NCBI RefSeq assembly: GCF_014873945.1
Contig: NZ_JADBEC010000001.1
Location: forward strand, 248,001-312,000
DNA from: Rhizobium viscosum
GTDB taxonomy: Bacteria; Pseudomonadota; Alphaproteobacteria; Rhizobiales; Rhizobiaceae
Direction of reading: 5' to 3'
DNA length: 64,000 bases
Shown here: positions 1 through 64,000 of the stretch, one piece after another
How positions within the stretch are numbered: position 1 is the stretch's first letter
Layout: each line of letters opens with the position of its first letter
Position numbers and translations under genes: made by a program
The notes under the pieces: model-generated
Seen by the model: only the letters and a program-made list of their open reading frames with translations
Databases searched by the model: none
Told to the model about the DNA's origin: nothing

Positions 1-390
1 GATGCCTCCGACGTCGGCCAGTTGTTCGACGCGCGCGGCAATGTTCACACCATCGCCGAAAATGTCATCGTCGTCGAAAATGATATCGCCGACATTGATG
101 CCGATCCGGAATTCGATCCGTCGATCCTGCGGCACGTCGGAATTGCGCCGCTTCATGCGCTGCTGGACTTCCACGGCGCATCTCACAGCGTCGGTCACGC
201 TCTGGAATTCGACCAGCATGCCGTCGCCCGTCGTCTTGATGATGCGGCCCTCGTTCTTGGCGATGGCAGGGTCGATCAACTCTATCCGGTGCGTTCTGAG
301 CCGGGCGAGCGTGCCGGCTTCGTCCGCCTCCATCAGTCGGCTATAGCCTGCCATGTCGGCCGCTAGGACTGCTGCTAGTCTTTGTTTCAT
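1..390 (-). CDS. Class III adenylate/guanylate cyclase, N-terminal part (runs off the left edge)
   Basis: The first 130 residues of a class III nucleotide cyclase are visible; the 3' end lies outside the window. Residues 1-20 (MKQRLAAVLAADMAGYSRLM) carry the first metal-binding Asp, the TTGDGMLVEF segment near residue 60 carries the second, and DIFGDGVNIAARVEQLA near residue 115 is the conserved glycine-rich strand of the catalytic fold. Rhizobia have many such proteins with a C-terminal TPR region, but that part cannot be seen. The predicted reaction is ATP (or GTP) to the cyclic nucleotide plus pyrophosphate in the cytoplasm. It lies on the chromosomal side of the island's left junction. 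Confidence 0.9.
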   Translation of the reverse strand, partial: MKQRLAAVLAADMAGYSRLMEADEAGTLARLRTHRIELIDPAIAKNEGRIIKTTGDGMLVEFQSVTDAVRCAVEVQQRMKRRNSDVPQDRRIEFRIGINVGDIIFDDDDIFGDGVNIAARVEQLADVGGI

Positions 391-743
391 CGACTTGCCA
401 CAAACGATTCGCCATGACCGGACTGGAATTGGCGACCTCGGCCTATTCTACCTCAGGCCGTTGCGATCGCCTATCTAAATTAGCGTCCACTGATTATACG
501 AGGCGGGCAAAGCAGCCAGCGCTTTGACATCCGTGAACATAGATGAGGCTTATACTTTCTTTGCAAAATCGACCATGTCTGCAAGGCAACAAGCAGTCCG
601 GGAGTTTGCTAAAAATCCATCCAACAACGTTATGGCCTGTTTGGCCTAGTCTCCGCGTCCGCGCCCCGACTGCCCCTCCCCCAGGAAATATCGGGATTTC
701 TGTTCGAGGGAGGATAAGCTGTTTTTCAAACGATAATTCAATG

Positions 744-806
744 TGGTGCGAGCGACGGGGATCGAACCCGTATAGCCTAAGGCCGAGAGATTTTAAGTCC
801 CTTGCG
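744..806 (-). pseudogene. 3' half of the split host tRNA-Leu(UAA); left attachment junction
   Basis: Read on the minus strand this has anticodon loop CTTAAAA, a long variable arm, a T arm (ACGGG-TTCGATC-CCCGT), acceptor 3' strand CGCTCGC, discriminator A and encoded CCA (744-746). No 5' acceptor strand or D arm precedes it, because sequence beyond 806 belongs to the island. Its acceptor strand pairs perfectly with the GCGAGCG that starts the other half at 43253. The 5' anticodon strand here is AGGGA (island version) against host-derived TCTCT, which implies strand exchange inside the anticodon loop. Confidence 0.9.
764..806. repeat. Left copy of the 43-bp island-boundary direct repeat
   Basis: It matches 43188-43230 at 41 of 43 positions. 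The differences are at 788 (A here, G at 43212) and 800 (C here, T at 43224). The 11 identical bases between them, 789-799, contain the anticodon loop and are the likely crossover region. Confidence 0.9.
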
Positions 807-910
807 CAAAAGTTAATCACATTGATTTTAAATGATATTATCTACATTACTCTGTGTATGTGTTCAAATATGTGTACAAATCAGGCTGAATTTGAACGGC
901 AAACACATCG

Positions 911-1306
911 TCATCGCCTGCGATAATAGGCATCCCACGCCAGCTTAATGTCAAAAAATGTCCACTCGCGGCGGCGTCCATACGCCGGGCTGGGCCGGTT
1001 AAAACACTCGTTGAGTTTCGTCTCGCGCTGGAATTTCATGAACCACGCGGTGGATTTGGGCTTGTCACGCGCCGTGGCCGCGATCTGGCGGATGATACCG
1101 CTGTGAGCCCAATGAGTGTATGGGTCTTTCAAAGACCCCGGATCTGACAGGTATAGGCGGAGCCTCTGCAGAGTCGCTTCGTCGGGTGATTGATGGAGCT
1201 GTGAACGAAGCTCCTCGACGGCTAGTGCCGCCCCTCGCCTAGCAGCTTCGGCCAGCATATCGCGCAGTTGCGCATCAGTTAACACAAGCGTCTGCAAGGC
1301 TTCCAT
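911..1306 (-). CDS. Hypothetical protein, unrecognised
   Basis: A 131-residue basic protein using ATG at 1306; a TTG two codons upstream is an alternative. The first half is predicted helical (leucine-, alanine- and arginine-rich) and the second half carries aromatic and basic residues, ending YYRRR. I recognise no family. It is the first gene inside the left end of the island and is transcribed toward the junction, divergent from the Shedu-like gene with about 170 bp between the starts. No convincing Shine-Dalgarno is visible, so the start is uncertain. Confidence 0.55.
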   Translation of the reverse strand: MEALQTLVLTDAQLRDMLAEAARRGAALAVEELRSQLHQSPDEATLQRLRLYLSDPGSLKDPYTHWAHSGIIRQIAATARDKPKSTAWFMKFQRETKLNECFNRPSPAYGRRREWTFFDIKLAWDAYYRRR

Positions 1307-1477
1307 GAGCAAAGACTTTCGTTGGCGGGATTGGAGCAGTCAAAATCACTGCAAAACTATTGCGTCACATGAAAAAAATGACGTCAATCCCATCAGGAGC
1401 GAACGGACATTGAAGTGTTTCCCACTTCAGAGCCTCACCAACCTGTAGTATAACAGTCGCACAAAAGAGGATTCACT

Positions 1478-2683
1478 TTGAGCGGCTTTGACGACGGGGC
1501 AACGATAGGCGGCTGGCGCACTGACCACCTTTATGTGCACCCATTCAAGAACGGTGACGGTAAATTCTTCACCGTCATCATCGAGGAGGGGGGCAGCCGT
1601 TCAATTGAATACATCCCGCCATTTCCGTCTCGGAACAGACTAAAGGTGAAGTTTACCTTCATCACCGAACGGAATGAGATAACAAAGGTCGAACTGCGGA
1701 AATACAAGGAGTACAAAGACGGATGGCGAGAGCAGTGGTCAGGTGCGGACGATCCTATTGCCCTGTCGCACTTCTCTTTCCAGAAAATAATGGCGCTGCT
1801 TCAACTAATGACGGAGTTGGATTTAGCCAGCGTCACCGAACGTAGGCTGGCGATTCACGAAGGCTATGGCCCTATAGACAGGGAAACGGCTGATAAGGTG
1901 AAGTCCATCGTTGCCTTACCTGAAGGGTATAAGATTCTCGACGAGGTCTTGCAAAGCGGCCTTATCCAATCCCACGACATCGTCAATATCGGCTATCGCA
2001 AGGCACAACTCGGCATCTTCAAGCGACTCCTGGAGGAGCCGGGTTACCTCGACGTATACAAGGTGGAAGAAGGCCTAACGACACCACAAGAAGAAAAGGT
2101 CTGGCAGAATTTTTTTCAAAGGAATCCGTGGATATTTGGTTTCGGATTGGATTACCGTTACCTGAATATCTTGCAGGCTGAGGCGCATATCGCGGACACC
2201 GATCTCAGCGGCAATGATGCCGCCATCGTGGACTTCCTCATGGGCTGTACGGACTTCACAGTCCTGGTCGAAGTGAAAAAACCATCCACGCCACTATTCC
2301 TAAAGAACCAAAACCGAGCAAATAGCTGGCGGCTGTCGAGAGATTTCACGGATGCCGTTTCACAAATCCTCGAGCAGAAAGCGAGTTGGCAGATTAAAGC
2401 CGAGACCAATGCCCACAAGAACCTCAACGGAGCTGGGAAGCTGTTGCGGCAACGCACCCTGGACCCCAAATGCATCCTGATCACGTCATCCGACGCGGCC
2501 TTCGCCGGCTCTGAAAAGGAGCGAGAGATTAAATTGAGGACATTTGAGCTGTTCCGGCGGGACACACGGAACATCGAAGTCCTGACCTATGATGAGCTCT
2601 ATGAGCGAGCGAGTTTCATCGTGTCCGAGAAAGGCTCCGGCAGAAATGCAAGCATCGACGACAGTATCGATTATCCTTTTTAA
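1478..2683 (+). CDS. sduA: Shedu-type anti-phage nuclease (DUF4263 family, SduA-like)
   Basis: The C-terminal half carries the PD-(D/E)XK core of the Shedu/DUF4263 family: FFQRNPWIFGFGL around residues 212-223, VDFLMG with Asp252, and VLVEVKKP with Glu265 and Lys267. The N-terminal 200 residues form the variable domain that other Shedu proteins use for sensing. Shedu is a known single-gene anti-phage system whose nuclease domain cuts DNA. The start is TTG at 1478, with AGAGGA about 8 nt upstream; no in-frame ATG gives a better start. It stands alone near the left end of the island. The family call rests on the motif order; the phage specificity is unknown. Confidence 0.85.
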   Translation: MSGFDDGATIGGWRTDHLYVHPFKNGDGKFFTVIIEEGGSRSIEYIPPFPSRNRLKVKFTFITERNEITKVELRKYKEYKDGWREQWSGADDPIALSHFSFQKIMALLQLMTELDLASVTERRLAIHEGYGPIDRETADKVKSIVALPEGYKILDEVLQSGLIQSHDIVNIGYRKAQLGIFKRLLEEPGYLDVYKVEEGLTTPQEEKVWQNFFQRNPWIFGFGLDYRYLNILQAEAHIADTDLSGNDAAIVDFLMGCTDFTVLVEVKKPSTPLFLKNQNRANSWRLSRDFTDAVSQILEQKASWQIKAETNAHKNLNGAGKLLRQRTLDPKCILITSSDAAFAGSEKEREIKLRTFELFRRDTRNIEVLTYDELYERASFIVSEKGSGRNASIDDSIDYPF

Positions 2684-2830
2684 CATAAGGGTTATGCCCT
2701 GCCTACGGTTACGTTTGGATGTCGGCAAGGGCGCGGTGCCGACCCTTGATCCACCCGTGGCGCGGATAGGGTGAGACCCGGAGCAATTGCCTCACGAAGC
2801 CGTCACCCCTCGCCACCGAATCCGGACAGC

Positions 2831-4204
2831 CTAGACACCCAAAAGATCTCCAAGCTTCTCAGTGACCGGCCGCAACGGATCGACCAGCCCAAGGTCGTAG
2901 ATCATCGTTGTTTCTAGGTTCCCCTTGTGATCGACATAGTGTGAGATGGCTTCGTGGGAGACGCCCTGCCCCGCCAGCATTAGCGAAATCGCAATCCGTT
3001 TAAGATCGTATAACTGGAAATAGTCCGGGACGCCCGGCAATGCCTTAAAGCGAGCGAGGCCGCGGCGGAAGTTGTCGCGCGGTTGAGATGCATCGCGATG
3101 TGACGGGAAAAGCAGCTCGCTTTCAGGCCAGCGCATCCGTTGCGCCCTCACCAGCTCGGCGACCTTGGTGTGGATCGGCACTGAACGGAATGCATATTCG
3201 TAGGCCGAACGAGACAGCTTGATGCCCTTGGTGTTGTGCTTGTGCCAAATCAGCTTTTCGAGGTCGAAATGCTCGAACTTGGCCGTTGCCAGATCGCTGG
3301 GGCGAGCCATAGTCAGGAAGAGGATACCCATCAGATTGCAGAGTTCCAGCATCTGATCGTTCCCCGTTTGGATGACCGCCTTGGCGAGAGCGGCTTTGCG
3401 CTTCTGCAATCCGCTGAGCGTTTCGATTTCCGGTACGGCCTCCAAGACTGGATAGAAGATGTGGCGTGCAATTTGGCGAATTTGCTCTGTGGAATAGTCG
3501 CGACGGTTCCGCACAACCTTCCGGATTCGGATTGGGGTGCACGGATTGCGCATATCAACGAGCTGCATGCGGATCGCCCAGTTGTACAACGCGCTCACAT
3601 GCCTCAAGCCATCGTTATGGCTATAGGGCGAGGTAAACTGTTTCTGGTATCGTTCGATATCCAGAGGTTTAATGGATGCAAACGGCCGATCATTGAACAT
3701 TGTCCCGAAATCGACATAGCTCCTTTTGATGTTGTGCCCCCGGCGGGTCTCCACTCGGGGCGATCTCTTTCGCCACCGCGCCACGAATAGAGCAAACCCG
3801 TCCCGATATCCTTCCGACAACGTCTGAATATGGCTTTCCCAATACCGGTCGATGGCTTCGCGAACAGTCAGCAGATGGGCGCGACGCGTATCTTCCGTGT
3901 CAGAATCAGGGTTTTCCCCGGCTTCCAGCTGCCTCTCACGTTGCCCAACGGCCAGGCGCGCTGATGCGACGTTGAGGAGGACAGGCGATCCGATGGCTTT
4001 GCGGTAGCGCTTGCCATTATATTGATAGACATGGACGAAAGCCTTGTTTCCGAAAGCCGTGACGCGCAGACCGAGACCTGCGACAGAACCACTACGAATG
4101 TGACCATCTGCCCCAACGGGGTAATCCCAGAAGATTTCTTGGTATTTATCGGCAGGGCACTGCGCCGTTAAAACTAAAGAATCGGTCAAATACAATTTCG
4201 GCAT
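2831..4204 (-). CDS. Tyrosine integrase (tRNA-Val-associated site)
   Basis: A 457-residue phage/ICE-type tyrosine recombinase with an N-terminal arm-binding region, a SAM-like core-binding domain and a C-terminal catalytic domain. Catalytic positions seen are Arg301 (TMARPSDL), Lys402-Arg403 (YDLKRIAIS), His422/His426 (SHYVDHKGN) and Tyr436 (TTMIYD). The box-II His is replaced by Asp, as in some island integrases. The ATG lies at 4204 and the first CATGTAAC repeat starts at 4207, so integrase binding to that repeat would overlap its own promoter. The gene lies beside a tRNA-Val 3' half rather than the tRNA-Leu junction, so it is probably the integrase of a different element captured in this island. 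Confidence 0.92.
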   Translation of the reverse strand: MPKLYLTDSLVLTAQCPADKYQEIFWDYPVGADGHIRSGSVAGLGLRVTAFGNKAFVHVYQYNGKRYRKAIGSPVLLNVASARLAVGQRERQLEAGENPDSDTEDTRRAHLLTVREAIDRYWESHIQTLSEGYRDGFALFVARWRKRSPRVETRRGHNIKRSYVDFGTMFNDRPFASIKPLDIERYQKQFTSPYSHNDGLRHVSALYNWAIRMQLVDMRNPCTPIRIRKVVRNRRDYSTEQIRQIARHIFYPVLEAVPEIETLSGLQKRKAALAKAVIQTGNDQMLELCNLMGILFLTMARPSDLATAKFEHFDLEKLIWHKHNTKGIKLSRSAYEYAFRSVPIHTKVAELVRAQRMRWPESELLFPSHRDASQPRDNFRRGLARFKALPGVPDYFQLYDLKRIAISLMLAGQGVSHEAISHYVDHKGNLETTMIYDLGLVDPLRPVTEKLGDLLGV

Positions 4205-4206
4205 TT

Positions 4207-4227
4207 CATGTAACTTCCATGTAACGG
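4207..4227. repeat. Candidate integrase arm-type repeat, left pair
   Basis: Two CATGTAAC octamers start at 4207 and 4218, 11 bp apart, with an inverted copy (GTTACATG) at 4241-4248. The 21-bp unit recurs with one mismatch at 4435-4455 on the other side of the tRNA-Val fragment. Paired direct repeats about one helical turn apart are typical arm sites of tyrosine integrases. Confidence 0.7.
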
Positions 4228-4344
4228 ATTTATACCAAATGTTACATGGGAAATAAAGAAATGACGTTCACAAATACCGAAAAAATGATGAACTTACAGC
4301 ATGTTGCTGTATTTCGGATTTAGGGAATTATAGCCCAGGAGTGG

Positions 4345-4389
4345 TTCACACGGTAGGGGTCACAGGTTCGAATCCTGTACCGCCCACCA
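4345..4389 (+). pseudogene. 3' half of tRNA-Val(CAC); attP/att core of a second element
   Basis: The 45 bp start with anticodon loop TTCACAC (anticodon CAC), followed by anticodon strand GGTAG, variable GGGTC, T arm ACAGG-TTCGAAT-CCTGT, acceptor strand ACCGCCC, A and CCA. The bases upstream do not form the matching 5' anticodon stem, D arm or acceptor, so this is only the 3' half. This is how integrases carry the end of their target tRNA. Arm-type repeats lie on both sides, which fits an intact attP better than a used attL or attR. Confidence 0.85.
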
Positions 4390-4434
4390 TATTTTTCAAT
4401 CACTTATCTTGTTGATAGCCGCGCAAAGCCTCCC

Positions 4435-4455
4435 CATGTAACTTTCATGTAACGG
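4435..4455. repeat. Candidate integrase arm-type repeat, right pair
   Basis: CATGTAAC octamers start at 4435 and 4446 with the same 11-bp spacing as the left pair; the 21-bp unit matches 4207-4227 with one difference. It lies 46 bp to the right of the tRNA-Val fragment. Confidence 0.7.
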
Positions 4456-4587
4456 CTGCTGTCTGCATACTAAAATCGCTAAAGTGCCCTCTGTTGATTC
4501 TCAGTGGGCTCAGACAAAGAACCTTGCTGCCGCAAGCTCCTGGTTCCGAGCCACGAGATCGAAGAGTGCCGTACCTGGAGAAACTCG

Positions 4588-6174
4588 ATGTCGAATGCGA
4601 GGCCGCTTAATGCCGATACCTTGGGCGAATTGGGCGAGGCAGCATTTGGAGCGATGTGTGCGAAAGCAGGTCTTGTTGCCAATAAAGCCACGCGAGATCG
4701 CGCGGGATGGGATTTTCGAGTTGAGGTGCCAAATTCGGCGCTACCAACCTCGGTTCCGGCCGACAAACGTGCGATTCCGGATCCGTTTGTTTTTCAGATC
4801 AAAACCATGTGGCACGGCGGCACCCACTTTACGGCTTCACTCATCTCGCTGGAAAGACTAGCCAAATCTTCCGAACCCGCGTTTATTTTGGTCTTGACGA
4901 TCGACGAAGATCGCAATGAGCGGGACGCTTTCCTGATTCATATGGGCGACAAAGTACTCGACCTCGTGCTGAAGCGTTTGACCCGGGACACTCAAAAAGG
5001 AGGCGTGACAAACCGTCAGAAGGTTAGATTGAGTAAGGACGCGAGCTGGCTACCCGTTCCCCTCGTCGCCGAGGATATTATCGCTGCCGGAAGAGACATC
5101 TGCGTGCGTTACGCAGGCTCTTCGATTTACGCAATTGCCAAGGACAACCAGCTTCGGAAGGCAGGGTATGGTCCCTATCCGTTTAAAGTCAGCATGACGG
5201 TAGAAGCAGCCAGTACCAGCGAGCTCATTCAGGCAGCCCTTGGATTAAAGCCATTGCGGGCGACGAATATGTACGGCACAGAAGAACGCTTCGGCATAAC
5301 CCGACCGCTTTCACCCCCCATGGGTACGACTGGAACCATAACGGTCACTCCAACTAAAGGGCATGATTGCCGCCTCTTCTTTCGGAAAGATAAGTCTTCC
5401 ATCCCTGTCACCCGATCTGGAGACATCTTCGCTCCGGCCTTACGCGTTGCGGAATTCAGGCAAATGCAGTTTCTGGTGAAATCCGATCCCCTCAAGATGC
5501 ACCTGTTGATGTCGGGCACATTCAACCTGGATATGCCTGACCTTCGCGACGAGCGGAAGCCGATCGGATGGTGGAAGGAAATCTACGATATCTTTGATAT
5601 CCTAAGTTGCGACAACGGTTCGATCGAAGTCTATGTTGACGGCATGACCAAGCTTTTCGCAGCCAATAATATCAGTGCATCCTTCGGCGCGGACGATCGA
5701 AAACGAATAAGCCACTTCCACAAGGTGATTACCGCCGCTGACGCGCTGTTGAAGCGCACTGGACACACGGATTTGGCGCTGACATTCGATGATATCATCA
5801 CCAGTCAGGACGACATCCTCACCTGCATACAGCTCATCACAGAAATCGGCACAACCTTTTCCTGCGATCTCGATAGTCCAGCCTCCACTCTCGATGTTGA
5901 GTTTGATATGGCGGAACCCGGTGTTTTCATTCAGGCGCTCAAAATTGGACCCATCTCGATTCACTATTGCGCTTGCGCTGACATTGCGTTCCGTCGCACC
6001 GAGATGGATGGTGCTATTCTGGAGGGCACCACGACACAAAGCGGCATCCTCCGGCCAGATGGCGGAGAAGATATCTATAAATTTTCAGAGATTTGCGCAC
6101 GCGAGGCAGGCGCAAAATGCCGGATCACCTTTGAAGGTTTTGGCAAGTCCGTACTTCAGAGCGGTGATCAATAA
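4588..6174 (+). CDS. Putative PD-(D/E)XK nuclease-like protein with a large unknown C-terminal domain
   Basis: A 528-residue protein. The N-terminal 90 residues show the restriction-endonuclease-like order GELGEAAFGAM (Glu), RAGWDFRVE (Asp) and FVFQIKTM (Gln-x-Lys). This resembles DUF4365-type and related nuclease folds, where Q may replace the usual E. The remaining 400 or so residues are not recognised and carry no transmembrane segments. ATG at 4588 was chosen because GGAG lies 7 nt upstream; a longer in-frame reading from 4504 lacks a ribosome site. It converges on the protease and HNH genes. A defence or antiplasmid role is likely from fold and context, not shown. Confidence 0.65.
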   Translation: MSNARPLNADTLGELGEAAFGAMCAKAGLVANKATRDRAGWDFRVEVPNSALPTSVPADKRAIPDPFVFQIKTMWHGGTHFTASLISLERLAKSSEPAFILVLTIDEDRNERDAFLIHMGDKVLDLVLKRLTRDTQKGGVTNRQKVRLSKDASWLPVPLVAEDIIAAGRDICVRYAGSSIYAIAKDNQLRKAGYGPYPFKVSMTVEAASTSELIQAALGLKPLRATNMYGTEERFGITRPLSPPMGTTGTITVTPTKGHDCRLFFRKDKSSIPVTRSGDIFAPALRVAEFRQMQFLVKSDPLKMHLLMSGTFNLDMPDLRDERKPIGWWKEIYDIFDILSCDNGSIEVYVDGMTKLFAANNISASFGADDRKRISHFHKVITAADALLKRTGHTDLALTFDDIITSQDDILTCIQLITEIGTTFSCDLDSPASTLDVEFDMAEPGVFIQALKIGPISIHYCACADIAFRRTEMDGAILEGTTTQSGILRPDGGEDIYKFSEICAREAGAKCRITFEGFGKSVLQSGDQ

Positions 6175-6202
6175 GGCCTGCCCTGTTGTTCTATCAACGT
6201 CA

Positions 6203-7018
6203 TTAATCCTTTGTGACAAAGCTTATGGCGTCCACCCAAGGCTGAAGCACCTCGCTCGGGATAGCATAAGTTATGGGAAGCGAAACGTTCTCCACTGATA
6301 AACCGCTTGTCACCATGCCAATGACTTTGCCGGTGTCCGCTGTACAGACCACACCTCCACTAATGCCGCCCAGCGCAACCGAACTGATCTGAAAAAGGCG
6401 AGTCTCCTCAGGTTGTGTTGCCGGCAAAATCGCGCTGATTATGCCGTCATAGAAAGTCGGCTGCACAATGCCTCGGTTAGTTGCGGCTGTTAAAAACAGG
6501 TCGCGTCCCAGAGGATAGCCGCCAATCAGGACTCGATCGCCGATCCCCACGCGAGTAGAATCACCCCATTTTACGGCTGGCACTTCATACTTATGATCGT
6601 CAGGGCTTCGTACGGGGCATATTAGGACACCAACGTCTACCGAGGCATTCCCCTTCCGATGCCTGGGATCTATGAAATTGAAGCAACTCGTGATGGGATA
6701 GTAGGTCTTAGCCAGTTTGCCATTGAAGATCGTGTCAGCTTGAATGTAGGCGTGACCGCTCCTCACCTCCAAAGCCTGGCAAACATGCCAGCAGGTGAGA
6801 AGCTTCCCAGGGCCACACTGAAATGCCGTTCCCTGGATATCCATGATCCACTCTTCAAAGCCGGGGTCCTCACTACTAATAGTTTCGCCGGATTGATGTT
6901 TCTGGACACCGAAATGGTTGCCGACAGGAAGGATCGATTTGGCAAGGCGAGAAATAGGGGTTTGCCGTCCAAATGAGGCCCAAGGAATTTTCGCAAAAAT
7001 CTCTGCCAGCTTTTCCAT
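6203..7018 (-). CDS. Cytoplasmic trypsin-like serine protease
   Basis: A protein of about 271 residues with a chymotrypsin-fold triad: His in LLTCWHVCQA, Asp in VDVGVLICP and Ser in GGISGGVVC (GxSGG). There is no signal peptide or transmembrane segment, so it probably acts inside the cell, unlike HtrA/DegP proteins. ATG at 7018 is preferred; a GTG at 7060 would add 14 residues and lies 26 nt after the HNH stop. Spacing and orientation make it the downstream member of an HNH-protease operon. Trypsin-like proteases recur as effector or processing modules in defence islands, which fits the setting but is inference. Confidence 0.75.
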   Translation of the reverse strand: MEKLAEIFAKIPWASFGRQTPISRLAKSILPVGNHFGVQKHQSGETISSEDPGFEEWIMDIQGTAFQCGPGKLLTCWHVCQALEVRSGHAYIQADTIFNGKLAKTYYPITSCFNFIDPRHRKGNASVDVGVLICPVRSPDDHKYEVPAVKWGDSTRVGIGDRVLIGGYPLGRDLFLTAATNRGIVQPTFYDGIISAILPATQPEETRLFQISSVALGGISGGVVCTADTGKVIGMVTSGLSVENVSLPITYAIPSEVLQPWVDAISFVTKD

Positions 7019-7086
7019 ACAATCAGTTCCGCTTCGGGCCGTTTTTTTGAGCGTCAGCACCTATGATCATCCGGCAGCGTCGTCTC

Positions 7087-8277
7087 TCAACTCGGTCCTG
7101 TCGGACGGCAACTTGGGATATTTGCACGATCTCCGCGTTTGGCGGCAAGTGCCACGAGGGACGGCGATGGCACGGTATTCATTTGATGCGCCAGATATGC
7201 AGGCAATGAAATCGGGCCAATCGCCTCTGCCGCGGCGGGCACCGTTATCCACACAACTCCGTCAACATAGTTCGGGTCGAGAGTGTCAATCAGGTCCTGG
7301 TCGTTACAGACCAAGACGTTCATGGAGCGTCCTGAGGGTGAGATAATAAAGAGGCCAAGACTGCCTTCGACGATCATGACCATGAGGACCCAACCACCCG
7401 GCCACTTCAATATTTCCTCGGCACCGCCTAGGCCTGCCCCACCGAAGAGCGGCGAACCGCGCACGGGAATGAGCCGCCGTTTTTCGGTATTCGCTTCACG
7501 CATCCCCCATCGCAAGGTTTTGGCGTAGTCCGATCTGAGAAAAGCCTCACCAAGGAGCTTGTATCCAACTCCCAGGCCGAGCTTTGCAAGCATCCTGTTT
7601 CCGAGATCGAACGAAATAGCGGGCCGCGTGCGGATCCGGCTTCCATCACGGCTGGCATTGAGAACGGCATCGACCGTTTGCATATCCCCGGCTTGGATTG
7701 GGTCGGCTCTATCAAGGTTCCTAAAGGGCCAGTTTGGCGGCAATTCCGCATTGACGACAAAACGCTCAGCTCGACGAAAGTGTTGTCGAAACGACTCCAG
7801 GCTGACTAGAATCCAGAATTCCTCTGTTGATGTGAGGGCTACATAGGCTCGGCCAGCCTTGGACCTTTTCCGACGCGGGTCACCCCCAGCGTAGGTCACC
7901 CATTCCTCGTCACCGTCGTCGGGGCGGATATGGACTATGTTGGCGCCACACGGACCGGCCCAATAGTCAGCAACGTGCCCTTCCGGTAGTGGCACGTCCT
8001 GTATCGGTCCAAGGTAGTCTAGTGGTATCGCCGTGACTTTGCCCTTGCCAGCCAGATATTCAAGGGAGCCATTCGAGAGCTCTGCTTGACCTACCCAACT
8101 GCGGATGAACGCTCCATCAACGAATACGCCGGCTAGGCTGTTGCAAGATTGGCAGACATCATCGGTACGCCAGACATCGCGCGGCAGGAAGTCGCCGCCC
8201 AAGGCATTCGGCCAGATGTGTTCGTCGGAAAACGACTCCTCAGATTTCTGCGCGTCACAGTACAGGCAGGTTCTCAT
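7087..8277 (-). CDS. HNH endonuclease-domain protein with a long unknown C-terminal region
   Basis: The first 60 residues form an HNH_5-like zinc finger nuclease: CLYCD near the N-terminus, DEHIWPNALGG and VCQSCNSLAG, giving the CxxC...EH...CxxCN pattern. The remaining 330 residues are unrecognised. It is the first gene of a probable operon with the trypsin-like protease (26-69 nt apart, depending on the protease start). A nuclease with an associated protease next to a PD-(D/E)XK-like gene suggests a defence function. Domain identity is good; substrate and trigger are unknown. Confidence 0.75.
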   Translation of the reverse strand: MRTCLYCDAQKSEESFSDEHIWPNALGGDFLPRDVWRTDDVCQSCNSLAGVFVDGAFIRSWVGQAELSNGSLEYLAGKGKVTAIPLDYLGPIQDVPLPEGHVADYWAGPCGANIVHIRPDDGDEEWVTYAGGDPRRKRSKAGRAYVALTSTEEFWILVSLESFRQHFRRAERFVVNAELPPNWPFRNLDRADPIQAGDMQTVDAVLNASRDGSRIRTRPAISFDLGNRMLAKLGLGVGYKLLGEAFLRSDYAKTLRWGMREANTEKRRLIPVRGSPLFGGAGLGGAEEILKWPGGWVLMVMIVEGSLGLFIISPSGRSMNVLVCNDQDLIDTLDPNYVDGVVWITVPAAAEAIGPISLPAYLAHQMNTVPSPSLVALAAKRGDRANIPSCRPTGPS

Positions 8278-8407
8278 TTCGCTCCCAAATCCAAATGCCT
8301 GTCCGGAAAGTCACCGCGTGGTTTTCGCGATTATAGATGCTGTTTCAGTACTATTTCTTTGAAATCGCGACAAGATCCTCCTTGAGGCGCACTGGCAGAT
8401 CCATGCG

Positions 8408-8690
8408 CTAATGAAGAATGTTCATAATACCGAGATCGCCATTTTCAAGTTCACGAAAGAATACGCAGTGATGCTCGTAGCGACTGAAATAGGCTTGGCG
8501 CCGAAATTCCACGGGGACCGCCAATCGTTGAGGAAGCTGTCGCCGGATTAGCCGATCTTCGCATAGTCGCCGCAAATATCCATGCAGCCCAAGAATGTAT
8601 GCGTCCGCCTGTTTTTCTCCCCACACCTCCATGGTATCGCGCCAGATTTTGTCCTGCGCGGCGTCAGCGCGGATAAAAGCGGTAAGCCAT
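8408..8690 (-). pseudogene. ParE/RelE-family toxin, frameshifted
   Basis: The 74-residue open part from 8632 has a ParE-type body and C-terminus (SRYEHHCVFFRELENGDLGI). The matching N-terminus can be read upstream from an ATG at 8690 (MAYRFYPR, then ADAAQDKIWRDT) if two bases are restored in the CCGCGC-TGACG region near 8665. As it stands the 8690 frame stops after eight codons. Known ParE toxins inhibit gyrase; this copy is probably dead. It replaces the C-terminal coding region of the parB-like gene, and no antitoxin gene is visible beside it. Confidence 0.6.
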
Positions 8691-9314
8691 CATGATCAGC
8701 GGCGCTTGTTGCGGCGGATGCCCGCTCCTGCTCCTCGTGGCTGTCGCTGATGGCCAACGCCCGGGCCTGCTCGATGCTCATGGCATCCTCGCGCAACACG
8801 TCCAGCACCTTCGGGGCAAGCCCTGGCAGCTTCAACCGCTGACGCACGGTGATAACCGACTGGCCGAACCGCGCCGCGATGCTCTCCGGGGCCATGCCAT
8901 TCTCGGCAAGCTCCCGGTAGGCAAGAATTTCATCGACCAGTGCATCGCCCCGCGCTGGACGTTTTCCGCCAACGAGATTTCCGTAGAGTCACCCGCCTGA
9001 CGCAGGGTGCAGGGAATGGGCGCGTCCTCCGCCAACCGTCCCTCCTTCGCTAGCAAACGCAGGGCGCCAAGGCGGCGGGAGCCCGCAATCACCTCGTATT
9101 TGCCCTTTTTGCCTTTGCGCACCGTAAGCTTATGGATGAGCCCGTGCGCCTCGATGCTGTCGGCCAGCTCCGACAAGCCCGCCGTAGCGTTCACGCGCCG
9201 CACGTTACCGGCACTCGGCATCAGCCTATTAAGCGCAATGCTCTCGTCCTCGTGCCGGATATTGATGGTGAGCTGGGCCACGGCCGTTTCGGTGGTCATT
9301 GTGATGGTGTCCAT
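8691..9314 (-). pseudogene. ParB/RepB-like partition protein, frameshifted and truncated
   Basis: From ATG 9314 (AAGGACT upstream) the protein reads as a ParB N-terminal nuclease-like domain: LADSIEAHGLIHKLTVR, KYEVIAGSRRLGALRLL and SLAENVQRGAMH. The frame then breaks near 8950. The continuation is in another frame (VDEILAYRELAENGMAPESI, then RFGQSVITVRQRLKLPGLAP), which is the ParB HTH. A one-base restoration in the ATGCACTGG stretch rejoins them. The HTH frame runs into the parE-like gene, so the long C-terminal region usual for plasmid-type ParB is missing. Probably a relic of a plasmid or ICE backbone. Confidence 0.75.
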
Positions 9315-9602
9315 AGTCTGAGTCCTTCCGTTGATTGTCGTCGTGGAACACGGGCAGAACCGCGTTCTGCTCCCCGGGGCCGCGTGAGCGGTGGGGCTGG
9401 AAGGGGACAACAGGTCTTCGCGGGGAACCGGCTGCACGGAACGCAGCGCCAGCACAGTGGAGGAAGCTGGGTGGAAGATCCTGTTTGGGGAGGAGAAGGG
9501 GCAACGCCCCTAGGCCCCCAATACCACGGAGAATATGCGCAAGCGCCGTGAAATAGGGTAAAGTATATCTGTCCTGACATTGAGGCTGAGCGAGTAGGAA
9601 TC

Positions 9603-9779
9603 TTGGAGCGGAAAATTTCCCTGTTTATAGACCTACTGAACGCAGCAAAGACGATAGCGGAAAAGGACGCCCGTCGCCAAATGTTGGTCTATCTCTTGGA
9701 CCTTGCGATCGTTGACGCGGAAGAAGAGCGCGAACGTCAGCGTTTAAGTCACGCGGATACGGAGAAAGGACCACGTTGA
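9603..9779 (+). CDS. Small hypothetical protein (58 aa)
   Basis: From TTG 9603, with TAGGAA about 4-9 nt upstream, an uninterrupted 58-codon frame encodes a highly charged helical peptide with segments AAKTIAEKDARRQML and DAEEERERQRLSHADTE. Codon choice resembles neighbouring genes. It lies alone between the parB relic and the GH19-like gene. No family is recognised; the case rests on amphipathic composition and the start context. Confidence 0.4.
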   Translation: MERKISLFIDLLNAAKTIAEKDARRQMLVYLLDLAIVDAEEERERQRLSHADTEKGPR

Positions 9780-10215
9780 GCCATAAAGGCTTCCCTCGCC
9801 TCGCCGCTGCGTTCCATCAAGCAAAACAATGAAGAGTATCGGAGAAATCAGCATCGCGCCGGCGCACGACGGGATTTCGGGAATTCTCGACACGCTAAGG
9901 GCGGAATAAGTGCAGCCGCAGGAGCCTCAGCATAGCGGCCTGCAGGGAGGCGGGACCGACTGCCTCCGTCCGTGTGTTCCGTGTTCATGCCTATCAACGA
10001 CAGGCGATCAGCGCGTAAAATCAAGTGAAAATACTTAGTGCCGCCGGTAAATAACGAGATGTAAAGGCATTGCGTCACGGATCGATGTTGTTTCCTTGGT
10101 CCACCGATTTCCTCACTCTGAAGACTTTTATTGCAGTTTCAGTCGAACTCTCTTGCAAGTCGCAATGAGGTAAGCAACTATAACGTGATAAATACGCGAA
10201 CTGGGAGCTTCGCAA

Positions 10216-11367
10216 ATGTTTACCAGGAGAACGATTTTACAGGCCGCCGCTTTGATACCATTCGCCACTAAGGCCATCGCTCAAACAACGGCAGATTTCG
10301 ATGTACCTTTCGAGAGCGGCCGCGCAGATTTCTCAGGCGTTTGGGAACTCAACTCGGGAACTATTAGCACGCTCGTCGCAAATGCACCGGATCTACCTAA
10401 AAACTCGGCACCCGCGGGGGCAAAAATTGTTTTTGCATCTGCCAAAGATATAGACGACTACTTCAAATCCAAAAAAGGCGATTCATTTATCGATTGGTTT
10501 AATCGAGACTTGGCTGGAAAAGGGAATTTCCAGAATAAAAGAATTCAAGGCCCTAATGTAGCTTCCAATTTCAACAATTATTGGACGTCTTATCTTCAAA
10601 GCGAACCGCTGACGCTTATGCAATTTCTCTGCTACATGGCGGTCCATATTAACGAGTGTAACGGCAACCTCGTATCGATAACTGAATCATATGGCCACAA
10701 AGACCATCCCGGCATTTCCTATCTTTTCGATAAGGTAATTCTTAAAACCAACAACCGCTCCTGGAGCAAGGCGTCCTACAACAAGAATTATAGCTGCCTC
10801 GAATTATTCAATAGTGATGTGTTTCTGGACGTGCATGCGAAGCGAACTGGTGAACCGGAATGGCCGGCGCTAAGAAAAACCAGTGATACGATATGGTCAG
10901 GATTCGTATACCCACAGTCTAAATATCCGACATCAGGGGACGTTAAGACGACGGGCATGATTTTGCACGCCGACTTTTTTAAGTTCCGTGGGCGCGGGGT
11001 TATTCAAACGACTTGGCGCAGTAATTATCGCGACATAGCCAAATACGTTACCGAATATGTCGGCGACGACCAAACCATTCAAAAATACAGGGACAAATGG
11101 CGGAGCCATCATGTCGATGAAATATGCACTATTTCGACCAGCCTCGACTGGGATGAGATCTTTAAATCGAATGATATCCTGACGTTTGCCGTGAGGATCC
11201 ATGCGAAGAATGGGTCAAACTATCACCATCTCTCTGGCTCGGACAAAGAGCTGAACGGAACCGGAAAGGGTTCGATTGCAAACATGGGCGATTGTATCGG
11301 GGGCGCTGGGTACGGGCAGCGTTTGAAGGCGCGGATTGGCGATGTCATGAAATCACTGCAGGTATGA
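10216..11367 (+). CDS. Exported GH19 chitinase/lysozyme-like protein
   Basis: A 383-residue protein starting MFTRRTILQAAALIPFATKA, an export signal with twin arginines and a hydrophobic stretch ending AIAQ, so Tat export is possible. Residues around 255-275 read FKFRGRGVIQTTWRSNY, close to the F-x-GRG-x-IQ-T-x-x-NY signature of family 19 chitinase-like lysozymes. The catalytic glutamates cannot be assigned with certainty. The gene is relatively AT-rich compared with the chromosomal part, suggesting separate acquisition. It is followed after 7 nt by an exported serine protease, so the two are probably co-expressed as cell-wall or envelope-acting enzymes. Confidence 0.65.
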   Translation: MFTRRTILQAAALIPFATKAIAQTTADFDVPFESGRADFSGVWELNSGTISTLVANAPDLPKNSAPAGAKIVFASAKDIDDYFKSKKGDSFIDWFNRDLAGKGNFQNKRIQGPNVASNFNNYWTSYLQSEPLTLMQFLCYMAVHINECNGNLVSITESYGHKDHPGISYLFDKVILKTNNRSWSKASYNKNYSCLELFNSDVFLDVHAKRTGEPEWPALRKTSDTIWSGFVYPQSKYPTSGDVKTTGMILHADFFKFRGRGVIQTTWRSNYRDIAKYVTEYVGDDQTIQKYRDKWRSHHVDEICTISTSLDWDEIFKSNDILTFAVRIHAKNGSNYHHLSGSDKELNGTGKGSIANMGDCIGGAGYGQRLKARIGDVMKSLQV

Positions 11368-11374
11368 GCGTAAT

Positions 11375-12460
11375 ATGAAAACCTTGTTTCGCTATTTGAT
11401 TTTCATAATTCCCGCTCTTGCATATGGGCCAACTGCTCGTGCCAATCAGCAATGCGTCTACGAAGCTTTCAATAAGGCGGTGGTCGAGGTTCTATATTAC
11501 CCCGATCAAACGGATACCGATGATACGGCAATTTACGGAACCGGATTTGTCATTTCGCCCGACGGATGGATTCTCACTGCACGGCATGTATTGGAACGCG
11601 AAGACGGCTCAGGAACGACAGGAACGGCGAAGGTTCGCATTGGCGATCTTGACGCCAATCCGATTCCGGCAGCAATCATGAAGAGGGATGACTTCGACTT
11701 TGCTCTATTGAAAGTCGATAAAGAAGATCTTCCATACGTACGAATTCGCGAGGAATATCGGCCCAAGATTGGGCTAAACGTTCTCGGAATTTCTTATATC
11801 AAAGATTCTGGGCGCTCTCTTGTTGCCGAGTCGCCCATTACCAAGCTCAACATTATCTCTCCACGGTCGAGCGTCTGGCAGGAAACGCGAATGCAAGTGG
11901 AGAGGAGTGCCAGCGGCGGCCCGGTATTCGGACCGGACGGGCTTGTTGTGGGTATGTTGTCATCGGCCGAATTCCCCTCCAGTACGTCGGCCCTATCCAC
12001 CCGAACATGGTTCACAACAATCCGGTTGGCTCACGAAAGTCTATTCACAGCCGGAGCAGAATCCACAACCGATCCGGCGTGTGAGACCCAGCAGGAAACG
12101 ACGACGAAGGCCCGCTTTTCCAACGCGCCGGCCCCCGGTTTTACCTACATCGGCACCAAAGATCCGTCTGGCACCAAGTGGCTTGATCAGGTTTACAGGC
12201 TTCCGCAAGAGCCGGACGCTGCGCCCTCGGTCGGATCAACTGTCGTCGCGAAGGGATATGTTTGGATCCGAGATGAGATTATCGCGCCGGGCGGGTCGAA
12301 AGATAATGCGTCAATCAAGGGTTTGGCCTCGCCCGGCGATTTCTTCCACGTAACCGATGTTACCAACCTCGCAAACGGTCAGGTGTGGGCAAAAGTCGCG
12401 CCGCTCGACGTCCTCGGCAAGCTTACGGGGGCGCCGCAGGTAAAACTTCCAGAGCAATAG
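11375..12460 (+). CDS. Exported trypsin-like serine protease
   Basis: A 361-residue protein with an N-terminal signal sequence (MKTLFRYLIFIIPALAYG...ARA). The chymotrypsin-type triad is visible: His in ILTARHVLE, Asp in DFDFALLKVD and Ser in RSASGGPVFGPDG. No PDZ domain is evident; the last 130 residues may form an SH3-like domain and are of unknown role. It starts 7 nt after the GH19-like gene, so the pair forms an operon of periplasmic or secreted hydrolases. Confidence 0.75.
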   Translation: MKTLFRYLIFIIPALAYGPTARANQQCVYEAFNKAVVEVLYYPDQTDTDDTAIYGTGFVISPDGWILTARHVLEREDGSGTTGTAKVRIGDLDANPIPAAIMKRDDFDFALLKVDKEDLPYVRIREEYRPKIGLNVLGISYIKDSGRSLVAESPITKLNIISPRSSVWQETRMQVERSASGGPVFGPDGLVVGMLSSAEFPSSTSALSTRTWFTTIRLAHESLFTAGAESTTDPACETQQETTTKARFSNAPAPGFTYIGTKDPSGTKWLDQVYRLPQEPDAAPSVGSTVVAKGYVWIRDEIIAPGGSKDNASIKGLASPGDFFHVTDVTNLANGQVWAKVAPLDVLGKLTGAPQVKLPEQ

Positions 12461-12583
12461 GCAGCGCAGCATTTTGGGAAGCATGTCGCTAACTGGCTGG
12501 CTCAGATAGCGACATACTCTGAAGTGATGTCCTAGTGCTCAGAGGCGCAGTAACTAAATGTGAATTGCGCCCGAGACACCGAT

Positions 12584-13189
12584 TTATTTTTTTGCGGCGA
12601 TGATACCGAACGTGACATTCGAAGGTGCGGGAATGGTCTTTTCGCCGCCAATGCCTTTAATATTCAGCGGACCTAAATTAAGTTCGTCCACTGGTCCTTT
12701 AAACACCTGCGATGATGCTTTCGCTCGCGCTTCGGCCTCAACAATTACGACGGTGCCACTATCGATATACCCGCGGCAAGTGTCCCCGACACTGTTTCTG
12801 ACATAGTGGTAAAAGTCGTCATCAGAGGGCCAAGCTGCCCTAGTGACAGTATATCCGTCGACTTTCGTTTTATAGTATGGCCAGTGCAGAGTAGGTACGC
12901 CGGGAAATCCGAATGTAACCGACTCCGCTGTGTTTGTATCACTAATTGACTTATCGGAATCCAGCGTAACTTTAGTTGTTATCGCCTTCATCGCGCGATT
13001 GTCAAAATCTCTTTCGCAGAGAGGATGCGTGGATCCGTCACTTTTGACACGGTAGAGCCTTCCGGCCTCTAGAATTTGACCCTTTATCGGATTTATTGGA
13101 GTTGCATTGTCGCCCAACACCTGATTAGCGGCATAAGTGCAGCCACTTACAGCTAAGGATATTATCGATAACGCTATTATTTTCTTCAT
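12584..13189 (-). CDS. Lipoprotein of unknown function
   Basis: The start at 13189 is fixed by AGGGGGAT just upstream and by the signal peptide MKKIIALSIISLAVSGCTYA, with lipobox LAVSGC and lipidated Cys17. The mature part is about 185 residues with no recognised domain. It converges with the exported hydrolase operon and is probably anchored in an envelope membrane. An upstream in-frame extension lacks a ribosome site. Confidence 0.75.
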   Translation of the reverse strand: MKKIIALSIISLAVSGCTYAANQVLGDNATPINPIKGQILEAGRLYRVKSDGSTHPLCERDFDNRAMKAITTKVTLDSDKSISDTNTAESVTFGFPGVPTLHWPYYKTKVDGYTVTRAAWPSDDDFYHYVRNSVGDTCRGYIDSGTVVIVEAEARAKASSQVFKGPVDELNLGPLNIKGIGGEKTIPAPSNVTFGIIAAKK

Positions 13190-13587
13190 GAAATCCCCCT
13201 GTGAAGAATCATACGATAGCAAATATTTACCACGCTTCAATTGTATCGGGGATTTTCTACAACATATTTGAATCATATGTTCGTTCTTTCTTGCCGATGT
13301 TTTCAATCGAACGCTGATTCAAGGAATTGGTTGGTTAAGAGGGAAGCTGCGGCGGGGTTCCCCTGCCCTACGTCGGTCGGTTTCGTTGCCCATGCCGCGA
13401 CAAGGGTCCGACCCCGAAGGATAACAAGGTCGATGTCGGGCAACGGCATCCGCTGAGCCCGCGGTCATTTTCAGAAATGGGCGGGCATCGCCCGAGGCGA
13501 GGGAAGCTGGAAGCTTACACATGAGTTCCTCGGGCGGCCTACGCTATATCCCTCAGTGTGGCGAAAGGCAGAGTGCATATCCCGCGC
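13190..13587. other. Non-coding stretch between the lipoprotein and DUF3768 genes
   Basis: About 400 bp. The part next to 13189 should hold the lipoprotein promoter. The GC-rich remainder (13320-13580) has short overlapping open frames in several directions, none with a ribosome site or recognisable product. I see no gene here. Confidence 0.5.
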
Positions 13588-13619
13588 GTCGAGGCGGCCC
13601 GCATGGCGGCCGCCTCGAC
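13588..13619 (-). terminator. Strong hairpin after the DUF3768 gene
   Basis: The 12-bp arms GTCGAGGCGGCC (13588-13599) and GGCCGCCTCGAC (13608-13619) are perfect, with an 8-nt loop. It starts 10 nt beyond the DUF3768 stop on the minus strand. There is no T tract, so it may be a transcript-end stabiliser rather than a classical terminator. Confidence 0.55.
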
Positions 13620-13628
13620 TTTACAATG

Positions 13629-13964
13629 TCAGTATTCGTCGGCGCGCATCACTGTCAGTACTCGGCAGGTGACGGCCGGATCGCTCGGATCAGGCGAGCC
13701 ATACTCCTTGTCGCGATCGTAATAGTCGATCTTCCAAGAATAGCGGACGCCATTGTATGTGAAGTTGCCAAAGTCATGCTCACCGTGAGGATCGTTATCG
13801 GCGGTAAAGGCGTCGAATGTCCGAACTTGGTGCAGGACCTCACTGAGGTCATCGGCCGGAAGGTCAGCCACGCCGCAGGTCATAACCATCTCGCCACGGG
13901 GTGGAAACGGGAACGCGCGCAGCTGATCGTTCAGCAGACGGATGCGAAGGGTGGACGCGCTCAT
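13629..13964 (-). CDS. DUF3768 family protein
   Basis: A 111-residue protein matching the DUF3768 pattern common on alphaproteobacterial plasmids and islands: IRLLNDQLR near the start, MTCGVADLP in the middle, the signature DAFTADNDPHGEHDFGNF around residues 50-67 and the tail WKIDYYDRDKEYGSPDP. The biochemical role of the family is unknown to me. Its start overlaps the stop of the upstream small gene by 4 nt, so the two are co-transcribed. Confidence 0.85.
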   Translation of the reverse strand: MSASTLRIRLLNDQLRAFPFPPRGEMVMTCGVADLPADDLSEVLHQVRTFDAFTADNDPHGEHDFGNFTYNGVRYSWKIDYYDRDKEYGSPDPSDPAVTCRVLTVMRADEY

Positions 13965-14152
13965 CGCGCGTCGTCCTTCTTCGGTTTGCGGACCACGAGC
14001 CGGCCGTTGAGAGGCAGGCAGGTGAGGCTGATGGTAAAGCCCTCGCCGTCGTCGTGGGACCAGGCACCGCCGATCTTAGTCCAGAAGGCTTTCTTGCCTT
14101 CACCTTCGATGTGGAAGACCTCGTGAGAGGGTCGTTTGCTTTCGGTCGTCAT
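13961..14152 (-). CDS. Small conserved-type plasmid/island protein (63 aa)
   Basis: A 63-residue protein with the pattern GEGKKAFWTKIGGAWSHDDG...LPLNGRLVVRKPKK. This type of small protein is often found beside DUF736 or DUF3768 genes on rhizobial mobile DNA; the name of the family escapes me. It starts 4 nt before the end of its own overlap with DUF3768 and precedes it in an operon. Function unknown. Confidence 0.7.
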   Translation of the reverse strand: MTTESKRPSHEVFHIEGEGKKAFWTKIGGAWSHDDGEGFTISLTCLPLNGRLVVRKPKKDDAR

Positions 14153-14324
14153 TGGGATTCTCCCGTTGGTTACCCGGCGCGCCCTTTGCGGCCGGTCGGG
14201 ATTTCAAAGCGGCGTTAAGCCCGAGGCGCGGGACGCGCCGGTCCCAGTCAACGGCAACACGGGAGCGTAGCGAAGGAGCGGGCAGCCGATTGACCGGTAC
14301 GGGCCACGCCGCAGAACCCCGACC

Positions 14325-14567
14325 TCACTGGCCGCAAGGGAGAGACGGTTCAGCGGGAAAAAGCACTAGGGCGAGAGGCAACGACAACTGCAGCTTCATC
14401 CAGGGATGGGCGGTCGTTGACTGAAGGCACTGATCGGGTGCGGAGGGTGTCTGTTCCCGCGAGCGAATGGACGAAGAGAGCCCTCGCCTAGCCATCATCA
14501 ATGCGGCGCCGACATGAGCGGCCAAAGGCACGGCAAAAAGTAAGATGAATGCGCGGAGCTGTTTCAC
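14325..14567 (-). CDS. Possible small exported or membrane peptide (80 aa)
   Basis: From GTG 14567 the frame begins MKQLRAFILLFAVPLAAHVG, a good signal or anchor segment, followed by a hydrophilic tail rich in Ser, Pro and Gln. It starts 7 nt after the stop of the frameshifted lipoprotein gene, with AGGTG just upstream, and so could be the last gene of that operon. No family recognised. Confidence 0.4.
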   Translation of the reverse strand: MKQLRAFILLFAVPLAAHVGAALMMARRGLSSSIRSREQTPSAPDQCLQSTTAHPWMKLQLSLPLALVLFPAEPSLPCGQ

Positions 14568-14574
14568 TGGACAC

Positions 14575-15305
14575 CTATGGCTGCTTACCCACGACCTTCA
14601 GGAATTTCGATACGTACATCGGATCGGCGATTGCTGACCGGAGAATGGGAGCCAGATTGCGGGTATCCTCAACTCGATCCAGCTTTCCGGCCTGTATCCG
14701 GGGATAGAGCTTCGTCTTTTCACTGTCGCAGGACACGTAGCTCTGGATTTGTGGCTGCGGGTCGGCCTTGCTGTCGATGAAATCCTGATATTCGGCCATT
14801 GTGTTGAACACGATGCGGTCGTTGAAGTTGTCGTCGGATACCAGGTGACCGAGGTTTCCGCTGAGGTGCCCGTGGACGTGCAGGTTTCCAGGCGTTTTCC
14901 GGCATCGTATTCGCATTTGCCGCGCCAGGCTTCGGCATAGCGGATGTCAGCGCCGGACGAGCTTTCGAACGTCTTCTTATCGACGTCATAGACAATGTTG
15001 GTGCCGTCGCCGTCGGAGATATTGAAGGTCGAATAGCAGGCATCCGTGTCCTGCAGCTTCAGTTCCGGCAAGCCCGCTTCAACCAGTCGCCTGCTGCCAG
15101 CGGCAAACTGTTCGGGGTTGGACTGGAAGATTTCGTCCATCTGCGCCTTCGACCAGTTCGCGAACACGCCAGACGGCGGATATCGGCTGGTATCGACACC
15201 CTTCTCATCTGCTGACGCCTCGCATGACGTTAAGGACATGCCGCAGCCCAAGAGGATCACGACGCCCCGAGCTAAACTGCACCACAAGCGAATAGAAGCC
15301 GACAT
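14575..15305 (-). pseudogene. Lipoprotein gene, interrupted by a frameshift
   Basis: From ATG 15305 the frame begins with a signal peptide and lipobox (LGCGMSLTSCEAS) and continues sensibly (FANWSKAQMDEIFQSNPEQF, DACYSTFNISDGDG) to about 14860. There the composition turns to low-complexity Thr/Ser/Arg. The natural continuation is in another minus-strand frame (LVSDDNFNDRIVFNTMAEY, then YVSCDSEKTKLYPRIQ) and ends at 14575. One indel near 14850-14870 explains both halves; it may be a real mutation or an assembly error. It belongs to an operon with two exported proteins upstream. Confidence 0.65.
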
Positions 15306-15306
15306 C

Positions 15307-15675
15307 TTAGTTCCAGCTCCAGAAGTCTACCTGATTCAATCTCTTGATGATATTCCCCCGGATCTGGGCGCAGCGCGGTCCATCCAGCCAGCCGCTACTG
15401 ACGGCGGAGTTGACCCTGGCGATGGCGTCCCGCCGCATGGCATTGATGTCCGCATCCTTGAACCCGTTGGCGGCGGCATAGTCATTAATCTTGTCTTCGA
15501 GGCGCTTCATGTACTCGCCGGTCATAGGCGACTGGCCGCCCCGATTGCAGGAATCCATGTAGTAGTAGTTCTTGGTCTGGAAGGAATACATCGCCCACGC
15601 CTTGTCGTCGGCATGCGCGGCGGGCGCGAGCATGACGGCGATGGCGACGGCGCCAATAGCGATATTCTTCATCAC
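15307..15675 (-). CDS. Small exported protein
   Basis: A 122-residue protein (ATG 15675 or 15672) with a clear signal peptide, KNIAIGAVAIAVMLAPAAHA, cleaved after AHA. The mature part of about 99 residues has two cysteines (DSCNRGG and GPRCAQI) that could form a disulphide. It overlaps the upstream gene by 4 nt and precedes the lipoprotein gene by 1 nt, so all three form one operon of exported proteins. Family unknown. Confidence 0.7.
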   Translation of the reverse strand: MMKNIAIGAVAIAVMLAPAAHADDKAWAMYSFQTKNYYYMDSCNRGGQSPMTGEYMKRLEDKINDYAAANGFKDADINAMRRDAIARVNSAVSSGWLDGPRCAQIRGNIIKRLNQVDFWSWN

Positions 15676-15983
15676 AGCGTCTCCGTCTTGATGACGCTGT
15701 AACGCAGGACATTCCAGCCCGATGGCGTCTTCTGGAAATCCATGTTCAGCTCCTCGTAGTATTTGTAAGGGCCGAAGGAGCGGTTGTAGGCGACGGAGCA
15801 GGATTTGCGGTTGTCATCGCCGGAGCAATTGCTGAGCTGGAGGTTCCAGACGTTGCCGACGCGTCCGCTCAGATATTGCTGGGCAGCATCAGGCGAAGGA
15901 TCGCCGCCACCCAGCAAAGACCAGCCGGGCAGAACGAAAACGATGGGGGCAAGAAAGGAAAGTCTGAGAAGGCGTGCGCTCAT
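15672..15983 (-). CDS. Small exported or membrane-anchored protein
   Basis: A 103-residue protein with an N-terminal hydrophobic signal (LLRLSFLAPIVFVLPGWSLL) followed by a cysteine pair (NCSGDDNRKSC) and a predicted beta-rich end. It is the first gene of the exported-protein operon running down to 14575; its stop overlaps the next start by 4 nt. Function unknown. Confidence 0.65.
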   Translation of the reverse strand: MSARLLRLSFLAPIVFVLPGWSLLGGGDPSPDAAQQYLSGRVGNVWNLQLSNCSGDDNRKSCSVAYNRSFGPYKYYEELNMDFQKTPSGWNVLRYSVIKTETL

Positions 15984-16250
15984 GGGGGCTACCTGAAGGA
16001 GGGTGAATGCCCTCTGTGGATAGCAAAAATCACGATTTATGGAGGGCGCGGTCTCTATTCACGAGCTTTGCGTAGTCTGCTTATAAATATCAGAATATTA
16101 AGTATTTCTAAGACACGCCGCCATTTACATTAAGTGAATCGACCCTCCTTGCAAATATCGTGAGATTTGGTGATCATGCAATTTAGTAACTCCTTAAATT
16201 AGACTTTGTTTACTGGCATAAATTCGGGGGTTTCATATCGGAGACCCTGC

Positions 16251-16820
16251 ATGCGCCAAAATTCCTTATCTTCCCGTCTTGTAGGTTACGCCCGTGTAAG
16301 CACGGGCGGACAGGATCTTGCCTATCAGCTCGAACGGCTGCGATCAGCAGGATGCAGAAGGATTTTCCATGAGAAGCGCAGCGGCAAGAACACAACGGAT
16401 CGTCCGGAACTGCATAAGCTTCTCCGGTTACTGAAACCCGGTGATGTGTTGCTGGCGACCGTCAGTGATCGCGTGGCTCGCGACCCGATGGATATGCTGA
16501 CCATTCTCAACAGCGTCAAAGCCTCTGGGGCCGGTCTACGGCTTCTCGATGAGCCATTTATCGATACGACATCCGAGCTCGCCGACTTGTTTCTTTTCAT
16601 TCTGGGATGGTTCGCGCGGTGGCATCGGTTGCGAATTCTGGAGAATACCGCTCATGGCCGCGAAATGGCACGGCGACGGGGCGTCAAATTCGGACGTAAA
16701 CCTAAACTCGGTCCAAGCGACCGGAAAATTGTGGTGGAACGCCTCAGCAATGGCGAGCCATGCGCGCAAATCGCGAGGGCGTTCGGCGTCAGTAAAAGTA
16801 CGATTCTGCGGATTCGCTAA
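16251..16820 (+). CDS. Serine recombinase (resolvase/invertase family)
   Basis: A 189-residue protein with the nucleophile Ser17 in GYARVSTGGQD, the DRVARDPMDML core, the LFLFILGWFARWHRLRI linker helix, the VKFGRKPKLG hinge and a C-terminal HTH (IARAFGVSKSTILRIR). The length fits Tn3-type resolvases and DNA invertases. ATG 16251 has GGAG 7-10 nt upstream. No transposon ends or res-like repeats are obvious beside it, so it may be a remnant of a transposon or a resolvase serving the island. Confidence 0.9.
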   Translation: MRQNSLSSRLVGYARVSTGGQDLAYQLERLRSAGCRRIFHEKRSGKNTTDRPELHKLLRLLKPGDVLLATVSDRVARDPMDMLTILNSVKASGAGLRLLDEPFIDTTSELADLFLFILGWFARWHRLRILENTAHGREMARRRGVKFGRKPKLGPSDRKIVVERLSNGEPCAQIARAFGVSKSTILRIR

Positions 16821-16921
16821 GGACACGCGCCGAGCGCAACGAGGTGCGGCGCGCGGCCACGGCCCCAGCAGCTAATTTGAGCGCTGGTGTCTAGACCAAT
16901 TGCGGCAAAAGGCTGTCAGCC

Positions 16922-17326
16922 GTGTTACCAGGAAATCGGGCTATCAGCGCGCCACGTTTCGCATTAAAAGACGGCGTCGAATTTATTGTGCGATGCAAGA
17001 TTTACGCAAAGCCCTTCGTCAAAGCTTTACCAGGAGGTCGCCGCTCAACCTATTATGGCGCCGAATTGCCGCGGTGGTTCCGCCCCCGCAGATAGAATTC
17101 TCTGCCAAGGCTCGCCGACATTAAAGTCACTAGAATAAAATCTTTTGATGAACGTCTTGAATTCACCAACTTTTTAAGAAACGATCCTACTTGCTTAGCC
17201 GGGCGTAACTCGCCCTTCGATCAATTACTCAGAGAATGGGTGACTACGACGTTGCAGGCAAATTTCCGCCGCGATAGTCAGAGAGATCAATCCCGGACTC
17301 CATCTCCGCAACCAGATGGGGGTTGC
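16922..17326 (+). pseudogene. Possible decayed gene with one in-frame amber codon
   Basis: One frame reads protein-like from GTG 16922 (RFALKDGVEFIVRCKIYAKP, then RRSTYYGAELPRWFRPRR), hits TAG at 17093-17095, and stays protein-like in the same frame beyond it (DIKVTRIKSFDERLEFTNFL, then SPFDQLLREWVTTTLQANF). This suggests one former gene broken by a stop. No family is recognised, and the reading is only compositional. Confidence 0.3.
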
Positions 17327-17357
17327 CTATATAGGTCAACGTTGTTGACCTATATAG
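17327..17357. promoter_or_regulatory. Perfect 14-bp inverted repeat (candidate operator)
   Basis: CTATATAGGTCAAC (17327-17340) and its exact complement (17344-17357) are separated by GTT. It is too AT-rich for a terminator and has the look of a dimeric regulator site. It lies downstream of the small membrane gene at 17407-17760; no regulator gene is adjacent. Confidence 0.55.
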
Positions 17358-17406
17358 TACATAGAGTTAACATGGCCTCTAGATTTGATCAGAGGCCTCG
17401 CTTCTT

Positions 17407-17760
17407 TTATACCGTTTTCTCATCAAGGCTTTGGAGCCGCAAATTAGCGGTATCTAGGACCGACTGCGCTCCCTTTTTGATCAACTTCCAGGCGGCGCGA
17501 CGGCTGCGACGCCATGCAAGATCCCATGCTCCGCGGCCAGTCGCATCGAGCCATCCGAGAGCTGCCTCAAGTGCAGCGAAGATGATCCGACCGACCTTAG
17601 CGAAATATCTTGCGCTCTTCCACACCACGGGAACGGCAGCGAGAAGAGAGATTACCAGAACGATCCACGAATGCTGCGCAACCCTCTCACCGATCAGATC
17701 GGCAAGATGGAGCAGTTCTTCGACGGTGAAACTGGTTACGGAACCGGTCGCTTGTGACAT
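17407..17760 (-). CDS. Small single-span membrane protein
   Basis: A 117-residue protein starting at ATG 17760, with AAGGATTAG upstream. One strong transmembrane segment (SWIVLVISLLAAVPVVW) lies at about residues 31-47, followed by a basic cytoplasmic-type region (WRRSRRAAWKLIKKG). The size and layout resemble small phage holin-like or toxin-like membrane proteins, but I cannot assign a family. It is flanked by strong hairpins on its upstream side. Confidence 0.55.
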   Translation of the reverse strand: MSQATGSVTSFTVEELLHLADLIGERVAQHSWIVLVISLLAAVPVVWKSARYFAKVGRIIFAALEAALGWLDATGRGAWDLAWRRSRRAAWKLIKKGAQSVLDTANLRLQSLDEKTV

Positions 17761-17797
17761 ATCTAATCCTTTCCTTGTCACGTGTTGATCGGAAGTC

Positions 17798-17924
17798 GGG
17801 AAAGAAGGTTGCCGCCTTCTTTCCCACGCACTGCGATGGCCCTACACCGTATGGTGTAGGGCTTTTTTCGTGCTGACTGGCAGCACGAAATCGAAGCTGA
17901 AAAAAAATGCGCCTAGCGGCGCAT
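17798..17924. terminator. Cluster of four hairpins including two convergent terminators
   Basis: Hairpins in order: GGGAAAGAAGG/CCTTCTTTCCC (17798-17825), GCCCTACACC/GGTGTAGGGC followed by T6 (17839-17868, plus-strand terminator), CGTGCTG/CAGCACG (17869-17887), and ATGCGCC/GGCGCAT (17907-17924). The last is preceded by A8, which is a minus-strand terminator. Convergent terminators imply a transcript arriving from each side, yet no clear gene ends here, so short RNAs are possible. Confidence 0.65.
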
Positions 17925-18309
17925 GATTCCTGGTGCATCGATCTTTTACAGATGGAGGCAGCTCTATTCTTGCGATGTCTAAATACATCCCTTCAGCCAT
18001 AGCCCCCTCGATGACGGCCGCCTCGGTCATATATTCCGAGTATAGCTATTCTTGGTTAACGTAGCCCTAGAGTGACTTAATCACCGCAACAGGTCAAGGC
18101 TGATTTTCCGTCGGCGTCGCTCTCTACATTATAGCAATTCTAATGTAAGCGACTAAAGTTCGGCAACCGATTTCGAGAAATTTCCTCCTTTATCGGGCTC
18201 CTGCCGCAAATCTCGCATTTTATCCGCGTTCCACTCAGTAGCCTATTTCCAATTTGCCTGAGAGAGTTATAGTCAGCGGAATATAGGATTCCGCCAAAGA
18301 GGCAAGACA

Positions 18310-19020
18310 ATGATTTCACTTGAAAAAGACGAACAAAATCAAGAAAAAATCTTAAAAGCGATAAGAGATCTGAATAAGATCAAGTATTACATCGAGAATG
18401 GGCAATCGAAAGACATAAGGGAAGCGATTGAGGGCCTCTTTTCCGAGAGGACGCTCCGGAATTGGATCAACGACCCCTCAAAGGCCGTATTGTCCTCAAA
18501 TATTCAGAAAAAAGACGTGCTTGCGATTGCAGTTAGAAGGCTCGAGACACGGTTTAAGATTGACCACGTACAAATGTATGACTTTGCAGTCAGAGAATTA
18601 GGAACAGACTCCGATCCAGCTCTCGCCATCAAAAAATACGAAGGCACCTACCATATATTTTCAAGTATTCCGGAAACTAGCTTAAAAATACTAAATCTCA
18701 GAGTCCACATCGATGCGAAGAATATACCTATATTCTTCTTGAAGGCGAGTTTGATGAGAAACGTGAAAATGTGCGATGGCCTTGTTTTCGACACTGGATC
18801 GCACATTATTATGTCCGGCCTCTCCACATACATAAATGCATTTTTAACCATAAAAAAGGTGCCAGATCCGTGGAAAGACGCGATTCATGGCGTAATAACA
18901 ATAGAAAACAGACTCAATCGGGAATGCTATTCTTCAGAGATCCACATGGTCCATGTCGCAAACGATAAGATACTGCGGCGGACTCAAAAAGAGATTCTGT
19001 CTCCTGCAATCAAAATTTAA
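18310..19020 (+). CDS. AT-rich hypothetical protein
   Basis: A 236-residue protein from ATG 18310 with AGAGGCAAG upstream. The N-terminal 100 residues are charged and helical and contain a possible HTH-like stretch (IEGLFSERTLRNWINDPSKAV). The C-terminal part is beta-rich, without transmembrane segments. It is clearly more AT-rich, with Lys/Ile-biased codon use, than its neighbours, pointing to a foreign origin. A regulator role is possible but not supported beyond the helix pattern. Confidence 0.6.
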   Translation: MISLEKDEQNQEKILKAIRDLNKIKYYIENGQSKDIREAIEGLFSERTLRNWINDPSKAVLSSNIQKKDVLAIAVRRLETRFKIDHVQMYDFAVRELGTDSDPALAIKKYEGTYHIFSSIPETSLKILNLRVHIDAKNIPIFFLKASLMRNVKMCDGLVFDTGSHIIMSGLSTYINAFLTIKKVPDPWKDAIHGVITIENRLNRECYSSEIHMVHVANDKILRRTQKEILSPAIKI

Positions 19021-19933
19021 AATTGCAGAAATGAACATTCTGCTACGTTGGGGCGTTGCGGGCCCTCCCGCAGAAGGGGTGGCGTAAAACCGTCCGCCGG
19101 GTTGGCAGCCAGGGGAAAGCCTTCCCCTCCCCAGTTCCTCCTAAATTCCATAAACACAGCAGACTGCCGTCCGCGCTCCCGCAGACGCGGCGCGCAGCCG
19201 CTTCCTGCCCGCGAACCAGATGGGCGACCATCGGCAGGTGGCCCAATCAGATCCGCCGAACACCGGCCTTCGGCAAGTCTGTGCTCGGGAGACCGCTACC
19301 GGCGGCGGCACACGACTTGCGGACGGCCGGAGGCGGATCAAGGTGCCACCTCCTGCCAGGCGCCTACCGCCGGTCCCACGGAGCAACCGGCGCAAAGCAC
19401 AAGCGGGACAAGTCGGACATACCATGTCCGACCGCGCGGCCGGCCGGCGGGCCGTCACTCGCCAATCCTTTGGGGAGTGACGGACCCGCCGAACGCCAAC
19501 GCTGAAGCCATTTCGCACAAACGATCCCACATGACCGACAAAGGACGCGCGTTCCCACCGGAACGAAGCGGCATCATTTTTTAGGCAAGCTGCTGGAAAT
19601 TACGAAGCGGCTGCGTTCACTATTCCGGCAGATCAAGCAACAGCCTGATCCATCTTCCTCCCCGTTTTCCCAACCAATAGGAGCGCATCATGCATGCTAA
19701 CACGATCCGTGCGCCGCCGCGGCGGCGCATCCCCCGACGTCGGTTCCCCGAACCGCCGCCGGACGCCCAACAGGGCACACTTAATCGGCCAGCCGCCCGG
19801 CTGGCTCAAGAAGGCTCTTACCGTACGAAAGGAGACTAACCCCATTCCCGGCTTTCGCCGCGGATGTCTTTCCGCGGGGTGACCTGATCTAAGGACAGGC
19901 ATCAGCCATCAACACTCACCGCCCTAAACGGAA
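19021..19933. other. About 0.9 kb GC-rich region without a convincing gene
   Basis: Several frames stay open here (for example plus-strand 19048-19584), but their products are low-complexity Arg/Pro/Gly strings with no ribosome sites. The region holds a perfect 20-bp palindrome (19710-19729, arms TGCGCCGCCG) and other GC-rich inverted repeats. It directly precedes a tyrosine recombinase gene, so it may contain recombination or partition sites. Confidence 0.5.
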
Positions 19934-20815
19934 ATGAGAATGATGGACAACCTAAACATGGACCTGGTGCGGCTGTGCCGCCGCAACCGGGACGGTTCTT
20001 TCGGCACGCAAACCAACCGCTCGCGCGGCTTGGCCGCAATGGCGGACGAACTGCTCGAACTCGGCTACAAGCTGCCGACGGCAGCTTCGCTCAAACCCAA
20101 GCACGTCGACGCACTCGTCGAGAAATGGCTCAACGACGACAAGAGCGATGCCAGCATCCGTAACCGGCTGAGCTGGCTGCGCTGGTGGGCCGAGAAGATC
20201 GGCAAGCCGAACGTGGTCAGCCGCGACAACGCCACCTATGGCGTCGCCGAACGCGGTGAAACCCACCGCAATCGCGCCCAAACCCTCGACACGACCCAAC
20301 TCCAGGCGATCGAAAGCCCGCATATCCAGGCCTCCGTCCTGCTGCAGGTCGCGTTCGGCTTGCGTCGCGAGGAAGCGATCAAGTTTCGGCCACATATCGC
20401 CATGCGCGCCGACCATATCGCGCTGCAGCCGAGCTGGACTAAAGGCGGCCGCGCCCGGACGATCCCGATCACCACATTGGACCAGCGCCAGACGCTCCAC
20501 CACATCGCCGCCCTCGTCAAAGGTCAGGGATCGCTGATCCCCGTGGATCTGACCTATGTCGAGCAGCTCAAGCGTTATGAATACCAGACCCACAAGGCCG
20601 GCCTGCGCAATACGCACGGGTTCCGCCACGCCTATGCTCAGCAACGGTATAAGGTACTTGCCGGACTCCCCTGCCCGCTCGCTGGCGGCAAGACCTGGAA
20701 GGAGATGACGCCGAAGGAGCGCGAGGCCGATCGCGCCGCGCGGCGGCAGATTTCCGCTGAACTCGGTCATGGCCGTCTCAAGGTCACCGATACCTATCTC
20801 GGGAGTGCCTTCTGA
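19934..20815 (+). CDS. Tyrosine recombinase / integrase-domain protein
   Basis: A 293-residue protein with an N-terminal SAM-like core-binding domain (residues 10-90) and a catalytic domain showing AFGLRREEAIKF (first Arg), NTHGFRHAYAQQRY (HxxR) and ISAELGHGRLKVTDTYLG (His and nucleophile Tyr). It lacks the N-terminal arm-binding domain of phage integrases. Proteins of this type occur in conjugative and plasmid-derived islands rather than beside tRNA genes. Its stop overlaps the start of the next gene by one base (TGATG), so they are translated together. ATG 19943 is an alternative start. Confidence 0.85.
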   Translation: MRMMDNLNMDLVRLCRRNRDGSFGTQTNRSRGLAAMADELLELGYKLPTAASLKPKHVDALVEKWLNDDKSDASIRNRLSWLRWWAEKIGKPNVVSRDNATYGVAERGETHRNRAQTLDTTQLQAIESPHIQASVLLQVAFGLRREEAIKFRPHIAMRADHIALQPSWTKGGRARTIPITTLDQRQTLHHIAALVKGQGSLIPVDLTYVEQLKRYEYQTHKAGLRNTHGFRHAYAQQRYKVLAGLPCPLAGGKTWKEMTPKEREADRAARRQISAELGHGRLKVTDTYLGSAF

Positions 20816-21117
20816 TGAAACGCGCTGAAGGCAATTTCCTCATGGCCGCCAATGTCCGCAAAAAATACGCGGACAGGCTCTTCAAGCCTGCCACTGTAGC
20901 GGCCGCCATCGATGAACAGGCATTCCAGGGTCACCGCCACTACCGGATCGTCCAGGAGCAACCGTTCGACCTGTCCGATACCGATGCCGCCAAAAGCCTC
21001 GAAGAATGGCTCGACCGGGAGCAGTTCCACTATATCTGGCGCCCGACCCTCATCGAGCAGGACCCGCTTCGCCCCGCCATTGGCAGCGAATATCCAGAAC
21101 TGGTGATCACATGGTGA
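20815..21117 (+). CDS. Small protein co-translated with the recombinase
   Basis: A 100-residue soluble protein (start overlapping the recombinase stop). It has a conserved-looking middle (AFQGHRHYRIVQEQPFDLSD) and an aromatic C-terminal half (WLDREQFHYIWRP). No family is recognised; tight coupling suggests a role with the recombinase. Confidence 0.6.
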   Translation: MKRAEGNFLMAANVRKKYADRLFKPATVAAAIDEQAFQGHRHYRIVQEQPFDLSDTDAAKSLEEWLDREQFHYIWRPTLIEQDPLRPAIGSEYPELVITW

Positions 21118-21139
21118 CGCCCGTGTTCATTCTGGCACT

Positions 21140-21262
21140 TTGGCACTGCTGATCGTGGCGCAATCTCTGCTTGCTGCCGTCACAGTAGTCGCAAGGGTCC
21201 TCTGGACGATGCTCGGCCTGACGCTGATCTATTTCACGTTCGCGCTGCTGTTTGGCCGCTGA
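21140..21262 (+). CDS. Possible tiny membrane peptide (frameshifted start)
   Basis: A 40-codon frame from TTG 21140 encodes a strongly hydrophobic peptide (LALLIVAQSLLAAVTVV, then LGLTLIYFTFALLFGR). An ATG at 21112 in another frame begins MVTPVFILAL and stops soon after. A one-base change in the GGCACTTTGGCACTG stretch would join them into one two-span peptide. It may be a decayed gene. Confidence 0.3.
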   Translation: MALLIVAQSLLAAVTVVARVLWTMLGLTLIYFTFALLFGR

Positions 21263-21267
21263 CAAAC

Positions 21268-21741
21268 ATGACACGCGAGCCAATTGCCTTCTCAGAGCAA
21301 GGTTGCCAAGTATGTGCAATCGCTTCACATTCGATTATGGAGTTCCAGTTTGAAGCCATATTTCCATTAGTTCTGCCGGGCAACATTGTGTTGCAAACAA
21401 CGCGTCTCGCGGGGCCGAAAGCTCTCTCCGCCCAAACCTTCAAATCCGATCTAGCTAAGGTCGCTTTTTTAGAGAGCGGGAAATGGGCTGAATATGCCCA
21501 TCTCTTTTCCCGTCAAGTCGGTCTGGTTGAGATACCGCCGATGATTTCGCTGCCTGTCGATGGGCAGTGGATCGCTTATCCGTACGCACTACATAGGTCC
21601 TATGCGGACGGAACTTGCGCAGTTTGGATTGAGACGACATCCCGACGGCCGTTTGCTCGGCATGTGCGGCTGTACTGCCATGAGCAAGCAGCGATTGCCG
21701 ACAACCAGATTATCGCCGAAATACTTGGCAGACAACGCTAG
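21268..21741 (+). CDS. Hypothetical protein
   Basis: A 157-residue protein with no transmembrane segment. The middle reads EIPPMISLPVDGQWIAYPYA and the C-terminal half VWIETTSRRPFARHVRLYC. The ribosome site is poor. Its 3' end overlaps the convergent zinc-binding protein gene by 4 nt. No family recognised. Confidence 0.5.
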   Translation: MTREPIAFSEQGCQVCAIASHSIMEFQFEAIFPLVLPGNIVLQTTRLAGPKALSAQTFKSDLAKVAFLESGKWAEYAHLFSRQVGLVEIPPMISLPVDGQWIAYPYALHRSYADGTCAVWIETTSRRPFARHVRLYCHEQAAIADNQIIAEILGRQR

Positions 21742-21932
21742 TCGTCGTCCTCGCCATCATCAATGTAGCCCTCGTCGCAATCTTCGGGACAACAAACCTG
21801 TCCAGCAGGCTGATCGCCGTGACCACAGTTGAGGCAAGGGACAACTTCGCCGTCATCATTGTAGTCACCGGATCCACCGCAATCAGGACAGTCGATGGAA
21901 CCGGTACCATCGCAACGCAGGCACTTTCCCAT
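21738..21932 (-). CDS. Small DnaJ-type zinc-ribbon protein
   Basis: A 64-residue acidic protein built of cysteine motifs like the zinc-binding centre of DnaJ: CLRCDGTG, CPDCGGSG, CLNCGHG and CCPEDCDEGY, ending in an acidic DDGEDDD tail. It contains no J domain. Such free zinc ribbons may act as chaperone-like or regulatory adapters; its role here is unknown. It converges on the upstream hypothetical gene, sharing 4 nt. Confidence 0.7.
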   Translation of the reverse strand: MGKCLRCDGTGSIDCPDCGGSGDYNDDGEVVPCLNCGHGDQPAGQVCCPEDCDEGYIDDGEDDD

Positions 21933-22196
21933 AGCGCTTATCCGGACGGAGTTGAGATAGCTTAGTATGCGGATTTCATCCTAGATTGCAATTGCAGGAA
22001 TTGCTTACGCCTGCGATCACGTCCAACTTACCGGCCTTGAAGCGAACGGCAACAGGCATCCACCCTGTCACCGGTCGGAGACACGTATTGACATTCGGAC
22101 GGAAGGTCCTTTAAGGCGCGGTGCGGCGGCAGCTTCCATGCGCTGCGCGAAGGCCGTCCGACACCCCGATATTTCGGCGGATCTTGGGAGATCAGT

Positions 22197-22823
22197 TTAT
22201 TGGTCCGCTGTCGCTCTTTGAAAGGCGGACCAGAACGTCTCCGCACTGCGTCGATAGGCTTTCATCTGATCTTCCATATCGATCATGATCTGCTGGGTGC
22301 CGTAGCCTAAGTGTTCCCAGATCGACGCGGTCAGCGTCGCAAACTCGAAGAGGTCGGTGTAGGTAGGACCACCCTCCGTTTCATAGATAGCAAAATGCGC
22401 AAGTTGCTTGTTGCGCATATGTTTCAGACGCGCCAAGCGTTGATCGATGAGTGCCCGGTCGAATATCCAGATCGCTTTTTCAAGGCGCTGACGGTGAACC
22501 GGCCATGGTACGTCACCCAGCCGGCCATCTTCCTTAAGGAAAGTAATCGCCGCGCGAAGATGTCGGTCGTCGGGATGACGAACTTCCGCAAACGCGCGCA
22601 CCACGAAAACATGGAGCCGAAACAGCGTGCTGTTGACAAGCAATCTCAAGGTCAGAGCCAAGCCGTCCTTGTTAACCCCCGCAATCACCTCCGGTGCGTT
22701 GGCCCTTTCCAGCAAATCGACCGAGGCAAGGCATTCAAGGCCGTCGGCGTAGCCCTGAACGGCTATTGAATTCAATGTATTCCAGTCTTTAACGGCATGA
22801 ACCAGTTTGATTTTATTGGACAT
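22197..22823 (-). CDS. HEPN-like protein (AbiU2-type)
   Basis: A 208-residue all-helical protein from ATG 22823 (GGGGAA upstream; an in-frame GTG at 22838 is possible). Near residue 140 it carries LKHMRNKQLAHFAIYE, an RNxxxxH motif of HEPN ribonucleases, in the arrangement seen in AbiU2-like abortive-infection proteins. The predicted role is RNA cleavage on infection. It stands divergent from the Fic operon, with about 100 bp between them. No partner nucleotidyltransferase is adjacent. Confidence 0.65.
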   Translation of the reverse strand: MSNKIKLVHAVKDWNTLNSIAVQGYADGLECLASVDLLERANAPEVIAGVNKDGLALTLRLLVNSTLFRLHVFVVRAFAEVRHPDDRHLRAAITFLKEDGRLGDVPWPVHRQRLEKAIWIFDRALIDQRLARLKHMRNKQLAHFAIYETEGGPTYTDLFEFATLTASIWEHLGYGTQQIMIDMEDQMKAYRRSAETFWSAFQRATADQ

Positions 22824-22923
22824 GTCCGCGTTCCCCACAACTCGTAAACTCGGTCCAGCCTACAATGTCCATTCCGATACAAAAAGGTGGGCAACGCCTT
22901 CGGTGTGATGGTATGCTTGCGTC

Positions 22924-23133
22924 ATGAGAAAAGATCCGAAACCTGGCCGTTCCTCCGACACCGGCAAATTCGTTACCCGTCCGATTGGCGGCAGCAAGGC
23001 TGCCAAATTCGCCGAGGTCGAGGGACTGAAGATGAACGGCGCCTCGAAGGCGCTGTCGGACAAACTCACCTTCAGCGGCTTGAAGGGTGACGCCTACCGG
23101 CGCGAGATCATGAAGGCCTTCAAAAAGGGCTGA
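22924..23133 (+). CDS. Small Fic-associated protein, candidate antitoxin
   Basis: A 69-residue basic protein with the pattern SSDTGKFVTRPIGGSKAAKF, then EVEGLKMNG and GDAYRREIMKAFKKG. It sits 3 nt before the Fic gene, the position of small antitoxins or regulators in Fic/Doc modules. The class I Fic inhibitory motif ([S/T]xxxE[G/N]) is not present in strict form, so inhibition by ATP-site blocking cannot be read from sequence. Function inferred from position only. Confidence 0.65.
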   Translation: MRKDPKPGRSSDTGKFVTRPIGGSKAAKFAEVEGLKMNGASKALSDKLTFSGLKGDAYRREIMKAFKKG

Positions 23134-23136
23134 CGC

Positions 23137-23715
23137 GTGGTCCGTTACAATGCCGTCGAAGATCCGCTCTGCTATCCGGGCACCCATGTTCTGCGCAACA
23201 AGGCCGATATTGAAGACCAGGACCAACTGGACGAGTTCGAACAGTTGATGTTCGACTCACGGGCGCAGGAGACCCTGCCCGAAGGAAACCTCGATTTCGC
23301 GCACTATCTGGCGCTGCACCGACATTTCTTTCAAGATGTCTACGAATGGGCTGGTGAAGTCCGTACCATCCGCACCGGCAAGGGTGAGAATTGGTTCTGC
23401 TATCCCGAATACATTGTGCCGGAAGCGGAGAAGTTATTCACGCAGTTGGCCGAACGCAAACACCTGGCCGATCTCGAAACAAAGGATGCCTTCGCACAAG
23501 GCGCGGCATGGTTTCTGGCGGAGATCAACGCGATCCATCCATTCCGCGAAGGCAATGGCCGTACCCAACTGGTATTTCTAACAATGCTGGCTCGCAATGC
23601 CGGTTACGAACTGGACGAAACACAATTGCAACCCGGCCCATTCCTGGATGCCATGATCGTCAGTTTCAGCGGCGACCTCGAACCTCTGGCGGTCGAAATC
23701 CGCAGGATGATATAA
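23137..23715 (+). CDS. Fic-domain protein (AMP-transferase-type toxin)
   Basis: A 192-residue protein with the Fic core HPFREGNGRT at residues 134-143 (catalytic His134 and the GNGR phosphate loop). The upstream flap region shows EWAGEVRTIRTGKGENWFCY, as in Fic proteins. Known members transfer AMP or other phosphate groups to target proteins. The final Arg of the canonical HxFx(D/E)GNGRxxR motif is replaced by Val (GNGRTQLV), which may alter activity. The start is GTG at 23137, 3 nt after the small partner gene. Confidence 0.88.
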   Translation: MVRYNAVEDPLCYPGTHVLRNKADIEDQDQLDEFEQLMFDSRAQETLPEGNLDFAHYLALHRHFFQDVYEWAGEVRTIRTGKGENWFCYPEYIVPEAEKLFTQLAERKHLADLETKDAFAQGAAWFLAEINAIHPFREGNGRTQLVFLTMLARNAGYELDETQLQPGPFLDAMIVSFSGDLEPLAVEIRRMI

Positions 23716-23717
23716 TC

Positions 23718-24188
23718 TCAGCCTGCCGGTTTCGGATCGGGCGTGCGCCACAGAACGCGTTTGGAATGTCCTTCTCCGATCACCACCTGCCAGGTCTTAA
23801 ATCCGGCACTGAACTCGCCGGCCGGCATGAGATCGTTATGCAGAGTGATCGCCTTCGACCGAAACGAACTTTCGGTGCGCGCCTCGATGGCTAGGCGCGT
23901 GTCCATTCTCAGAACCGAACCTAAAGGGGTGTCGATTGCAGCCGGGTTGAAGGCGCTTGTTTCGTCCACTTCGATACTGACGTCAGGGACAATGAGCCCC
24001 ATCCAACTTTTGTTATCCGCACTTTCAAAACTCAGAAAAGGATTTTGGCCTGACAGGAATACGGCCATCGTCACATTATTCAGGTGCCCGAACAGGACGG
24101 TTTCCTCATGTTGAGTTCGCGGCAGGATCAAGCTCAGAGGCTTGGCATCGGCAAAAGTACCAACCGTGAATTCGCGGGGTGACAGCAC
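23718..24188 (-). CDS. Unknown partner of the TIR protein
   Basis: A 156-residue beta-rich protein without transmembrane segments. The start is assigned to GTG 24188: GAAGGAAC lies just upstream, overlapping the TIR stop, and only 10 nt separate it from the end of the TIR gene. A longer reading from 24293 would overlap the TIR gene by 95 nt. Characteristic stretches are LILPRTQHEETVLFGHLNN and FKTWQVVIGEGHSKRVLWR. No family recognised. The tight coupling suggests a regulator, sensor or antitoxin of the TIR protein. Confidence 0.6.
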   Translation of the reverse strand: MLSPREFTVGTFADAKPLSLILPRTQHEETVLFGHLNNVTMAVFLSGQNPFLSFESADNKSWMGLIVPDVSIEVDETSAFNPAAIDTPLGSVLRMDTRLAIEARTESSFRSKAITLHNDLMPAGEFSAGFKTWQVVIGEGHSKRVLWRTPDPKPAG

Positions 24189-24198
24189 GTCAGTTCCT

Positions 24199-25161
24199 TC
24201 AATATCTGGTAGTCTGCAATGGTCGAATAAACGCTTCCCAAAGTAACTCGGCAGCGCCCTCCTGCGAGAGTTTTTGATCCCGCTCCCCGCCAAAGGACAT
24301 CATGCCCATATTCGTCAGGTAAAGCGCCAACTCGTCGGCTTCGACGTTCAGCGACTCGTTCATGCTATTGCTGCTGGTCGAATGGCCCTGGGTGTAGTTG
24401 ATACCCCCTCCCCAGATGTCTCCGCCCATGTACACGGTACCCCGTGCAGCATCCTTGCCGTTCTGGTAGATCGTGGCGAAGAAACGGTTGGCATCGACGC
24501 GCCGGAAGACCCCTTCAAACCCGGGATTACGATCGCCCAGCTCGCTGAGAGAGTTTTCGAAAAAGCGGGCAATATATTCAAACGTTTCGTCGCGGAACTG
24601 ATCTTTATCTTTCTGTGTAAAAGATTTGGCCAGCCGGAGGTTGCTGGAGCGAGGCGCGACCGGAGTGGTTGCCGAAAAACGCTCGGCCACCGCCGAGCGC
24701 CGCACAGGCGTCGCAACCTCGCCTCCGAACCTCCCGGCTGCCTCACGAACCGCCTTTGCCACCTGAAGGAAGGCCTCGTCGATGTCCGGCCACTGCGTGA
24801 TCGGTTTACCGTCGAGTGGAACCGCCTTCAGCTTGCCGAAAGGCGCCTCATGCCAATCGGAAGCTCTGAGGATGACAGGAATGACGATTGCTTCCCCGCG
24901 CTCGTGACGCTCCATCGCCCGTTGCATTTCAATGTCATAGCAATAGTCGGACGCGATGAAGTCGGGGCTGACGAGCAACAGGATGATGTTGTCCGTGTTA
25001 ATGTGGTCGTCGATGGCCTGATCAATGTCCTGCCCCGCGCCGATGCGCCGGTCATGCCATGTTTCGATCACCCCTTGGCGCTTCAGCATGGACAATTGCT
25101 TTTCTAGCTGATCCCTCAGCTTTTCATCAGCGTGCGAATAGGAAAAGAAAACGCTCGGCAT
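24199..25161 (-). CDS. TIR-domain protein (probable NADase defence effector)
   Basis: A 320-residue protein from ATG 25161, with a near-perfect AAAGGAGG upstream. Residues 1-130 form a bacterial TIR domain: VFFSYSHADEKLRDQLE, IILLLVSPDFIASDYCY and IEM, whose Glu is the expected NAD-cleaving residue, then AIVIPVILRASDWH. After a linker (about 140-185) comes an unknown C-terminal domain (ETFEYIARFFENSLSEL, then GVFRRVDANRFFATIYQNG), probably the sensor. TIR proteins in defence islands deplete NAD. It is the first gene of a two-gene operon. Confidence 0.85.
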   Translation of the reverse strand: MPSVFFSYSHADEKLRDQLEKQLSMLKRQGVIETWHDRRIGAGQDIDQAIDDHINTDNIILLLVSPDFIASDYCYDIEMQRAMERHERGEAIVIPVILRASDWHEAPFGKLKAVPLDGKPITQWPDIDEAFLQVAKAVREAAGRFGGEVATPVRRSAVAERFSATTPVAPRSSNLRLAKSFTQKDKDQFRDETFEYIARFFENSLSELGDRNPGFEGVFRRVDANRFFATIYQNGKDAARGTVYMGGDIWGGGINYTQGHSTSSNSMNESLNVEADELALYLTNMGMMSFGGERDQKLSQEGAAELLWEAFIRPLQTTRY

Positions 25162-25317
25162 AGTTCCTCCTTTGATTGCAGTATGGGTTGGCTCGGCCTT
25201 GTGTGACAAGAAGGATCGCCGGTTTTCCCACTCTTTACTTCGGATCCAAACCATCAATTTCCAGCGCATTCTTACCTGACTTTATTTGGCACAAAGCAAT
25301 TCGCACCCCGCTTCCGA

Positions 25318-27063
25318 TTGTTTTTCAATTTTAGCTTGTTATTCTCGCTCCGGTTGGGGTGGGGCGATATTGTGACCTATAAGTTTGATCCTTTAGGTGA
25401 TCTTCAGCGTAACCTTTCGCTGGCGCTGAAATCGGCAAAATGGGGACTGAAAGCCGGGCGGAGCCTCAAAGCCCGTTCCGCGCGGCGTGATATCGAAAAG
25501 CTTTATGGTCCTGAAGTGGCCGATGCTGTCGAAGCCGCCATCCGTTCCGGCCGAGACCCTGGCCCGATCATCGAACGCGCCAAGCGTGACCTGGCGGCTC
25601 GACAGGAACGCGAACGCGTGCTCGCCGACCCACCTCCCCTCTATGGCTCGGCTAGGTGGCCCAATTCGACGGATCTACGGCCTTATCTCCGCGACAAATC
25701 AGCCTTCGACAACCCACGCTCCATCCTTCTCGGCACTTTCAGCGATGAGGGCCAATCCACACCGGCGGGATACGTCCATTGGGATGGCGACGGCCATCTT
25801 CTGACCATCGCTCCCACCCGGTCGGGCAAAGGCAAGACCACAATCATTCCAAACCTTTTGCGCTATCAGGGCAGCTGCGTTGTTCTTGACCCCAAAGGCG
25901 AGCTGTTCGAAGCCACCTCCAAGTCGCGCAGCAAGCTCGGCCCGGTCTACCGGATCGCCCCGCTGGACCGCGGGTCAGGCAAACCGGTGCACCGCTTTGA
26001 TCCTCTGAGCCGCGTCCGGCGAGAATCCGACGCCCGCGCAATTGCGCAGCAGATGTTTCCGCACGATCCCAAGGCCTCGTCATTCTTCGCTGACGAAGCC
26101 GTCGGCTTCGTGACCGCGGTCATCATGTATGTTCGCCACAAGGCGCCGCAAGGCCGCCGAACTTTGGCAACTGCTTGCGAGATGGCGTCGCTGAAGGGCC
26201 GCCATCTTCTCAAGGCGGCCAGGAAGATGGAGACCTTTCCGCCCTCAGCCGACGCCGCACGCGCGATCCTCGAAAAGGACCCGATGCGTGATCTGAAGGT
26301 CCTTGAGGCCACGCTGACAAGCAAGCTCTACGAATGGAAAGATACGGAAATCCTCCGAAGCATTGATGGCAACGACGTCAGCTTCGAAAGCCTTAAGGAC
26401 CGTCCCGCGACGGTCTATATCGAGATCCCGTTCGACATGATGAAGACGTTCGCGGGCTGGCTCCGCGTCGTTCTCAAAACCGCTCTCGACGCCATGCTCG
26501 CCAACCCGCGCGTCCCCGAAATTCCGGTGCTGTTCGTACTCGACGAGTTCTTGAATATAGGCCGTTTCCCAGAATATCGCGACGCGATCCGCACCCATGC
26601 GGGCGCAGGCGTGCGGCTGTGGTTCTTCCTGCAGGATATCTATTCGATCGAGGAGCACTATCCGGGCAACAGCTGGCGGCCGTTCCTGAACTGCGCTGTC
26701 AAGCAGTTCTTTGGGATCAATGACGAGGAGACGGCCAAGATGATCGGCGGCTATCTCGGCCATAAGACCCATGCCATCCGCACTACGAGCACCGGCGCCA
26801 ACGTGTCGTCGCATCAGCAGGACTGGGACGGATCCACCAACACCAGCTTCTCGTCGACCGAGAACATTCAATTCCTCGGCCGTCCACTGCTCACCAGCGA
26901 CGAAGTCCGGGAGCTGCTCGGCGGCTGGCAAGGCGACGGCTGGCGCTATGGAATTACCGACATTGCAGGCACACGCCCGTTCAAGACGCAACTTGTCGTC
27001 CACGAGAAGAGCGAAACCTGCCGCCAACGCATTGGGATGATGAGAGGGCACAATCATGGCTGA
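25318..27063 (+). CDS. VirD4/TraG-type conjugative coupling ATPase
   Basis: A protein of up to 581 residues with Walker A APTRSGKGKTT near residue 170, Walker B VLFVLDEFLNIG near residue 400 and the TraG signature RLWFFLQDIYSIEEHYPG. Coupling proteins hand the relaxase-bound DNA to a type IV secretion channel. Unlike most VirD4/TraG proteins it lacks a clear pair of N-terminal membrane helices. The start is TTG 25318 or, with GGTGGGG upstream, GTG 25372. The next gene overlaps it by 8 nt. No VirB genes are present in the window, so it would serve a foreign channel. Confidence 0.9.
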   Translation: MFFNFSLLFSLRLGWGDIVTYKFDPLGDLQRNLSLALKSAKWGLKAGRSLKARSARRDIEKLYGPEVADAVEAAIRSGRDPGPIIERAKRDLAARQERERVLADPPPLYGSARWPNSTDLRPYLRDKSAFDNPRSILLGTFSDEGQSTPAGYVHWDGDGHLLTIAPTRSGKGKTTIIPNLLRYQGSCVVLDPKGELFEATSKSRSKLGPVYRIAPLDRGSGKPVHRFDPLSRVRRESDARAIAQQMFPHDPKASSFFADEAVGFVTAVIMYVRHKAPQGRRTLATACEMASLKGRHLLKAARKMETFPPSADAARAILEKDPMRDLKVLEATLTSKLYEWKDTEILRSIDGNDVSFESLKDRPATVYIEIPFDMMKTFAGWLRVVLKTALDAMLANPRVPEIPVLFVLDEFLNIGRFPEYRDAIRTHAGAGVRLWFFLQDIYSIEEHYPGNSWRPFLNCAVKQFFGINDEETAKMIGGYLGHKTHAIRTTSTGANVSSHQQDWDGSTNTSFSSTENIQFLGRPLLTSDEVRELLGGWQGDGWRYGITDIAGTRPFKTQLVVHEKSETCRQRIGMMRGHNHG

Positions 27064-27988
27064 AGCGACAATTGAATACGAAAAGCTCCAGAACAGCAGT
27101 CTGACAACCTGGCTTGGCTTGGTCTTCGGCAGCTGGGTCGGGCTGGCCTGGGCCAGCTTTATCTCCCTGCCGGTCGGCTTAGGCGTCGGGATTGTCACCG
27201 GAAGTATGTTGGGCGGCGTCCTGGCCGTCCCGCTCTGGGGAACGCTTTGGGGATTTACCGGCCTGTGGCGGCAACGCGAGAATGCGATCCGCAAACATGG
27301 CATCACTCTGCTGAAGGAGGAAGATCCCTTGGCCCAGCGCGTCTATGCACTGGCTGCCAGACTCGGCCTCAACACCCGGCCATGGGTCGGCACCATGCCC
27401 CACAACAACGCCTACGCCATCGGCGGCAGTCCCAATAATGCCCTGGTCGTCATCGGCCAACCCCTCATCGATACCTTGAGCGAACCCGAGGTGGACGCCA
27501 TCATCGGGCACGAGTTAGGTCATATTGCCAATAACGACATGCGCCGCATGGGCCTCGCCCGCTCTTTCCAAAACTCCCTGGTCTGGTATCTGGGGTTCTC
27601 CAAAACTCTCCAGCGCTGGGGCCGCTGGCTCCTCACCTGGTTTTCGGAATTGCTGGTCCTGCGGCTCTCGCGCAGCCGCGAATACTGGGCCGATGCCATC
27701 GGCGCCGCGCTCACCAGCAAGGAACATATGATTACCGCTCTGGAAAAGCTGCACAACGAGCCGGAACTGAGCGAATTCGAGCGTGAGCATGCCCGACTGA
27801 TGTTCCATGGCTTCGCCGAAGGTTCTTGGCTATGCACGCATCCAACCCTCGGTGAGCGACGGGCGGCTCTCGAAGCCGAGACCTATCTCGGGCTTCTTCC
27901 TGTCTTGAAGACCGCAAAAACAATTTCCGCGTCCTCAACCGTACCGCCGTCGGCCGAGAATATAGCCTATGCAAAGCAAAGCGACTGA
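27056..27988 (+). CDS. M48-family (HtpX-like) membrane metalloprotease
   Basis: A 310-residue protein with N-terminal membrane segments at about residues 17-70 (LGLVFGSWVGLAWASF, then VGIVTGSMLGGVLAVPLW). The zinc site is HELGH at 152-156, and the third ligand Glu lies in SREYWADAIGA near 218. It is translationally coupled to the coupling protein gene (8-nt overlap), an arrangement that suggests a role in element transfer or envelope remodelling rather than general quality control. Confidence 0.85.
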   Translation: MAEATIEYEKLQNSSLTTWLGLVFGSWVGLAWASFISLPVGLGVGIVTGSMLGGVLAVPLWGTLWGFTGLWRQRENAIRKHGITLLKEEDPLAQRVYALAARLGLNTRPWVGTMPHNNAYAIGGSPNNALVVIGQPLIDTLSEPEVDAIIGHELGHIANNDMRRMGLARSFQNSLVWYLGFSKTLQRWGRWLLTWFSELLVLRLSRSREYWADAIGAALTSKEHMITALEKLHNEPELSEFEREHARLMFHGFAEGSWLCTHPTLGERRAALEAETYLGLLPVLKTAKTISASSTVPPSAENIAYAKQSD

Positions 27989-28070
27989 TGCGCAGTCATT
28001 GTGACTATGGCCGCTGCGCTACGGTTAGGTGGCCAAGGGGTGTTTTCCGGATTCACTCCTAAGCATGAAA

Positions 28071-28394
28071 TCAGTGCCTATATTTCGACCGTACCTTCGC
28101 CAATGCCCTCGATAAGATCCTAACATCAAAGGGATCAGCAGCAACATCCCGTTCGAAACGTTTCAAATAGTTATGAAACCCGATCTTCATGACATCCAGC
28201 CCATCCTGATTCAAATCCTCCAGATACAACTCAATATCCATCCCTCCCGGGCGCCTCACCACCTCAGAGGCATCAAGCAAGAGATTATGTTCAACTAAGA
28301 AACTTCTTAGCGCTTCGCCGATTTTTATCGCTGCATCGCTAGTGAGATCTCCAGATCTCACTGGTACTATTGCTTTGTATAAAGTAATACTCAT
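28071..28394 (-). CDS. Candidate immunity protein for the exported toxin
   Basis: A 107-residue soluble acidic protein directly downstream of the exported toxin-like gene (4-nt overlap, ATGA). It has no signal peptide. Recognisable stretches are LRSFLVEHNLLLDASEVVRR and GMDIELYLEDLNQDGLDV. I know no family for it. Position, size and cytoplasmic location fit an immunity protein. Confidence 0.55.
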   Translation of the reverse strand: MSITLYKAIVPVRSGDLTSDAAIKIGEALRSFLVEHNLLLDASEVVRRPGGMDIELYLEDLNQDGLDVMKIGFHNYLKRFERDVAADPFDVRILSRALAKVRSKYRH

Positions 28395-29119
28395 CGCGCA
28401 CCATATGATATTTTCTTATCTTTTATGTCAACTCTCGCCGTTTCTGAGCTGATATCTTTAATTGAAATCAGCTTTCCCGTTTTTCTGTCTTTTATATACT
28501 CACCGCCGGAGTCTCGGATAGCTATCTCTTTTAACCTCTGAGCGGTTTTTGACGCCGTCGGCGACGTTGTCTCAACGATCCGCGTGACCTTGCCATCTTC
28601 TATGACGACGTGATCAACCCGTCGGCCCTGGTTAGTAATAGGATCAAGCACTTTCTTGCCATTCTTATCCACTATAAGTGTTTGATTTTGTACGATCGCA
28701 TTTGGATTTCCAGCTTTCAAATCGGCTTCGACCATCCGCTCCCGGATGCGGCCGTCTAGCGCATTCTTCACGATCTGCTGAGCAGCCTTGGTTGTGTCGC
28801 GTATTGCTTCGCCAACGCCGAAGGCCGTGCGATTCGACGTTTTGGCAATCGAACTCAGTGCCTTGCGACCGAAAGAACTCGCGCCGATATGCTCCTTCGG
28901 CCTTTCGCCGGCTTTGGGCTCGATCTTCCCTCTAAATTTAAGGCGAACGAAATCTAGCTGGATGTCATGATTTGCTGGCGTTTTATGAAGCTGGCCAGGA
29001 TCGAAGAGACGACCGCCTGAAGGTGCCGTGGGATAAGCGCCGACAGCTTGACTACCCAGCAGTGACACAATTAATAATAGAAATACAAAAAGCGGGAATA
29101 CTCCGCGACTTTTCCTCAT
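28391..29119 (-). CDS. Exported toxin-like protein with restriction-nuclease-type C-terminus
   Basis: A 242-residue protein starting at ATG 29119 (AAGGAAAT upstream), with signal peptide PLFVFLLLIVSLLGSQAVGA. The C-terminal 100 residues read QNQTLIVDKNGKKVLDPIT, RRVDHVVIEDGKVTRIVETT and SPTASKTAQRLKE. This is the D...E-x-T/K layout of restriction-fold (Tox-REase-like) toxin domains in polymorphic toxins. The middle (IGASSFGRKALSSI and following) could be a delivery region. Coupled to a small downstream gene, it looks like an exported toxin and immunity pair. The nuclease call is pattern-based. Confidence 0.55.
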   Translation of the reverse strand: MRKSRGVFPLFVFLLLIVSLLGSQAVGAYPTAPSGGRLFDPGQLHKTPANHDIQLDFVRLKFRGKIEPKAGERPKEHIGASSFGRKALSSIAKTSNRTAFGVGEAIRDTTKAAQQIVKNALDGRIRERMVEADLKAGNPNAIVQNQTLIVDKNGKKVLDPITNQGRRVDHVVIEDGKVTRIVETTSPTASKTAQRLKEIAIRDSGGEYIKDRKTGKLISIKDISSETARVDIKDKKISYGAR

Positions 29120-29143
29120 GCGGATTTCCTTACAAATAGACCG

Positions 29144-29770
29144 ATGCCAGTAGTATCGACCATCACCAAATATTTAAGCCGCCCGCTCCAAATTTTCATT
29201 TCCGCAGCTACAGATATCATTCTTGTCTTTCAAAGCAGCATATTCATAGGAATATTCGTTGCATTTTTATATCTTCTCGCAACACTTTTTGGCATCTGGA
29301 TCGGGGATACCTTAAATGATCTTCTGGAAATTCCGCTAACATTGATATCTTTGGCACTGCCAACTCCTACCGATATGGTGTTCGATATCGTTTCTTATCT
29401 ATTCTTGATGTGGCTCGGCCTAACTTTGATGTTCTTCCTTGTCAGGACTCTGTTGCGAGCGCTTGTCTGGTGCGCTTACAGCCTCAAGCTCTCCGGCACC
29501 GTTTCAGCTCTCGTGGTCATCGGAACATTGTGCACCGCAGGTTTTCTCTTTCTACTAATGTGGCCGGACGAATATGGAGGGGATTGGCTTACCATCACCA
29601 CCGGATACGCATTGATGCTTGCCCTTATTGCTTTGAGCTTCGCTCTTTGGACTTGGAACCGATACCGAGTGAACAAGCGACTGAAAGCCAGGCTGTTCGA
29701 CCACGAAGTGGGCGGGAGCCTATATCACCTTTCGTCTTTCCGCGATTTTTCTGACTTGAGGACCATATGA
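29144..29770 (+). CDS. Multi-span membrane protein, first gene of a membrane operon
   Basis: A 208-residue protein with about four transmembrane segments (centred near residues 40, 90, 125 and 155; for example IGIFVAFLYLLATLFGIW and ALVVIGTLCTAGFLFLLMW) and a basic C-terminal tail. No family recognised. Its start lies only 24 nt from the divergent toxin start, so the promoters of both must overlap coding sequence, or the true start is elsewhere. The next gene overlaps by 4 nt. Confidence 0.6.
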   Translation: MPVVSTITKYLSRPLQIFISAATDIILVFQSSIFIGIFVAFLYLLATLFGIWIGDTLNDLLEIPLTLISLALPTPTDMVFDIVSYLFLMWLGLTLMFFLVRTLLRALVWCAYSLKLSGTVSALVVIGTLCTAGFLFLLMWPDEYGGDWLTITTGYALMLALIALSFALWTWNRYRVNKRLKARLFDHEVGGSLYHLSSFRDFSDLRTI

Positions 29771-31149
29771 AAGCAAAAGTGAGTGCGGATTCCGTCCGCA
29801 CAAAGTTGCGAGTCATCGCTCGGGCACAAAAGGATGCCGCCGACGAACTGCCGGAAACTACTGCGACTACGATCGGCACTACGGAATCGAGCATCATTGA
29901 ACATTGCCAGGATCTTCTTGCGAATGCTGAAAATGATGCAAGAAACGAAATCAAGACAATCGGCGCGCGCTTCTCCGCTACCTCTGTTGACCATGGGCGC
30001 CTGACAAACGCACGGGTTGACTTGACGAATGCAGTCGAGGCTGCCTTCAGCACTCGCCGCTTCGAAATATCAGAAGCAGCAACACGTATTCAGAGAGCCC
30101 GCAGGGAGTATCTTCACTTTAGACGAAAACATAATCGGGAGTATGAAGCGGAATACCCGCAGGCCATGCTGCTTTTTATTGGGATCATCGCTTTCATGGT
30201 CGTTTTGGAATCGGCCGCAAATGCGATGTTTTTCGCCCAAGCAAGCGACACGGGCTACCTTGGCGGGATCTCAACCGCGGCGTTGATATCGCTGGTGAAC
30301 GTGGCATTGGGCTTGCTGGTTGGCGTAATTGGATTCCGTTATATTGCTCACAATAACCACGCACATAAAGTCTGGGCTATTCCCCTGACCCTCGCCATCT
30401 TTTGTGGCGACTTCTGGTTCAACATGGTTGTCGCCTACTATCGAGACTCCCTTTCCAGAGACCCGACTGCCGAATTAACTGAGGTTATTTCTTTCAATAT
30501 AATTGAGCTATTCAACGGTCGGACGTTCCATTCATTGATGCTCCTAATTATCGGCGCGACAATATTTCTGGTTTCTTCCTATGAAGGCACAAAACTGTTG
30601 GGGTCCTATCCGGGTTACAGCCGTCGCCATCGTAAATTAACTGAAGCCGAAGTCGCAATGAGCAATCTTAAAGATGACCTCAGAGACGATCTTCAGGACG
30701 CTCTTGACAGCCACAGCGAGCCGCTAAAATCGCTGATCGTTGAAGCGCAATCGGTTCGCGCAAGGCAACTGCAGGCTAAATCTGAGCTGACCGGCGTAAT
30801 ATCACATGTGGGAAGCCTCCAAAATTCTATACAGGAAGTTTGCCGTCAACTCGTCAACGACTATCGAGCCGAAAACCGGTCTATCCGACAGACACCAGCG
30901 CCTCGCTATTTCTCAGAAACGCCCACGCTGCGGCATGCAGATCTTAACGCTGACGTTGCTGCCTTGCTTCGGCATGCGGATGAAGTAGCAAAATCTTGCG
31001 AGGAAGTGGGGGTCAAAGCGGAAGACAACCTTCGCTATTTTCAAGATTTGATCGTAAAACGGCTGGAGAATATTGATGATTTTGCTAGGGCGGCAGAAAT
31101 CGAAGGACAAGCGAAGGCAGATGCGGAATCGGCCGCGCTCCAAGGTTAG
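29767..31149 (+). CDS. Large membrane protein with coiled coils, second gene of the membrane operon
   Basis: A 460-residue protein from ATG 29767 (GAGGACC upstream). Residues 1-125 are helical and coiled-coil-like. Residues 130-285 hold four membrane segments (MLLFIGIIAFMVVLES, LISLVNVALGLLVGVIGF, VWAIPLTLAIFCGDFWF, LLIIGATIFLVSSY). The last 170 residues are again helical. A cytoplasmic-coil, membrane, cytoplasmic-coil layout recalls anti-phage membrane complexes such as ZorA-like proteins, but I see no MotA/TolQ signature. Function unknown. Confidence 0.65.
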   Translation: MKAKVSADSVRTKLRVIARAQKDAADELPETTATTIGTTESSIIEHCQDLLANAENDARNEIKTIGARFSATSVDHGRLTNARVDLTNAVEAAFSTRRFEISEAATRIQRARREYLHFRRKHNREYEAEYPQAMLLFIGIIAFMVVLESAANAMFFAQASDTGYLGGISTAALISLVNVALGLLVGVIGFRYIAHNNHAHKVWAIPLTLAIFCGDFWFNMVVAYYRDSLSRDPTAELTEVISFNIIELFNGRTFHSLMLLIIGATIFLVSSYEGTKLLGSYPGYSRRHRKLTEAEVAMSNLKDDLRDDLQDALDSHSEPLKSLIVEAQSVRARQLQAKSELTGVISHVGSLQNSIQEVCRQLVNDYRAENRSIRQTPAPRYFSETPTLRHADLNADVAALLRHADEVAKSCEEVGVKAEDNLRYFQDLIVKRLENIDDFARAAEIEGQAKADAESAALQG

Positions 31150-31906
31150 CCGAGCGAACCTGGCAGGCGCTTTTTTGCTGATAGTCGCCTTCGCCATCGC
31201 TGCCGCCGTCGTCTACGCAAATATAATGTTGCAACCTGCGCCGCGCGGCGAGGCGGACCTCTGCCCCCTGTCGGGCGCAAAAGGTTTGGAAATCCTCGTC
31301 GTCGATAAGTCAGATCAGTGGAACAATGCGCAGGTAAACCGGCTGGCGCGGGTCATCAACACTTTGAAGGACGAGATCCCCCAGGATTACAAGCTCAGTA
31401 TTTTCACCTTTCAAGATAAAGTTGAATACGGATTTCCCCCTATTTTTTCCGTTTGCAGTCCGGGACGCGGGCAGGAGACTAGCTTTTGGTATGGTAACCC
31501 TGAGAAAGTTCAACGCAAATTCGCACAGATGTTTGGAACCCCATTATCAACCGTCTTGAGCGAGTTGCAAAAGCCAGCAGAGGGCACAGAGTCGCCCATT
31601 TTAGAAGTGCTGGCAGATATAACAGGACGGGAAGAGTTTTATTCGGTGCAGGGGATCCACCAAATAATTCTTATTTCGGATATGCTACAGAACACGGAGC
31701 TTCTGAATTTGTTCTCTCAATCCGGAGATAATGTGGATTCGGCAAAGGTCAGCCAGGAGGCTGGCGCGCGGTCATTCGATGAGTTTTCTCTAAGGGTCTA
31801 CCAAATTAAAGGAAAGTATTCACAGAAGCAGCTCGATAACGCCAAAGCATTTTGGTCGAAATGGGCCACTTTCCATAAGGTAAAACTCGACTGGCTCTAT
31901 TTGTAA
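31076..31906 (+). CDS. Membrane-anchored VWA-like protein, third gene of the membrane operon
   Basis: A 276-residue protein from ATG 31076 (GGAG 8 nt upstream; ATG 31121 is an alternative), overlapping the previous gene by 74 nt in another frame. After a basic stretch it has one signal-anchor (AFLLIVAFAIAAAVVYANIM), then a periplasmic Rossmann-like domain (KGLEILVVDKSDQWNNAQV, YKLSIFTFQDKVE, IHQIILISDMLQNTELL). The DxSxx pattern is a degenerate von Willebrand A metal site. With the two upstream membrane proteins it forms a compact unit of unknown function. Confidence 0.65.
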   Translation: MILLGRQKSKDKRRQMRNRPRSKVSRANLAGAFLLIVAFAIAAAVVYANIMLQPAPRGEADLCPLSGAKGLEILVVDKSDQWNNAQVNRLARVINTLKDEIPQDYKLSIFTFQDKVEYGFPPIFSVCSPGRGQETSFWYGNPEKVQRKFAQMFGTPLSTVLSELQKPAEGTESPILEVLADITGREEFYSVQGIHQIILISDMLQNTELLNLFSQSGDNVDSAKVSQEAGARSFDEFSLRVYQIKGKYSQKQLDNAKAFWSKWATFHKVKLDWLYL

Positions 31907-32013
31907 TACGTTTTACTTTTGGAGCATAGAGTTTCGCTCGAATCTCGGGCACACAGAATGGCCTTTCGGTGCATGTCCTGGCGGGAATAAATCGACGGGC
32001 AGCAGCGCATTTC

Positions 32014-32475
32014 CTAGCGGCTTCTCTGCCAGTCCGAATACTCTTCCGGCTCCACATCGTCCCGATGCATCTCGGTCAACATACGTTCTTCGCCCTCATC
32101 ACGCCGGTCATGGTCTTCCTGTCGATGTTCTTGGTCTGGTTCCTCGATATGAGGGCGCAACCAATCAAGATAGTCGACCGGAGCCAAGGGTAGCCGCTCG
32201 ATCAGTGTGGAAGCCACTCCCTCCTCACGTTCCAGTTCGCCTTGTTCACGAGCACGATTGGCAAAGTCTTCCAATCGTGCCTCGACCTTACCAAGATCGT
32301 ACATATACCCCAGTTGCGCATTGAAGCGGTCCCGGAGAAACGCAATGGTTCGTCTCGGATCGTCGCCGGCGCCGAGCCCCTGAACGCACCGTTCCATCTC
32401 ATCGTCGATATCCTGAATCTGCGTCTCCAGAGCTTGGGCGCGCTCCTGGAGCTGTTTCAGCTCGTTCTCGGTCAT
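32014..32475 (-). CDS. Coiled-coil accessory protein of the mobilisation cluster
   Basis: A 153-residue very acidic protein with an N-terminal coiled coil (ELKQLQERAQALETQIQDID) and a charged tail (EHRQEDHDRRDEGEERM). It is the last gene of the operon running from the MobA relaxase, 29 nt after the previous stop. Its role is unknown; a relaxosome accessory or oriT-binding function is possible. Confidence 0.6.
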   Translation of the reverse strand: MTENELKQLQERAQALETQIQDIDDEMERCVQGLGAGDDPRRTIAFLRDRFNAQLGYMYDLGKVEARLEDFANRAREQGELEREEGVASTLIERLPLAPVDYLDWLRPHIEEPDQEHRQEDHDRRDEGEERMLTEMHRDDVEPEEYSDWQRSR

Positions 32476-32504
32476 ACTGCGATGCTCCGGCCGTCGCCGG
32501 TTCC

Positions 32505-32846
32505 CTAGTGGATGTGGTGATAGGCAGGCAAGTGTTCGGGTTGATCCTGGATATCGGCAATCAGATAAGCCCGGAGTTTTTCTCCGGAATCGACCAGTTT
32601 CTGCGCCTGGGCGTGAAAGTATCGTGCTTCCTCGCGCAGATGGTCATCAACTGTAGCGTCTGCCTCGGCCAGCGCCTGGCATTTGCTCCAGAATGCGAGT
32701 TTCTTGCGTCGCCGGATCAGATCGGTTTCCAGCCACTCTAATTCGCGCCGCAAGCCAGCGCGACGCTCGTCGCTCAGCGGCTGAATTCCAAAGACGGACC
32801 CGGTATGAACTTTTCCCATGGAGACATGATGGGACGGAAGGCTCAT
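32505..32846 (-). CDS. Helical accessory protein of the mobilisation cluster
   Basis: A 113-residue protein, largely helical (RRAGLRRELEWLETDLIRRR and EEARYFHAQAQKLVDSGEKL). It starts at 32846, two nucleotides after the relaxase stop at 32849, so it is translationally linked to mobA. MobC/MobB-type accessory proteins occupy this place in many mobilisable elements; no direct homology is claimed. Confidence 0.6.
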   Translation of the reverse strand: MSLPSHHVSMGKVHTGSVFGIQPLSDERRAGLRRELEWLETDLIRRRKKLAFWSKCQALAEADATVDDHLREEARYFHAQAQKLVDSGEKLRAYLIADIQDQPEHLPAYHHIH

Positions 32847-32848
32847 TC

Positions 32849-33934
32849 TTACAAGCCCCGCGTGCGATCGATTTCCTGTTCGCGCGGCCGTTCCGCCGGT
32901 TCCGGCGCCTCGCGACCCGGCTCCTCGAGGTCAAGCCAATCGAGATGGTTTTCCCAGCGCTCCAAAACCTCTTGGTCCGCGGCGTCCTGTTGCGTCACAG
33001 GCTCATCGAGCCAGTCCAGCCTGTTCTCAGAAGCGAGACGGTAATCTGCAGCTTCGTCCTCGCTTAGCTCACGGCCATTCTGCTGGTCGACAGCTGCCCG
33101 CGCCTCAGCCATGTCTCCCGTGAGCTCCGGTTCGGCAGGGCGCGCAGGCGCGCTCTCCATGTCATGAATCATCCGCTCTTCCGCCGCCGCCAGCTCGCGG
33201 GGGTGGATCGGATTCCCATCTGGGTCCGGAACAGGTAAATCGTCTTCTGGTTCTCGCGGCATGATTGGTGGTCTCCGTTGCTGTATACCGGCGCGTCGCG
33301 CCCGTCGTTCCTCTGGGTTCGGACCTCTATGCTCACCCGGCGTCTGTTCCATCTGGCGCTTCGCATAACTGCGGCTGTCGATCGTCACCGTCACACCGGC
33401 CTTGCCTAAGGCGGTATTGGCAACTCTGGCCCAAAGGGTCCTCGCCTCGATGACAAAGGGGCGACCATCCGCGCTGCGGATCTTGGGCCCGAAGCCATCT
33501 TCGGTGACCACCCGGGTGGTCAGCAGGAGATGGACGTGCGGGTTATGTTGGGTGCCGTCATCGTGTATGGCCAGGTCGGCAATGAACCCTTTGGCCGTGT
33601 AGGCGTCGGCCATGGCACGGGCCACGGCAAGCCAGGCGCTGCGCGGCAGTTCGCGCGGCAACGCGAATTCCAGCTCTTTGGCCAGGCGAGCATCCTTACG
33701 TTTTTCGGCGGCTTCGACGGCATTCCACAGCGCCGCGCGATCAGCCATCCAAGCCGGAGCTCCTGGAGGAAGGCGGATTTCCTTGGCAACGACATCGCGC
33801 CGTCCGCCGAACACTGACATTCGCTCCTCAGCTTCGTTGGGCAGCGTCTCCCCTGCCCTATAGGCGGCAGCGGCGAGGATCGAGCGACCGTCACTGCGGC
33901 TGATGTTCTTGATATGCAGGTGGTAGATAGCCAC
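32849..33934 (-). CDS. mobA: MobA/MobL-type relaxase (MOBQ class)
   Basis: A 361-residue relaxase. GTG 33934 is chosen (AGGAGAGG upstream), giving the usual N-terminus of the family, AIYHLHIKNISRSDGRSI, with the catalytic Tyr near residue 4. The HUH histidine motif is HNPHVHLLLTTR near residue 130. The C-terminal 130 residues are acidic and lack the primase domain seen in some MobA proteins. It would nick the candidate oriT about 100-160 bp upstream and lead the strand through the coupling protein. It is the first gene of a three-gene mobilisation operon. Confidence 0.88.
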   Translation of the reverse strand: MAIYHLHIKNISRSDGRSILAAAAYRAGETLPNEAEERMSVFGGRRDVVAKEIRLPPGAPAWMADRAALWNAVEAAEKRKDARLAKELEFALPRELPRSAWLAVARAMADAYTAKGFIADLAIHDDGTQHNPHVHLLLTTRVVTEDGFGPKIRSADGRPFVIEARTLWARVANTALGKAGVTVTIDSRSYAKRQMEQTPGEHRGPNPEERRARRAGIQQRRPPIMPREPEDDLPVPDPDGNPIHPRELAAAEERMIHDMESAPARPAEPELTGDMAEARAAVDQQNGRELSEDEAADYRLASENRLDWLDEPVTQQDAADQEVLERWENHLDWLDLEEPGREAPEPAERPREQEIDRTRGL

Positions 33935-34029
33935 CAGCCTCTCCTCGGCACGGACGGGGTCCAGGGGTATCCCCTGGCGCACTTGCCGGTTTTCTCCAGA
34001 CGCCGTGCGGCTGGTCAAAAAACCGTGCA

Positions 34030-34092
34030 ACGCATCGCCACTTTTTGCTCAATGCGTACACATTGGGCGATGCGTAGGTGCGCTGTACGCAT
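34030..34092. other. oriT: Candidate origin of transfer (oriT)
   Basis: Directly upstream of mobA are two interleaved inverted repeats: ACGCATCGCC (34030-34039) with GGCGATGCGT (34066-34075), and ATGCGTACA (34052-34060) with TGTACGCAT (34084-34092). Position next to the relaxase start and nested inverted repeats are typical of oriT. The nick site cannot be placed. Confidence 0.6.
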
Positions 34093-34174
34093 CATACAAG
34101 GAGGCGTTGATTTTCTTCAAGATCAGTAACAACGGCAAATGATGTCAACCGGCTGGATTTAGCAACGGAATTGC

Positions 34175-34203
34175 TTCTCAACCACGTGAATATCGGTTGA
34201 GAA
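34175..34203. promoter_or_regulatory. Inverted repeat upstream of the rescue tRNA
   Basis: Arms TTCTCAACC (34175-34183) and GGTTGAGAA (34195-34203) are exact, 11 nt apart, ending 32 bp before the tRNA. It could be a regulator site or a weak terminator isolating the tRNA from the mob region. Confidence 0.45.
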
Positions 34204-34235
34204 TACCGGCTCTCTTTGTTAGCAGAGAACACCAC

Positions 34236-34526
34236 GCGGACGTGGTGGAATCGGTAGACACAAGGGACTTAAGACAAAATTGAGTGCACCGGCGGAAACG
34301 CCGGCTGTAGAACCGCTCAAAGTCGGGGAAACCTGTCACATGGCAATCCCGAGCCAAGCCTCGCAAGAGGAAGGTGTAGAGACTAGACGGGCGGCACCTA
34401 AGGCGAAAGCTAGGGTGAAGGTATAGTCCAGACCACAAACGCCGGGAGGCGGCGGCGAAAGCCGTAGATGGTACGAAAATCCCTCGGCCTTCGGCTATGC
34501 GGGTTCGACCCCCGCCGTCCGCACCA
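34236..34526 (+). tRNA. tRNA-Leu(UAA) carried by the island, interrupted by a group I intron
   Basis: The exons are 34236-34270 and 34476-34526. They fold into a complete tRNA: acceptor GCGGACG with CGTCCGC, D stem GTG/CAC, anticodon stem AGGGA/TCCCT, loop CTT-AAAA (anticodon UAA), a long class II variable arm, T arm GCGGG-TTCGACC-CCCGC, discriminator A and encoded CCA. It differs from the split host tRNA in the acceptor, D and T stems, so it is of foreign origin, yet its anticodon-arm region matches the island's inferred attP. With the host gene broken, it is the only intact tRNA-Leu(UAA) in the window and is expected to read UUA and UUG. Confidence 0.95.
34271..34475 (+). ncRNA. Group I self-splicing intron (205 nt) in tRNA-Leu(UAA)
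   Basis: The intron follows U34 of the anticodon and ends in G (34475), as group I introns do. It shows hairpin GCCGGC...(34290-34307), a P3-P8-type core with GACTAGACGG near 34382 and ATAGTCCAGACC near 34421, and GNRA-like loops. There is no open reading frame. The site (U34/A35 of tRNA-Leu UAA) is that of cyanobacterial and plastid tRNA-Leu introns. Known proteobacterial tRNA introns include tRNA-Ile of Azoarcus and tRNA-Arg(CCU) of Agrobacterium. By splitting the anticodon loop it also splits the integrase core sequence in the gene. Confidence 0.9.
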
Positions 34527-34669
34527 GCTACCCTGCCCAATGCCTTTTCTACCAATGCTACAGATTTTTCTGATTCAAGTTCGGCCCTTTGCGGCCAATG
34601 ATGTTTACTTAGAATATCGATGATAATGTCCTTTATCGCAGATAGGAGATTACATGATTAAGGTAGCTG

Positions 34670-34813
34670 ACGGTCACCGCTTACCTGAAAAACGGAGGCA
34701 CGCTGGAAATGGCCGCTAATATCGCGAACCACTCCTCGACGAGGACGACCCAGCTCTACGATCACCGTAGCGATGACGTCAGCCTGGACGAGATCGAACG
34801 AATTCTGATTTGA
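34670..34813 (+). pseudogene. C-terminal fragment of a tyrosine recombinase
   Basis: A 47-codon piece reads TVTAYLKNGGTLEMAANIAN, then HSSTRTTQLYDHRSDDVSLD and a short end, stopping at TGA 34811. This is the His...Tyr end of a XerD/transposon-type integrase, with H-S-S-T-R-T-T-x-L-Y. The upstream frame is closed by a TAG next to it, so only the end survives. It is a trace of an earlier insertion beside the rescue tRNA. Confidence 0.75.
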
Positions 34814-34820
34814 GGACAAT

Positions 34821-35189
34821 ATGGACGACCAGCAACTACTGGATATCGCCCGCCAGGCCTTTCTGGACGCGAAGGAGGAAATTCGGCGTTTGCGTAACAA
34901 AATCGCTCACGACACCTGCCCACTCGCAATTGGTGATCGGATTACGATCGTTGACGGGGCGAACGAGTACGACGGCATTGTTACATCCATATCCAGCGCA
35001 GCCGACAAGCGAGAACTGCTGGATCCCGTGGTTGGCCTGGCGTCGGGTTGGTCAGTGCAGGGTCCAAAGGTCAAGAAAGATGGCGAGAGGAGTAAGCATG
35101 GCTTTGGCCTGTCCAGCCTTGAAGCTGTGCTCACCAATGGAAAATGGGTCGTCACGCGGCAGTCGCTAAACGATATATTTGGGATCTGA
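34821..35189 (+). CDS. Hypothetical protein
   Basis: A 122-residue protein with an N-terminal helix (LLDIARQAFLDAKEEIRRLR) and a beta-rich remainder (IGDRITIVDGANEYDGIVTS), possibly an SH3-like fold. It starts 7 nt after the recombinase fragment. No family recognised; it might be a small cargo gene of the mobilisation region. Confidence 0.5.
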   Translation: MDDQQLLDIARQAFLDAKEEIRRLRNKIAHDTCPLAIGDRITIVDGANEYDGIVTSISSAADKRELLDPVVGLASGWSVQGPKVKKDGERSKHGFGLSSLEAVLTNGKWVVTRQSLNDIFGI

Positions 35190-35459
35190 CGAGAACTGCA
35201 GAATCTGCACCGCTTCATTTGTGAATTCGGGCTGGGGGAGGATCGCTGCGACTAGTGAGCGCTCCTCTCCCCGACCTTTACCCCGTAAGGAGCAAAACCC
35301 TTAGGGGCGTTGCCCCTCGCGCCGGCAAGGGGGCGGTTCCCGAGGCGCTGCGCTTGTGCGCCCGCCGCCTGATACCCTTGCCCTTGCTACCCCAAACCTC
35401 GCCCGTCAGGCAGGGTTGCAGGGGATTCTGCTCCTGCTTTTTGACGGAAGGAACGACGC

Positions 35460-36326
35460 TTACGCGGGAGCTGGCGCCTTGTTGAGATAGGCTCCACAGT
35501 TGTCCTTGAAGGGACAGGTCGGGAAGTCCGGTTGTTCGAACCAGACCCATGATCCACACTGGCCGCTGTTAAAGGACAACGGACGTTCCTGCGGGTTGAT
35601 GTAGCGCTGCAGCAGACGTCCATCGACCATGCCGCAGATCTGAAACACCGGCTTATCGCTCAGCGTCCCGTTCAAATGATGGAAGATGGTGCCCAGGAAG
35701 CGATTGACGCTCTCCGTCAGTTCTGTCAGCGCGCCAAAGACGTCATTGATGATCAGTGGTTTGTCGGCTTCTGTCAGGCCATGATGCATGTAGTTGACGA
35801 GATCTGCCTCAGCGTCCCACGATACATGGCCGGTCGAAAGATGGGTCAGCTCGTCGCGAAGGTTCACCAGCCGCTTGAACCAGGTTGCCTCACGAATGTG
35901 CTGCTTGAAGTGATCAGGGAAAGACCCTGTGAGCTTGTCGGGATCCTGGAACAGCCCCCGCGTCGAATCTTTAAACCCGCGCGTACCAGGGCTATAGATA
36001 GCCCGTAGCACCTTCACGGTGCAGTCGATCGACGAGTAAAGTTCGAGGAAAGAAGCCTCGATTACCGTTGCCAGCTCAGCGCCATTCTCAGCCGGCGAAT
36101 GACCGTTTTCCTCCAACTGCTGATGGTCAATCGCCAGCCCGGGCTTGAGCTTCACAGCCAGGCTTTGCAGACGCAGTGCCTTCTCGAAATGCGCCCCGAC
36201 GCCAACGACGGCACGGTGGTCGCGTTTCTCCAGCTTATAGGTCTCGCCGTAGTATTTCCCGAAACGCGTGACCTCCCCCCAATACTCGGGGGCAAACATG
36301 AGAAGAAGGGGTGCGACTTTGGGCAT
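35460..36326 (-). CDS. HEPN-like protein of unknown function
   Basis: A 288-residue soluble protein. Around residue 155 it reads FKRLVNLRDELTHLSTGHVS, an RDxxxH motif on a helix as in HEPN-type RNases. The C-terminal 60 residues hold cysteines (FQICGMVDG, GQCGSW, TCPFKDNCGAY) that may bind zinc. It stands alone between the mob region and the Pycsar pair. A role as a defence ribonuclease is suggested by motif and setting only. Confidence 0.55.
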   Translation of the reverse strand: MPKVAPLLLMFAPEYWGEVTRFGKYYGETYKLEKRDHRAVVGVGAHFEKALRLQSLAVKLKPGLAIDHQQLEENGHSPAENGAELATVIEASFLELYSSIDCTVKVLRAIYSPGTRGFKDSTRGLFQDPDKLTGSFPDHFKQHIREATWFKRLVNLRDELTHLSTGHVSWDAEADLVNYMHHGLTEADKPLIINDVFGALTELTESVNRFLGTIFHHLNGTLSDKPVFQICGMVDGRLLQRYINPQERPLSFNSGQCGSWVWFEQPDFPTCPFKDNCGAYLNKAPAPA

Positions 36327-36395
36327 GGATCATCCTGATAAGGGCCTCATCATATCCCAGAATTATATTTTTTGCTCCATCTCTAGGGCGCGCCC

Positions 36396-36509
36396 TCGCA
36401 TCTCAACCGCGACAAGTTCGCGAAGGACGGCGTCATCGTGCGCTCCAGCAATTACACCCTTTACGGCGATATGTCGGCGCGGGTGGCTTTGCGACCGGCG
36501 GACTTCTGA
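36396..36509 (+). pseudogene. Fragment of a UmuC-type Y-family DNA polymerase
   Basis: One plus-strand frame reads SHLNRDKFAKDGVIVRSSNY, then TLYGDMSARV, close to the SSNYxLYGDMSxRV segment of UmuC/ImuB-like polymerases, then stops at TGA 36507. No start or catalytic remainder is present. A leftover of a plasmid-type umuDC or imu locus. Confidence 0.6.
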
Positions 36510-36591
36510 AGGCTTGGGTACTGCGCAGTTTTGCTCGCCACACTACGCGACCCGATGGAACGACTAAGTTAGCGGCGGTTGGTTTGAGCAG

Positions 36592-37299
36592 CTAGTTGGA
36601 GACTGCCCACCAGTAAGTCGAACCATAGGCAGGGATGTCGTTCTGCTGAGTCCAGCTGAATTTTTTCCACATATCCTGCCGGGGATTGCCTCCATATTTG
36701 GCATCATCCCTCAACCGATTATAAGCGTCTTCCGTGATCCATGTCCGTTGTGGAAGCTTTATCTCAGTAAGCTTAGCCGCATAGTTGGCGGCTCGCCCGA
36801 CCCAGACAATGTCGTTATCGCCTCGAACGCCTGTTCGCGCAGCTCGTACCGGGCTTGTGTCGATGCCCACTACCTGGCTTACAGTGAAGGTGTTGCCTGA
36901 ATACTGGTTAGACAGAGCTGGGTTGATAACGTTCTGGACTGCCCAATTGATTTTCAATCCGCAGATCGCCGCATCCGAGGTTTGGGTGTTGCCGATAAAT
37001 ACTGCCATCACCCGATCGCCGTCGTAAGAGGTGATGACGCCCCCGCTATCGCGAATGATTTTCCCAGAGCAGAACAAGAACGTTTTGTAGATTTCAGCCG
37101 CTTTTTGCCATCCGAGGGTATCGACCATGTTCGTCGAGCCGGTAAGGTCTGCATAGAGCACCGTGGCACGATCGAATTCGACCGCATCATTCGACAGTTT
37201 CAGATCAGTTGGTGAGGGAACAACCTGCCCGGCCCGTGTCGCCCATTGCTCCCGGAACGTTTGAGCTGCGTGATCTTGAAGGTCTTTTAGCAGGCCCAT
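36592..37299 (-). CDS. pycC: Pycsar cyclase PycC (class III nucleotide cyclase)
   Basis: A 235-residue protein made of a single class III cyclase domain: RATVLYADLTGSTNMVDTL with the first metal Asp, SYDGDRVMAVFIGN with the second, and NDIVWVGRAANYAAKLTEI as the substrate-binding stretch. Pycsar cyclases make cUMP or cCMP on phage infection. It lies 3 nt after a gene for a cyclic-nucleotide-binding TIR effector, the defining two-gene layout of Pycsar. Which nucleotide it makes cannot be read reliably from sequence. Confidence 0.85.
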   Translation of the reverse strand: MGLLKDLQDHAAQTFREQWATRAGQVVPSPTDLKLSNDAVEFDRATVLYADLTGSTNMVDTLGWQKAAEIYKTFLFCSGKIIRDSGGVITSYDGDRVMAVFIGNTQTSDAAICGLKINWAVQNVINPALSNQYSGNTFTVSQVVGIDTSPVRAARTGVRGDNDIVWVGRAANYAAKLTEIKLPQRTWITEDAYNRLRDDAKYGGNPRQDMWKKFSWTQQNDIPAYGSTYWWAVSN

Positions 37300-37302
37300 T
37301 CG

Positions 37303-38217
37303 TTATCCGTTGTTTGGTCCCATTTCCATGATGTGATCGCGCAGCTTGTGGCAAGCGGGCGCCAGCTTAGCAGCCATGTCGTGTCCCGGCTCAAAGCGGT
37401 AAGGGATGGTGGTCAGGCCAGCCATATCGCTCGGAAGCCTGACCTTTTCGTCTCGCGGCTCCATGAGGATAGCCCGGCGGCGGCCGAGACGGCCCATGAA
37501 CAGGCCCAGCTCCAAGATGACGTTATCGCGTGGCGATGGCCATTCCTGCCCGCGATAGACCGTGGCGTCATCGCCGTGAGCGATCGCAATCGCAAAGTCG
37601 GAGTCGTCAACCGCCGCCTCAAGTGCGTCCATAGTGTAGTTGGCGACGCGAAAAACGCCGTCCGTCCATATCGTGCAGGTGAAAGGGTCGTGTTCAAAAG
37701 CACTCTGAATGGCACGCGCGATCGGCAGCCCTTCAACAGATGAAATGATGAACACGCGGATCTTATCCCGGTGCACATTCACCAGCTTGTTGCGCTCGAT
37801 CAGCCGGCGCGAAAGCTCTTGCGCGATCGTGCGGTAGAGGTGCGGAAAGAGGGTGGCGACCTGGTCAAACTCAGGTTCGGTTAGCTTTGCGACCACTGCA
37901 GATGTTTGAGCTACCACGCTCGCCGAGCGTTTTTGCGTCGGCTGAATCGCAGCCATTTCGCCAATGGTGTCACCCGGCCCGCGTGTTGCGACCGGACGGC
38001 CATTCACGACGACTTGGAAGGTGCCGGCAAGGATGAAGTAGATATCATTGCTGTCGTCGTCCTGCCGGATCAGTTCAAACCCGGCTGGATGTTCCTCGAT
38101 CGTGCAACGATCGGCCAATTCCGTGGCGACATCCTCTTTGCCCCTGACCAGTTTTTGACCCGCTAAAGCATCGATGCGAAGTCGGCGACCGTCATCGCCC
38201 TCAAAACGTTCTTTCAT
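37303..38217 (-). CDS. pycTIR: Pycsar effector: cNMP-binding domain fused to a TIR-like domain
   Basis: A 304-residue protein. Residues 25-125 form a cyclic-nucleotide-binding domain (DIYFILAGTFQVVVNG, GPGDTIGEMAAIQPTQKRSA). Residues 150-290 form a TIR-like domain (KIRVFIISSVEGLPIARAIQ, SPRDNVILELGLFMGRLGRR), with the probable catalytic Glu in ILELGLF. In known Pycsar systems, binding of cUMP or cCMP switches the TIR on to destroy NAD and kill the infected cell. It is the first gene of the operon and the cyclase follows. Confidence 0.88.
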   Translation of the reverse strand: MKERFEGDDGRRLRIDALAGQKLVRGKEDVATELADRCTIEEHPAGFELIRQDDDSNDIYFILAGTFQVVVNGRPVATRGPGDTIGEMAAIQPTQKRSASVVAQTSAVVAKLTEPEFDQVATLFPHLYRTIAQELSRRLIERNKLVNVHRDKIRVFIISSVEGLPIARAIQSAFEHDPFTCTIWTDGVFRVANYTMDALEAAVDDSDFAIAIAHGDDATVYRGQEWPSPRDNVILELGLFMGRLGRRRAILMEPRDEKVRLPSDMAGLTTIPYRFEPGHDMAAKLAPACHKLRDHIMEMGPNNG

Positions 38218-38618
38218 TTATCCCCCATCCATTTCGTGGGGAATTTAATGCAACCTTCGGACGAAGACAATCGATCGGCGGATTAGACGAACCGTCGTAG
38301 GGAGCTTCTGGCTGTCTGATTTGTGAGTTTGGCAGGAGGCCGGGTGGGGGGGAATTTCCTGAGGATGGGTGAGCACGTCGAGCACGGTCAGGACATCAGG
38401 ACGCGCGAGTATAGCAATTCCCCACTAAGCCACAGAAAAGAATGCATTTAAATATCACCCGACTGCTTTAATCAATTTCCAGTTACACCATTTCGTGGCA
38501 TGTGTTATGGTGAGTTTACAGGCAATAGAGCTATCTGACGCCGCACCAGCAATATCTAAAGCCTTGTTTTTATTGTATAAATTTCCTATATTAAGGTTGT
38601 CATTGAGGATAAAAGAAA
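38218..38618. other. Intergenic region, Pycsar promoter side
   Basis: About 400 bp that must contain the Pycsar operon promoter (right of 38217). AT-rich stretches near 38440-38600 could be promoter or leader for the hairpin array. I see no gene. Confidence 0.45.
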
Positions 38619-38871
38619 CAGCGTCCAAACCTGCAAGACCTTTTATCCATCGCCTGGCAGTGAGCAATGACCGGCTGGCGTCCAAACCCAGCCAAGTAAT
38701 GTCCGGTATTACGGAGGCGGCGTCCAAATCCGCCATTCCATACTGGAAACCCCGGCCGGATTCCAACCCCGGCCAAACTAATGCAGAGGCCCGGGCCGAC
38801 GGCTTCCAACCCCGTCGGTCCCGGATCCATCACTTGGCAGTGAGCATAACCAGCTGGGGTCCAAACCCAGC
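38619..38871. ncRNA. Array of six hairpins with a constant 9-nt loop; possible leader RNA
   Basis: Five strong hairpins and one weak one all carry a 9-nt loop of the form nnTCCAA[A/C][C/T]. Loops: 38622-38630 (3-bp stem), 38679-38687 (GGCTGG/CCAGCC), 38721-38729 (GGCGG/CCGCC), 38760-38768 (GGCCGG/CCGGCC), 38803-38811 (CCGACGG/CCGTCGG) and 38858-38866 (GCTGG/CCAGC). Stems differ in sequence but stay paired, which is covariation. Spacing is 39-57 bp. A 48-bp segment (38645-38692) recurs at 38825-38872 with changes. The array ends 24 bp before the next ATG. The minus strand would present TTGGA in each loop. Confidence 0.65.
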
Positions 38872-38894
38872 CTCTTCATAAGGATAGCAAAAAG

Positions 38895-39446
38895 ATGGCC
38901 CCGCGTAAAAAGATTGCAAAAAGACAGTTAGAGCTTCGAAACCGGCTATGGGCGGATCTCGATCTCGATACCAACGAAGACGAGCTGCTGTGGACCCGTC
39001 AGGTCTACAATGGCTTTACGACGTTGCCCAAGGCGATGCCCCTCATGCTTGGCATCATGGACGACCTCGCTGGAGGCCAGCCCGTCTCAGGAACCTATCT
39101 TGAGCTTTGGTGCCGGACATTCGACGATAATTTCGTGGTCCTGTCCAAACAGGAGGAAATCGCGTTCCATTCCGGCTTCAGCGGTCAGCGTGCTGTCCGA
39201 ACTTGGAAAGGCCGGCTCAAGCTTCTCGCCGAATTAGGGTTTATCAAGCTCGCAGCTGGTCCATCCGGAGATAGTAGCTACGCGCTGATCTTGAACCCCT
39301 ATCATGTCATCCGCAACCTGCATGCCGCCGGTAAGGGCGTTCGTCAGGACAAGTACAACGCACTGGTGGCACGCGCGGTCGAAATCGATGACGAGAGCCT
39401 GGCGCCGCCGCCTGCCCCGAAGGTCGCGGCCAAGCCTGCCGCATAA
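38895..39446 (+). CDS. Hypothetical protein downstream of the hairpin array
   Basis: A 183-residue protein from ATG 38895 (AAGGATAG upstream). It has a basic N-terminus (MAPRKKIAKRQLELRNRLW), a central region reading RAVRTWKGRLKLLAELGFIK that may be a winged helix, and an Ala/Pro tail (APPPAPKVAAKPAA). It looks like a plasmid-type replication, partition or DNA-binding protein, but I cannot name the family. The hairpin array would lie in its 5' leader if transcription starts upstream of 38619. Confidence 0.6.
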   Translation: MAPRKKIAKRQLELRNRLWADLDLDTNEDELLWTRQVYNGFTTLPKAMPLMLGIMDDLAGGQPVSGTYLELWCRTFDDNFVVLSKQEEIAFHSGFSGQRAVRTWKGRLKLLAELGFIKLAAGPSGDSSYALILNPYHVIRNLHAAGKGVRQDKYNALVARAVEIDDESLAPPPAPKVAAKPAA

Positions 39447-39606
39447 GGAATGGCGTCTCCCCGCTCCACTCCCGCCAGTGCTTCGCATAGTGGTGCGTCG
39501 TATTTCCGTATTTCAGTAAAATCACATTGTGGATTGCATTGGATTTGTTTGCCGACGGCGGCGGTCTGCTAGTAAATTCAAGACAACCGAAAGAGCTGCC
39601 CGACCC

Positions 39607-40521
39607 ATGACGCTATCCATGAAAGAATCCAGCGCGATTGCTGCGCTTGCAGGCCTCCTCTACGACTTTCTTCCTGGAAGTGGAAACAATGCGACAGCCT
39701 TTCCTCTAGCGGCCCAGAAAGTCGGAGTTGCCCAATACTGGCAACCTGGTAGCAAGCTGCCGTCCCTCACCCAGCTTCTGACGTTGACTCTGGAGCATCG
39801 TCGCAGCAGCTTCTGCCCTTTGATCCTCGAAATCGTCCGGCAGTCGATGACCTGGCGCGGCAAACGCGATCCCCTCACCCGCGCAGAGATCGATCAGCTC
39901 AACAAACTACTGCCGGGGGTTGGTTTCAAAATTCCGGATCTTCTGGAGCCCGAGTTCCTGGATACCTTTCCCGGCACTCCTGCGGCTGCACCAACACCGA
40001 CCGCCCCTACGACGCAATCACAGGCGGCGGATCCCGCCAAGCTGGCTGAGTTGAGCATCCGGATCCGTGATCTTGGATCCCTGGCACCGCAGGAGCGAGG
40101 TTTCGCGTTCGAGCGGTTCCTGCATGACCTGTTCGATGCCTACGGCCTGTCGCCGCGCGCATCGTTCCGTCCACGTTCCGGGGAGCAGATTGACGGCAGT
40201 TTCGAACTTGATGGCGACACTTACCTTCTGGAGGCGAAGTGGCATAGTGCACCAACGCCTGCTGCCGACCTCCATGTCCTGAATGGCAAGCTTAATGGCC
40301 GACCAACATGGTCGCGTGCGCTCTTTATCAGCTACGGAGGATTCAGCCCGGACGGGCTTGCCGCCTTCAATCAAGGCAAGAGCAGCCTGATATGTATGGA
40401 CGGCTTTGATCTCTACGAGACTTTGAGCCGAGGCCTGCCGCTTGATCGCGTTATCGCGAAGAAAGCACGTCGAGCGGTTGAAACCGGCCTTTGCCACGTC
40501 TCTGTGCGGGATCTCTTCTGA
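39607..40521 (+). CDS. Restriction-endonuclease-fold protein (Mrr-like catalytic domain)
   Basis: A 305-residue protein. The C-terminal half carries the PD-(D/E)XK layout: RGFAFERFLHDLFDAYGL (Glu helix), GEQIDGSFELDG (Asp) and TYLLEAKWHSAP (E-x-K), followed by SRALFISYGGFSPDGL and ICMDGFDLYE, as in Mrr-type proteins. The N-terminal 110 residues form a helical domain of unknown role, joined by a Thr/Pro/Ala linker. ATG 39607 is chosen tentatively; 39619 is possible. No methylase is adjacent, so it may target modified or foreign DNA. Confidence 0.8.
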   Translation: MTLSMKESSAIAALAGLLYDFLPGSGNNATAFPLAAQKVGVAQYWQPGSKLPSLTQLLTLTLEHRRSSFCPLILEIVRQSMTWRGKRDPLTRAEIDQLNKLLPGVGFKIPDLLEPEFLDTFPGTPAAAPTPTAPTTQSQAADPAKLAELSIRIRDLGSLAPQERGFAFERFLHDLFDAYGLSPRASFRPRSGEQIDGSFELDGDTYLLEAKWHSAPTPAADLHVLNGKLNGRPTWSRALFISYGGFSPDGLAAFNQGKSSLICMDGFDLYETLSRGLPLDRVIAKKARRAVETGLCHVSVRDLF

Positions 40522-40565
40522 GCTGCATGCGCATTTACGACGTTTCTTAAAATCGCATTTCTGCA

Positions 40566-40715
40566 TTAGCTGATGGTGCGCCAGACCGGCGCACCCACGA
40601 TCCACGCCAAGGCTATGAGCAGGAGGAGGCAGCCTGCCAGCACGAACACGGCTGCCAGCCCTCGCGCTTTGATCGTCACTCCCCAAATCGTCACTTCCAG
40701 CTCGTTTTTGTTCAT
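40566..40715 (-). CDS. Small single-span membrane protein (49 aa)
   Basis: An uninterrupted 49-codon frame from ATG 40715, with GAGGTAGGG just upstream. It encodes a soluble start (MNKNELEVTIWGVTIKARGL) and one membrane segment (AAVFVLAGCLLLLIALAWIV), then a short end. It shares layout with the next small membrane gene, and the shared TAAAATCGCA motif lies near its 3' end. Function unknown. Confidence 0.55.
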   Translation of the reverse strand: MNKNELEVTIWGVTIKARGLAAVFVLAGCLLLLIALAWIVGAPVWRTIS

Positions 40716-40867
40716 GGCCCTACCTCACATACGGTTTAGGAGAACCATGCACGACGATAGTTGTCGCCGCAAAGCACAGGTCTCAGAGGCCAAGCCTAAA
40801 CCGCGATTGCGCACCGTTAAGTGCGAATCGGCTCTGAAATACATCAATGAAAACAGTCGGCGCCATC

Positions 40868-40897
40868 GTCGTATTTACGTTTTTCTGTAAATACGAC
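40868..40897. promoter_or_regulatory. Perfect 11-bp inverted repeat
   Basis: GTCGTATTTAC (40868-40878) and GTAAATACGAC (40887-40897) flank the 8-nt loop GTTTTTCT. It lies 9 bp beyond the stop of the minus-strand membrane gene at 40906. Either an operator related to the other GTAAA-type sites nearby or a transcript-end hairpin without a T tract. Confidence 0.5.
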
Positions 40898-40905
40898 GAC
40901 AGGCC

Positions 40906-41256
40906 TTAGAACTTTGAGCGCCCACGTCGAGATTGATGGTCGTCTTCATCCGACTTGTAGACCAGGAACAAGCGATCCGCCCTTCCCTGCTCGTCACGCG
41001 ATACCTTCCGCGTGATCACTTTGCTGCGGAACGCCGCATCGACGATTTCGGCTTCGGCCATCCCGAGCTGCGCCACCAGGTGTAGGACAGTGCGCTGACC
41101 ACCGTCGTCGCCCATACCACGTTCGTCCTTCAGATACGCTTCTAGCCGCCGGCGCCGGCAGTAACGTGTCAGCTGGTAAGTGCAGAACGCCCAGACCGCC
41201 ACCACGGCCGTCAGGATCGAGGCTGCGTTGGCAATCAGATCGAGGGTTTCATTCAT
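40906..41256 (-). CDS. Small membrane-anchored protein with a cytoplasmic tail
   Basis: A 116-residue protein with an N-terminal membrane segment (NAASILTAVVAVWAFCTYQL), a basic anchor (RYCRRRRLEAYL) and a tail of about 75 residues that may be a winged-helix-like fold (LHLVAQLGMAEAEIVDAAFR). No family recognised. A TAAAATCGCAAAT motif lies 10 bp upstream of the start, suggesting control by a local regulator. Confidence 0.6.
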   Translation of the reverse strand: MNETLDLIANAASILTAVVAVWAFCTYQLTRYCRRRRLEAYLKDERGMGDDGGQRTVLHLVAQLGMAEAEIVDAAFRSKVITRKVSRDEQGRADRLFLVYKSDEDDHQSRRGRSKF

Positions 41257-41295
41257 GGCGAGTGTCCGTAAAATCGCAAATACAGAAAATCGTGT

Positions 41296-41589
41296 TTACG
41301 CTTTCGGCTTGATCGGGTCTTCGGCCGATTGCACGCATTTCGCTGCAACGAACTTCGCCCCGGGGCTATGGGTCAGAATTCCCTGCATCAGCGTCGGGCC
41401 GGCTGACGGCAGAGCGCCCTCACAGTCCGCAAGCGTCATGTCGGGCACGGATGGGTTATCGAAAGCCATCTGGGCCGGCCGGCCGCTGGCGTCAGTAAAA
41501 TCGACCACGATCCAGACCTTGTCGGATTTACCCGAACAGGCCGCCAGCAAGGCCGCCACTAGAATGGCGCCGCAATTGTATGACTTCAT
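41296..41589 (-). CDS. Small lipoprotein
   Basis: A 97-residue protein with signal peptide and lipobox (MKSYNCGAILVAALLAACSG, lipidated Cys18), then a short mature domain with cysteines (ADCEGAL, AAKCVQS). The palindromic TAAAATCGCA site at 41660-41683 lies about 70 bp upstream of its start and the related site at 41266 just beyond its stop. Function unknown. Confidence 0.7.
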   Translation of the reverse strand: MKSYNCGAILVAALLAACSGKSDKVWIVVDFTDASGRPAQMAFDNPSVPDMTLADCEGALPSAGPTLMQGILTHSPGAKFVAAKCVQSAEDPIKPKA

Positions 41590-41659
41590 GCGATGGAATC
41601 CCCCCTGAGATTGCCATTCCAGCAGAGACCGCTGACCGTGGCAAGACGGTAGGCAGCGG

Positions 41660-41683
41660 TTGCGATTTTCCGTAAAATCGCAA
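41660..41683. promoter_or_regulatory. Palindromic operator-like site (TTGCGATTTT / AAAATCGCAA)
   Basis: Exact 10-bp arms separated by CCGT. Half-sites of the same sequence (TAAAATCGCA or one base different) occur at 39517-39526, 40548-40557 and 41269-41278, all in gaps between small genes of this part of the island. The distribution suggests one DNA-binding protein controlling several of them. Confidence 0.6.
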
Positions 41684-41828
41684 ATGTGGCTTCATGGCGA
41701 AGATGCAAAGGGAAGTGTCGTGTCGTCCACTTGCCGAAATGGTTCTCCCTGATTTTGGCGAAGGCTCTCACAACTTCGCGCGAATCGCATCCAGTGCAAG
41801 CGAAATAATGGTTGCGTTGCGACGGGCG

Positions 41829-43052
41829 TCATATGCGATGCGCATTTCGCTTTTCGTGCGCAACAATCAGCTTCTTCGATTTCACCTTACGCCTGACGTT
41901 TACAGCGGCAGCGCTGATACTGGTAGAGATATGCGAAGCATAGTATTTCTCAATCATCTCCACGCTGGTCCGACAATTTTTAGCCACCTGATAGATGTCC
42001 GCGCCCTCCATGAGTCGGAGGCAAATGTAGGTGTGGCGAAGGCTGTAGGCCGTGCGGCGATTGCCCTCTCGGTCGAATTTGAGCCCTTCCTCCTCCAAGA
42101 TGTTGTTGAACATCTCGACATGGTTGTCCTCGAAAATGAGCGCATCCGGTTTGGGAAGATTGCGCTTAAGCAGCCGTTCAAAAGGAATGACGGCACTCGG
42201 CATACTTTTGCAATACCCCACGCCACGCTTGCCGCGCACCTGGATGAGAAGGATCGTATCACCCGTTTCTTCATCCTCGACGATCTCAACATCCCGGTAT
42301 TGAAGCCTCTTGGCCTCATCAGGCCTAAGGCCCGTATTCGCCATGAATAGAACGTAGTCGTGCAGTTGCTGCGCATTCCATTGGAAGCGTTTGTCACGGT
42401 GCTTTTCAGCGCGATTGCGGGTTGCTGTGTACAGCCGCTTGTACTCTTCAGCAGAGAACCATGCCCGGTGGGAGATCTTTGACGATGAGTTATAAGGTGT
42501 CGAGAGATCTGGAAGGTGCGTCAGCCAGCCGTGGCGAATTGCGGTCTTGAGGACCTGGCGGAGGGTGACAATCTCCTGATGAAGAGTGCTTCTTGCGGGC
42601 AGCTTCTTTTGGGGCTTTCCATCCGGCTCGTTGGCTGGGACTTTCTCGGGTGCAGAGTTGTAGCGCATCACACGGAACTCCTGCACTTTACCCGCCGTCA
42701 CCTCCGAAAGGCCTAGATCCCCGAAGAACGGCAGAAGGTAGAGGCGAAGGCGCCGCTCATTGTGCGAAACATAGACGCGGCTACGCGTGCCGCTGGTTAC
42801 GACGTCATATTCCTCAAGATAGCGCTTGGCGGCATCCTTGAAGGTCTTTTCGTCTTTGAGACCGCCACCCTTTTCCTTGGCCTTCATCCGGAAGAACCAG
42901 TCTTCCGCGAATTCCTTGGCGAGAGCCAGGCTTTCCTCGCCGGTACTCGTCCGCCAGTTCTTGCCGTTGATGCGGGTCGAGCACTGCCACTTCTTACTGT
43001 TCTCGCGGCGATAGACGAGAACCTTACCTCCCAAAATCTCGTGACTGGCCAT
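41829..43052 (-). CDS. int: Tyrosine integrase of the island (tRNA-Leu site)
   Basis: A 407-residue integrase with N-terminal arm-binding-like domain (residues 1-60), SAM-like domain (65-185) and catalytic domain. Catalytic residues seen are Arg243 (FMANTGLRPDEAKRL), Arg339-His340 (YSLRHTYICLRL) and Tyr370 or Tyr371 (EMIEKYYASH). The ATG at 43052 faces the right junction, 136 bp away. This is the expected place for the enzyme that inserted the island into tRNA-Leu(UAA), with strand exchange probably in the anticodon loop. No excisionase gene is obvious nearby. Confidence 0.93.
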   Translation of the reverse strand: MASHEILGGKVLVYRRENSKKWQCSTRINGKNWRTSTGEESLALAKEFAEDWFFRMKAKEKGGGLKDEKTFKDAAKRYLEEYDVVTSGTRSRVYVSHNERRLRLYLLPFFGDLGLSEVTAGKVQEFRVMRYNSAPEKVPANEPDGKPQKKLPARSTLHQEIVTLRQVLKTAIRHGWLTHLPDLSTPYNSSSKISHRAWFSAEEYKRLYTATRNRAEKHRDKRFQWNAQQLHDYVLFMANTGLRPDEAKRLQYRDVEIVEDEETGDTILLIQVRGKRGVGYCKSMPSAVIPFERLLKRNLPKPDALIFEDNHVEMFNNILEEEGLKFDREGNRRTAYSLRHTYICLRLMEGADIYQVAKNCRTSVEMIEKYYASHISTSISAAAVNVRRKVKSKKLIVAHEKRNAHRI

Positions 43053-43187
43053 CCCTCAAATCCACCCTTTGCGTTCCGAAATCGGCAGGATCAGACTGTG
43101 TATGGAGTGTGTACGCGATAAACATGGAGAAATTGTGGTGCGCTGATTTTTAAGTTATTGATCTTATTTATTTTTATTTTCTACTAT

Positions 43188-43230
43188 GAACCCGTATAGC
43201 CTAAGGCCGAGGGATTTTAAGTCTCTTGCG
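43188..43230. repeat. Right copy of the 43-bp island-boundary direct repeat
   Basis: Partner of 764-806, with differences at 43212 and 43224. Combining the outer (host-side) versions of both copies gives the perfect anticodon stem AGAGA/TCTCT. Combining the inner (island-side) versions gives AGGGA/TCCCT. Confidence 0.9.
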
Positions 43231-43253
43231 TCTACCAGTTTCGCCACGCTCGC
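43188..43253 (-). pseudogene. 5' half of the split host tRNA-Leu(UAA); right attachment junction
   Basis: On the minus strand from 43253: acceptor 5' strand GCGAGCG, D arm GCG...CGC, anticodon strand AGAGA, loop CTTAAAA, then the island version TCCCT and variable arm up to T-stem ACGGG and TTC (43188). Beyond it the sequence becomes AT-rich island DNA (ATAGTAGAAAAT), so T-stem closure, acceptor 3' strand and CCA are all missing. The anticodon stem also has an A-C mismatch. This RNA cannot be a working tRNA, although the promoter side is intact. Confidence 0.92.
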
Positions 43254-43349
43254 GCGCCGTCCAGATCAACGACTTAGCCGGATTCGTCAAGTTTTTGTTT
43301 GCAGGACAACCTCTGCGTTTTGCGAAACCTGCCGATAACTTTATCCCAA

Positions 43350-43379
43350 AAATAAAACGGCGGCCCAAGGGACCGCCGT
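43350..43379 (-). terminator. Rho-independent terminator of wrbA
   Basis: On the minus strand ACGGCGG and CCGCCGT pair (43373-43379 with 43357-43363), followed by TTTATTTTT. It lies 25 bp after the wrbA stop. Confidence 0.8.
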
Positions 43380-43403
43380 CTCAGAACGTGATTGTGGCGA
43401 AGC

Positions 43404-44000
43404 TCAAGCCAGTTTTGCGGCGATCTTGGCGACGTGCGCGCCCTGATACTTGGCAGCTTCGAGTTCGATTGCCGAAGGCTGACGGGAGCCGTCACCGTTG
43501 GTGATGGTGGATGCGCCGTAGGGCGAGCCGCCCTTGACTTCTTCCGTACCCATCTGGCCCTGGAATGCATAGGGAAGGCCGACATAGGCCATACCCTGAT
43601 GGAGGAAGGTTGGGACGAAACCGAGGATCGTCGATTCCTGGCCACCATGCTGGGTCGCGGACGAGGTGAACATCGAGCCGACCTTGCCGACGAGCTTACC
43701 GGTGAACCACAGACCGCCCGTCTGGTCCCAGAAGTTGCGCATCTGCGATGCGACCGTGCCGAAGCGCGTGCCGGCGCCGACGATGATCGCATCGTAATCA
43801 GGCAGTTCGTCGACTGTGGCGATCGGGGCTGCCTGATCGAGCTTGTAATGGGAAGCTTTGGCGACTTCTTCGGAAACCAGTTCCGGAACGCGTTTGACAA
43901 CAACTTCAGCGCCGGCGGACTTCGCGCCTTCCGCTACGGCATAAGCCATGGTTTCGATGTGGCCATAAGCCGAATAGTAGAGGACGAGAATCTTCGCCAT
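43404..44000 (-). CDS. wrbA: NAD(P)H:quinone oxidoreductase, WrbA type
   Basis: A 198-residue flavodoxin-fold protein starting at ATG 44000, with GGAGATAAC upstream. FMN-binding features of WrbA are present: [20 protein letters not shown] near the start, [20 protein letters not shown] at about 76-95, and [15 protein letters not shown] at about 110-124. The length is normal for the family. It reduces quinones by two electrons using NAD(P)H in the cytoplasm. It is the first chromosomal gene right of the island. Confidence 0.95.
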
Positions 44001-44221
44001 TGTTATCTCCAACGAGGATTGGTTGAATTTCGTGACCGCGACCGTTCTACCAGCGCATCCGGTTCAACATAGTCCTGCACGCAAGAACTCACTGTTCACC
44101 GCCTGTAGACGAAATTTCACTTGCCGTTTCGTTTCGACCCTTCGGCCGCGTCGCTTTGCCGTTTGCAAAGTGGCCAAACGGCGCTACCTATTTCCAAGCT
44201 TCACACCACGGAAATATCCCC

Positions 44222-44998
44222 ATGAGCAATGAGACTGTCGTTACCGCCGCCATGCTAGCCATCGGCGACGAGCTTCTTTCCGGCCGGACCAAGGACAAGA
44301 ATATCGGCCACCTCGCCGATATGCTGACCATTTCGGGGATCGACCTGAAAGAGGTTCGCATCGTCGCCGACGAGGAAGATGCGATCGTCGAAGCGCTGAA
44401 TGCAATTCGCGGCAAATACGACTACGTCTTCACGTCGGGCGGCATCGGGCCGACGCATGACGATATCACTGCGGATGCCGTCTCGAAGGCCTTTGGCGTT
44501 CCCTGCGAGCATGACGCGGCGGCGATGGTGCTGCTTGCCGAGATGTATAAGCGCCGGGAGATGGAATTCACTGAGGCCCGCCAGCGAATGGCCCGCATGC
44601 CGCGTGGTGCAGCCCATATTGTCAATCCGGTGTCGACCGCACCCGGCTTCATCATAGGCAATGTCTATGTCATGGCGGGTGTCCCGCAGGTCTTCCAGGC
44701 CATGGTCGATAATGTACTGCCGATGCTGAAGACGGGCACGCCGGTCCTCTCGCTCGCTATCGCCTGCCCTTATGGCGAAGGCGAGATCGGCACGCCATTG
44801 GCAGCGATCCAGAAGGCACATCCGGAAACCAGCATCGGCTCCTATCCGCGTTACGTGGGGCAGAAATTTTCAACCGAGATCGTGGTGCGGGGCCGCTCGC
44901 AGGATGTGATCGAGGCGGCGGGTGCGGATGTACGGGCCATGATCGAGGCTATCAGACGCAGGAAGGATATTGCCGAGAACTATCAGGCGGAAGCATGA
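44222..44998 (+). CDS. CinA N-terminal-domain protein (molybdopterin-binding type)
   Basis: A 258-residue protein from ATG 44222. It carries the MoCF_BD/CinA N-terminal fold: AMLAIGDELLSGRTKDKNIG near the start, VFTSGGIGPTHDDITADAVS at about 72-91, GAAHIVNPVSTAPGFIIGN and YVMAGVPQVFQAMV. It lacks the C-terminal nicotinamide-nucleotide amidase domain of full CinA. Related domains bind molybdopterin or ADP-ribose-type ligands. A longer reading from 44156 has no ribosome site. Confidence 0.9.
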   Translation: MSNETVVTAAMLAIGDELLSGRTKDKNIGHLADMLTISGIDLKEVRIVADEEDAIVEALNAIRGKYDYVFTSGGIGPTHDDITADAVSKAFGVPCEHDAAAMVLLAEMYKRREMEFTEARQRMARMPRGAAHIVNPVSTAPGFIIGNVYVMAGVPQVFQAMVDNVLPMLKTGTPVLSLAIACPYGEGEIGTPLAAIQKAHPETSIGSYPRYVGQKFSTEIVVRGRSQDVIEAAGADVRAMIEAIRRRKDIAENYQAEA

Positions 44999-45097
44999 GG
45001 ACACGGTGCGGTCTTGATCATGGTCAAGGAACCGCAGCGCATTCCGGCGCATTCCTTTCCTCGCGGAGCATCATTTCAGCCGCAAAGGAGAATTGAT

Positions 45098-45940
45098 ATG
45101 TCTTATAAAACCATTCTCGCCATTCTGGATACCGCAGACAATAGCGGCGCCGTCGCCGATTTCGCCTTTGCCATTGCCGCAGAAAGCGGCGCCCATGTGA
45201 TCGGTCTGCATGCCGAAACGATTGCCGCCGTGCCGCTGGTCGCGCCGATGGAAATTCCCGATCCGGTCGCCGTGCAGGCGCTTCAGGACATGGCCCATTC
45301 AGAGACTATCGCGGTCGAGCGGATTTTCCGCGCCCGTGCCGAGGCTGCCGGCGCGTCCTTCGAATGGCGGGCCTTTGCGACGTCGACCGGATACGGCTCG
45401 GGGCCGCTGATCGAAAGCGCGCGTAGCGCCGACCTGCTGATTGCCTCGCAAGCCGATCCGGTAAGACCCTCCGACAGCCACGTGAATGTCGACGAATTCC
45501 TGTTCGAAAGCGGCCGACCGGTACTGATGATCCCTTTTATCATCCGCCACCCGAAACCGATCAAGCGCGTGCTGATTGCCTGGAATGGCTCGAAGGAAGC
45601 GACGCGCGCCACCTTTGATGCCCTGCCGATCCTGAAGGCTGCCGAAGCCGTGGAGATCTTCTCCGTCGATCCGGCCGAGACCGCAACGCAATCGGCGACG
45701 ATGGCCGGCACCGAGATCGCCGCGACGCTTGCCCGCCACGGCGTGAACGTGACACTTGCCACGGCCGCAAGCGGCGACAAGAACGCCTCACATGTCATCG
45801 AGAACCGGCTTTCGGACGACAGTATCGACCTTCTGGTCATGGGCGCCTACACGCATTCCTGGCTCTGGCAGGCGATCTTCGGAGGTACGACAAGGACGCT
45901 TTTGCAGTCGATGACGGCGCTGACATTGCTCTCTCGTTAA
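45098..45940 (+). CDS. Universal stress protein, two-domain type
   Basis: A 280-residue cytoplasmic protein from ATG 45098, with AAAGGAG upstream. Two UspA-like domains are visible: residues 1-145 (YKTILAILDTADNSGAVADF) and 150-280, starting IKRVLIAWNGSKEATRATFD. The second ends in LVMGAYTHSWLWQAIFGGTT, close to the ATP-binding G-x2-G-x9-G(S/T) motif. These proteins help tolerance to stress; the client is unknown. It stands alone about 100 bp after the CinA-type gene. Confidence 0.9.
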   Translation: MSYKTILAILDTADNSGAVADFAFAIAAESGAHVIGLHAETIAAVPLVAPMEIPDPVAVQALQDMAHSETIAVERIFRARAEAAGASFEWRAFATSTGYGSGPLIESARSADLLIASQADPVRPSDSHVNVDEFLFESGRPVLMIPFIIRHPKPIKRVLIAWNGSKEATRATFDALPILKAAEAVEIFSVDPAETATQSATMAGTEIAATLARHGVNVTLATAASGDKNASHVIENRLSDDSIDLLVMGAYTHSWLWQAIFGGTTRTLLQSMTALTLLSR

Positions 45941-46108
45941 GGCCGCTCTTGCCTTTTGCCTCCAAATCCCGCTAATTGCGGCGACCGATGATATCAGGCT
46001 TCGGCATCCATCGCGCAGTTCCGGCTGCGCGATTTGCGTTTTGCCCGCCGATGTCCATTCGGTCGCCGGCAAACGGCGTGTCGTTTCTTCATGCCGCGGA
46101 GTAGCCCG

Positions 46109-46606
46109 ATGTCCCTTCCCGATAAAGCCTTCCCCGTTTCCTGGGATCAGTTCCACCGCGATGCGCGTGCGCTTGCCTGGCGGCTCGCCGGCCTCGGGCA
46201 GGAGTTCAAGGCGATCGTCTGTATCACTCGTGGCGGCCTCGTTCCGGCGGCGATCATTTCGCGCGAATTGAACATCCGCCTTATCGAGACGGTTTGCGTC
46301 GCGTCCTATCACGACTACGTCAACCAGGGCGACATGGTGCTACTCAAAGGCATCGCGCCTGAACTGATGGAAAACGGCGGCGAAGGCGTGCTCGTCGTCG
46401 ATGACCTTACCGATACCGGCAAGACAGCCGCCCAAGTGCGCGGCATGTTGCCGAAGGCGCATTTTGCCTGCGTCTACGCCAAACCTAAGGGCGTGCCGAC
46501 CGTCGATACCTTCATCACCGAAGTCAGCCAGGACACCTGGATCTACTTCCCCTGGGATATGGGCTTTACCTACCAGGAGCCGATCGCCAAGGGTGCTCGC
46601 GGCTAA
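46109..46606 (+). CDS. gpt: Xanthine phosphoribosyltransferase
   Basis: A 165-residue type I phosphoribosyltransferase from ATG 46109. The PRPP loop is [20 protein letters not shown] near residue 95; the N-terminal [20 protein letters not shown] and the C-terminal [20 protein letters not shown] are typical of XGPRT. It converts xanthine (and guanine) plus PRPP to the monophosphate in purine salvage. Length is normal; two upstream ATGs lack ribosome sites. Confidence 0.92.
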
Positions 46607-46789
46607 CAGCCATCGACGCGAGCAACCTCCGGTTTTGCGACCAAAAATTGTCCCAATATTTGTCTTCCCGATAGCGGATTCCAGCCCCTGCTCGGTAACG
46701 TCCGTTTTATTTTATTAGCATAACGTCAGGCAACCACCGGTCGCAGAGACCGAACACAAAGTGGGGCTGAATGCGGTTGGGGAAGCGCA

Positions 46790-47380
46790 ATGGTATGCTG
46801 GGGCAAGATTCGAACGGCAGCGGCCTTCGGGCTGATCGGCTGCCTGTTTCCTTATACGCCTGCCGGTGCCGAGCCGGCCTATATCGGCGTGGTGCGTGAA
46901 TATGTCGAAACGCTCGTCCGGCCGATGGTCGAGGCCTCCGTTGTCGTGAAGGCCATCGAGGAGCAGAACGCCAAATTCGGCGATGTCAGCGAGATGGACG
47001 TGCGGGTGCTGGACGAAACCTACCAGGCGGAGGTCGCCCAGGGCGATCTCCAGATGGTCAAGGCGCTGATGGCGAAATCTGTCTCGCATTATCTCAAATC
47101 GAAACAGGATGATTCGCAGGGAACGATCCTCGAATTCTTCGTGACCGACTGTCACGGGCTGAATGTCGGCCAGAGCACCCTCACGACGGACTACTGGCAG
47201 GGTGATGAGGACAAATTTCTCCAAACCTTCGCTCGCGGTTCGCAGGAGATATACATCAGCCAGGCCGAGCGCGACGAGTCGACCCAGCTTCTTGAGACTC
47301 AGGCAAGCTTCGTGATCACCGACGAGGCGGGCAAGCCGATTGGCACGGCGACCGTCACGATTTCCATCGACGCCCTCTAG
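46790..47380 (+). CDS. Exported protein with a PDC/Cache-like sensor fold
   Basis: A 196-residue protein with signal peptide (TAAAFGLIGCLFPYTPAGA, cleaved near AEP). The mature part has a long helix then VTDCHGLNVGQSTLTTDYWQ and DEDKFLQTFARGSQEIYISQ, a pattern like the D-x-x-G-x-N dock of PDC/Cache ligand-binding domains. There is no transmembrane or signalling output, so it would be a free periplasmic binding protein. The function is not known. Confidence 0.65.
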   Translation: MVCWGKIRTAAAFGLIGCLFPYTPAGAEPAYIGVVREYVETLVRPMVEASVVVKAIEEQNAKFGDVSEMDVRVLDETYQAEVAQGDLQMVKALMAKSVSHYLKSKQDDSQGTILEFFVTDCHGLNVGQSTLTTDYWQGDEDKFLQTFARGSQEIYISQAERDESTQLLETQASFVITDEAGKPIGTATVTISIDAL

Positions 47381-47553
47381 AAAGGGCTGATTTCCCTCAA
47401 CGAATCGCCATGCGCATTTGTGTCGCAAAAGCCATCCTAACTTTTGCCGCAGTTGATTTTTTTAAGATTCCGGCCTTTCCCCTGCCTGAACAACGACGCA
47501 AGCCCTTGTATTTTCAGGCTTCCCCGGACTTTCCCCAGTCTTCACAACAGCAT

Positions 47554-47569
47554 CCACAAGATGTTGTGG
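47554..47569. promoter_or_regulatory. Candidate NrdR-type box 1
   Basis: CCACAAGATGTTGTGG is a near-perfect palindrome of the CACAAnATnTTGTG type recognised by NrdR, the repressor of ribonucleotide reductase genes. It lies about 400 bp before nrdJ, farther than usual, so it is tentative. Confidence 0.4.
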
Positions 47570-47799
47570 TTAGCATTCGGTTACGTTCCACCCCTTGACG
47601 GAATCAGCAGTTTCAAACTTAATGTTTCAGATGTTGCGGCGGCGACTGAACCGGAGGTAACGAGACCGGTTCTTCCAAGGAAAATTGAACGCAGAATCAG
47701 GGTGTTGGACCGCCAAGAGCGGTGACGTCCGCAGGCATTTCTGCGCCTTATTTCCGGCCCCAAAAAGCGACATCGGGGACTGGTAAAAATAAGCTGTTA

Positions 47800-47815
47800 A
47801 CACTATATTTAGTGT
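47800..47815. promoter_or_regulatory. Candidate NrdR-type box 2
   Basis: ACACTATATTTAGTGT matches the 16-bp NrdR box layout (ACAC...ATAT...GTGT). It lies 150 bp upstream of nrdJ, in the gap before the start. A repressor response to dATP/ATP levels would follow. No cobalamin riboswitch pattern was found in 47381-47965. Confidence 0.55.
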
Positions 47816-47965
47816 TTGCAGCCAGCCTCACCACAAGATACAGGAAAACCATCTCCGGATGACAATCCTGTCACAAGACGGAACGAGCACTGGCCGCGCT
47901 AGGGGACAACGCGTAGCCGGACGGGAATTTTGCGCCCTTTCGGGTGCCAACAAGAGGTTAAGAAC

Positions 47966-50900
47966 ATGCGCATCGAACGTCGGTTTACGAAGGCTGGTCA
48001 GGGCGCTTATGCGGATATCGAATTCCGCAAGGCGACGAGCGAGATCAAGAACCCGGATGGCTCGATCGTCTTCCGCCTCGAAAACATCGACGTTCCCGCG
48101 CAGTTTTCCCAGGTCGCCACCGACGTTCTGGCGCAGAAGTATTTCCGCAAGGCCGGTGTCCCTGCCCGCCTGAAAAAGGTCGAGGAGAACAGTGTCCCCT
48201 CCTTCCTGTGGCGCTCCGTTGCCGACGACGCTGCGCTGAAGGACCTGCCGAAGGACGAACAGACCGGCTCGGAAATCGATGCGCGCCAAGTCTTCGATCG
48301 CCTCGCCGGCACCTGGACCTACTGGGGTTGGAAGGGCGGCTATTTCTCTTCCGAGGAAGATGCAGCAGCGTTCAAGGACGAGCTTGCCTATATGCTCGCC
48401 ACGCAGCGCGTTGCCCCGAACTCCCCGCAGTGGTTCAACACCGGCCTGCACTGGGCCTACGGTATCGATGGTCCCGGCCAGGGCCACTTCTACGTCGATC
48501 CCTTCACCGGCAAGATCACCAAGTCCAAGTCCGCCTACGAACATCCGCAGCCGCACGCCTGCTTCATCCAGTCCGTTGAAGACGACCTCGTCAACGAAGG
48601 CGGCATCATGGACCTCTGGGTGCGTGAAGCGCGGCTATTCAAGTACGGCTCCGGCACCGGCTCCAACTTCTCCATGCTGCGCGGCGAAGGCGAAAAGCTT
48701 TCCGGCGGCGGCCGTTCTTCCGGCCTGATGAGCTTCCTGAAAATCGGCGACCGCGCTGCCGGCGCCATCAAGTCGGGCGGCACGACCCGCCGTGCTGCCA
48801 AGATGGTCGTCGTCGATATCGACCATCCCGATATCGAGGAATATATCAACTGGAAGGTCAAGGAAGAGCAGAAGGTTGCCGCTCTCGTGACCGGCTCCAA
48901 GGTCGTCGCTCAGCATCTGAAGGCGATCATGAAGGCCTGCGTCAATTGCGAAGGCGACAATGGCGATTGCTTCGACCCGGCCAAGAACCCGGCCCTGAAG
49001 CGCGAAATCCGCGCTGCCAAAAAGGATCAGGTTCCGGAAAACTATGTCCAGCGCGTCATCCAGTTCACCCGCCAGGGCTACAAGGACATGGAGTTCAAGA
49101 CCTACGACACGGACTGGGATTCGGAAGCCTATCTCACCGTCTCCGGCCAGAATTCCAACAACTCCGTCTCGATCAAGGACAACTTCCTGCGCGCCGTCGA
49201 GGAAGACGGCGATTGGAACCTGACCGCCCGCAAGGACGGCCGGGTGATGAAGACGCTGAAGGCCCGCGACCTCTGGGAAACGATTTCCTATGCCGCCTGG
49301 GCATCGGCCGATCCGGGCATCCACTTCAACACGACGATGAACGACTGGCACACCTCGCCGGCCGGCGGCCCGATCCGCGGCTCGAACCCGTGCTCGGAAT
49401 ATATGTTCCTCGACGATACGGCCTGCAACCTCGCCTCGCTGAACTTGCTGCAGTTCAAGGACAAGGCCACCAAGCGCATCAATATCGGCGACTACGAACA
49501 TGCCGTTCGCCTGTGGACCGTCGTGCTCGAAGTCTCGGTCATGATGGCGCAGTTCCCGTCGAAGCGCATCGCTGAGCTTTCCTACGAATACCGCACGCTC
49601 GGCCTCGGCTACGCCAATATCGGCGGCCTGCTGATGTCGACCGGTATCCCCTATGACAGCGCCGAGGGCCGCGCCATTGCCGGCTCGCTGACGGCCATCA
49701 TGACCGGTATCTGCTACGCAACCTCGGCCGAAATGGCTGCCGAACTCGGCCCGTTCCCCAACTTCGCGCCGAACCGCGAGCACATGCTGCGCGTCATCCG
49801 CAACCATCGCCGCGCCGCCCATGGCGAGAATGCCGGCTACGAGGCTCTCTCGGTCAACCCGGTCGCGCTGATCCATCAGGAAAACCCGGACCAGGATCTG
49901 GCAGTCCATGCAATGGCTGCCTGGGACAAGGCGCTCGAACTCGGCGAAAAGCACGGCTACCGCAACGCGCAGGTCTCGGTCATCGCCCCGACCGGCACGA
50001 TCGGCCTCGTCATGGATTGCGACACGACCGGCATCGAGCCTGACTTCGCGCTCGTAAAGTTCAAGAAGCTCGCCGGCGGCGGCTACTTCAAGATCATCAA
50101 CCGCGCCGTTCCGGATGCGCTGCGCACGCTCGGCTATTCCGAAAGCCAGATCGCCGAGATCGAAGCCTATGCTGTCGGCCACGGCAACCTCAACCAGGCA
50201 CCGGCCATCAACCCCTCGACGCTGAAGACCAAGGGCTTCACCGACGAGAAGGTGGAAGCCGTCAATGCGGCTCTGAAGAGCGCCTTCGACATCAAGTTCG
50301 TCTTCAACCAGTGGACGCTCGGCGCCGACTTCCTGAAGACCACCCTGAAGGTCTCCGACGAGCAGCTCACCGACATGAGCTTCAGCCTGCTCGAGCATAT
50401 CGGCTTCTCGAAGAAGGATATCGAGGCTGCCAACATCCATGTCTGCGGTGCGATGACGCTGGAAGGCGCGCCTTTCCTCAAGAAGGAGCATCTGCCGGTC
50501 TTCGATTGCGCCAATCCGTGCGGCAAGATCGGCAAGCGTTACCTCTCGGTCGAAAGCCATATCCGCATGATGGCGGCTGCCCAGCCTTTCATCTCGGGTG
50601 CGATCTCCAAGACGATCAACATGCCGAACGAGGCGACCGTCGAGGATTGCAAGAACGCCTATATGATGTCGTGGAAGCTCGGCCTGAAGGCCAACGCGCT
50701 TTACCGTGACGGTTCCAAGCTTTCGCAGCCGCTCAACGCCTCGTTGATCGAGGACGAGAGCGACGAGGATGCGCTTGAAGATCTGATCCAGCAGCCGCTC
50801 GCCGCCCAGGCTGTTACGGTGACCGAAAAGATCATCGAGAAGGTGATCGAGCGTGTTTCCCGCGAACGCGAGAAGCTGCCGAACCGCCGCCAGGGCTACA

Positions 50901-51778
50901 CCCAGAAGGCTGCAGTCGGCGGTCACAAGGTTTATCTCCGCACCGGCGAGTTCGGCGACGGCCGCCTTGGCGAGATCTTCATCGACATGCACAAGGAGGG
51001 TGCCGCCTTCCGCGCGATGATGAACAACTTCGCCATCGCCATCTCGCTTGGCCTGCAGTATGGCGTGCCGCTGGAAGAATATGTGGAGGCCTTCACCTTC
51101 ACCAAGTTCGAGCCGGCCGGCATCGTCATCGGCAATGACGCGATCAAGAACGCCACGTCGATCCTCGACTACGTGTTCCGCGAACTCGCCGTCTCCTATC
51201 TCGGCCGTCACGACCTCGCCCATGTCGATACGTCCGACTTCTCGAACACGGCGCTCGGCAAGGGTATCCAGGAAGGCAAGACGAACCTCGTCTCCACCGG
51301 CTGGACCCGTGGCTACAAGCCGACGCTGGTCTCGAATACCGGCAACGACCGTCAGCTCGGCGAGCCAAAGGGTGCGGCAACCGCTGCCCCTGCCCGCGCC
51401 TCCTCGAGCGGTTCGGTGACCTCGTTTGCAGGTGCTGCAGCCCGCAAGCTGGAACCGACTGTGGCCATCTCCACCTCCGAAATCGTCGCCTTCAAGCGCG
51501 ATTATGAAGAGCGTGCCAAGGAATTGGCCGAAGAGATTGCTGAAGAAGTGCTCGAAGAAACCGGCGCCGAAGCAACCGCCCTCTTCTCCGACAAGGCCGC
51601 AGCCGACGCTGCATCCGCCAAGACGGAAGCCAAGAAGGTGGAGGCCGAACGCCGCGCCCGCTCGATCATGCAGGGCTATACGGGCAACATGTGCAGCGAG
51701 TGCCAGAACTTCACGATGGTGCGCAACGGGACTTGCGAGAAGTGTGACACTTGCGGCGCGACCAGCGGCTGCAGCTGA
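47966..51778 (+). CDS. nrdJ: Adenosylcobalamin-dependent ribonucleotide reductase (class II)
   Basis: A 1270-residue enzyme from ATG 47966 (AAGAGGTTAAG upstream). Seen: [36 protein letters not shown], the active-site loop [40 protein letters not shown] and the C-terminal Cys-rich tail [19 protein letters not shown], then [10 protein letters not shown]. It reduces ribonucleotides to deoxyribonucleotides using adenosylcobalamin for radical generation and needs no oxygen. The roughly 1270-residue form with long C-terminal extension is normal for rhizobia. It is housekeeping and stands alone with a strong terminator after it. Confidence 0.97.
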
Positions 51779-51852
51779 TTTGCCCGAGCGGCTGTAGCGT
51801 GACACGGACTTTGTCATTTTGACGTGAAACCGGTCGCAGATTTTCCAAACAG

Positions 51853-51880
51853 TTTTCCAGGCGTTTCGACGCCTGGAAAA
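51853..51880 (+). terminator. Terminator-like hairpin after nrdJ
   Basis: Exact 12-bp arms TTTTCCAGGCGT (51853-51864) and ACGCCTGGAAAA (51869-51880) close a TTCG tetraloop. It separates nrdJ from the CBASS operon; the A/T ends suit termination in both directions. Confidence 0.8.
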
Positions 51881-51959
51881 TCTCGCAGGAACAAAACAGG
51901 AAACAAACGTCCGAGTTGGAATCACTCTTCGAGTTCAAGCGCAATTGCGAGGTCTAGTC

Positions 51960-53183
51960 ATGAATGTGCATGTCAATACGATCGAAGCATTTCTCGAAGC
52001 CGTGGTCACGGAACTCGAAATCCCGGAGCACCGCTACGATCAGGCCGACCGCAGCTTCAAGTCATTTGGCGCCTGGCTGCATCGCGAACAGAGTACCGTT
52101 CGCCACTTCGACCCGCAGGTCTACTGTCAGGGATCCTTCAGGCTTGGCACGGCGATCCGTCCACTCACGGACGAGGAGGAATACGACGTCGACTCCGTCT
52201 GCGAATTCAGACTCCTGACCAAGCAGCAGTTATCACCCTACGCTTTGAAGCAGTTGCTTGGTTATGAGGTGAAAGCCTACCACGACGCTCAGAACATGAC
52301 GAAGCCAGTCAGAGAGGGAAACCGATGCTGGATCCTCGACTACGCCGATGGCGCGCAGTTCCATATGGATATCGTCCCGGCCATTCCAAACAGCGTTGAG
52401 CAAAAGCGGCTTCTTGAAGCGGTCATGTACGACACCCGCTGGGCGACGACGGCCATCTCGATTACGGATCGGCGTCTACCGAACTACCAGCAGGTTACAG
52501 ATTACTGGCCGCGTTCGAATCCGAAGGGATTCTCCGACTGGTTCGCCTCAAGGCAGCTCGTAGTTCTCCAACGGCGGAAGCGGGCCAAGGTTGAGAGCCT
52601 TCACCGACAAGGTATCCGCGCTAGTGTCGAGGAGATGCCTGACTTCAAGGTGAAGACACCCCTGCAGTCGGCGATCATGATCCTTAAGCGTCACCGCGAC
52701 AACACCTTCGCCCGCAATCCGGATATGAAACCGATCTCGGTTATCATTACCACTCTGGCCGCACACTCCTACGAAAATGAGGAGACGATCTCGGGTGCCC
52801 TCTTCGCGATCCTCCAGAAGATGGATCAGTTCATCAAGTACGACGGTCAAAACTACGTCATCGCCAATCCGACCGACCCCTACGAGAACTTTGCAGACAA
52901 GTGGCAGAAGGAGCCGGAGAAAGCTGACGCGTTTTTTGCATGGCTCCGTCAGGCTCGCGCGGATTTCTACGCAGCGGCACAGGCGGTCTCCTTCCAGGAG
53001 ATGGCAGACGCCTTGACCCCGCGAATGGGCTATCGGCTCTCGACTCGTGCGGCCGACCGGCTGACGGGTGGTAACCGCCTGCTCCGTGCCGCGAGCGGGG
53101 CGTCCGCCGCTGGAGCTGCGACAACGGCGCCGAGTTTCGCAAACGCGGCGCGGCAGCCGACGAGACCTCAGGGCTATGCATGA
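51960..53183 (+). CDS. CD-NTase (CBASS cyclic oligonucleotide synthase)
   Basis: A 407-residue nucleotidyltransferase. The active site is CQGSFRLGTAIRP (Gly58-Ser59), EYDVDSVC with Asp76 and Asp78, and FHMDIVPAIP with Asp137. On phage sensing such enzymes make a cyclic di- or trinucleotide second messenger. The C-terminal tail (GASAAGAATTAPSFANAARQ and a short end) is of the flexible type that Cap2 conjugates to targets. It is the first gene of a four-gene operon; the next overlaps by 4 nt. I do not assign its clade. Confidence 0.92.
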   Translation: MNVHVNTIEAFLEAVVTELEIPEHRYDQADRSFKSFGAWLHREQSTVRHFDPQVYCQGSFRLGTAIRPLTDEEEYDVDSVCEFRLLTKQQLSPYALKQLLGYEVKAYHDAQNMTKPVREGNRCWILDYADGAQFHMDIVPAIPNSVEQKRLLEAVMYDTRWATTAISITDRRLPNYQQVTDYWPRSNPKGFSDWFASRQLVVLQRRKRAKVESLHRQGIRASVEEMPDFKVKTPLQSAIMILKRHRDNTFARNPDMKPISVIITTLAAHSYENEETISGALFAILQKMDQFIKYDGQNYVIANPTDPYENFADKWQKEPEKADAFFAWLRQARADFYAAAQAVSFQEMADALTPRMGYRLSTRAADRLTGGNRLLRAASGASAAGAATTAPSFANAARQPTRPQGYA

Positions 53184-54889
53184 TCTGGTGGTTGGAAAAC
53201 AGACAGCGTGCGAGGGCCGAAAAGGCAGCCCTCGTCGCGCTTCACGAGGACAATGACTGGTTCACGGGAATGCGGGTCAAGTTCGATGACCTACAGTTTT
53301 GTGCCGACGTCGCACTCGATTACGGCGGAGAGCTCTTTCATTTCGCCCTTCTCTATCCATCCACCTTCCCCGACAGTCCGCCTATGGTAATCCCCTACGG
53401 GGACCGCCTCATCTCAGGTCATCAATATGGGCCTGGCGGAGAATTGTGCCTGCAGTGGCGACCGGACAATTGGGATCCTTCGGTGACAGGCGCGATGATG
53501 ATCGAGAGCGCCTATAACCTTATCAAGGAGGAACGCCCCTCTAATGGTGGATTCGGTGAGGTCCAGTCGGTCCACCAGATGTCGCTCGGCGCAGAGCTTA
53601 GGTTCTCGAGTTGGCGTCTGATGGCTCCAGGTGACGCGTGGACGTCGCTCGACGGGCAGCTTCCGGAACTCGTCGCGAACATCTCGCTTATGCAAACGGC
53701 AAAACGGCATAGTCGCGTCCTCCATCTCAAATCAATCGGCGGCGCTGGAAACGAATTCTGGAAGTCGACCCGGCCGCTGCCGACTCATGCGGTAGAACGG
53801 ACAGGATTCTTGATACGCACCGGGCAGGACATGAGCGTGGTGGCCCAACACCCCGGCGGAGCGCTAGGTGATCTCTCAAAACGGATACCAGAGCTGGCGG
53901 AGTTCCTGAATACGCGAGAGCCGATTTTTCTCGTTCTCATCGAGGGAAACGGCCGTCGAACCGCGTTCGACGTCCTCTGCGAAAAGGGCGAGCCCTACCT
54001 TATTCCCTATCGGATCGTTGACGAGGCAGATCTCGCCCGTCGCTCTGCATCGGATCGAGAAGTCGTCTCGCAATCCCGCATCGCGATCGTCGGCTGCGGC
54101 TCTATCGGATCAAAGGTGGCCGCTTCTCTTGCGCGTGGGGGCGCGCGCAAGTTTCTTCTGGTCGACGAGGATATCTTTCTGCCAAGCAACCTCGTTCGCA
54201 ACGAACTGGATGCACGGGCGATCGGCTGGCACAAGGTTGAGGCACTGGCGGACCGTATCGAACAGATAGTGGCAGACGCCGACGTGATCGTCCGAAGGGT
54301 GGCGCTTGGCAGTCAGACGTCGGCAGCGTTGATGGAAGCCACCTTGGAACTGATTGGTGAATGCGAACTGATCGTCGACGCGACGGCAAATCCAACGTCG
54401 TTCAACCTGTGCGCGGGCGCCGCGAGAAGGAACCGGAGGCCGATGGTATGGGCCGAGGTTTTTGGAGGCGGCATCGGTGGCATCATTGCCAGAGCGAGAC
54501 CGGATTCCGATCCCCATCCGCTGGCAGCTAGAAAGCAGATAACGACATGGTGCGAAGACCAAAATAAGCCATGGGAGTTCCGGGTTGCCGACTCCTACGA
54601 CGCGAACAGGGACGACGGGCCGCCATTTATCGCGGACGACGCAGACGTTTCCGTCATCGCTGCCCATGCCTCTCGTTTCGCGATCGACATCCTTCAAGGC
54701 GGAGAAACGAGCTTTCCCTATTCTGGCTACGCGATAGGGCTCAAGAAAGCATGGATATTCGAGGCGCCATTCGATACGTGGCCGATCGAACTTCGTATCA
54801 CGGACCCTTGGGAGCTGCCGGCCGAAGGTTCATCCGACGAGGAAATCAGCTCATTTATATCCGACCTGATGAATGAGGGTCGTACGTGA
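53180..54889 (+). CDS. cap2: CBASS Cap2: E2-E1 fusion ubiquitin-transferase-like protein
   Basis: A 569-residue protein. The N-terminal E2-like domain has its catalytic Cys90 in GPGGELCLQWRPDNW. The central and C-terminal E1-like adenylation domain begins at IAIVGCGSIGSKVAASLARG (about 300) and continues with FLLVDEDIFLPSNLVRNELD. The likely E1 catalytic Cys is in ITTWCEDQNKPW near 457. Cap2 primes the CD-NTase by attaching its C-terminus to a target, raising second-messenger output. It overlaps both neighbours by 4 nt. Confidence 0.92.
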   Translation: MIWWLENRQRARAEKAALVALHEDNDWFTGMRVKFDDLQFCADVALDYGGELFHFALLYPSTFPDSPPMVIPYGDRLISGHQYGPGGELCLQWRPDNWDPSVTGAMMIESAYNLIKEERPSNGGFGEVQSVHQMSLGAELRFSSWRLMAPGDAWTSLDGQLPELVANISLMQTAKRHSRVLHLKSIGGAGNEFWKSTRPLPTHAVERTGFLIRTGQDMSVVAQHPGGALGDLSKRIPELAEFLNTREPIFLVLIEGNGRRTAFDVLCEKGEPYLIPYRIVDEADLARRSASDREVVSQSRIAIVGCGSIGSKVAASLARGGARKFLLVDEDIFLPSNLVRNELDARAIGWHKVEALADRIEQIVADADVIVRRVALGSQTSAALMEATLELIGECELIVDATANPTSFNLCAGAARRNRRPMVWAEVFGGGIGGIIARARPDSDPHPLAARKQITTWCEDQNKPWEFRVADSYDANRDDGPPFIADDADVSVIAAHASRFAIDILQGGETSFPYSGYAIGLKKAWIFEAPFDTWPIELRITDPWELPAEGSSDEEISSFISDLMNEGRT

Positions 54890-55365
54890 CGGTGCAGTTG
54901 GTCCTTCCTCGGGCGATCGTGGAGAAGATGGGGACTGTTCTCGCTCGTGCCGGTCGGCGAGAGATCGGCGGTGTCCTGATGGCGCGGCAGAGAGAGCCCG
55001 GCGCTTTTGAGATAGTGGAATTCTCCGTCGACGAACTGTCCGGCCAACGAGCGCACTTCGTTAGGGATCATGCCTATCACAACAAATTCCTGGGGGCGTT
55101 CTTCGACAAGACGGGACACGACTATCAGAATTTCAACTACATCGGCGAATGGCATTCGCACCCCGAACTTCCGATCCTTCCGAGCGTCACGGACATCGAG
55201 TCGATGGAAGGCTTGGTGAACGGAGAACGCGACATTCCGTTCGCGGTGCTTCTCGTAGTCAGAGCGGACAGCCCGAACGAGTTCGTTGCGGTCGCGACCT
55301 TCCACCAACGTGGCACGGTGCCGGAGCCTGCCCTACTCGACATAGAGAACATACATGTATCGTGA
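54886..55365 (+). CDS. cap3: CBASS Cap3: JAMM/MPN deconjugating protease
   Basis: A 159-residue JAB1/MPN+ domain protein. The zinc and catalytic residues are visible: Glu26 (GRREIGGVLM) and the JAMM motif HSHPELPILPSVTD with His90, His92, Ser100 and Asp103. It reverses Cap2-made conjugates. It overlaps cap2 by 4 nt, and the next gene starts 11 nt before its end. Confidence 0.93.
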   Translation: MTVQLVLPRAIVEKMGTVLARAGRREIGGVLMARQREPGAFEIVEFSVDELSGQRAHFVRDHAYHNKFLGAFFDKTGHDYQNFNYIGEWHSHPELPILPSVTDIESMEGLVNGERDIPFAVLLVVRADSPNEFVAVATFHQRGTVPEPALLDIENIHVS

Positions 55366-56434
55366 AACCATTGACTGGGGCGTTCGCGAGTTCGTGAAGT
55401 TTCTGTTCCGACCGAAAGGATTCGAGGGCAGGATCGCCAGCTTGTGCATCCCGGTTCTTGTCGCCCTTCTCGGCGGGAACTGGCTGGTGAAAGCCACCGT
55501 CAAAGGCGACTATTCTTTCGAAGTCGGTTCGACGAATATCATCCCGGAATGGGCGCAGTGGCCGTTGGTCATTTTGTTTACGGGTATCTTCGTTTTCTGT
55601 GTCTGGGTCGGCTGGAAACGATTCTCGCGCGAGAACGAACTTCGTAACAGGAAGAAGGTGGTCGTTGTCGAGGGACGCGGCCTACGAGAGGACGACGGCT
55701 CCCCACTTGCGGCAGCGGTCTCATCGGACATCGTAGGGCATCGCATCCCGGTCGTCCTCGACCTTCGGCAGCGGCGTGACGGCGTCATCATTGAGCCGGC
55801 AGAACTCCTGCCGGAAGTGGATGCGACCCGCCGGGTGGTCCAACAACATGCGAAGCAAAACGACAGGCAGGACGTCACGCTCGTGTACGGCGGCTTGACG
55901 CCTGTTCCGATGACCTTCTTGACGGGCGTCGCATTCGACGACGAAGGCAGTATCGTAGTGATGGACTGGGACAGGACACGCGAGGCATGGAGAAGCCTCG
56001 ATGGTCACGACGATGGACAGCGCTTTCTGCTTGAAGGCTTCGACGCCATCGCGAACATTTCGGAGGTCGTATTGGCGATCTCCGCATCCTACCTGGTCCG
56101 ATCCGAGAACATAGCAACCACCTTCGACCTTCCGGTCGTTCGGATGTCGCTGCCGGACCTGAACTCTTCACACTGGTCTCAGACGAAACAGAATGCACTG
56201 GCGCAGCAGCTTTTCGAAGCAGCGAAGCTCCTCGAGGCGAAGAGTGTCAAGACCATTCACCTCCTCCTGGCGGCGCAGAACAGTGTCGTGTTCAATCTGG
56301 GCCGCCGCTACGACAAGCGCAACCTACCCGGCATCGTCGTCTATCAGTACGAAGCAAACAGCACGAAGAAGTTTCCCTGGGGAATTCGGATGCCTATCGG
56401 TGGCGAGACGTCTCCGTCAATTGTCAGGAACTGA
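55355..56434 (+). CDS. cap14: CBASS effector: 2TM-SAVED protein (Cap14-like)
   Basis: A 359-residue protein with two N-terminal membrane segments (IASLCIPVLVALLGGNWLV at about 28-46 and WPLVILFTGIFVFCVWVGW at about 68-86), then a soluble SAVED domain (about 160-350; VLAISASYLVRSENI, KTIHLLLAAQNSVVFNLG, GIVVYQYEANSTKKFPWGI). SAVED binds the cyclic nucleotide made by the CD-NTase, and the 2TM part is thought to damage the inner membrane. Last gene of the operon. Confidence 0.88.
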   Translation: MYRETIDWGVREFVKFLFRPKGFEGRIASLCIPVLVALLGGNWLVKATVKGDYSFEVGSTNIIPEWAQWPLVILFTGIFVFCVWVGWKRFSRENELRNRKKVVVVEGRGLREDDGSPLAAAVSSDIVGHRIPVVLDLRQRRDGVIIEPAELLPEVDATRRVVQQHAKQNDRQDVTLVYGGLTPVPMTFLTGVAFDDEGSIVVMDWDRTREAWRSLDGHDDGQRFLLEGFDAIANISEVVLAISASYLVRSENIATTFDLPVVRMSLPDLNSSHWSQTKQNALAQQLFEAAKLLEAKSVKTIHLLLAAQNSVVFNLGRRYDKRNLPGIVVYQYEANSTKKFPWGIRMPIGGETSPSIVRN

Positions 56435-56719
56435 CAACCTTCCGTGGCGACGTGCTGCTGGCAGGAGCAACGGGAGATTAACAAATCAAAGACAAAATGA
56501 AGACCACTACTGCGCAGGGTTGCGAAATCGATGGTAAGGTTGGTCAGCCGCATGGCGTACCACGATGCAAATTTTCAAAGACATACTGAATGACGAGCGA
56601 AGCCGCTTCGTCCCCTTATCCAACTCGCAGCGACCCATACTTCCCTCATTCGAAACGCCCCCGCCGTAATCCTGTCGCAATGGTCGTCGTGAACATAGGA
56701 TCGGAAAGGTGGGCAAGAC

Positions 56720-57391
56720 ATGAAGATCCTGTTGGTCGAAGACGAGGCAAGGCTGGCGGAAGCGGTTGCGGCCTCGCTCACTAAGAAGGGCATCGCGGTG
56801 GACCACACCGCTCTTCTTGGGGATGCAATCGAACTGGCTCGACAACAGACCTACGATGCCATCGTACTCGACAGGCGCTTGCCGGACGGCGACGGCATCA
56901 CATTCATCCCTTGGCTACGAAGCTCAGGCGTCGTAACGCCGATCATCGTGCTGACCGCCAGAAACGAACCAAAGGAAAGAGTAGCTGGCCTGGACCTCGG
57001 TGCCGACGACTATCTGGGCAAGCCGTTTCTGATGGAGGAGCTTTTCGCCCGGTTGCGCGCGGTATTGCGACGCCCGTCTGCCTTGGCGGAGCCGTCCATA
57101 GTCGCAGGGCGGATGATCGTGGATCCGATCCGGATGGACGTCATGGTTGGCGAACTGCAGCTCGACCTGCCTCGTCGAGAGCTGATGGTGCTCGTTACCC
57201 TCGCGAAGCGAAAAGGTAAGACCGTCCTCAGATCGGCGCTGGAAGCCGAAATCTACAATTACGAGGAGACAATCCAATCCAACGCGCTGGATGCTCATGT
57301 CTCGCGACTGAGAAAACGCCTGGCTGACGCGGACGCCGGCGTGTCCATCCACAACATCCGCGGGGTCGGATATCTGCTGAAGGAACTTTGA
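56720..57391 (+). CDS. OmpR-family response regulator
   Basis: A 223-residue protein: receiver domain (residues 1-115) with acidic pair in LLVEDEARL, phospho-acceptor Asp51 (IVLDRRLPDGDG), conserved Thr and Lys (IVLTARNE, DYLGKPF), and a C-terminal winged helix (AHVSRLRKRLADADAGVSI, IRGVGYLLKEL). The kinase gene overlaps by 4 nt. It lies 285 bp after the CBASS effector on the same strand. Targets unknown. Confidence 0.93.
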   Translation: MKILLVEDEARLAEAVAASLTKKGIAVDHTALLGDAIELARQQTYDAIVLDRRLPDGDGITFIPWLRSSGVVTPIIVLTARNEPKERVAGLDLGADDYLGKPFLMEELFARLRAVLRRPSALAEPSIVAGRMIVDPIRMDVMVGELQLDLPRRELMVLVTLAKRKGKTVLRSALEAEIYNYEETIQSNALDAHVSRLRKRLADADAGVSIHNIRGVGYLLKEL

Positions 57392-58722
57392 TGCGATTTC
57401 CGAATACGTCGCTGTGGTGGAGACTGAACTGGCAGCTCAGCCTGCTATTCGTCGGCACCACGGCATCGGTGATCGTCGGCCTGTGCATCTACGGGGTGAT
57501 GATCCTTTCTCCGAACGTCAGTATGGAGCACCGGCTTCTGAACGCCCTGGAAGGGTCTCTGAGCTACGAACCCGGACGAGGGCTTCGCATCGAAGACAGC
57601 GAACAGCTGACAGCACTGAAGAATGATACTCCCAATCTCTTTTTCTACGCCGCAGCCCCAGACGGAACGGCAGTGGCATATGGAACTATTCCACCTGCAT
57701 ACATACAGCTCACCAAGTTCGTGCCGCTTATCAAGGACGCCGACATTCGTGGCACGGGGGCAAGCACCCCTGTACCGGCTTCAGTCGACGACATCGAGAT
57801 CGATACGACCGAGATCCGGGTGCTTTATGGCGGTCGCAACGGAAACGAGTCGATATTCCTTACGATGCTTGGTGGCACATACAAGATCTACGTGCCCCTG
57901 CTTGCAGTTACCTTACCCGCCCTCTTCTTCGCCGTGCCGCGACTGGTCAGGCGTTCGCTCTCAGGGTTGAGCGACGTCGTTCGGAAAGCGCCGGAGATCG
58001 ACCCGCGCCAGCCAGGATCCCGGCTGCCAGTGGATCGGGTTCCGAGCGAGGTCGTCCCGCTCATACATGCGTTCAATTCCATCCTGGAGCGCCTCGAGCA
58101 GCAGTTCGCAGCCAGAGAACGTTTCCTGATCGATGCCGCACACGAGCTCCGCACGCCGATCGCCGTCATGCAGACACGTATCGATACGACCCTGGAAGGA
58201 AACACTCGCGACATCATGATGGATGACATCGGGCGTCTGCGGGAGACGGCGGAGCAATTGCTCGACTTCGAGCGGAGCGAGCAGTCGCCGGAGCAGTTTG
58301 AACAAGTCGATCTGGTGGAAGTCGCAAGGAACGTCGTCGCCGACCAAGCCCCGCTTGCCATCAGAAATGGATATGAGATCTCGTTCGACAGTGACGTCGA
58401 CGAGCTTTATCGCCTGGTAAGTCCGTCGGCGATGTCACGCGCCATAGGCAACCTTGTGCGCAATGCGATCGACCATGGCGGAAATACCGGCATGATATCG
58501 GTTCGCGTGTCCGAACGCGGAGGAATCTCGGTCTCGGATGAAGGGCCCGGAATTCCGGCAGCGCATCGAGACCTCGTGTTCGAACCATTTTATAGGGTCA
58601 CTCCGCGAAGCACGGGTGCCGGCCTCGGATTGAGCATCGTGAAGCAGATCGTGAGCCGTCACCGCGGGAGCATAACTCTCGAAGGCAATCCGACAGGAAC
58701 GACAGTGACCATCCGCCTGTGA
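57388..58722 (+). CDS. Sensor histidine kinase
   Basis: A 444-residue kinase with two membrane segments (SLLFVGTTASVIVGLCIYGV at about 17-36 and VPLLAVTLPALFFAVPRLV at about 168-186) enclosing a periplasmic sensor of about 130 residues. A HAMP-like linker follows, then the H-box AAHELRTPIAVMQT with His251, the N-box IGNLVRNAIDHG, G1 SDEGPGI and G2 GAGLGLSIVKQIVSRHRG. It is the cognate kinase of the regulator upstream (4-nt overlap). What it senses is not evident. Confidence 0.93.
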   Translation: MMRFPNTSLWWRLNWQLSLLFVGTTASVIVGLCIYGVMILSPNVSMEHRLLNALEGSLSYEPGRGLRIEDSEQLTALKNDTPNLFFYAAAPDGTAVAYGTIPPAYIQLTKFVPLIKDADIRGTGASTPVPASVDDIEIDTTEIRVLYGGRNGNESIFLTMLGGTYKIYVPLLAVTLPALFFAVPRLVRRSLSGLSDVVRKAPEIDPRQPGSRLPVDRVPSEVVPLIHAFNSILERLEQQFAARERFLIDAAHELRTPIAVMQTRIDTTLEGNTRDIMMDDIGRLRETAEQLLDFERSEQSPEQFEQVDLVEVARNVVADQAPLAIRNGYEISFDSDVDELYRLVSPSAMSRAIGNLVRNAIDHGGNTGMISVRVSERGGISVSDEGPGIPAAHRDLVFEPFYRVTPRSTGAGLGLSIVKQIVSRHRGSITLEGNPTGTTVTIRL

Positions 58723-58780
58723 CAGATACAGCGGTCAGCTCCTCGCTCTGACGAGTGGTCGATGAAGCGCAGCAAAAATG

Positions 58781-58810
58781 AAATGGCCGAACCAAAAGGT
58801 CCGGCCATTT
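58781..58810. terminator. Bidirectional terminator between kinase and aldo/keto reductase
   Basis: AAATGGCC (58781-58788) pairs with GGCCATTT (58803-58810), extended inward by ACC/GGT. T-rich on the plus-strand exit and A-rich before it, so it can end both convergent genes. Confidence 0.75.
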
Positions 58811-58862
58811 TGTATTGGAAAAAAGATAAGATCAAAGATGCTCGATCTGGCTTTGGCCCTGC

Positions 58863-59852
58863 CTAGAAGCGACGCGGTGCTTCCGGTTTGTTTCCTACGA
58901 TGCTGTCGATCCGATCCAGCACGTCGGCCGTCAGCTTGCTCTTGTGCGAGAGGGCAGCAAGATTGTCCTGTAGCTGGCTTGCGCGCGAGGCGCCGAGGAT
59001 GACGGTCGAGACGTGCTTGTTGGCGAGGCACCAGAGAAGGGCGAGATGGGTGATCGAGAGGCCGATCTCGTTTGAGAGCCTGGCGAGCTGGCGAACCTGT
59101 TCGAGCTGGGCGCGGCCGGTATCGGTCGACCATTTCTCCTTCAACCATTCGTAGCCGGGCAGGTTCATGCGGCTGTCGGCCGGTACGCCGTCATTGTATT
59201 TGCCGGTAAGCACGCCCGAGGCGAGCGGCGACCAGATGGTGGTGCCGAGGCCGATCAGGTCATAGAGAGGAAGGTAATCGGCTTCGACCTTCTGGCGTTC
59301 GAAGATGTTGTACTGCGGCTGCTCCATGGTTGGCGGCGTGATGCGCAGATCGCGGGCGACAGCATAGGCTTCCGTCAGTTGCTGGGCAGACCATTCCGAC
59401 GTTCCCCAGTAAAGCACCTTGCCCTGGGCCACGAGATCGTGCATCGCGCGGACCGTTTCCTCGATCGGAGTGTCAATATCCGGGCGGTGGCAGAAGTAGA
59501 GGTCGAGATAGTCGACCTGAAGCCGCTTGAGAGCTGCGTGGCAGGCGTCCGTCACATGCTTGCGCGACAGGCCGCGTTGCGTCGGCTTCTGACCACCCCA
59601 AAAAACCTTGCTCGAGACGACGTAGCTGTCGCGGCTCCAGGCGAGCGATTTCAGCGCTTCGCCCATGACGATTTCTGACTTGCCGCTCTCATAACCCTCG
59701 GCATTGTCAAAGAAATTGATCCCGCTGTCATAGGCGAGCTTCATGAGATCGACGGCGTCGCCACCATCGACCTGCTTACCGAAAGTGACCCACGATCCGA
59801 AAGAGAACTCGCTCACCTTCAGACCCGACTTTCCCAAACGACGATATTCCAT
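58863..59852 (-). CDS. Aldo/keto reductase (voltage-gated K+ channel beta-subunit-like)
   Basis: A 329-residue protein from ATG 59852 (GGGAGATAT upstream). AKR features: GSWVTFGKQVDGGDAVDLM near the start, INFFDNAEGYESGKSEIVMG with the catalytic Asp and Tyr, YLDLYFCHRPDIDTPIEETV with the active-site His, and TIWSPLASGVLTGKYNDGVP. It reduces aldehydes with NADPH in the cytoplasm. The physiological substrate is not known. Confidence 0.93.
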   Translation of the reverse strand: MEYRRLGKSGLKVSEFSFGSWVTFGKQVDGGDAVDLMKLAYDSGINFFDNAEGYESGKSEIVMGEALKSLAWSRDSYVVSSKVFWGGQKPTQRGLSRKHVTDACHAALKRLQVDYLDLYFCHRPDIDTPIEETVRAMHDLVAQGKVLYWGTSEWSAQQLTEAYAVARDLRITPPTMEQPQYNIFERQKVEADYLPLYDLIGLGTTIWSPLASGVLTGKYNDGVPADSRMNLPGYEWLKEKWSTDTGRAQLEQVRQLARLSNEIGLSITHLALLWCLANKHVSTVILGASRASQLQDNLAALSHKSKLTADVLDRIDSIVGNKPEAPRRF

Positions 59853-60050
59853 CACATATCTCCCAAAACTTATAAAATCTGCCGCCCCAAAATTGAGGCC
59901 GGCTTCGGACAATCAGGCAATGACTGATTTCGTGTAACCTATCTTATTGTCAATAATATGCGAGGCCTCGCAGTCACAAAGTCCTGCGGCCTATTGCATC
60001 ACTTTTTTCCGTGGGCCTATTCGGGCCTGCGGGACAAACCGCGCCTATCG

Positions 60051-60242
60051 CTAGTAGCTGCAAGGGCGATCGTTGCCAAATCCGCCGAGGCACGCCGGTC
60101 GGAGCCCAAAGTCGGTGCTTTGGGGCCCATAGCCAATAGAGCCGGTTTGTATCGAACTATCCGAGCTTGTCGTGCAGGATGAACTGATGACAGCCGCGAT
60201 GAGAGCTGATCCTATGATCAGCAGTTTTCGAAATTGGGACAT
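60051..60242 (-). CDS. Small lipoprotein
   Basis: A 63-residue protein with signal and lipobox KLLIIGSALIAAVISSSCTT (lipidated Cys), followed by a short Ser/Gly-rich mature part with two cysteines (ACLGGFGNDRPCSY). It starts at ATG 60242, with GGGGGTAG some distance upstream. Entericidin-like small lipoproteins are common; no exact family is claimed. Confidence 0.5.
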   Translation of the reverse strand: MSQFRKLLIIGSALIAAVISSSCTTSSDSSIQTGSIGYGPQSTDFGLRPACLGGFGNDRPCSY

Positions 60243-60425
60243 TTTGATCTACCCCCATGCCGATAATCGGCGACACCGGACGCAATGCATGTCGGTGTCG
60301 GCTAAGGAAATAGGCCGGGCCGGGGTTCCGAGAACAGCACTATCGATCAAGATTTCGTCATTTGCGCAGTCTGCTGAAATCGACCGTCCAACCTTCCGGC
60401 GACGGATCGTCGCCACACCGGTCAG

Positions 60426-60926
60426 TCAGAATCGGGTTGCCGCAGCAAAGATTTCCGCCAGGCGCTCGATGCCAGCCTGGTCTTCGACATCGAAACGGGC
60501 GGGAAGCGGGCTGTCGAGGTCGATGACGCCGACGATCTCTTCGCCGTTTCTGATGGGAACGACGAGTTCGGATCGGGATGCGGCGTCGCAGGCGATATGG
60601 CCGGGAAACGCATGAACATCTGCCACAAGGATCGACGCGCCTTCCTTGACGGCCGTGCCGCATACGCCGCGGCCGACGGGGATGCGCACACAGGCCGGCT
60701 TGCCCTGGAACGGGCCGAGTACGAGCTCCTCACCCTTGAGCAGGTAGAAGCCTGCCCAGTTGAGATCGGGCATCATCTGGTACACCAGGGCCGAAGTGTT
60801 GGCGGCGTTGGCGATCATGTCCGGCTCGCCTTCGAGCAAGCCATGTAGCTGCTGGGCAAGCTCCCGGTAGAACTCGGCCTTGTTATTCATTTCGATCGGC
60901 GCCGCCTGGAACATTGTCGCATCCAC
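60426..60926 (-). CDS. msrC: Free methionine-(R)-sulfoxide reductase (GAF domain)
   Basis: A 166-residue single GAF domain of the fRMsr family: WAGFYLLKGEELVLGPFQGK, CVRIPVGRGVCGTAVKEG and HIACDAASRSELVVPI hold the three cysteines used in the reaction. It reduces free Met-R-sulfoxide with thioredoxin. ATG 60926 has AGGAAG just upstream. The length is normal. Confidence 0.9.
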   Translation of the reverse strand: MDATMFQAAPIEMNNKAEFYRELAQQLHGLLEGEPDMIANAANTSALVYQMMPDLNWAGFYLLKGEELVLGPFQGKPACVRIPVGRGVCGTAVKEGASILVADVHAFPGHIACDAASRSELVVPIRNGEEIVGVIDLDSPLPARFDVEDQAGIERLAEIFAAATRF

Positions 60927-61031
60927 TTCCTGTTTCCGAGCCGCTGATATAGGCGTTCAGGCAGGTTTTGACAAACGGCCGATCAGGATACGGCAGTTGA
61001 ATCGCGGCAGCGAATCCGTTCAGATTTCCAC

Positions 61032-61451
61032 ATGATGAAGACGATCAGAATATCGGCTGCGCTGTTGTTGCGGGCCAATGGCGACACGCTTCTGGTGCGC
61101 AAGCGCGGCACGGCGGCCTTCATGCAGCCGGGCGGCAAGATCGAGCCCGGAGAGACAGCCGAGGAAGCCCTGACACGAGAACTCTCAGAGGAGATCGGCG
61201 TCACTGCGACGTCTGCGGAGCTCGAATTCCTGGGTCAGTTTCAGGCGACGGCTGCCAACGAACCGGATCATGTGGTCATCGCCGAGGTCTTCCTGCTGCA
61301 TGTGAAGGATGACGATATCAAAGCAACGGCGGAGATCGAGGAGGTCCTCTGGGTATCGCCGTCTGAACCTGGCGAGATCATCATGGCGCCGCTGACGGAA
61401 CACCATATCCTGCCATTCTACCGCCATCGGCGGAGCCAGGCGGCCGGCTGA
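61032..61451 (+). CDS. Nudix hydrolase
   Basis: A 139-residue protein. The Nudix box is GKIEPGETAEEALTRELSEE plus IGV (about residues 35-57), fully conserved as Gx5Ex7REUxEExGU. It hydrolyses a nucleoside diphosphate linked to another group; the MutT-like size suggests a sanitising role. Substrate unknown. Divergent from msrC, with about 105 bp between the starts. Confidence 0.92.
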   Translation: MMKTIRISAALLLRANGDTLLVRKRGTAAFMQPGGKIEPGETAEEALTRELSEEIGVTATSAELEFLGQFQATAANEPDHVVIAEVFLLHVKDDDIKATAEIEEVLWVSPSEPGEIIMAPLTEHHILPFYRHRRSQAAG

Positions 61452-61548
61452 GGCGTCAGGCATCCGTTTTGCGGAAAGCGATCGGCGGGCAGATTGATGT
61501 CGCCGGATGCCGCTCTATTCTCCCAAAGGATCAAGGGAGGATCGTGCC

Positions 61549-62154
61549 ATGGCCTTCATTCGTACCCCCGATGCATCCGCCAGCGAGAAGACGGCTTCGA
61601 TGTACGCTTCGGCCGAAGCGAGCTACGGCTATCTGCCGAATATGTACCGCGCCTTCGGCTACCGGCCCGAAGTGATGGAGCACTGGGGAACGCTGCTTGC
61701 CAGCATTCGCGGTCATATGAGCCAGCGGCGCTATGAGTTGGTCACGCTGGCGGCAGCCAGGGAGCTCAAGTCGTCCTACTGCATGTTGGCCCATGGTTCG
61801 GTGCTGCTGCGCGACGGCTTTACCAATGACAGTCTTTCGGCGGTGGCGGGTGGCAGCGAAAAGGCGCCTATCGATGCCATCGAGCGGGCAATCATGAATT
61901 TTGCCACCAAGGTGGCGCGCGACGCGACCTCGGTGACGCAACAGGATATCGATGGTCTGAAACGGCACGGGCTCAGCGACGCCGAGGTCTTCGACGTTAC
62001 AGCGGCAGCGGCCGCGCGCTGCTTCTTCTCCAAGATGCTGGATGCGCTGGGTGCCGCACCCGATCACGCCTATGCCGAGCGGCTCGATCCCAAGCTTCGT
62101 CAGAATCTCGCCATCGGGCGGCCGATCGAAGGGCTGAATTCGAACCACTCGTAG
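61549..62154 (+). CDS. Carboxymuconolactone decarboxylase / AhpD-like protein
   Basis: A 201-residue all-helical protein from ATG 61549 (GGGAGGAT upstream). The AhpD-like core reads YELVTLAAARELKSSYCMLA followed by HGSVLLRDGF. The usual CxxC redox pair is reduced to one Cys with a following His (CMLAH), so peroxidase-type thiol cycling may differ. Proteins of this kind are often called peroxidase-related. It lies after the Nudix gene but not coupled to it. Confidence 0.85.
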   Translation: MAFIRTPDASASEKTASMYASAEASYGYLPNMYRAFGYRPEVMEHWGTLLASIRGHMSQRRYELVTLAAARELKSSYCMLAHGSVLLRDGFTNDSLSAVAGGSEKAPIDAIERAIMNFATKVARDATSVTQQDIDGLKRHGLSDAEVFDVTAAAAARCFFSKMLDALGAAPDHAYAERLDPKLRQNLAIGRPIEGLNSNHS

Positions 62155-62184
62155 GAGCTCAGATCGCGCGATCTTGGATTGGCC

Positions 62185-63243
62185 TTACTGTGCGGGCGGG
62201 TCTGCAAAATGCGTAATCGCGAATTCGGCGATCCTCTGGCCGGCCTTGTCGGCATCATCGAGCACAGATGGGAAAAGCTGCCAGTGATGCGGCATTCCCG
62301 GCCAGACCTCGGCCGTCACGTCGACGCCGGCCTTTTGCGCCTTGTCGGCAAGCCGCAGCGTGTCGTCGAGCAGCAGTTCACCGGAACCGACCTGCAGCAG
62401 CAAGGGCGGAAAACCGGCGAGGTTGGCGTAAAGCGGAGAAATGTCGGGATCCGTCGGGGAATTGTTGCCGAGATAGGCCTTGCGCAGCGTATCCAGCGCA
62501 TCCTTGTCCAGCACTCGATCGTTGGCCGCGTTCGCTGTGACCGATGCACCCGAAGCGGAAAGATCGGTGATGGGACTGAGCGCCACGACGGCAGCCGGCA
62601 GCGGCTGGCGGGAACGCATCTGCCGCAGCACGGCCTCAAGCGCGAGATTGCCGCCGGCACCATCGCCCATCACCACGATATTTCCGTTGCTGTAGCCGCT
62701 GTCGAGCAGATAGCGATAGGCGGTCAGCGCGTCATTGACTTGTGCCGGATAGCCATATTCCGGCGCCAGCCGGTAATCGATGAGCAGCACATCGCTTGAC
62801 GCGGCCTTGGCAAGCGAGCCGGCGAGCAGGCTGTGACTACGGATGGAGCCACCGTAGAAGCCGCCGCCATGGATGAAAAGGATCACGCGCCGGCCGATCG
62901 GATGATGAAGGCGCGCAGGCCAGATAAGTTCGGCATCGACCCCATCGGCATCGACATGCCGGATCTGGATGCGTGTCGGCTCCGGCAGCGATTCCATGAA
63001 AACGCGGAAAGCAGTACGGCGGTCGCGCAGACTTACGGCGCCCTTGAAATGTTCCTGCCAGCGAGAAAGCAGTTTTTCGACCTGCTCATGCGAGGCAGGC
63101 GTCTGTGCCGGCATGTCCCGCGCCACCTTTTCCTGAGCGGCCGCTGGGACGGCAAATAGAACCGCAGCCGCAAAGGCCGACAGCATTGTCCGACGACATT
63201 CCACTTTCCACCAATTGCCAGCGGAAAAAACCGGCTTTCTCAT
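62185..63243 (-). CDS. Exported alpha/beta hydrolase lacking the nucleophile serine
   Basis: A 352-residue protein of the HSL/esterase (alpha/beta hydrolase fold-3) family with signal peptide (LSAFAAAVLFAVPAAA). The oxyanion motif HGGG is at 125-128, YRLAPEYGYPAQVNDALTAY follows, and the His region is PGMPHHWQLF. The nucleophile elbow, normally GDSAGG, reads GDGAGG (Gly195), so the catalytic Ser is missing. Either the enzyme is inactive, or it has been turned to binding. The start could be the internal Met20. Confidence 0.88.
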   Translation of the reverse strand: MRKPVFSAGNWWKVECRRTMLSAFAAAVLFAVPAAAQEKVARDMPAQTPASHEQVEKLLSRWQEHFKGAVSLRDRRTAFRVFMESLPEPTRIQIRHVDADGVDAELIWPARLHHPIGRRVILFIHGGGFYGGSIRSHSLLAGSLAKAASSDVLLIDYRLAPEYGYPAQVNDALTAYRYLLDSGYSNGNIVVMGDGAGGNLALEAVLRQMRSRQPLPAAVVALSPITDLSASGASVTANAANDRVLDKDALDTLRKAYLGNNSPTDPDISPLYANLAGFPPLLLQVGSGELLLDDTLRLADKAQKAGVDVTAEVWPGMPHHWQLFPSVLDDADKAGQRIAEFAITHFADPPAQ

Positions 63244-63386
63244 TCGCCCCTCCGGCGCTGCTCTTCCTTCGTGCGGCGCATCTTCACCACTTCGCCACCG
63301 AGAGTCAAAAGGGAGTTTTGACTGATCGCATAGGTTCGTAGTCCGTATTTTTAGTTGTGCTAAAATACGTTGAGGAGGGGAAGATC

Positions 63387-63809
63387 TTGGACAGAACCGC
63401 CCTGCTCGGGACGTGGCGTATGATCTCGTGGACGCGAACCGTGGTTGCGACGGGAGAAGTCAGCGACGCCATGGGCGCCGATCCCATTGGATATATCGCC
63501 TATCATGCCGATGGCCGGATGATGGCCTTCGTTACCAACCGACGCAGGCCGAGACCCAACGGCAAAGCCCCCAACGATAATGAAAAGGCCGCACTTTTCG
63601 ATACGATGCTGGCTTATACGGCTGCCTATACTCTGGAGGGCGACAAAGTGATCCATCATGTCGAGGCCGCCTGGAATCCGACATGGGAACGCCCCCTGAT
63701 CCGCCCGCTGCATATCGAGGGCGACATACTCGTCATCAGCGATGCACACGGCACCGATCCCGTCACGGGAGAGGATGTCATCTATAGGTTGGAGTTCCGC
63801 AAGCTCTAA
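63387..63809 (+). CDS. Lipocalin-like domain protein
   Basis: A 140-residue protein. TTG 63387 is chosen, since GAGGAGGGG lies upstream; it gives the family N-terminus (DRTALLGTWRMISWTRT). Further stretches are YIAYHADGRMMAFVTNRRRP, AYTAAYTLEGDKVIHHVEAA and YRLEFRKL, as in Lipocalin_5-type proteins. A beta-barrel that binds small ligands is likely; function not known. Converges on the LysR gene 3 nt further. Confidence 0.82.
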   Translation: MDRTALLGTWRMISWTRTVVATGEVSDAMGADPIGYIAYHADGRMMAFVTNRRRPRPNGKAPNDNEKAALFDTMLAYTAAYTLEGDKVIHHVEAAWNPTWERPLIRPLHIEGDILVISDAHGTDPVTGEDVIYRLEFRKL

Positions 63810-63812
63810 GGC

Positions 63813-64000
63813 TCAATCGCCTCTGATGGCTTCGATCACCGTTCGGAAGCCTGCCGAAATATGCCGCCGGCTGGGATAGTAGAGATAAAGCGGCTCCTCC
63901 GGCTGGCACCATTCGTCCAGTACCTGGATAAGCTGGCCGCTTGCGATCAGCGGCGCGACCCTGCCCTCCCAGACATAGGCGAGTGCCACGCCACTCAAGG
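63813..64000 (-). CDS. LysR-family regulator, C-terminal end (runs off the right edge)
   Basis: The last 61 or so residues of a LysR substrate-binding domain are visible: VALAYVWEGRVAPLIASGQL, VLDEWCQPEEPLYLYYPSRR and HISAGFRTVIEAIRGD. This is the usual end of LTTR proteins. The HTH and start lie outside the window. Confidence 0.88.
   Translation of the reverse strand, partial: LSGVALAYVWEGRVAPLIASGQLIQVLDEWCQPEEPLYLYYPSRRHISAGFRTVIEAIRGD

Follow-up and report, generated by a model that had tools for sequence, protein, structure and literature searches.

How can an integrating element carry a copy of the gene that its integrase attacks, and keep that copy from being attacked as well? The question is raised by a stretch of 64,000 nucleotides from Rhizobium viscosum (the window), where an island of 42.4 kb interrupts the host tRNA-Leu(UAA) gene in the anticodon arm and carries a tRNA-Leu(UAA) of its own, split in the same loop. 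A sequence-only reading had proposed that the island copy is a rescue gene and that its intron protects it from the integrase. We consider it probable that the island breaks the host gene and carries a replacement whose predicted self-splicing intron hides it from its own integrase. Judging from the sequence comparisons below, it is close to certain that the island copy is a rescue gene, and shielding, as the best reading of the comparison, is the likely role of the intron.

The island junctions are two direct repeats at 764-806 and 43188-43230, which are 95% alike and have a spacing of 42424 (Table 1). The host gene lies on the minus strand, its 3' half ending at 744 and its 5' half starting at 43253, and the acceptor strands of the two halves are complementary, so that the halves must once have been a single gene. 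The anticodon stem reads AGAGA..TCCCT at attR and AGGGA..TCTCT at attL, and these differences place the crossover between tRNA positions 29 and 41, that is, in the anticodon stem-loop. The whole tRNA is rebuilt at neither junction, because attR lacks the 3' end and attL the 5' end, and ARAGORN called no tRNA at either of them with introns off or on. Near attL, at 2831-4204, the island encodes another tyrosine integrase, which has an arm-binding domain. The island cargo at 1478-2683, 24199-25269 and 37303-38217 shows matches to the defence models Shedu SduA, Thoeris ThsB-like TIR and Pycsar TIR effector.

Table 1. Features of the island, in window coordinates
Feature	Position	Strand	Basis
Island, repeat to repeat	764..43230	.	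Direct repeats; Pfam for relaxase and coupling protein
attL: island joined to the 3' half of the broken host tRNA-Leu(UAA)	744..806	-	Direct repeat; sequence
Type IV coupling protein	25318-27063		Pfam
MobA/MobL relaxase	32849-34030		Pfam
5' exon of the island tRNA-Leu(UAA), ending at U34	34236..34270	+	ARAGORN with introns; sequence reading
Predicted group I intron, 205 nt	34271..34475	+	Rfam RF00028; ARAGORN; consensus fold of 32 genes
3' exon of the island tRNA-Leu(UAA), CCA included	34476..34526	+	ARAGORN
Tyrosine integrase, 407 aa, adjoining attR	41829..43052	-	Pfam PF00589; relatives beside tRNA-Leu halves
attR: island core copy joined to the 5' half of the broken host tRNA-Leu(UAA)	43188..43253	-	Direct repeat; sequence

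Regarding the island tRNA, ARAGORN in its default mode without introns found zero tRNAs in the window; with introns allowed it placed a tRNA-Leu(taa) with an intron of 205 nt at 34236-34526, and the Rfam match to a group I intron spans 34261-34446 (50.3 bits for a gathering score of 50, E 8e-10). Both programs thus agree with the sequence-only reading, which had seen here a tRNA-Leu(UAA) with a group I intron at the point of integration. The other particulars of that reading also hold: the exon bounds place the 205-bp intron after U34, the joined exons match the inferred attP at 26 of 26 bases, and the anticodon is that of the broken gene, UAA both in the junction halves and in the ARAGORN call. 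The intron lies inside the attachment core, between GACTT and AAAA. In an alignment of 32 of the intron-bearing genes, 34 of the 82 pairs of the consensus fold maintain their pairing through two-sided changes, among them pairs of the anticodon stem built by the exons; the 5' splice site is U.G (columns 36 and 50) in all 32 genes and the last intron base is G in every row. The intron is predicted to be a self-splicing group I intron, which would be removed from the RNA in the cell.

The other tRNA-Leu genes of the host assembly (48 tRNA hits) have the anticodons TAG, CAA, CAG and GAG. No second UAA gene was found in the assembly, where the UAA-gene pattern matched the broken attR half alone, and for this reason the integrated cell is likely to depend on the tRNA copy of the element. 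The same pattern gave 36 matches in 30 of 33 genomes with UAA-type islands, of which 33 were opened and the three others correspond to attR in L217, L223 and L164. An intact intron-free UAA gene was present in 2 of the 33 genomes (L251 and L297, both MAGs), the remaining matches being broken halves. Within the order, 24 of 397 genomes have a full-length match to the island tRNA, and in these 24 the pattern found no intact intron-free UAA gene, only three broken halves. Among 40 hand-chosen genomes lacking a full-length match, 37 gave one UAA pattern match each (matches unopened). The split gene is thus usually the only UAA gene found, and it would have to splice if UUA is to be read.

The Pfam PF00589 match of the integrase (22.4 bits) falls under the cut-off of 27.1, but the alignment of the family shows good conservation. 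Scanning named genomes with the integrase yielded 192 relatives, of which we used the best 80, and the target of each was read from the sequence upstream of the integrase, although at some CAA and UAG sites (e.g. L175, L178, L182) the core alone is visible and the tRNA half is absent. In most opened loci the integrase adjoins a tRNA-Leu half. Among these best 80 of 192, the target was tRNA-Leu(UAA) in 37 loci, tRNA-Leu(CAA) in 27 and tRNA-Leu(UAG) in 2; two more were of UAA type without a visible tRNA half (L166, L181), in 8 another tRNA stood whole beside the integrase, and 4 were unclassified. The integrase had zero matches in phage records and viral contigs; on plasmids 24 records matched, 5 of them over most of the length.

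An intron-split tRNA-Leu(UAA) was found in 32 of the 37 UAA-target loci, mostly directly after the integrase (three are cut by contig ends, L159, L164 and L189, and in L187 part of the 5' exon is masked). This largely bears out the expectation that all islands in tRNA-Leu(UAA) carry an intron-bearing tRNA-Leu, except that L212 and L216 show no rescue in the fetched sequence; the other three loci (L153, L161, L205) end too soon. Conversely, in the 8 loci with a whole target tRNA, ARAGORN called no tRNA-Leu in the 4 kb that follow the integrase, which suggests that the rescue accompanies disruption. A resident gene lying inside the island by chance can be ruled out, because unrelated hosts, too, have the gene next to the integrase. 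The role of rescue gene given to it by the sequence-only reading is thus well supported by the disruption of the target, by the lack of another UAA gene in the searches and by a layout that recurs across the family.

The 27 CAA-target loci behave differently, with 15 intron-free tRNA-Leu(CAA) genes, one intron-split (L193) and 11 without a rescue in the fetched sequence (L183, L191, L199, L202, L206, L209, L211, L214, L221, L224, L225), the last nearly all from Acidobacteriota. A tRNA(UAA) is also able to read UUG, so cells may be able to do without the CAA gene. In L193 (L193:11395-11715) the intron of the tRNA-Leu(CAA) rescue is apparently shifted to 33/34 (GACT, intron, CAAAATC); this shift by one base, which suits the CAA gene, leaves a U before the splice site. 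In two further samples of 385 and 398 genomes, 14 and 7 genomes had a match, some of them shared. They added five intron-split tRNA-Leu(UAA) loci (L266, L267, L269, L277, cut by a contig end, and L282, with a decayed integrase), one intron-free CAA rescue (L286), one intron-free UAG rescue (L278) and a possible UAA target without a rescue within 1.5 kb (L272). Many other matches in these samples adjoin a whole tRNA-Met, and one island beside tRNA-Met genes contains a decayed intron-bearing tRNA without the 5' exon (L280:531-806). The idea that every related island has the intron is therefore ruled out: 18 of the 54 scored rescues are intron-free. Such genes beside the same integrase had been named beforehand as evidence against the shielding role, and in part they are; 17 of them serve CAA or UAG, and the single UAA case (L181) has changed loop-closing bases. 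As a strict rule the earlier claim fails, since CAA islands mostly have intron-free rescues or none.

Some loci show further arrangements. At the attR of L152, L153, L154 and L269 the host 5' half is joined to a tRNA-like 3' half that carries CCA and has an acceptor strand mismatching that of the host; ARAGORN found no tRNA at these four sites, and the half may be what is left of an attP that used to restore its target. Few loci hold another integrase of the same family, as a remnant in L118 and as the neighbouring pairs L275/L281 and L286/L288, and reading the gap between L286 and L288 revealed no tRNA. We also considered the insertion of an element in the rescue tRNA of another, and saw no case of it.

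If the intron hides the target, the core bases should be compared between split and unsplit rescues. At locus L223 of one genome, G425, the minimal core that attL and attR have in common is GACTTAAAA, positions 30-38, and the shared core at these positions reads GACTT/AAAA. Among the intron-bearing genes, a set that includes resident and plasmid copies and one duplicate and in which our script sought these words, GACTT occurs in 56 of 56 with a readable 5' side and AAAAT in 55 of 55 with a readable 3' side; the masked L187 alone gave no 5' hit. Therefore, without the intron each of these genes would show the full core. At 30-31, GA is present in 62 of 62 natural tRNA-Leu(CAA) genes (9 of 71 pattern hits lacked a tRNA D-arm and were removed), whereas 5 of 11 lineages of island CAA rescues depart from GA (p 3e-5). 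Of the other CAA lineages, three have a base at position 32 that is not that of their own target and three are unchanged (L162, L175/178, L190); the latter present the target bases 30-34 unsplit, yet are thriving. L181, the one UAA rescue without an intron, has CACTTAAAATG against GACTTAAAATC at its own core site.

Taken by lineage, 7 of 15 intron-free island lineages depart at 30-31, against 0 of the 35 intron-bearing island rescues with a readable 5' side; these 35 form 24 clusters at 80% identity, and 7/15 versus 0/24 gives p 4e-4, where both tests assume an independence of lineages that is only roughly true and the rescues come from distant donors. The 15 lineages include the UAG rescues L188, L203 and L278 and the UAA rescue L181; L167/169/171, L175/178 and L228/229 were merged, each being one cluster at 80% integrase identity. 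L188, which differs at position 40 alone, was scored as unchanged at 30-31, and L286 was excluded because its own target site was not seen.

On a tree of the 54 integrases with a readable rescue (the other loci were left out), target and intron state are concordant in 52, namely 35 UAA split, 15 CAA intron-free and 2 UAG intron-free; the two discordant rescues are one CAA split and one UAA intron-free. Parsimony requires 10 changes of target and 9 of intron state, while shuffled intron labels need 15.3 on average and 11 at minimum. Three pairs of sister groups differ in both characters: L158/L164, L157/L175-L178 and L180/L167-L169-L171. Swapping of a module formed by attP and the tRNA could yield such joint changes without repeated intron gain, and as all the introns are related, the intron may have been gained in a single event.

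The split gene is also found away from the integrase. In 21 of the 24 order genomes our search found it without this integrase nearby. When 15 resident intron tRNAs were opened (L135-L149), one clear island relic appeared: in L149 (L149:10056-10572) a tRNA-Leu(UAA) 5' half lies around 216 bp upstream of the resident intron-split tRNA-Leu(UAA), with no integrase between, and this is likely to be a decayed island. Pfam found no integrase in 22 chosen ORFs near resident intron tRNAs. On plasmids, related intron-split tRNA-Leu(UAA) genes lie near aac(3)-IId (L108:6001-6299, in pCTX-M3, and L109:8001-8300). Out of 72,556 plasmid records 1284 matched, 1266 of them over most of the query, and the plasmid copy matched in 635 of 5426 complete E. 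coli genomes, with 589 of 670 places on plasmids. No annotated feature lies under the match in the five E. coli rows shown, and the plasmid table has no RNA genes.

A similar arrangement exists in a phage. According to the available part of PMC10865867, Gordonia phage Daredevil integrates at tRNA-Lys-TTT (a figure legend gives tRNA-Ile2-CAT instead), does not rebuild its target, encodes no tRNA of its own and makes clear plaques. We found in its genome a tRNA-Lys(UUU), missing from the annotation, that is interrupted at 34/35 by a group-I-like intron of 238 nt (L230:3879-4190; NC_048021.1 41820-42131) and lies in the gap that separates the integrase from the next annotated gene. When joined, its exons contain CGGACTTTTAATCCG, of which a second, unsplit copy near the integrase is the inferred attP (L230:3710). 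Rfam gave no group I match on this stretch, and the intron call is based on ARAGORN and on the likeness to the island introns, 75% over 127 query bases with the intron of our island. The integrase is unrelated to the island integrase, and here the intron sits at the same place in another tRNA. The clear plaques would argue against a working rescue in Daredevil, or may have another cause. Among 32 phage records that match the split tRNA, only two Daredevil records cover most of the length. In phages of the published type, the rescue of Fionnbharth and BrutonGaster differs from the inferred attP at pair 31:39, that of Mollymur, Bantam and DatBoi at 30 and 40, and in OneUp and SpeedDemon 31-40 are unchanged. 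A 735-kb uncultured phage record (LR756501.1, 190325-190533) shows a 74% match to the first 205 bases of the island tRNA.

These observations would fit together as follows. The island integrates in the anticodon arm and thereby breaks the host tRNA-Leu(UAA), which its own copy likely replaces. The intron in the same loop splits the shared core, which would stop recombination by the integrase, and splicing would remove it from the RNA in the cell. Intron-free relatives may reach the same outcome through changed bases beside the loop. The intron thus looks like one of two routes by which the target is taken out of the spare, and it is apparently no strict requirement.

Nevertheless, the intron might be a mere passenger: the tRNA-Leu(UAA) would have been taken up already split and its intron kept because exact loss is rare, with no role in immunity. 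The introns are one related set, the split gene lives also away from the integrase in most of those order genomes and on many plasmids, and CAA and UAG rescues manage without an intron, all of which this explanation accommodates well. We nonetheless regard it as unlikely, because intron and target change together around nine times on the tree (although module swapping could explain this), intron-free rescues diverge from the native bases beside the loop, the L193 intron has moved to suit a CAA gene, and Daredevil has its intron at the same place in a different tRNA with an unrelated integrase.

Shielding could also be directed against others, that is, against the integrases of rival elements or against nucleases that cut the anticodon loop. 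In the available text of PMC10865867 anticodon loops are used by many integrases, and tRNA-cutting defences are raised in its discussion. However, the spliced tRNA would still be exposed to a nuclease, and the loop-side changes of the intron-free rescues fall inside the core of the element itself, which makes this explanation improbable. That the intron gates the tRNA supply through splicing, so that UUA decoding tracks the growth state, seems very improbable to us: beyond the intron itself nothing speaks for it, gating would affect every UUA codon since the split gene is the sole UAA gene found, and CAA rescues have no intron.

Shielding from the element's own integrase therefore remains our preferred reading. 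It can be tentatively extended, and we think this wider form rather less than evenly probable: an element must hide the spare from its own integrase, either by rewriting the loop-closing bases or by splitting the loop in the DNA through a self-splicing intron; bacterial group I introns in tRNA anticodon loops would be kept and spread as shields at the DNA level, and the chromosomal intron-bearing tRNA-Leu(UAA) genes would be remains of decayed islands that replaced the gene. Such a role would offer a function for introns mostly regarded as neutral, it would explain how an element carries a copy of its own target, and it would give the idea of tRNA introns as guards against integration a form that is bacterial and can be tested. 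In addition, a tRNA search blind to introns can miss rescue genes, as seen in our window with default ARAGORN and in Daredevil, which was described without a rescue. By title and abstract we found no paper on integrating elements whose rescue tRNA has a self-splicing intron, in a search outside which most subscription journals lie; nor did we find in that literature a family of bacterial islands with intron-split rescue tRNAs, while rescue tRNAs on integrating phages are already known.

Regarding known systems, a group I intron after U34 of tRNA-Leu(UAA) occurs in cyanobacteria and plastids, that is, in the same gene and at the same position; there the gene is resident, whereas here it is a rescue gene on an integrating island. 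The rescue principle itself has been published for actinobacteriophages as tRNA-dependent lysogeny (PMC10865867). As far as the available text goes, both systems share a tyrosine integrase that targets a tRNA gene, a junction without a rebuilt gene and a cognate tRNA on the element; that element is a phage and the listed rescue tRNAs are intron-free, whereas ours is a genomic island with an intron-split UAA rescue. That system is also defined for temperate phages, and our island has a relaxase and a coupling protein and an integrase without phage or viral matches. Sinorhizobium meliloti prophages likewise break a Leu tRNA and bring their own copy (PMC11476347), but there it is tRNA-Leu(UAG), and the word intron is absent from the text available. 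Islander islands also enter tRNA genes site-specifically but, in the part of PMC4383910 available, restore the target, which is unrestored here. Finally, according to the available parts of PMC4390854 and PMC3293823, Randau and Soll proposed in 2008 that introns protect archaeal tRNA genes from integration. The likeness is that an intron at the attachment site would block recombination; the difference is that the archaeal proposal concerns host genes with protein-spliced introns, whereas here the gene is the element's own and its predicted intron is of group I.
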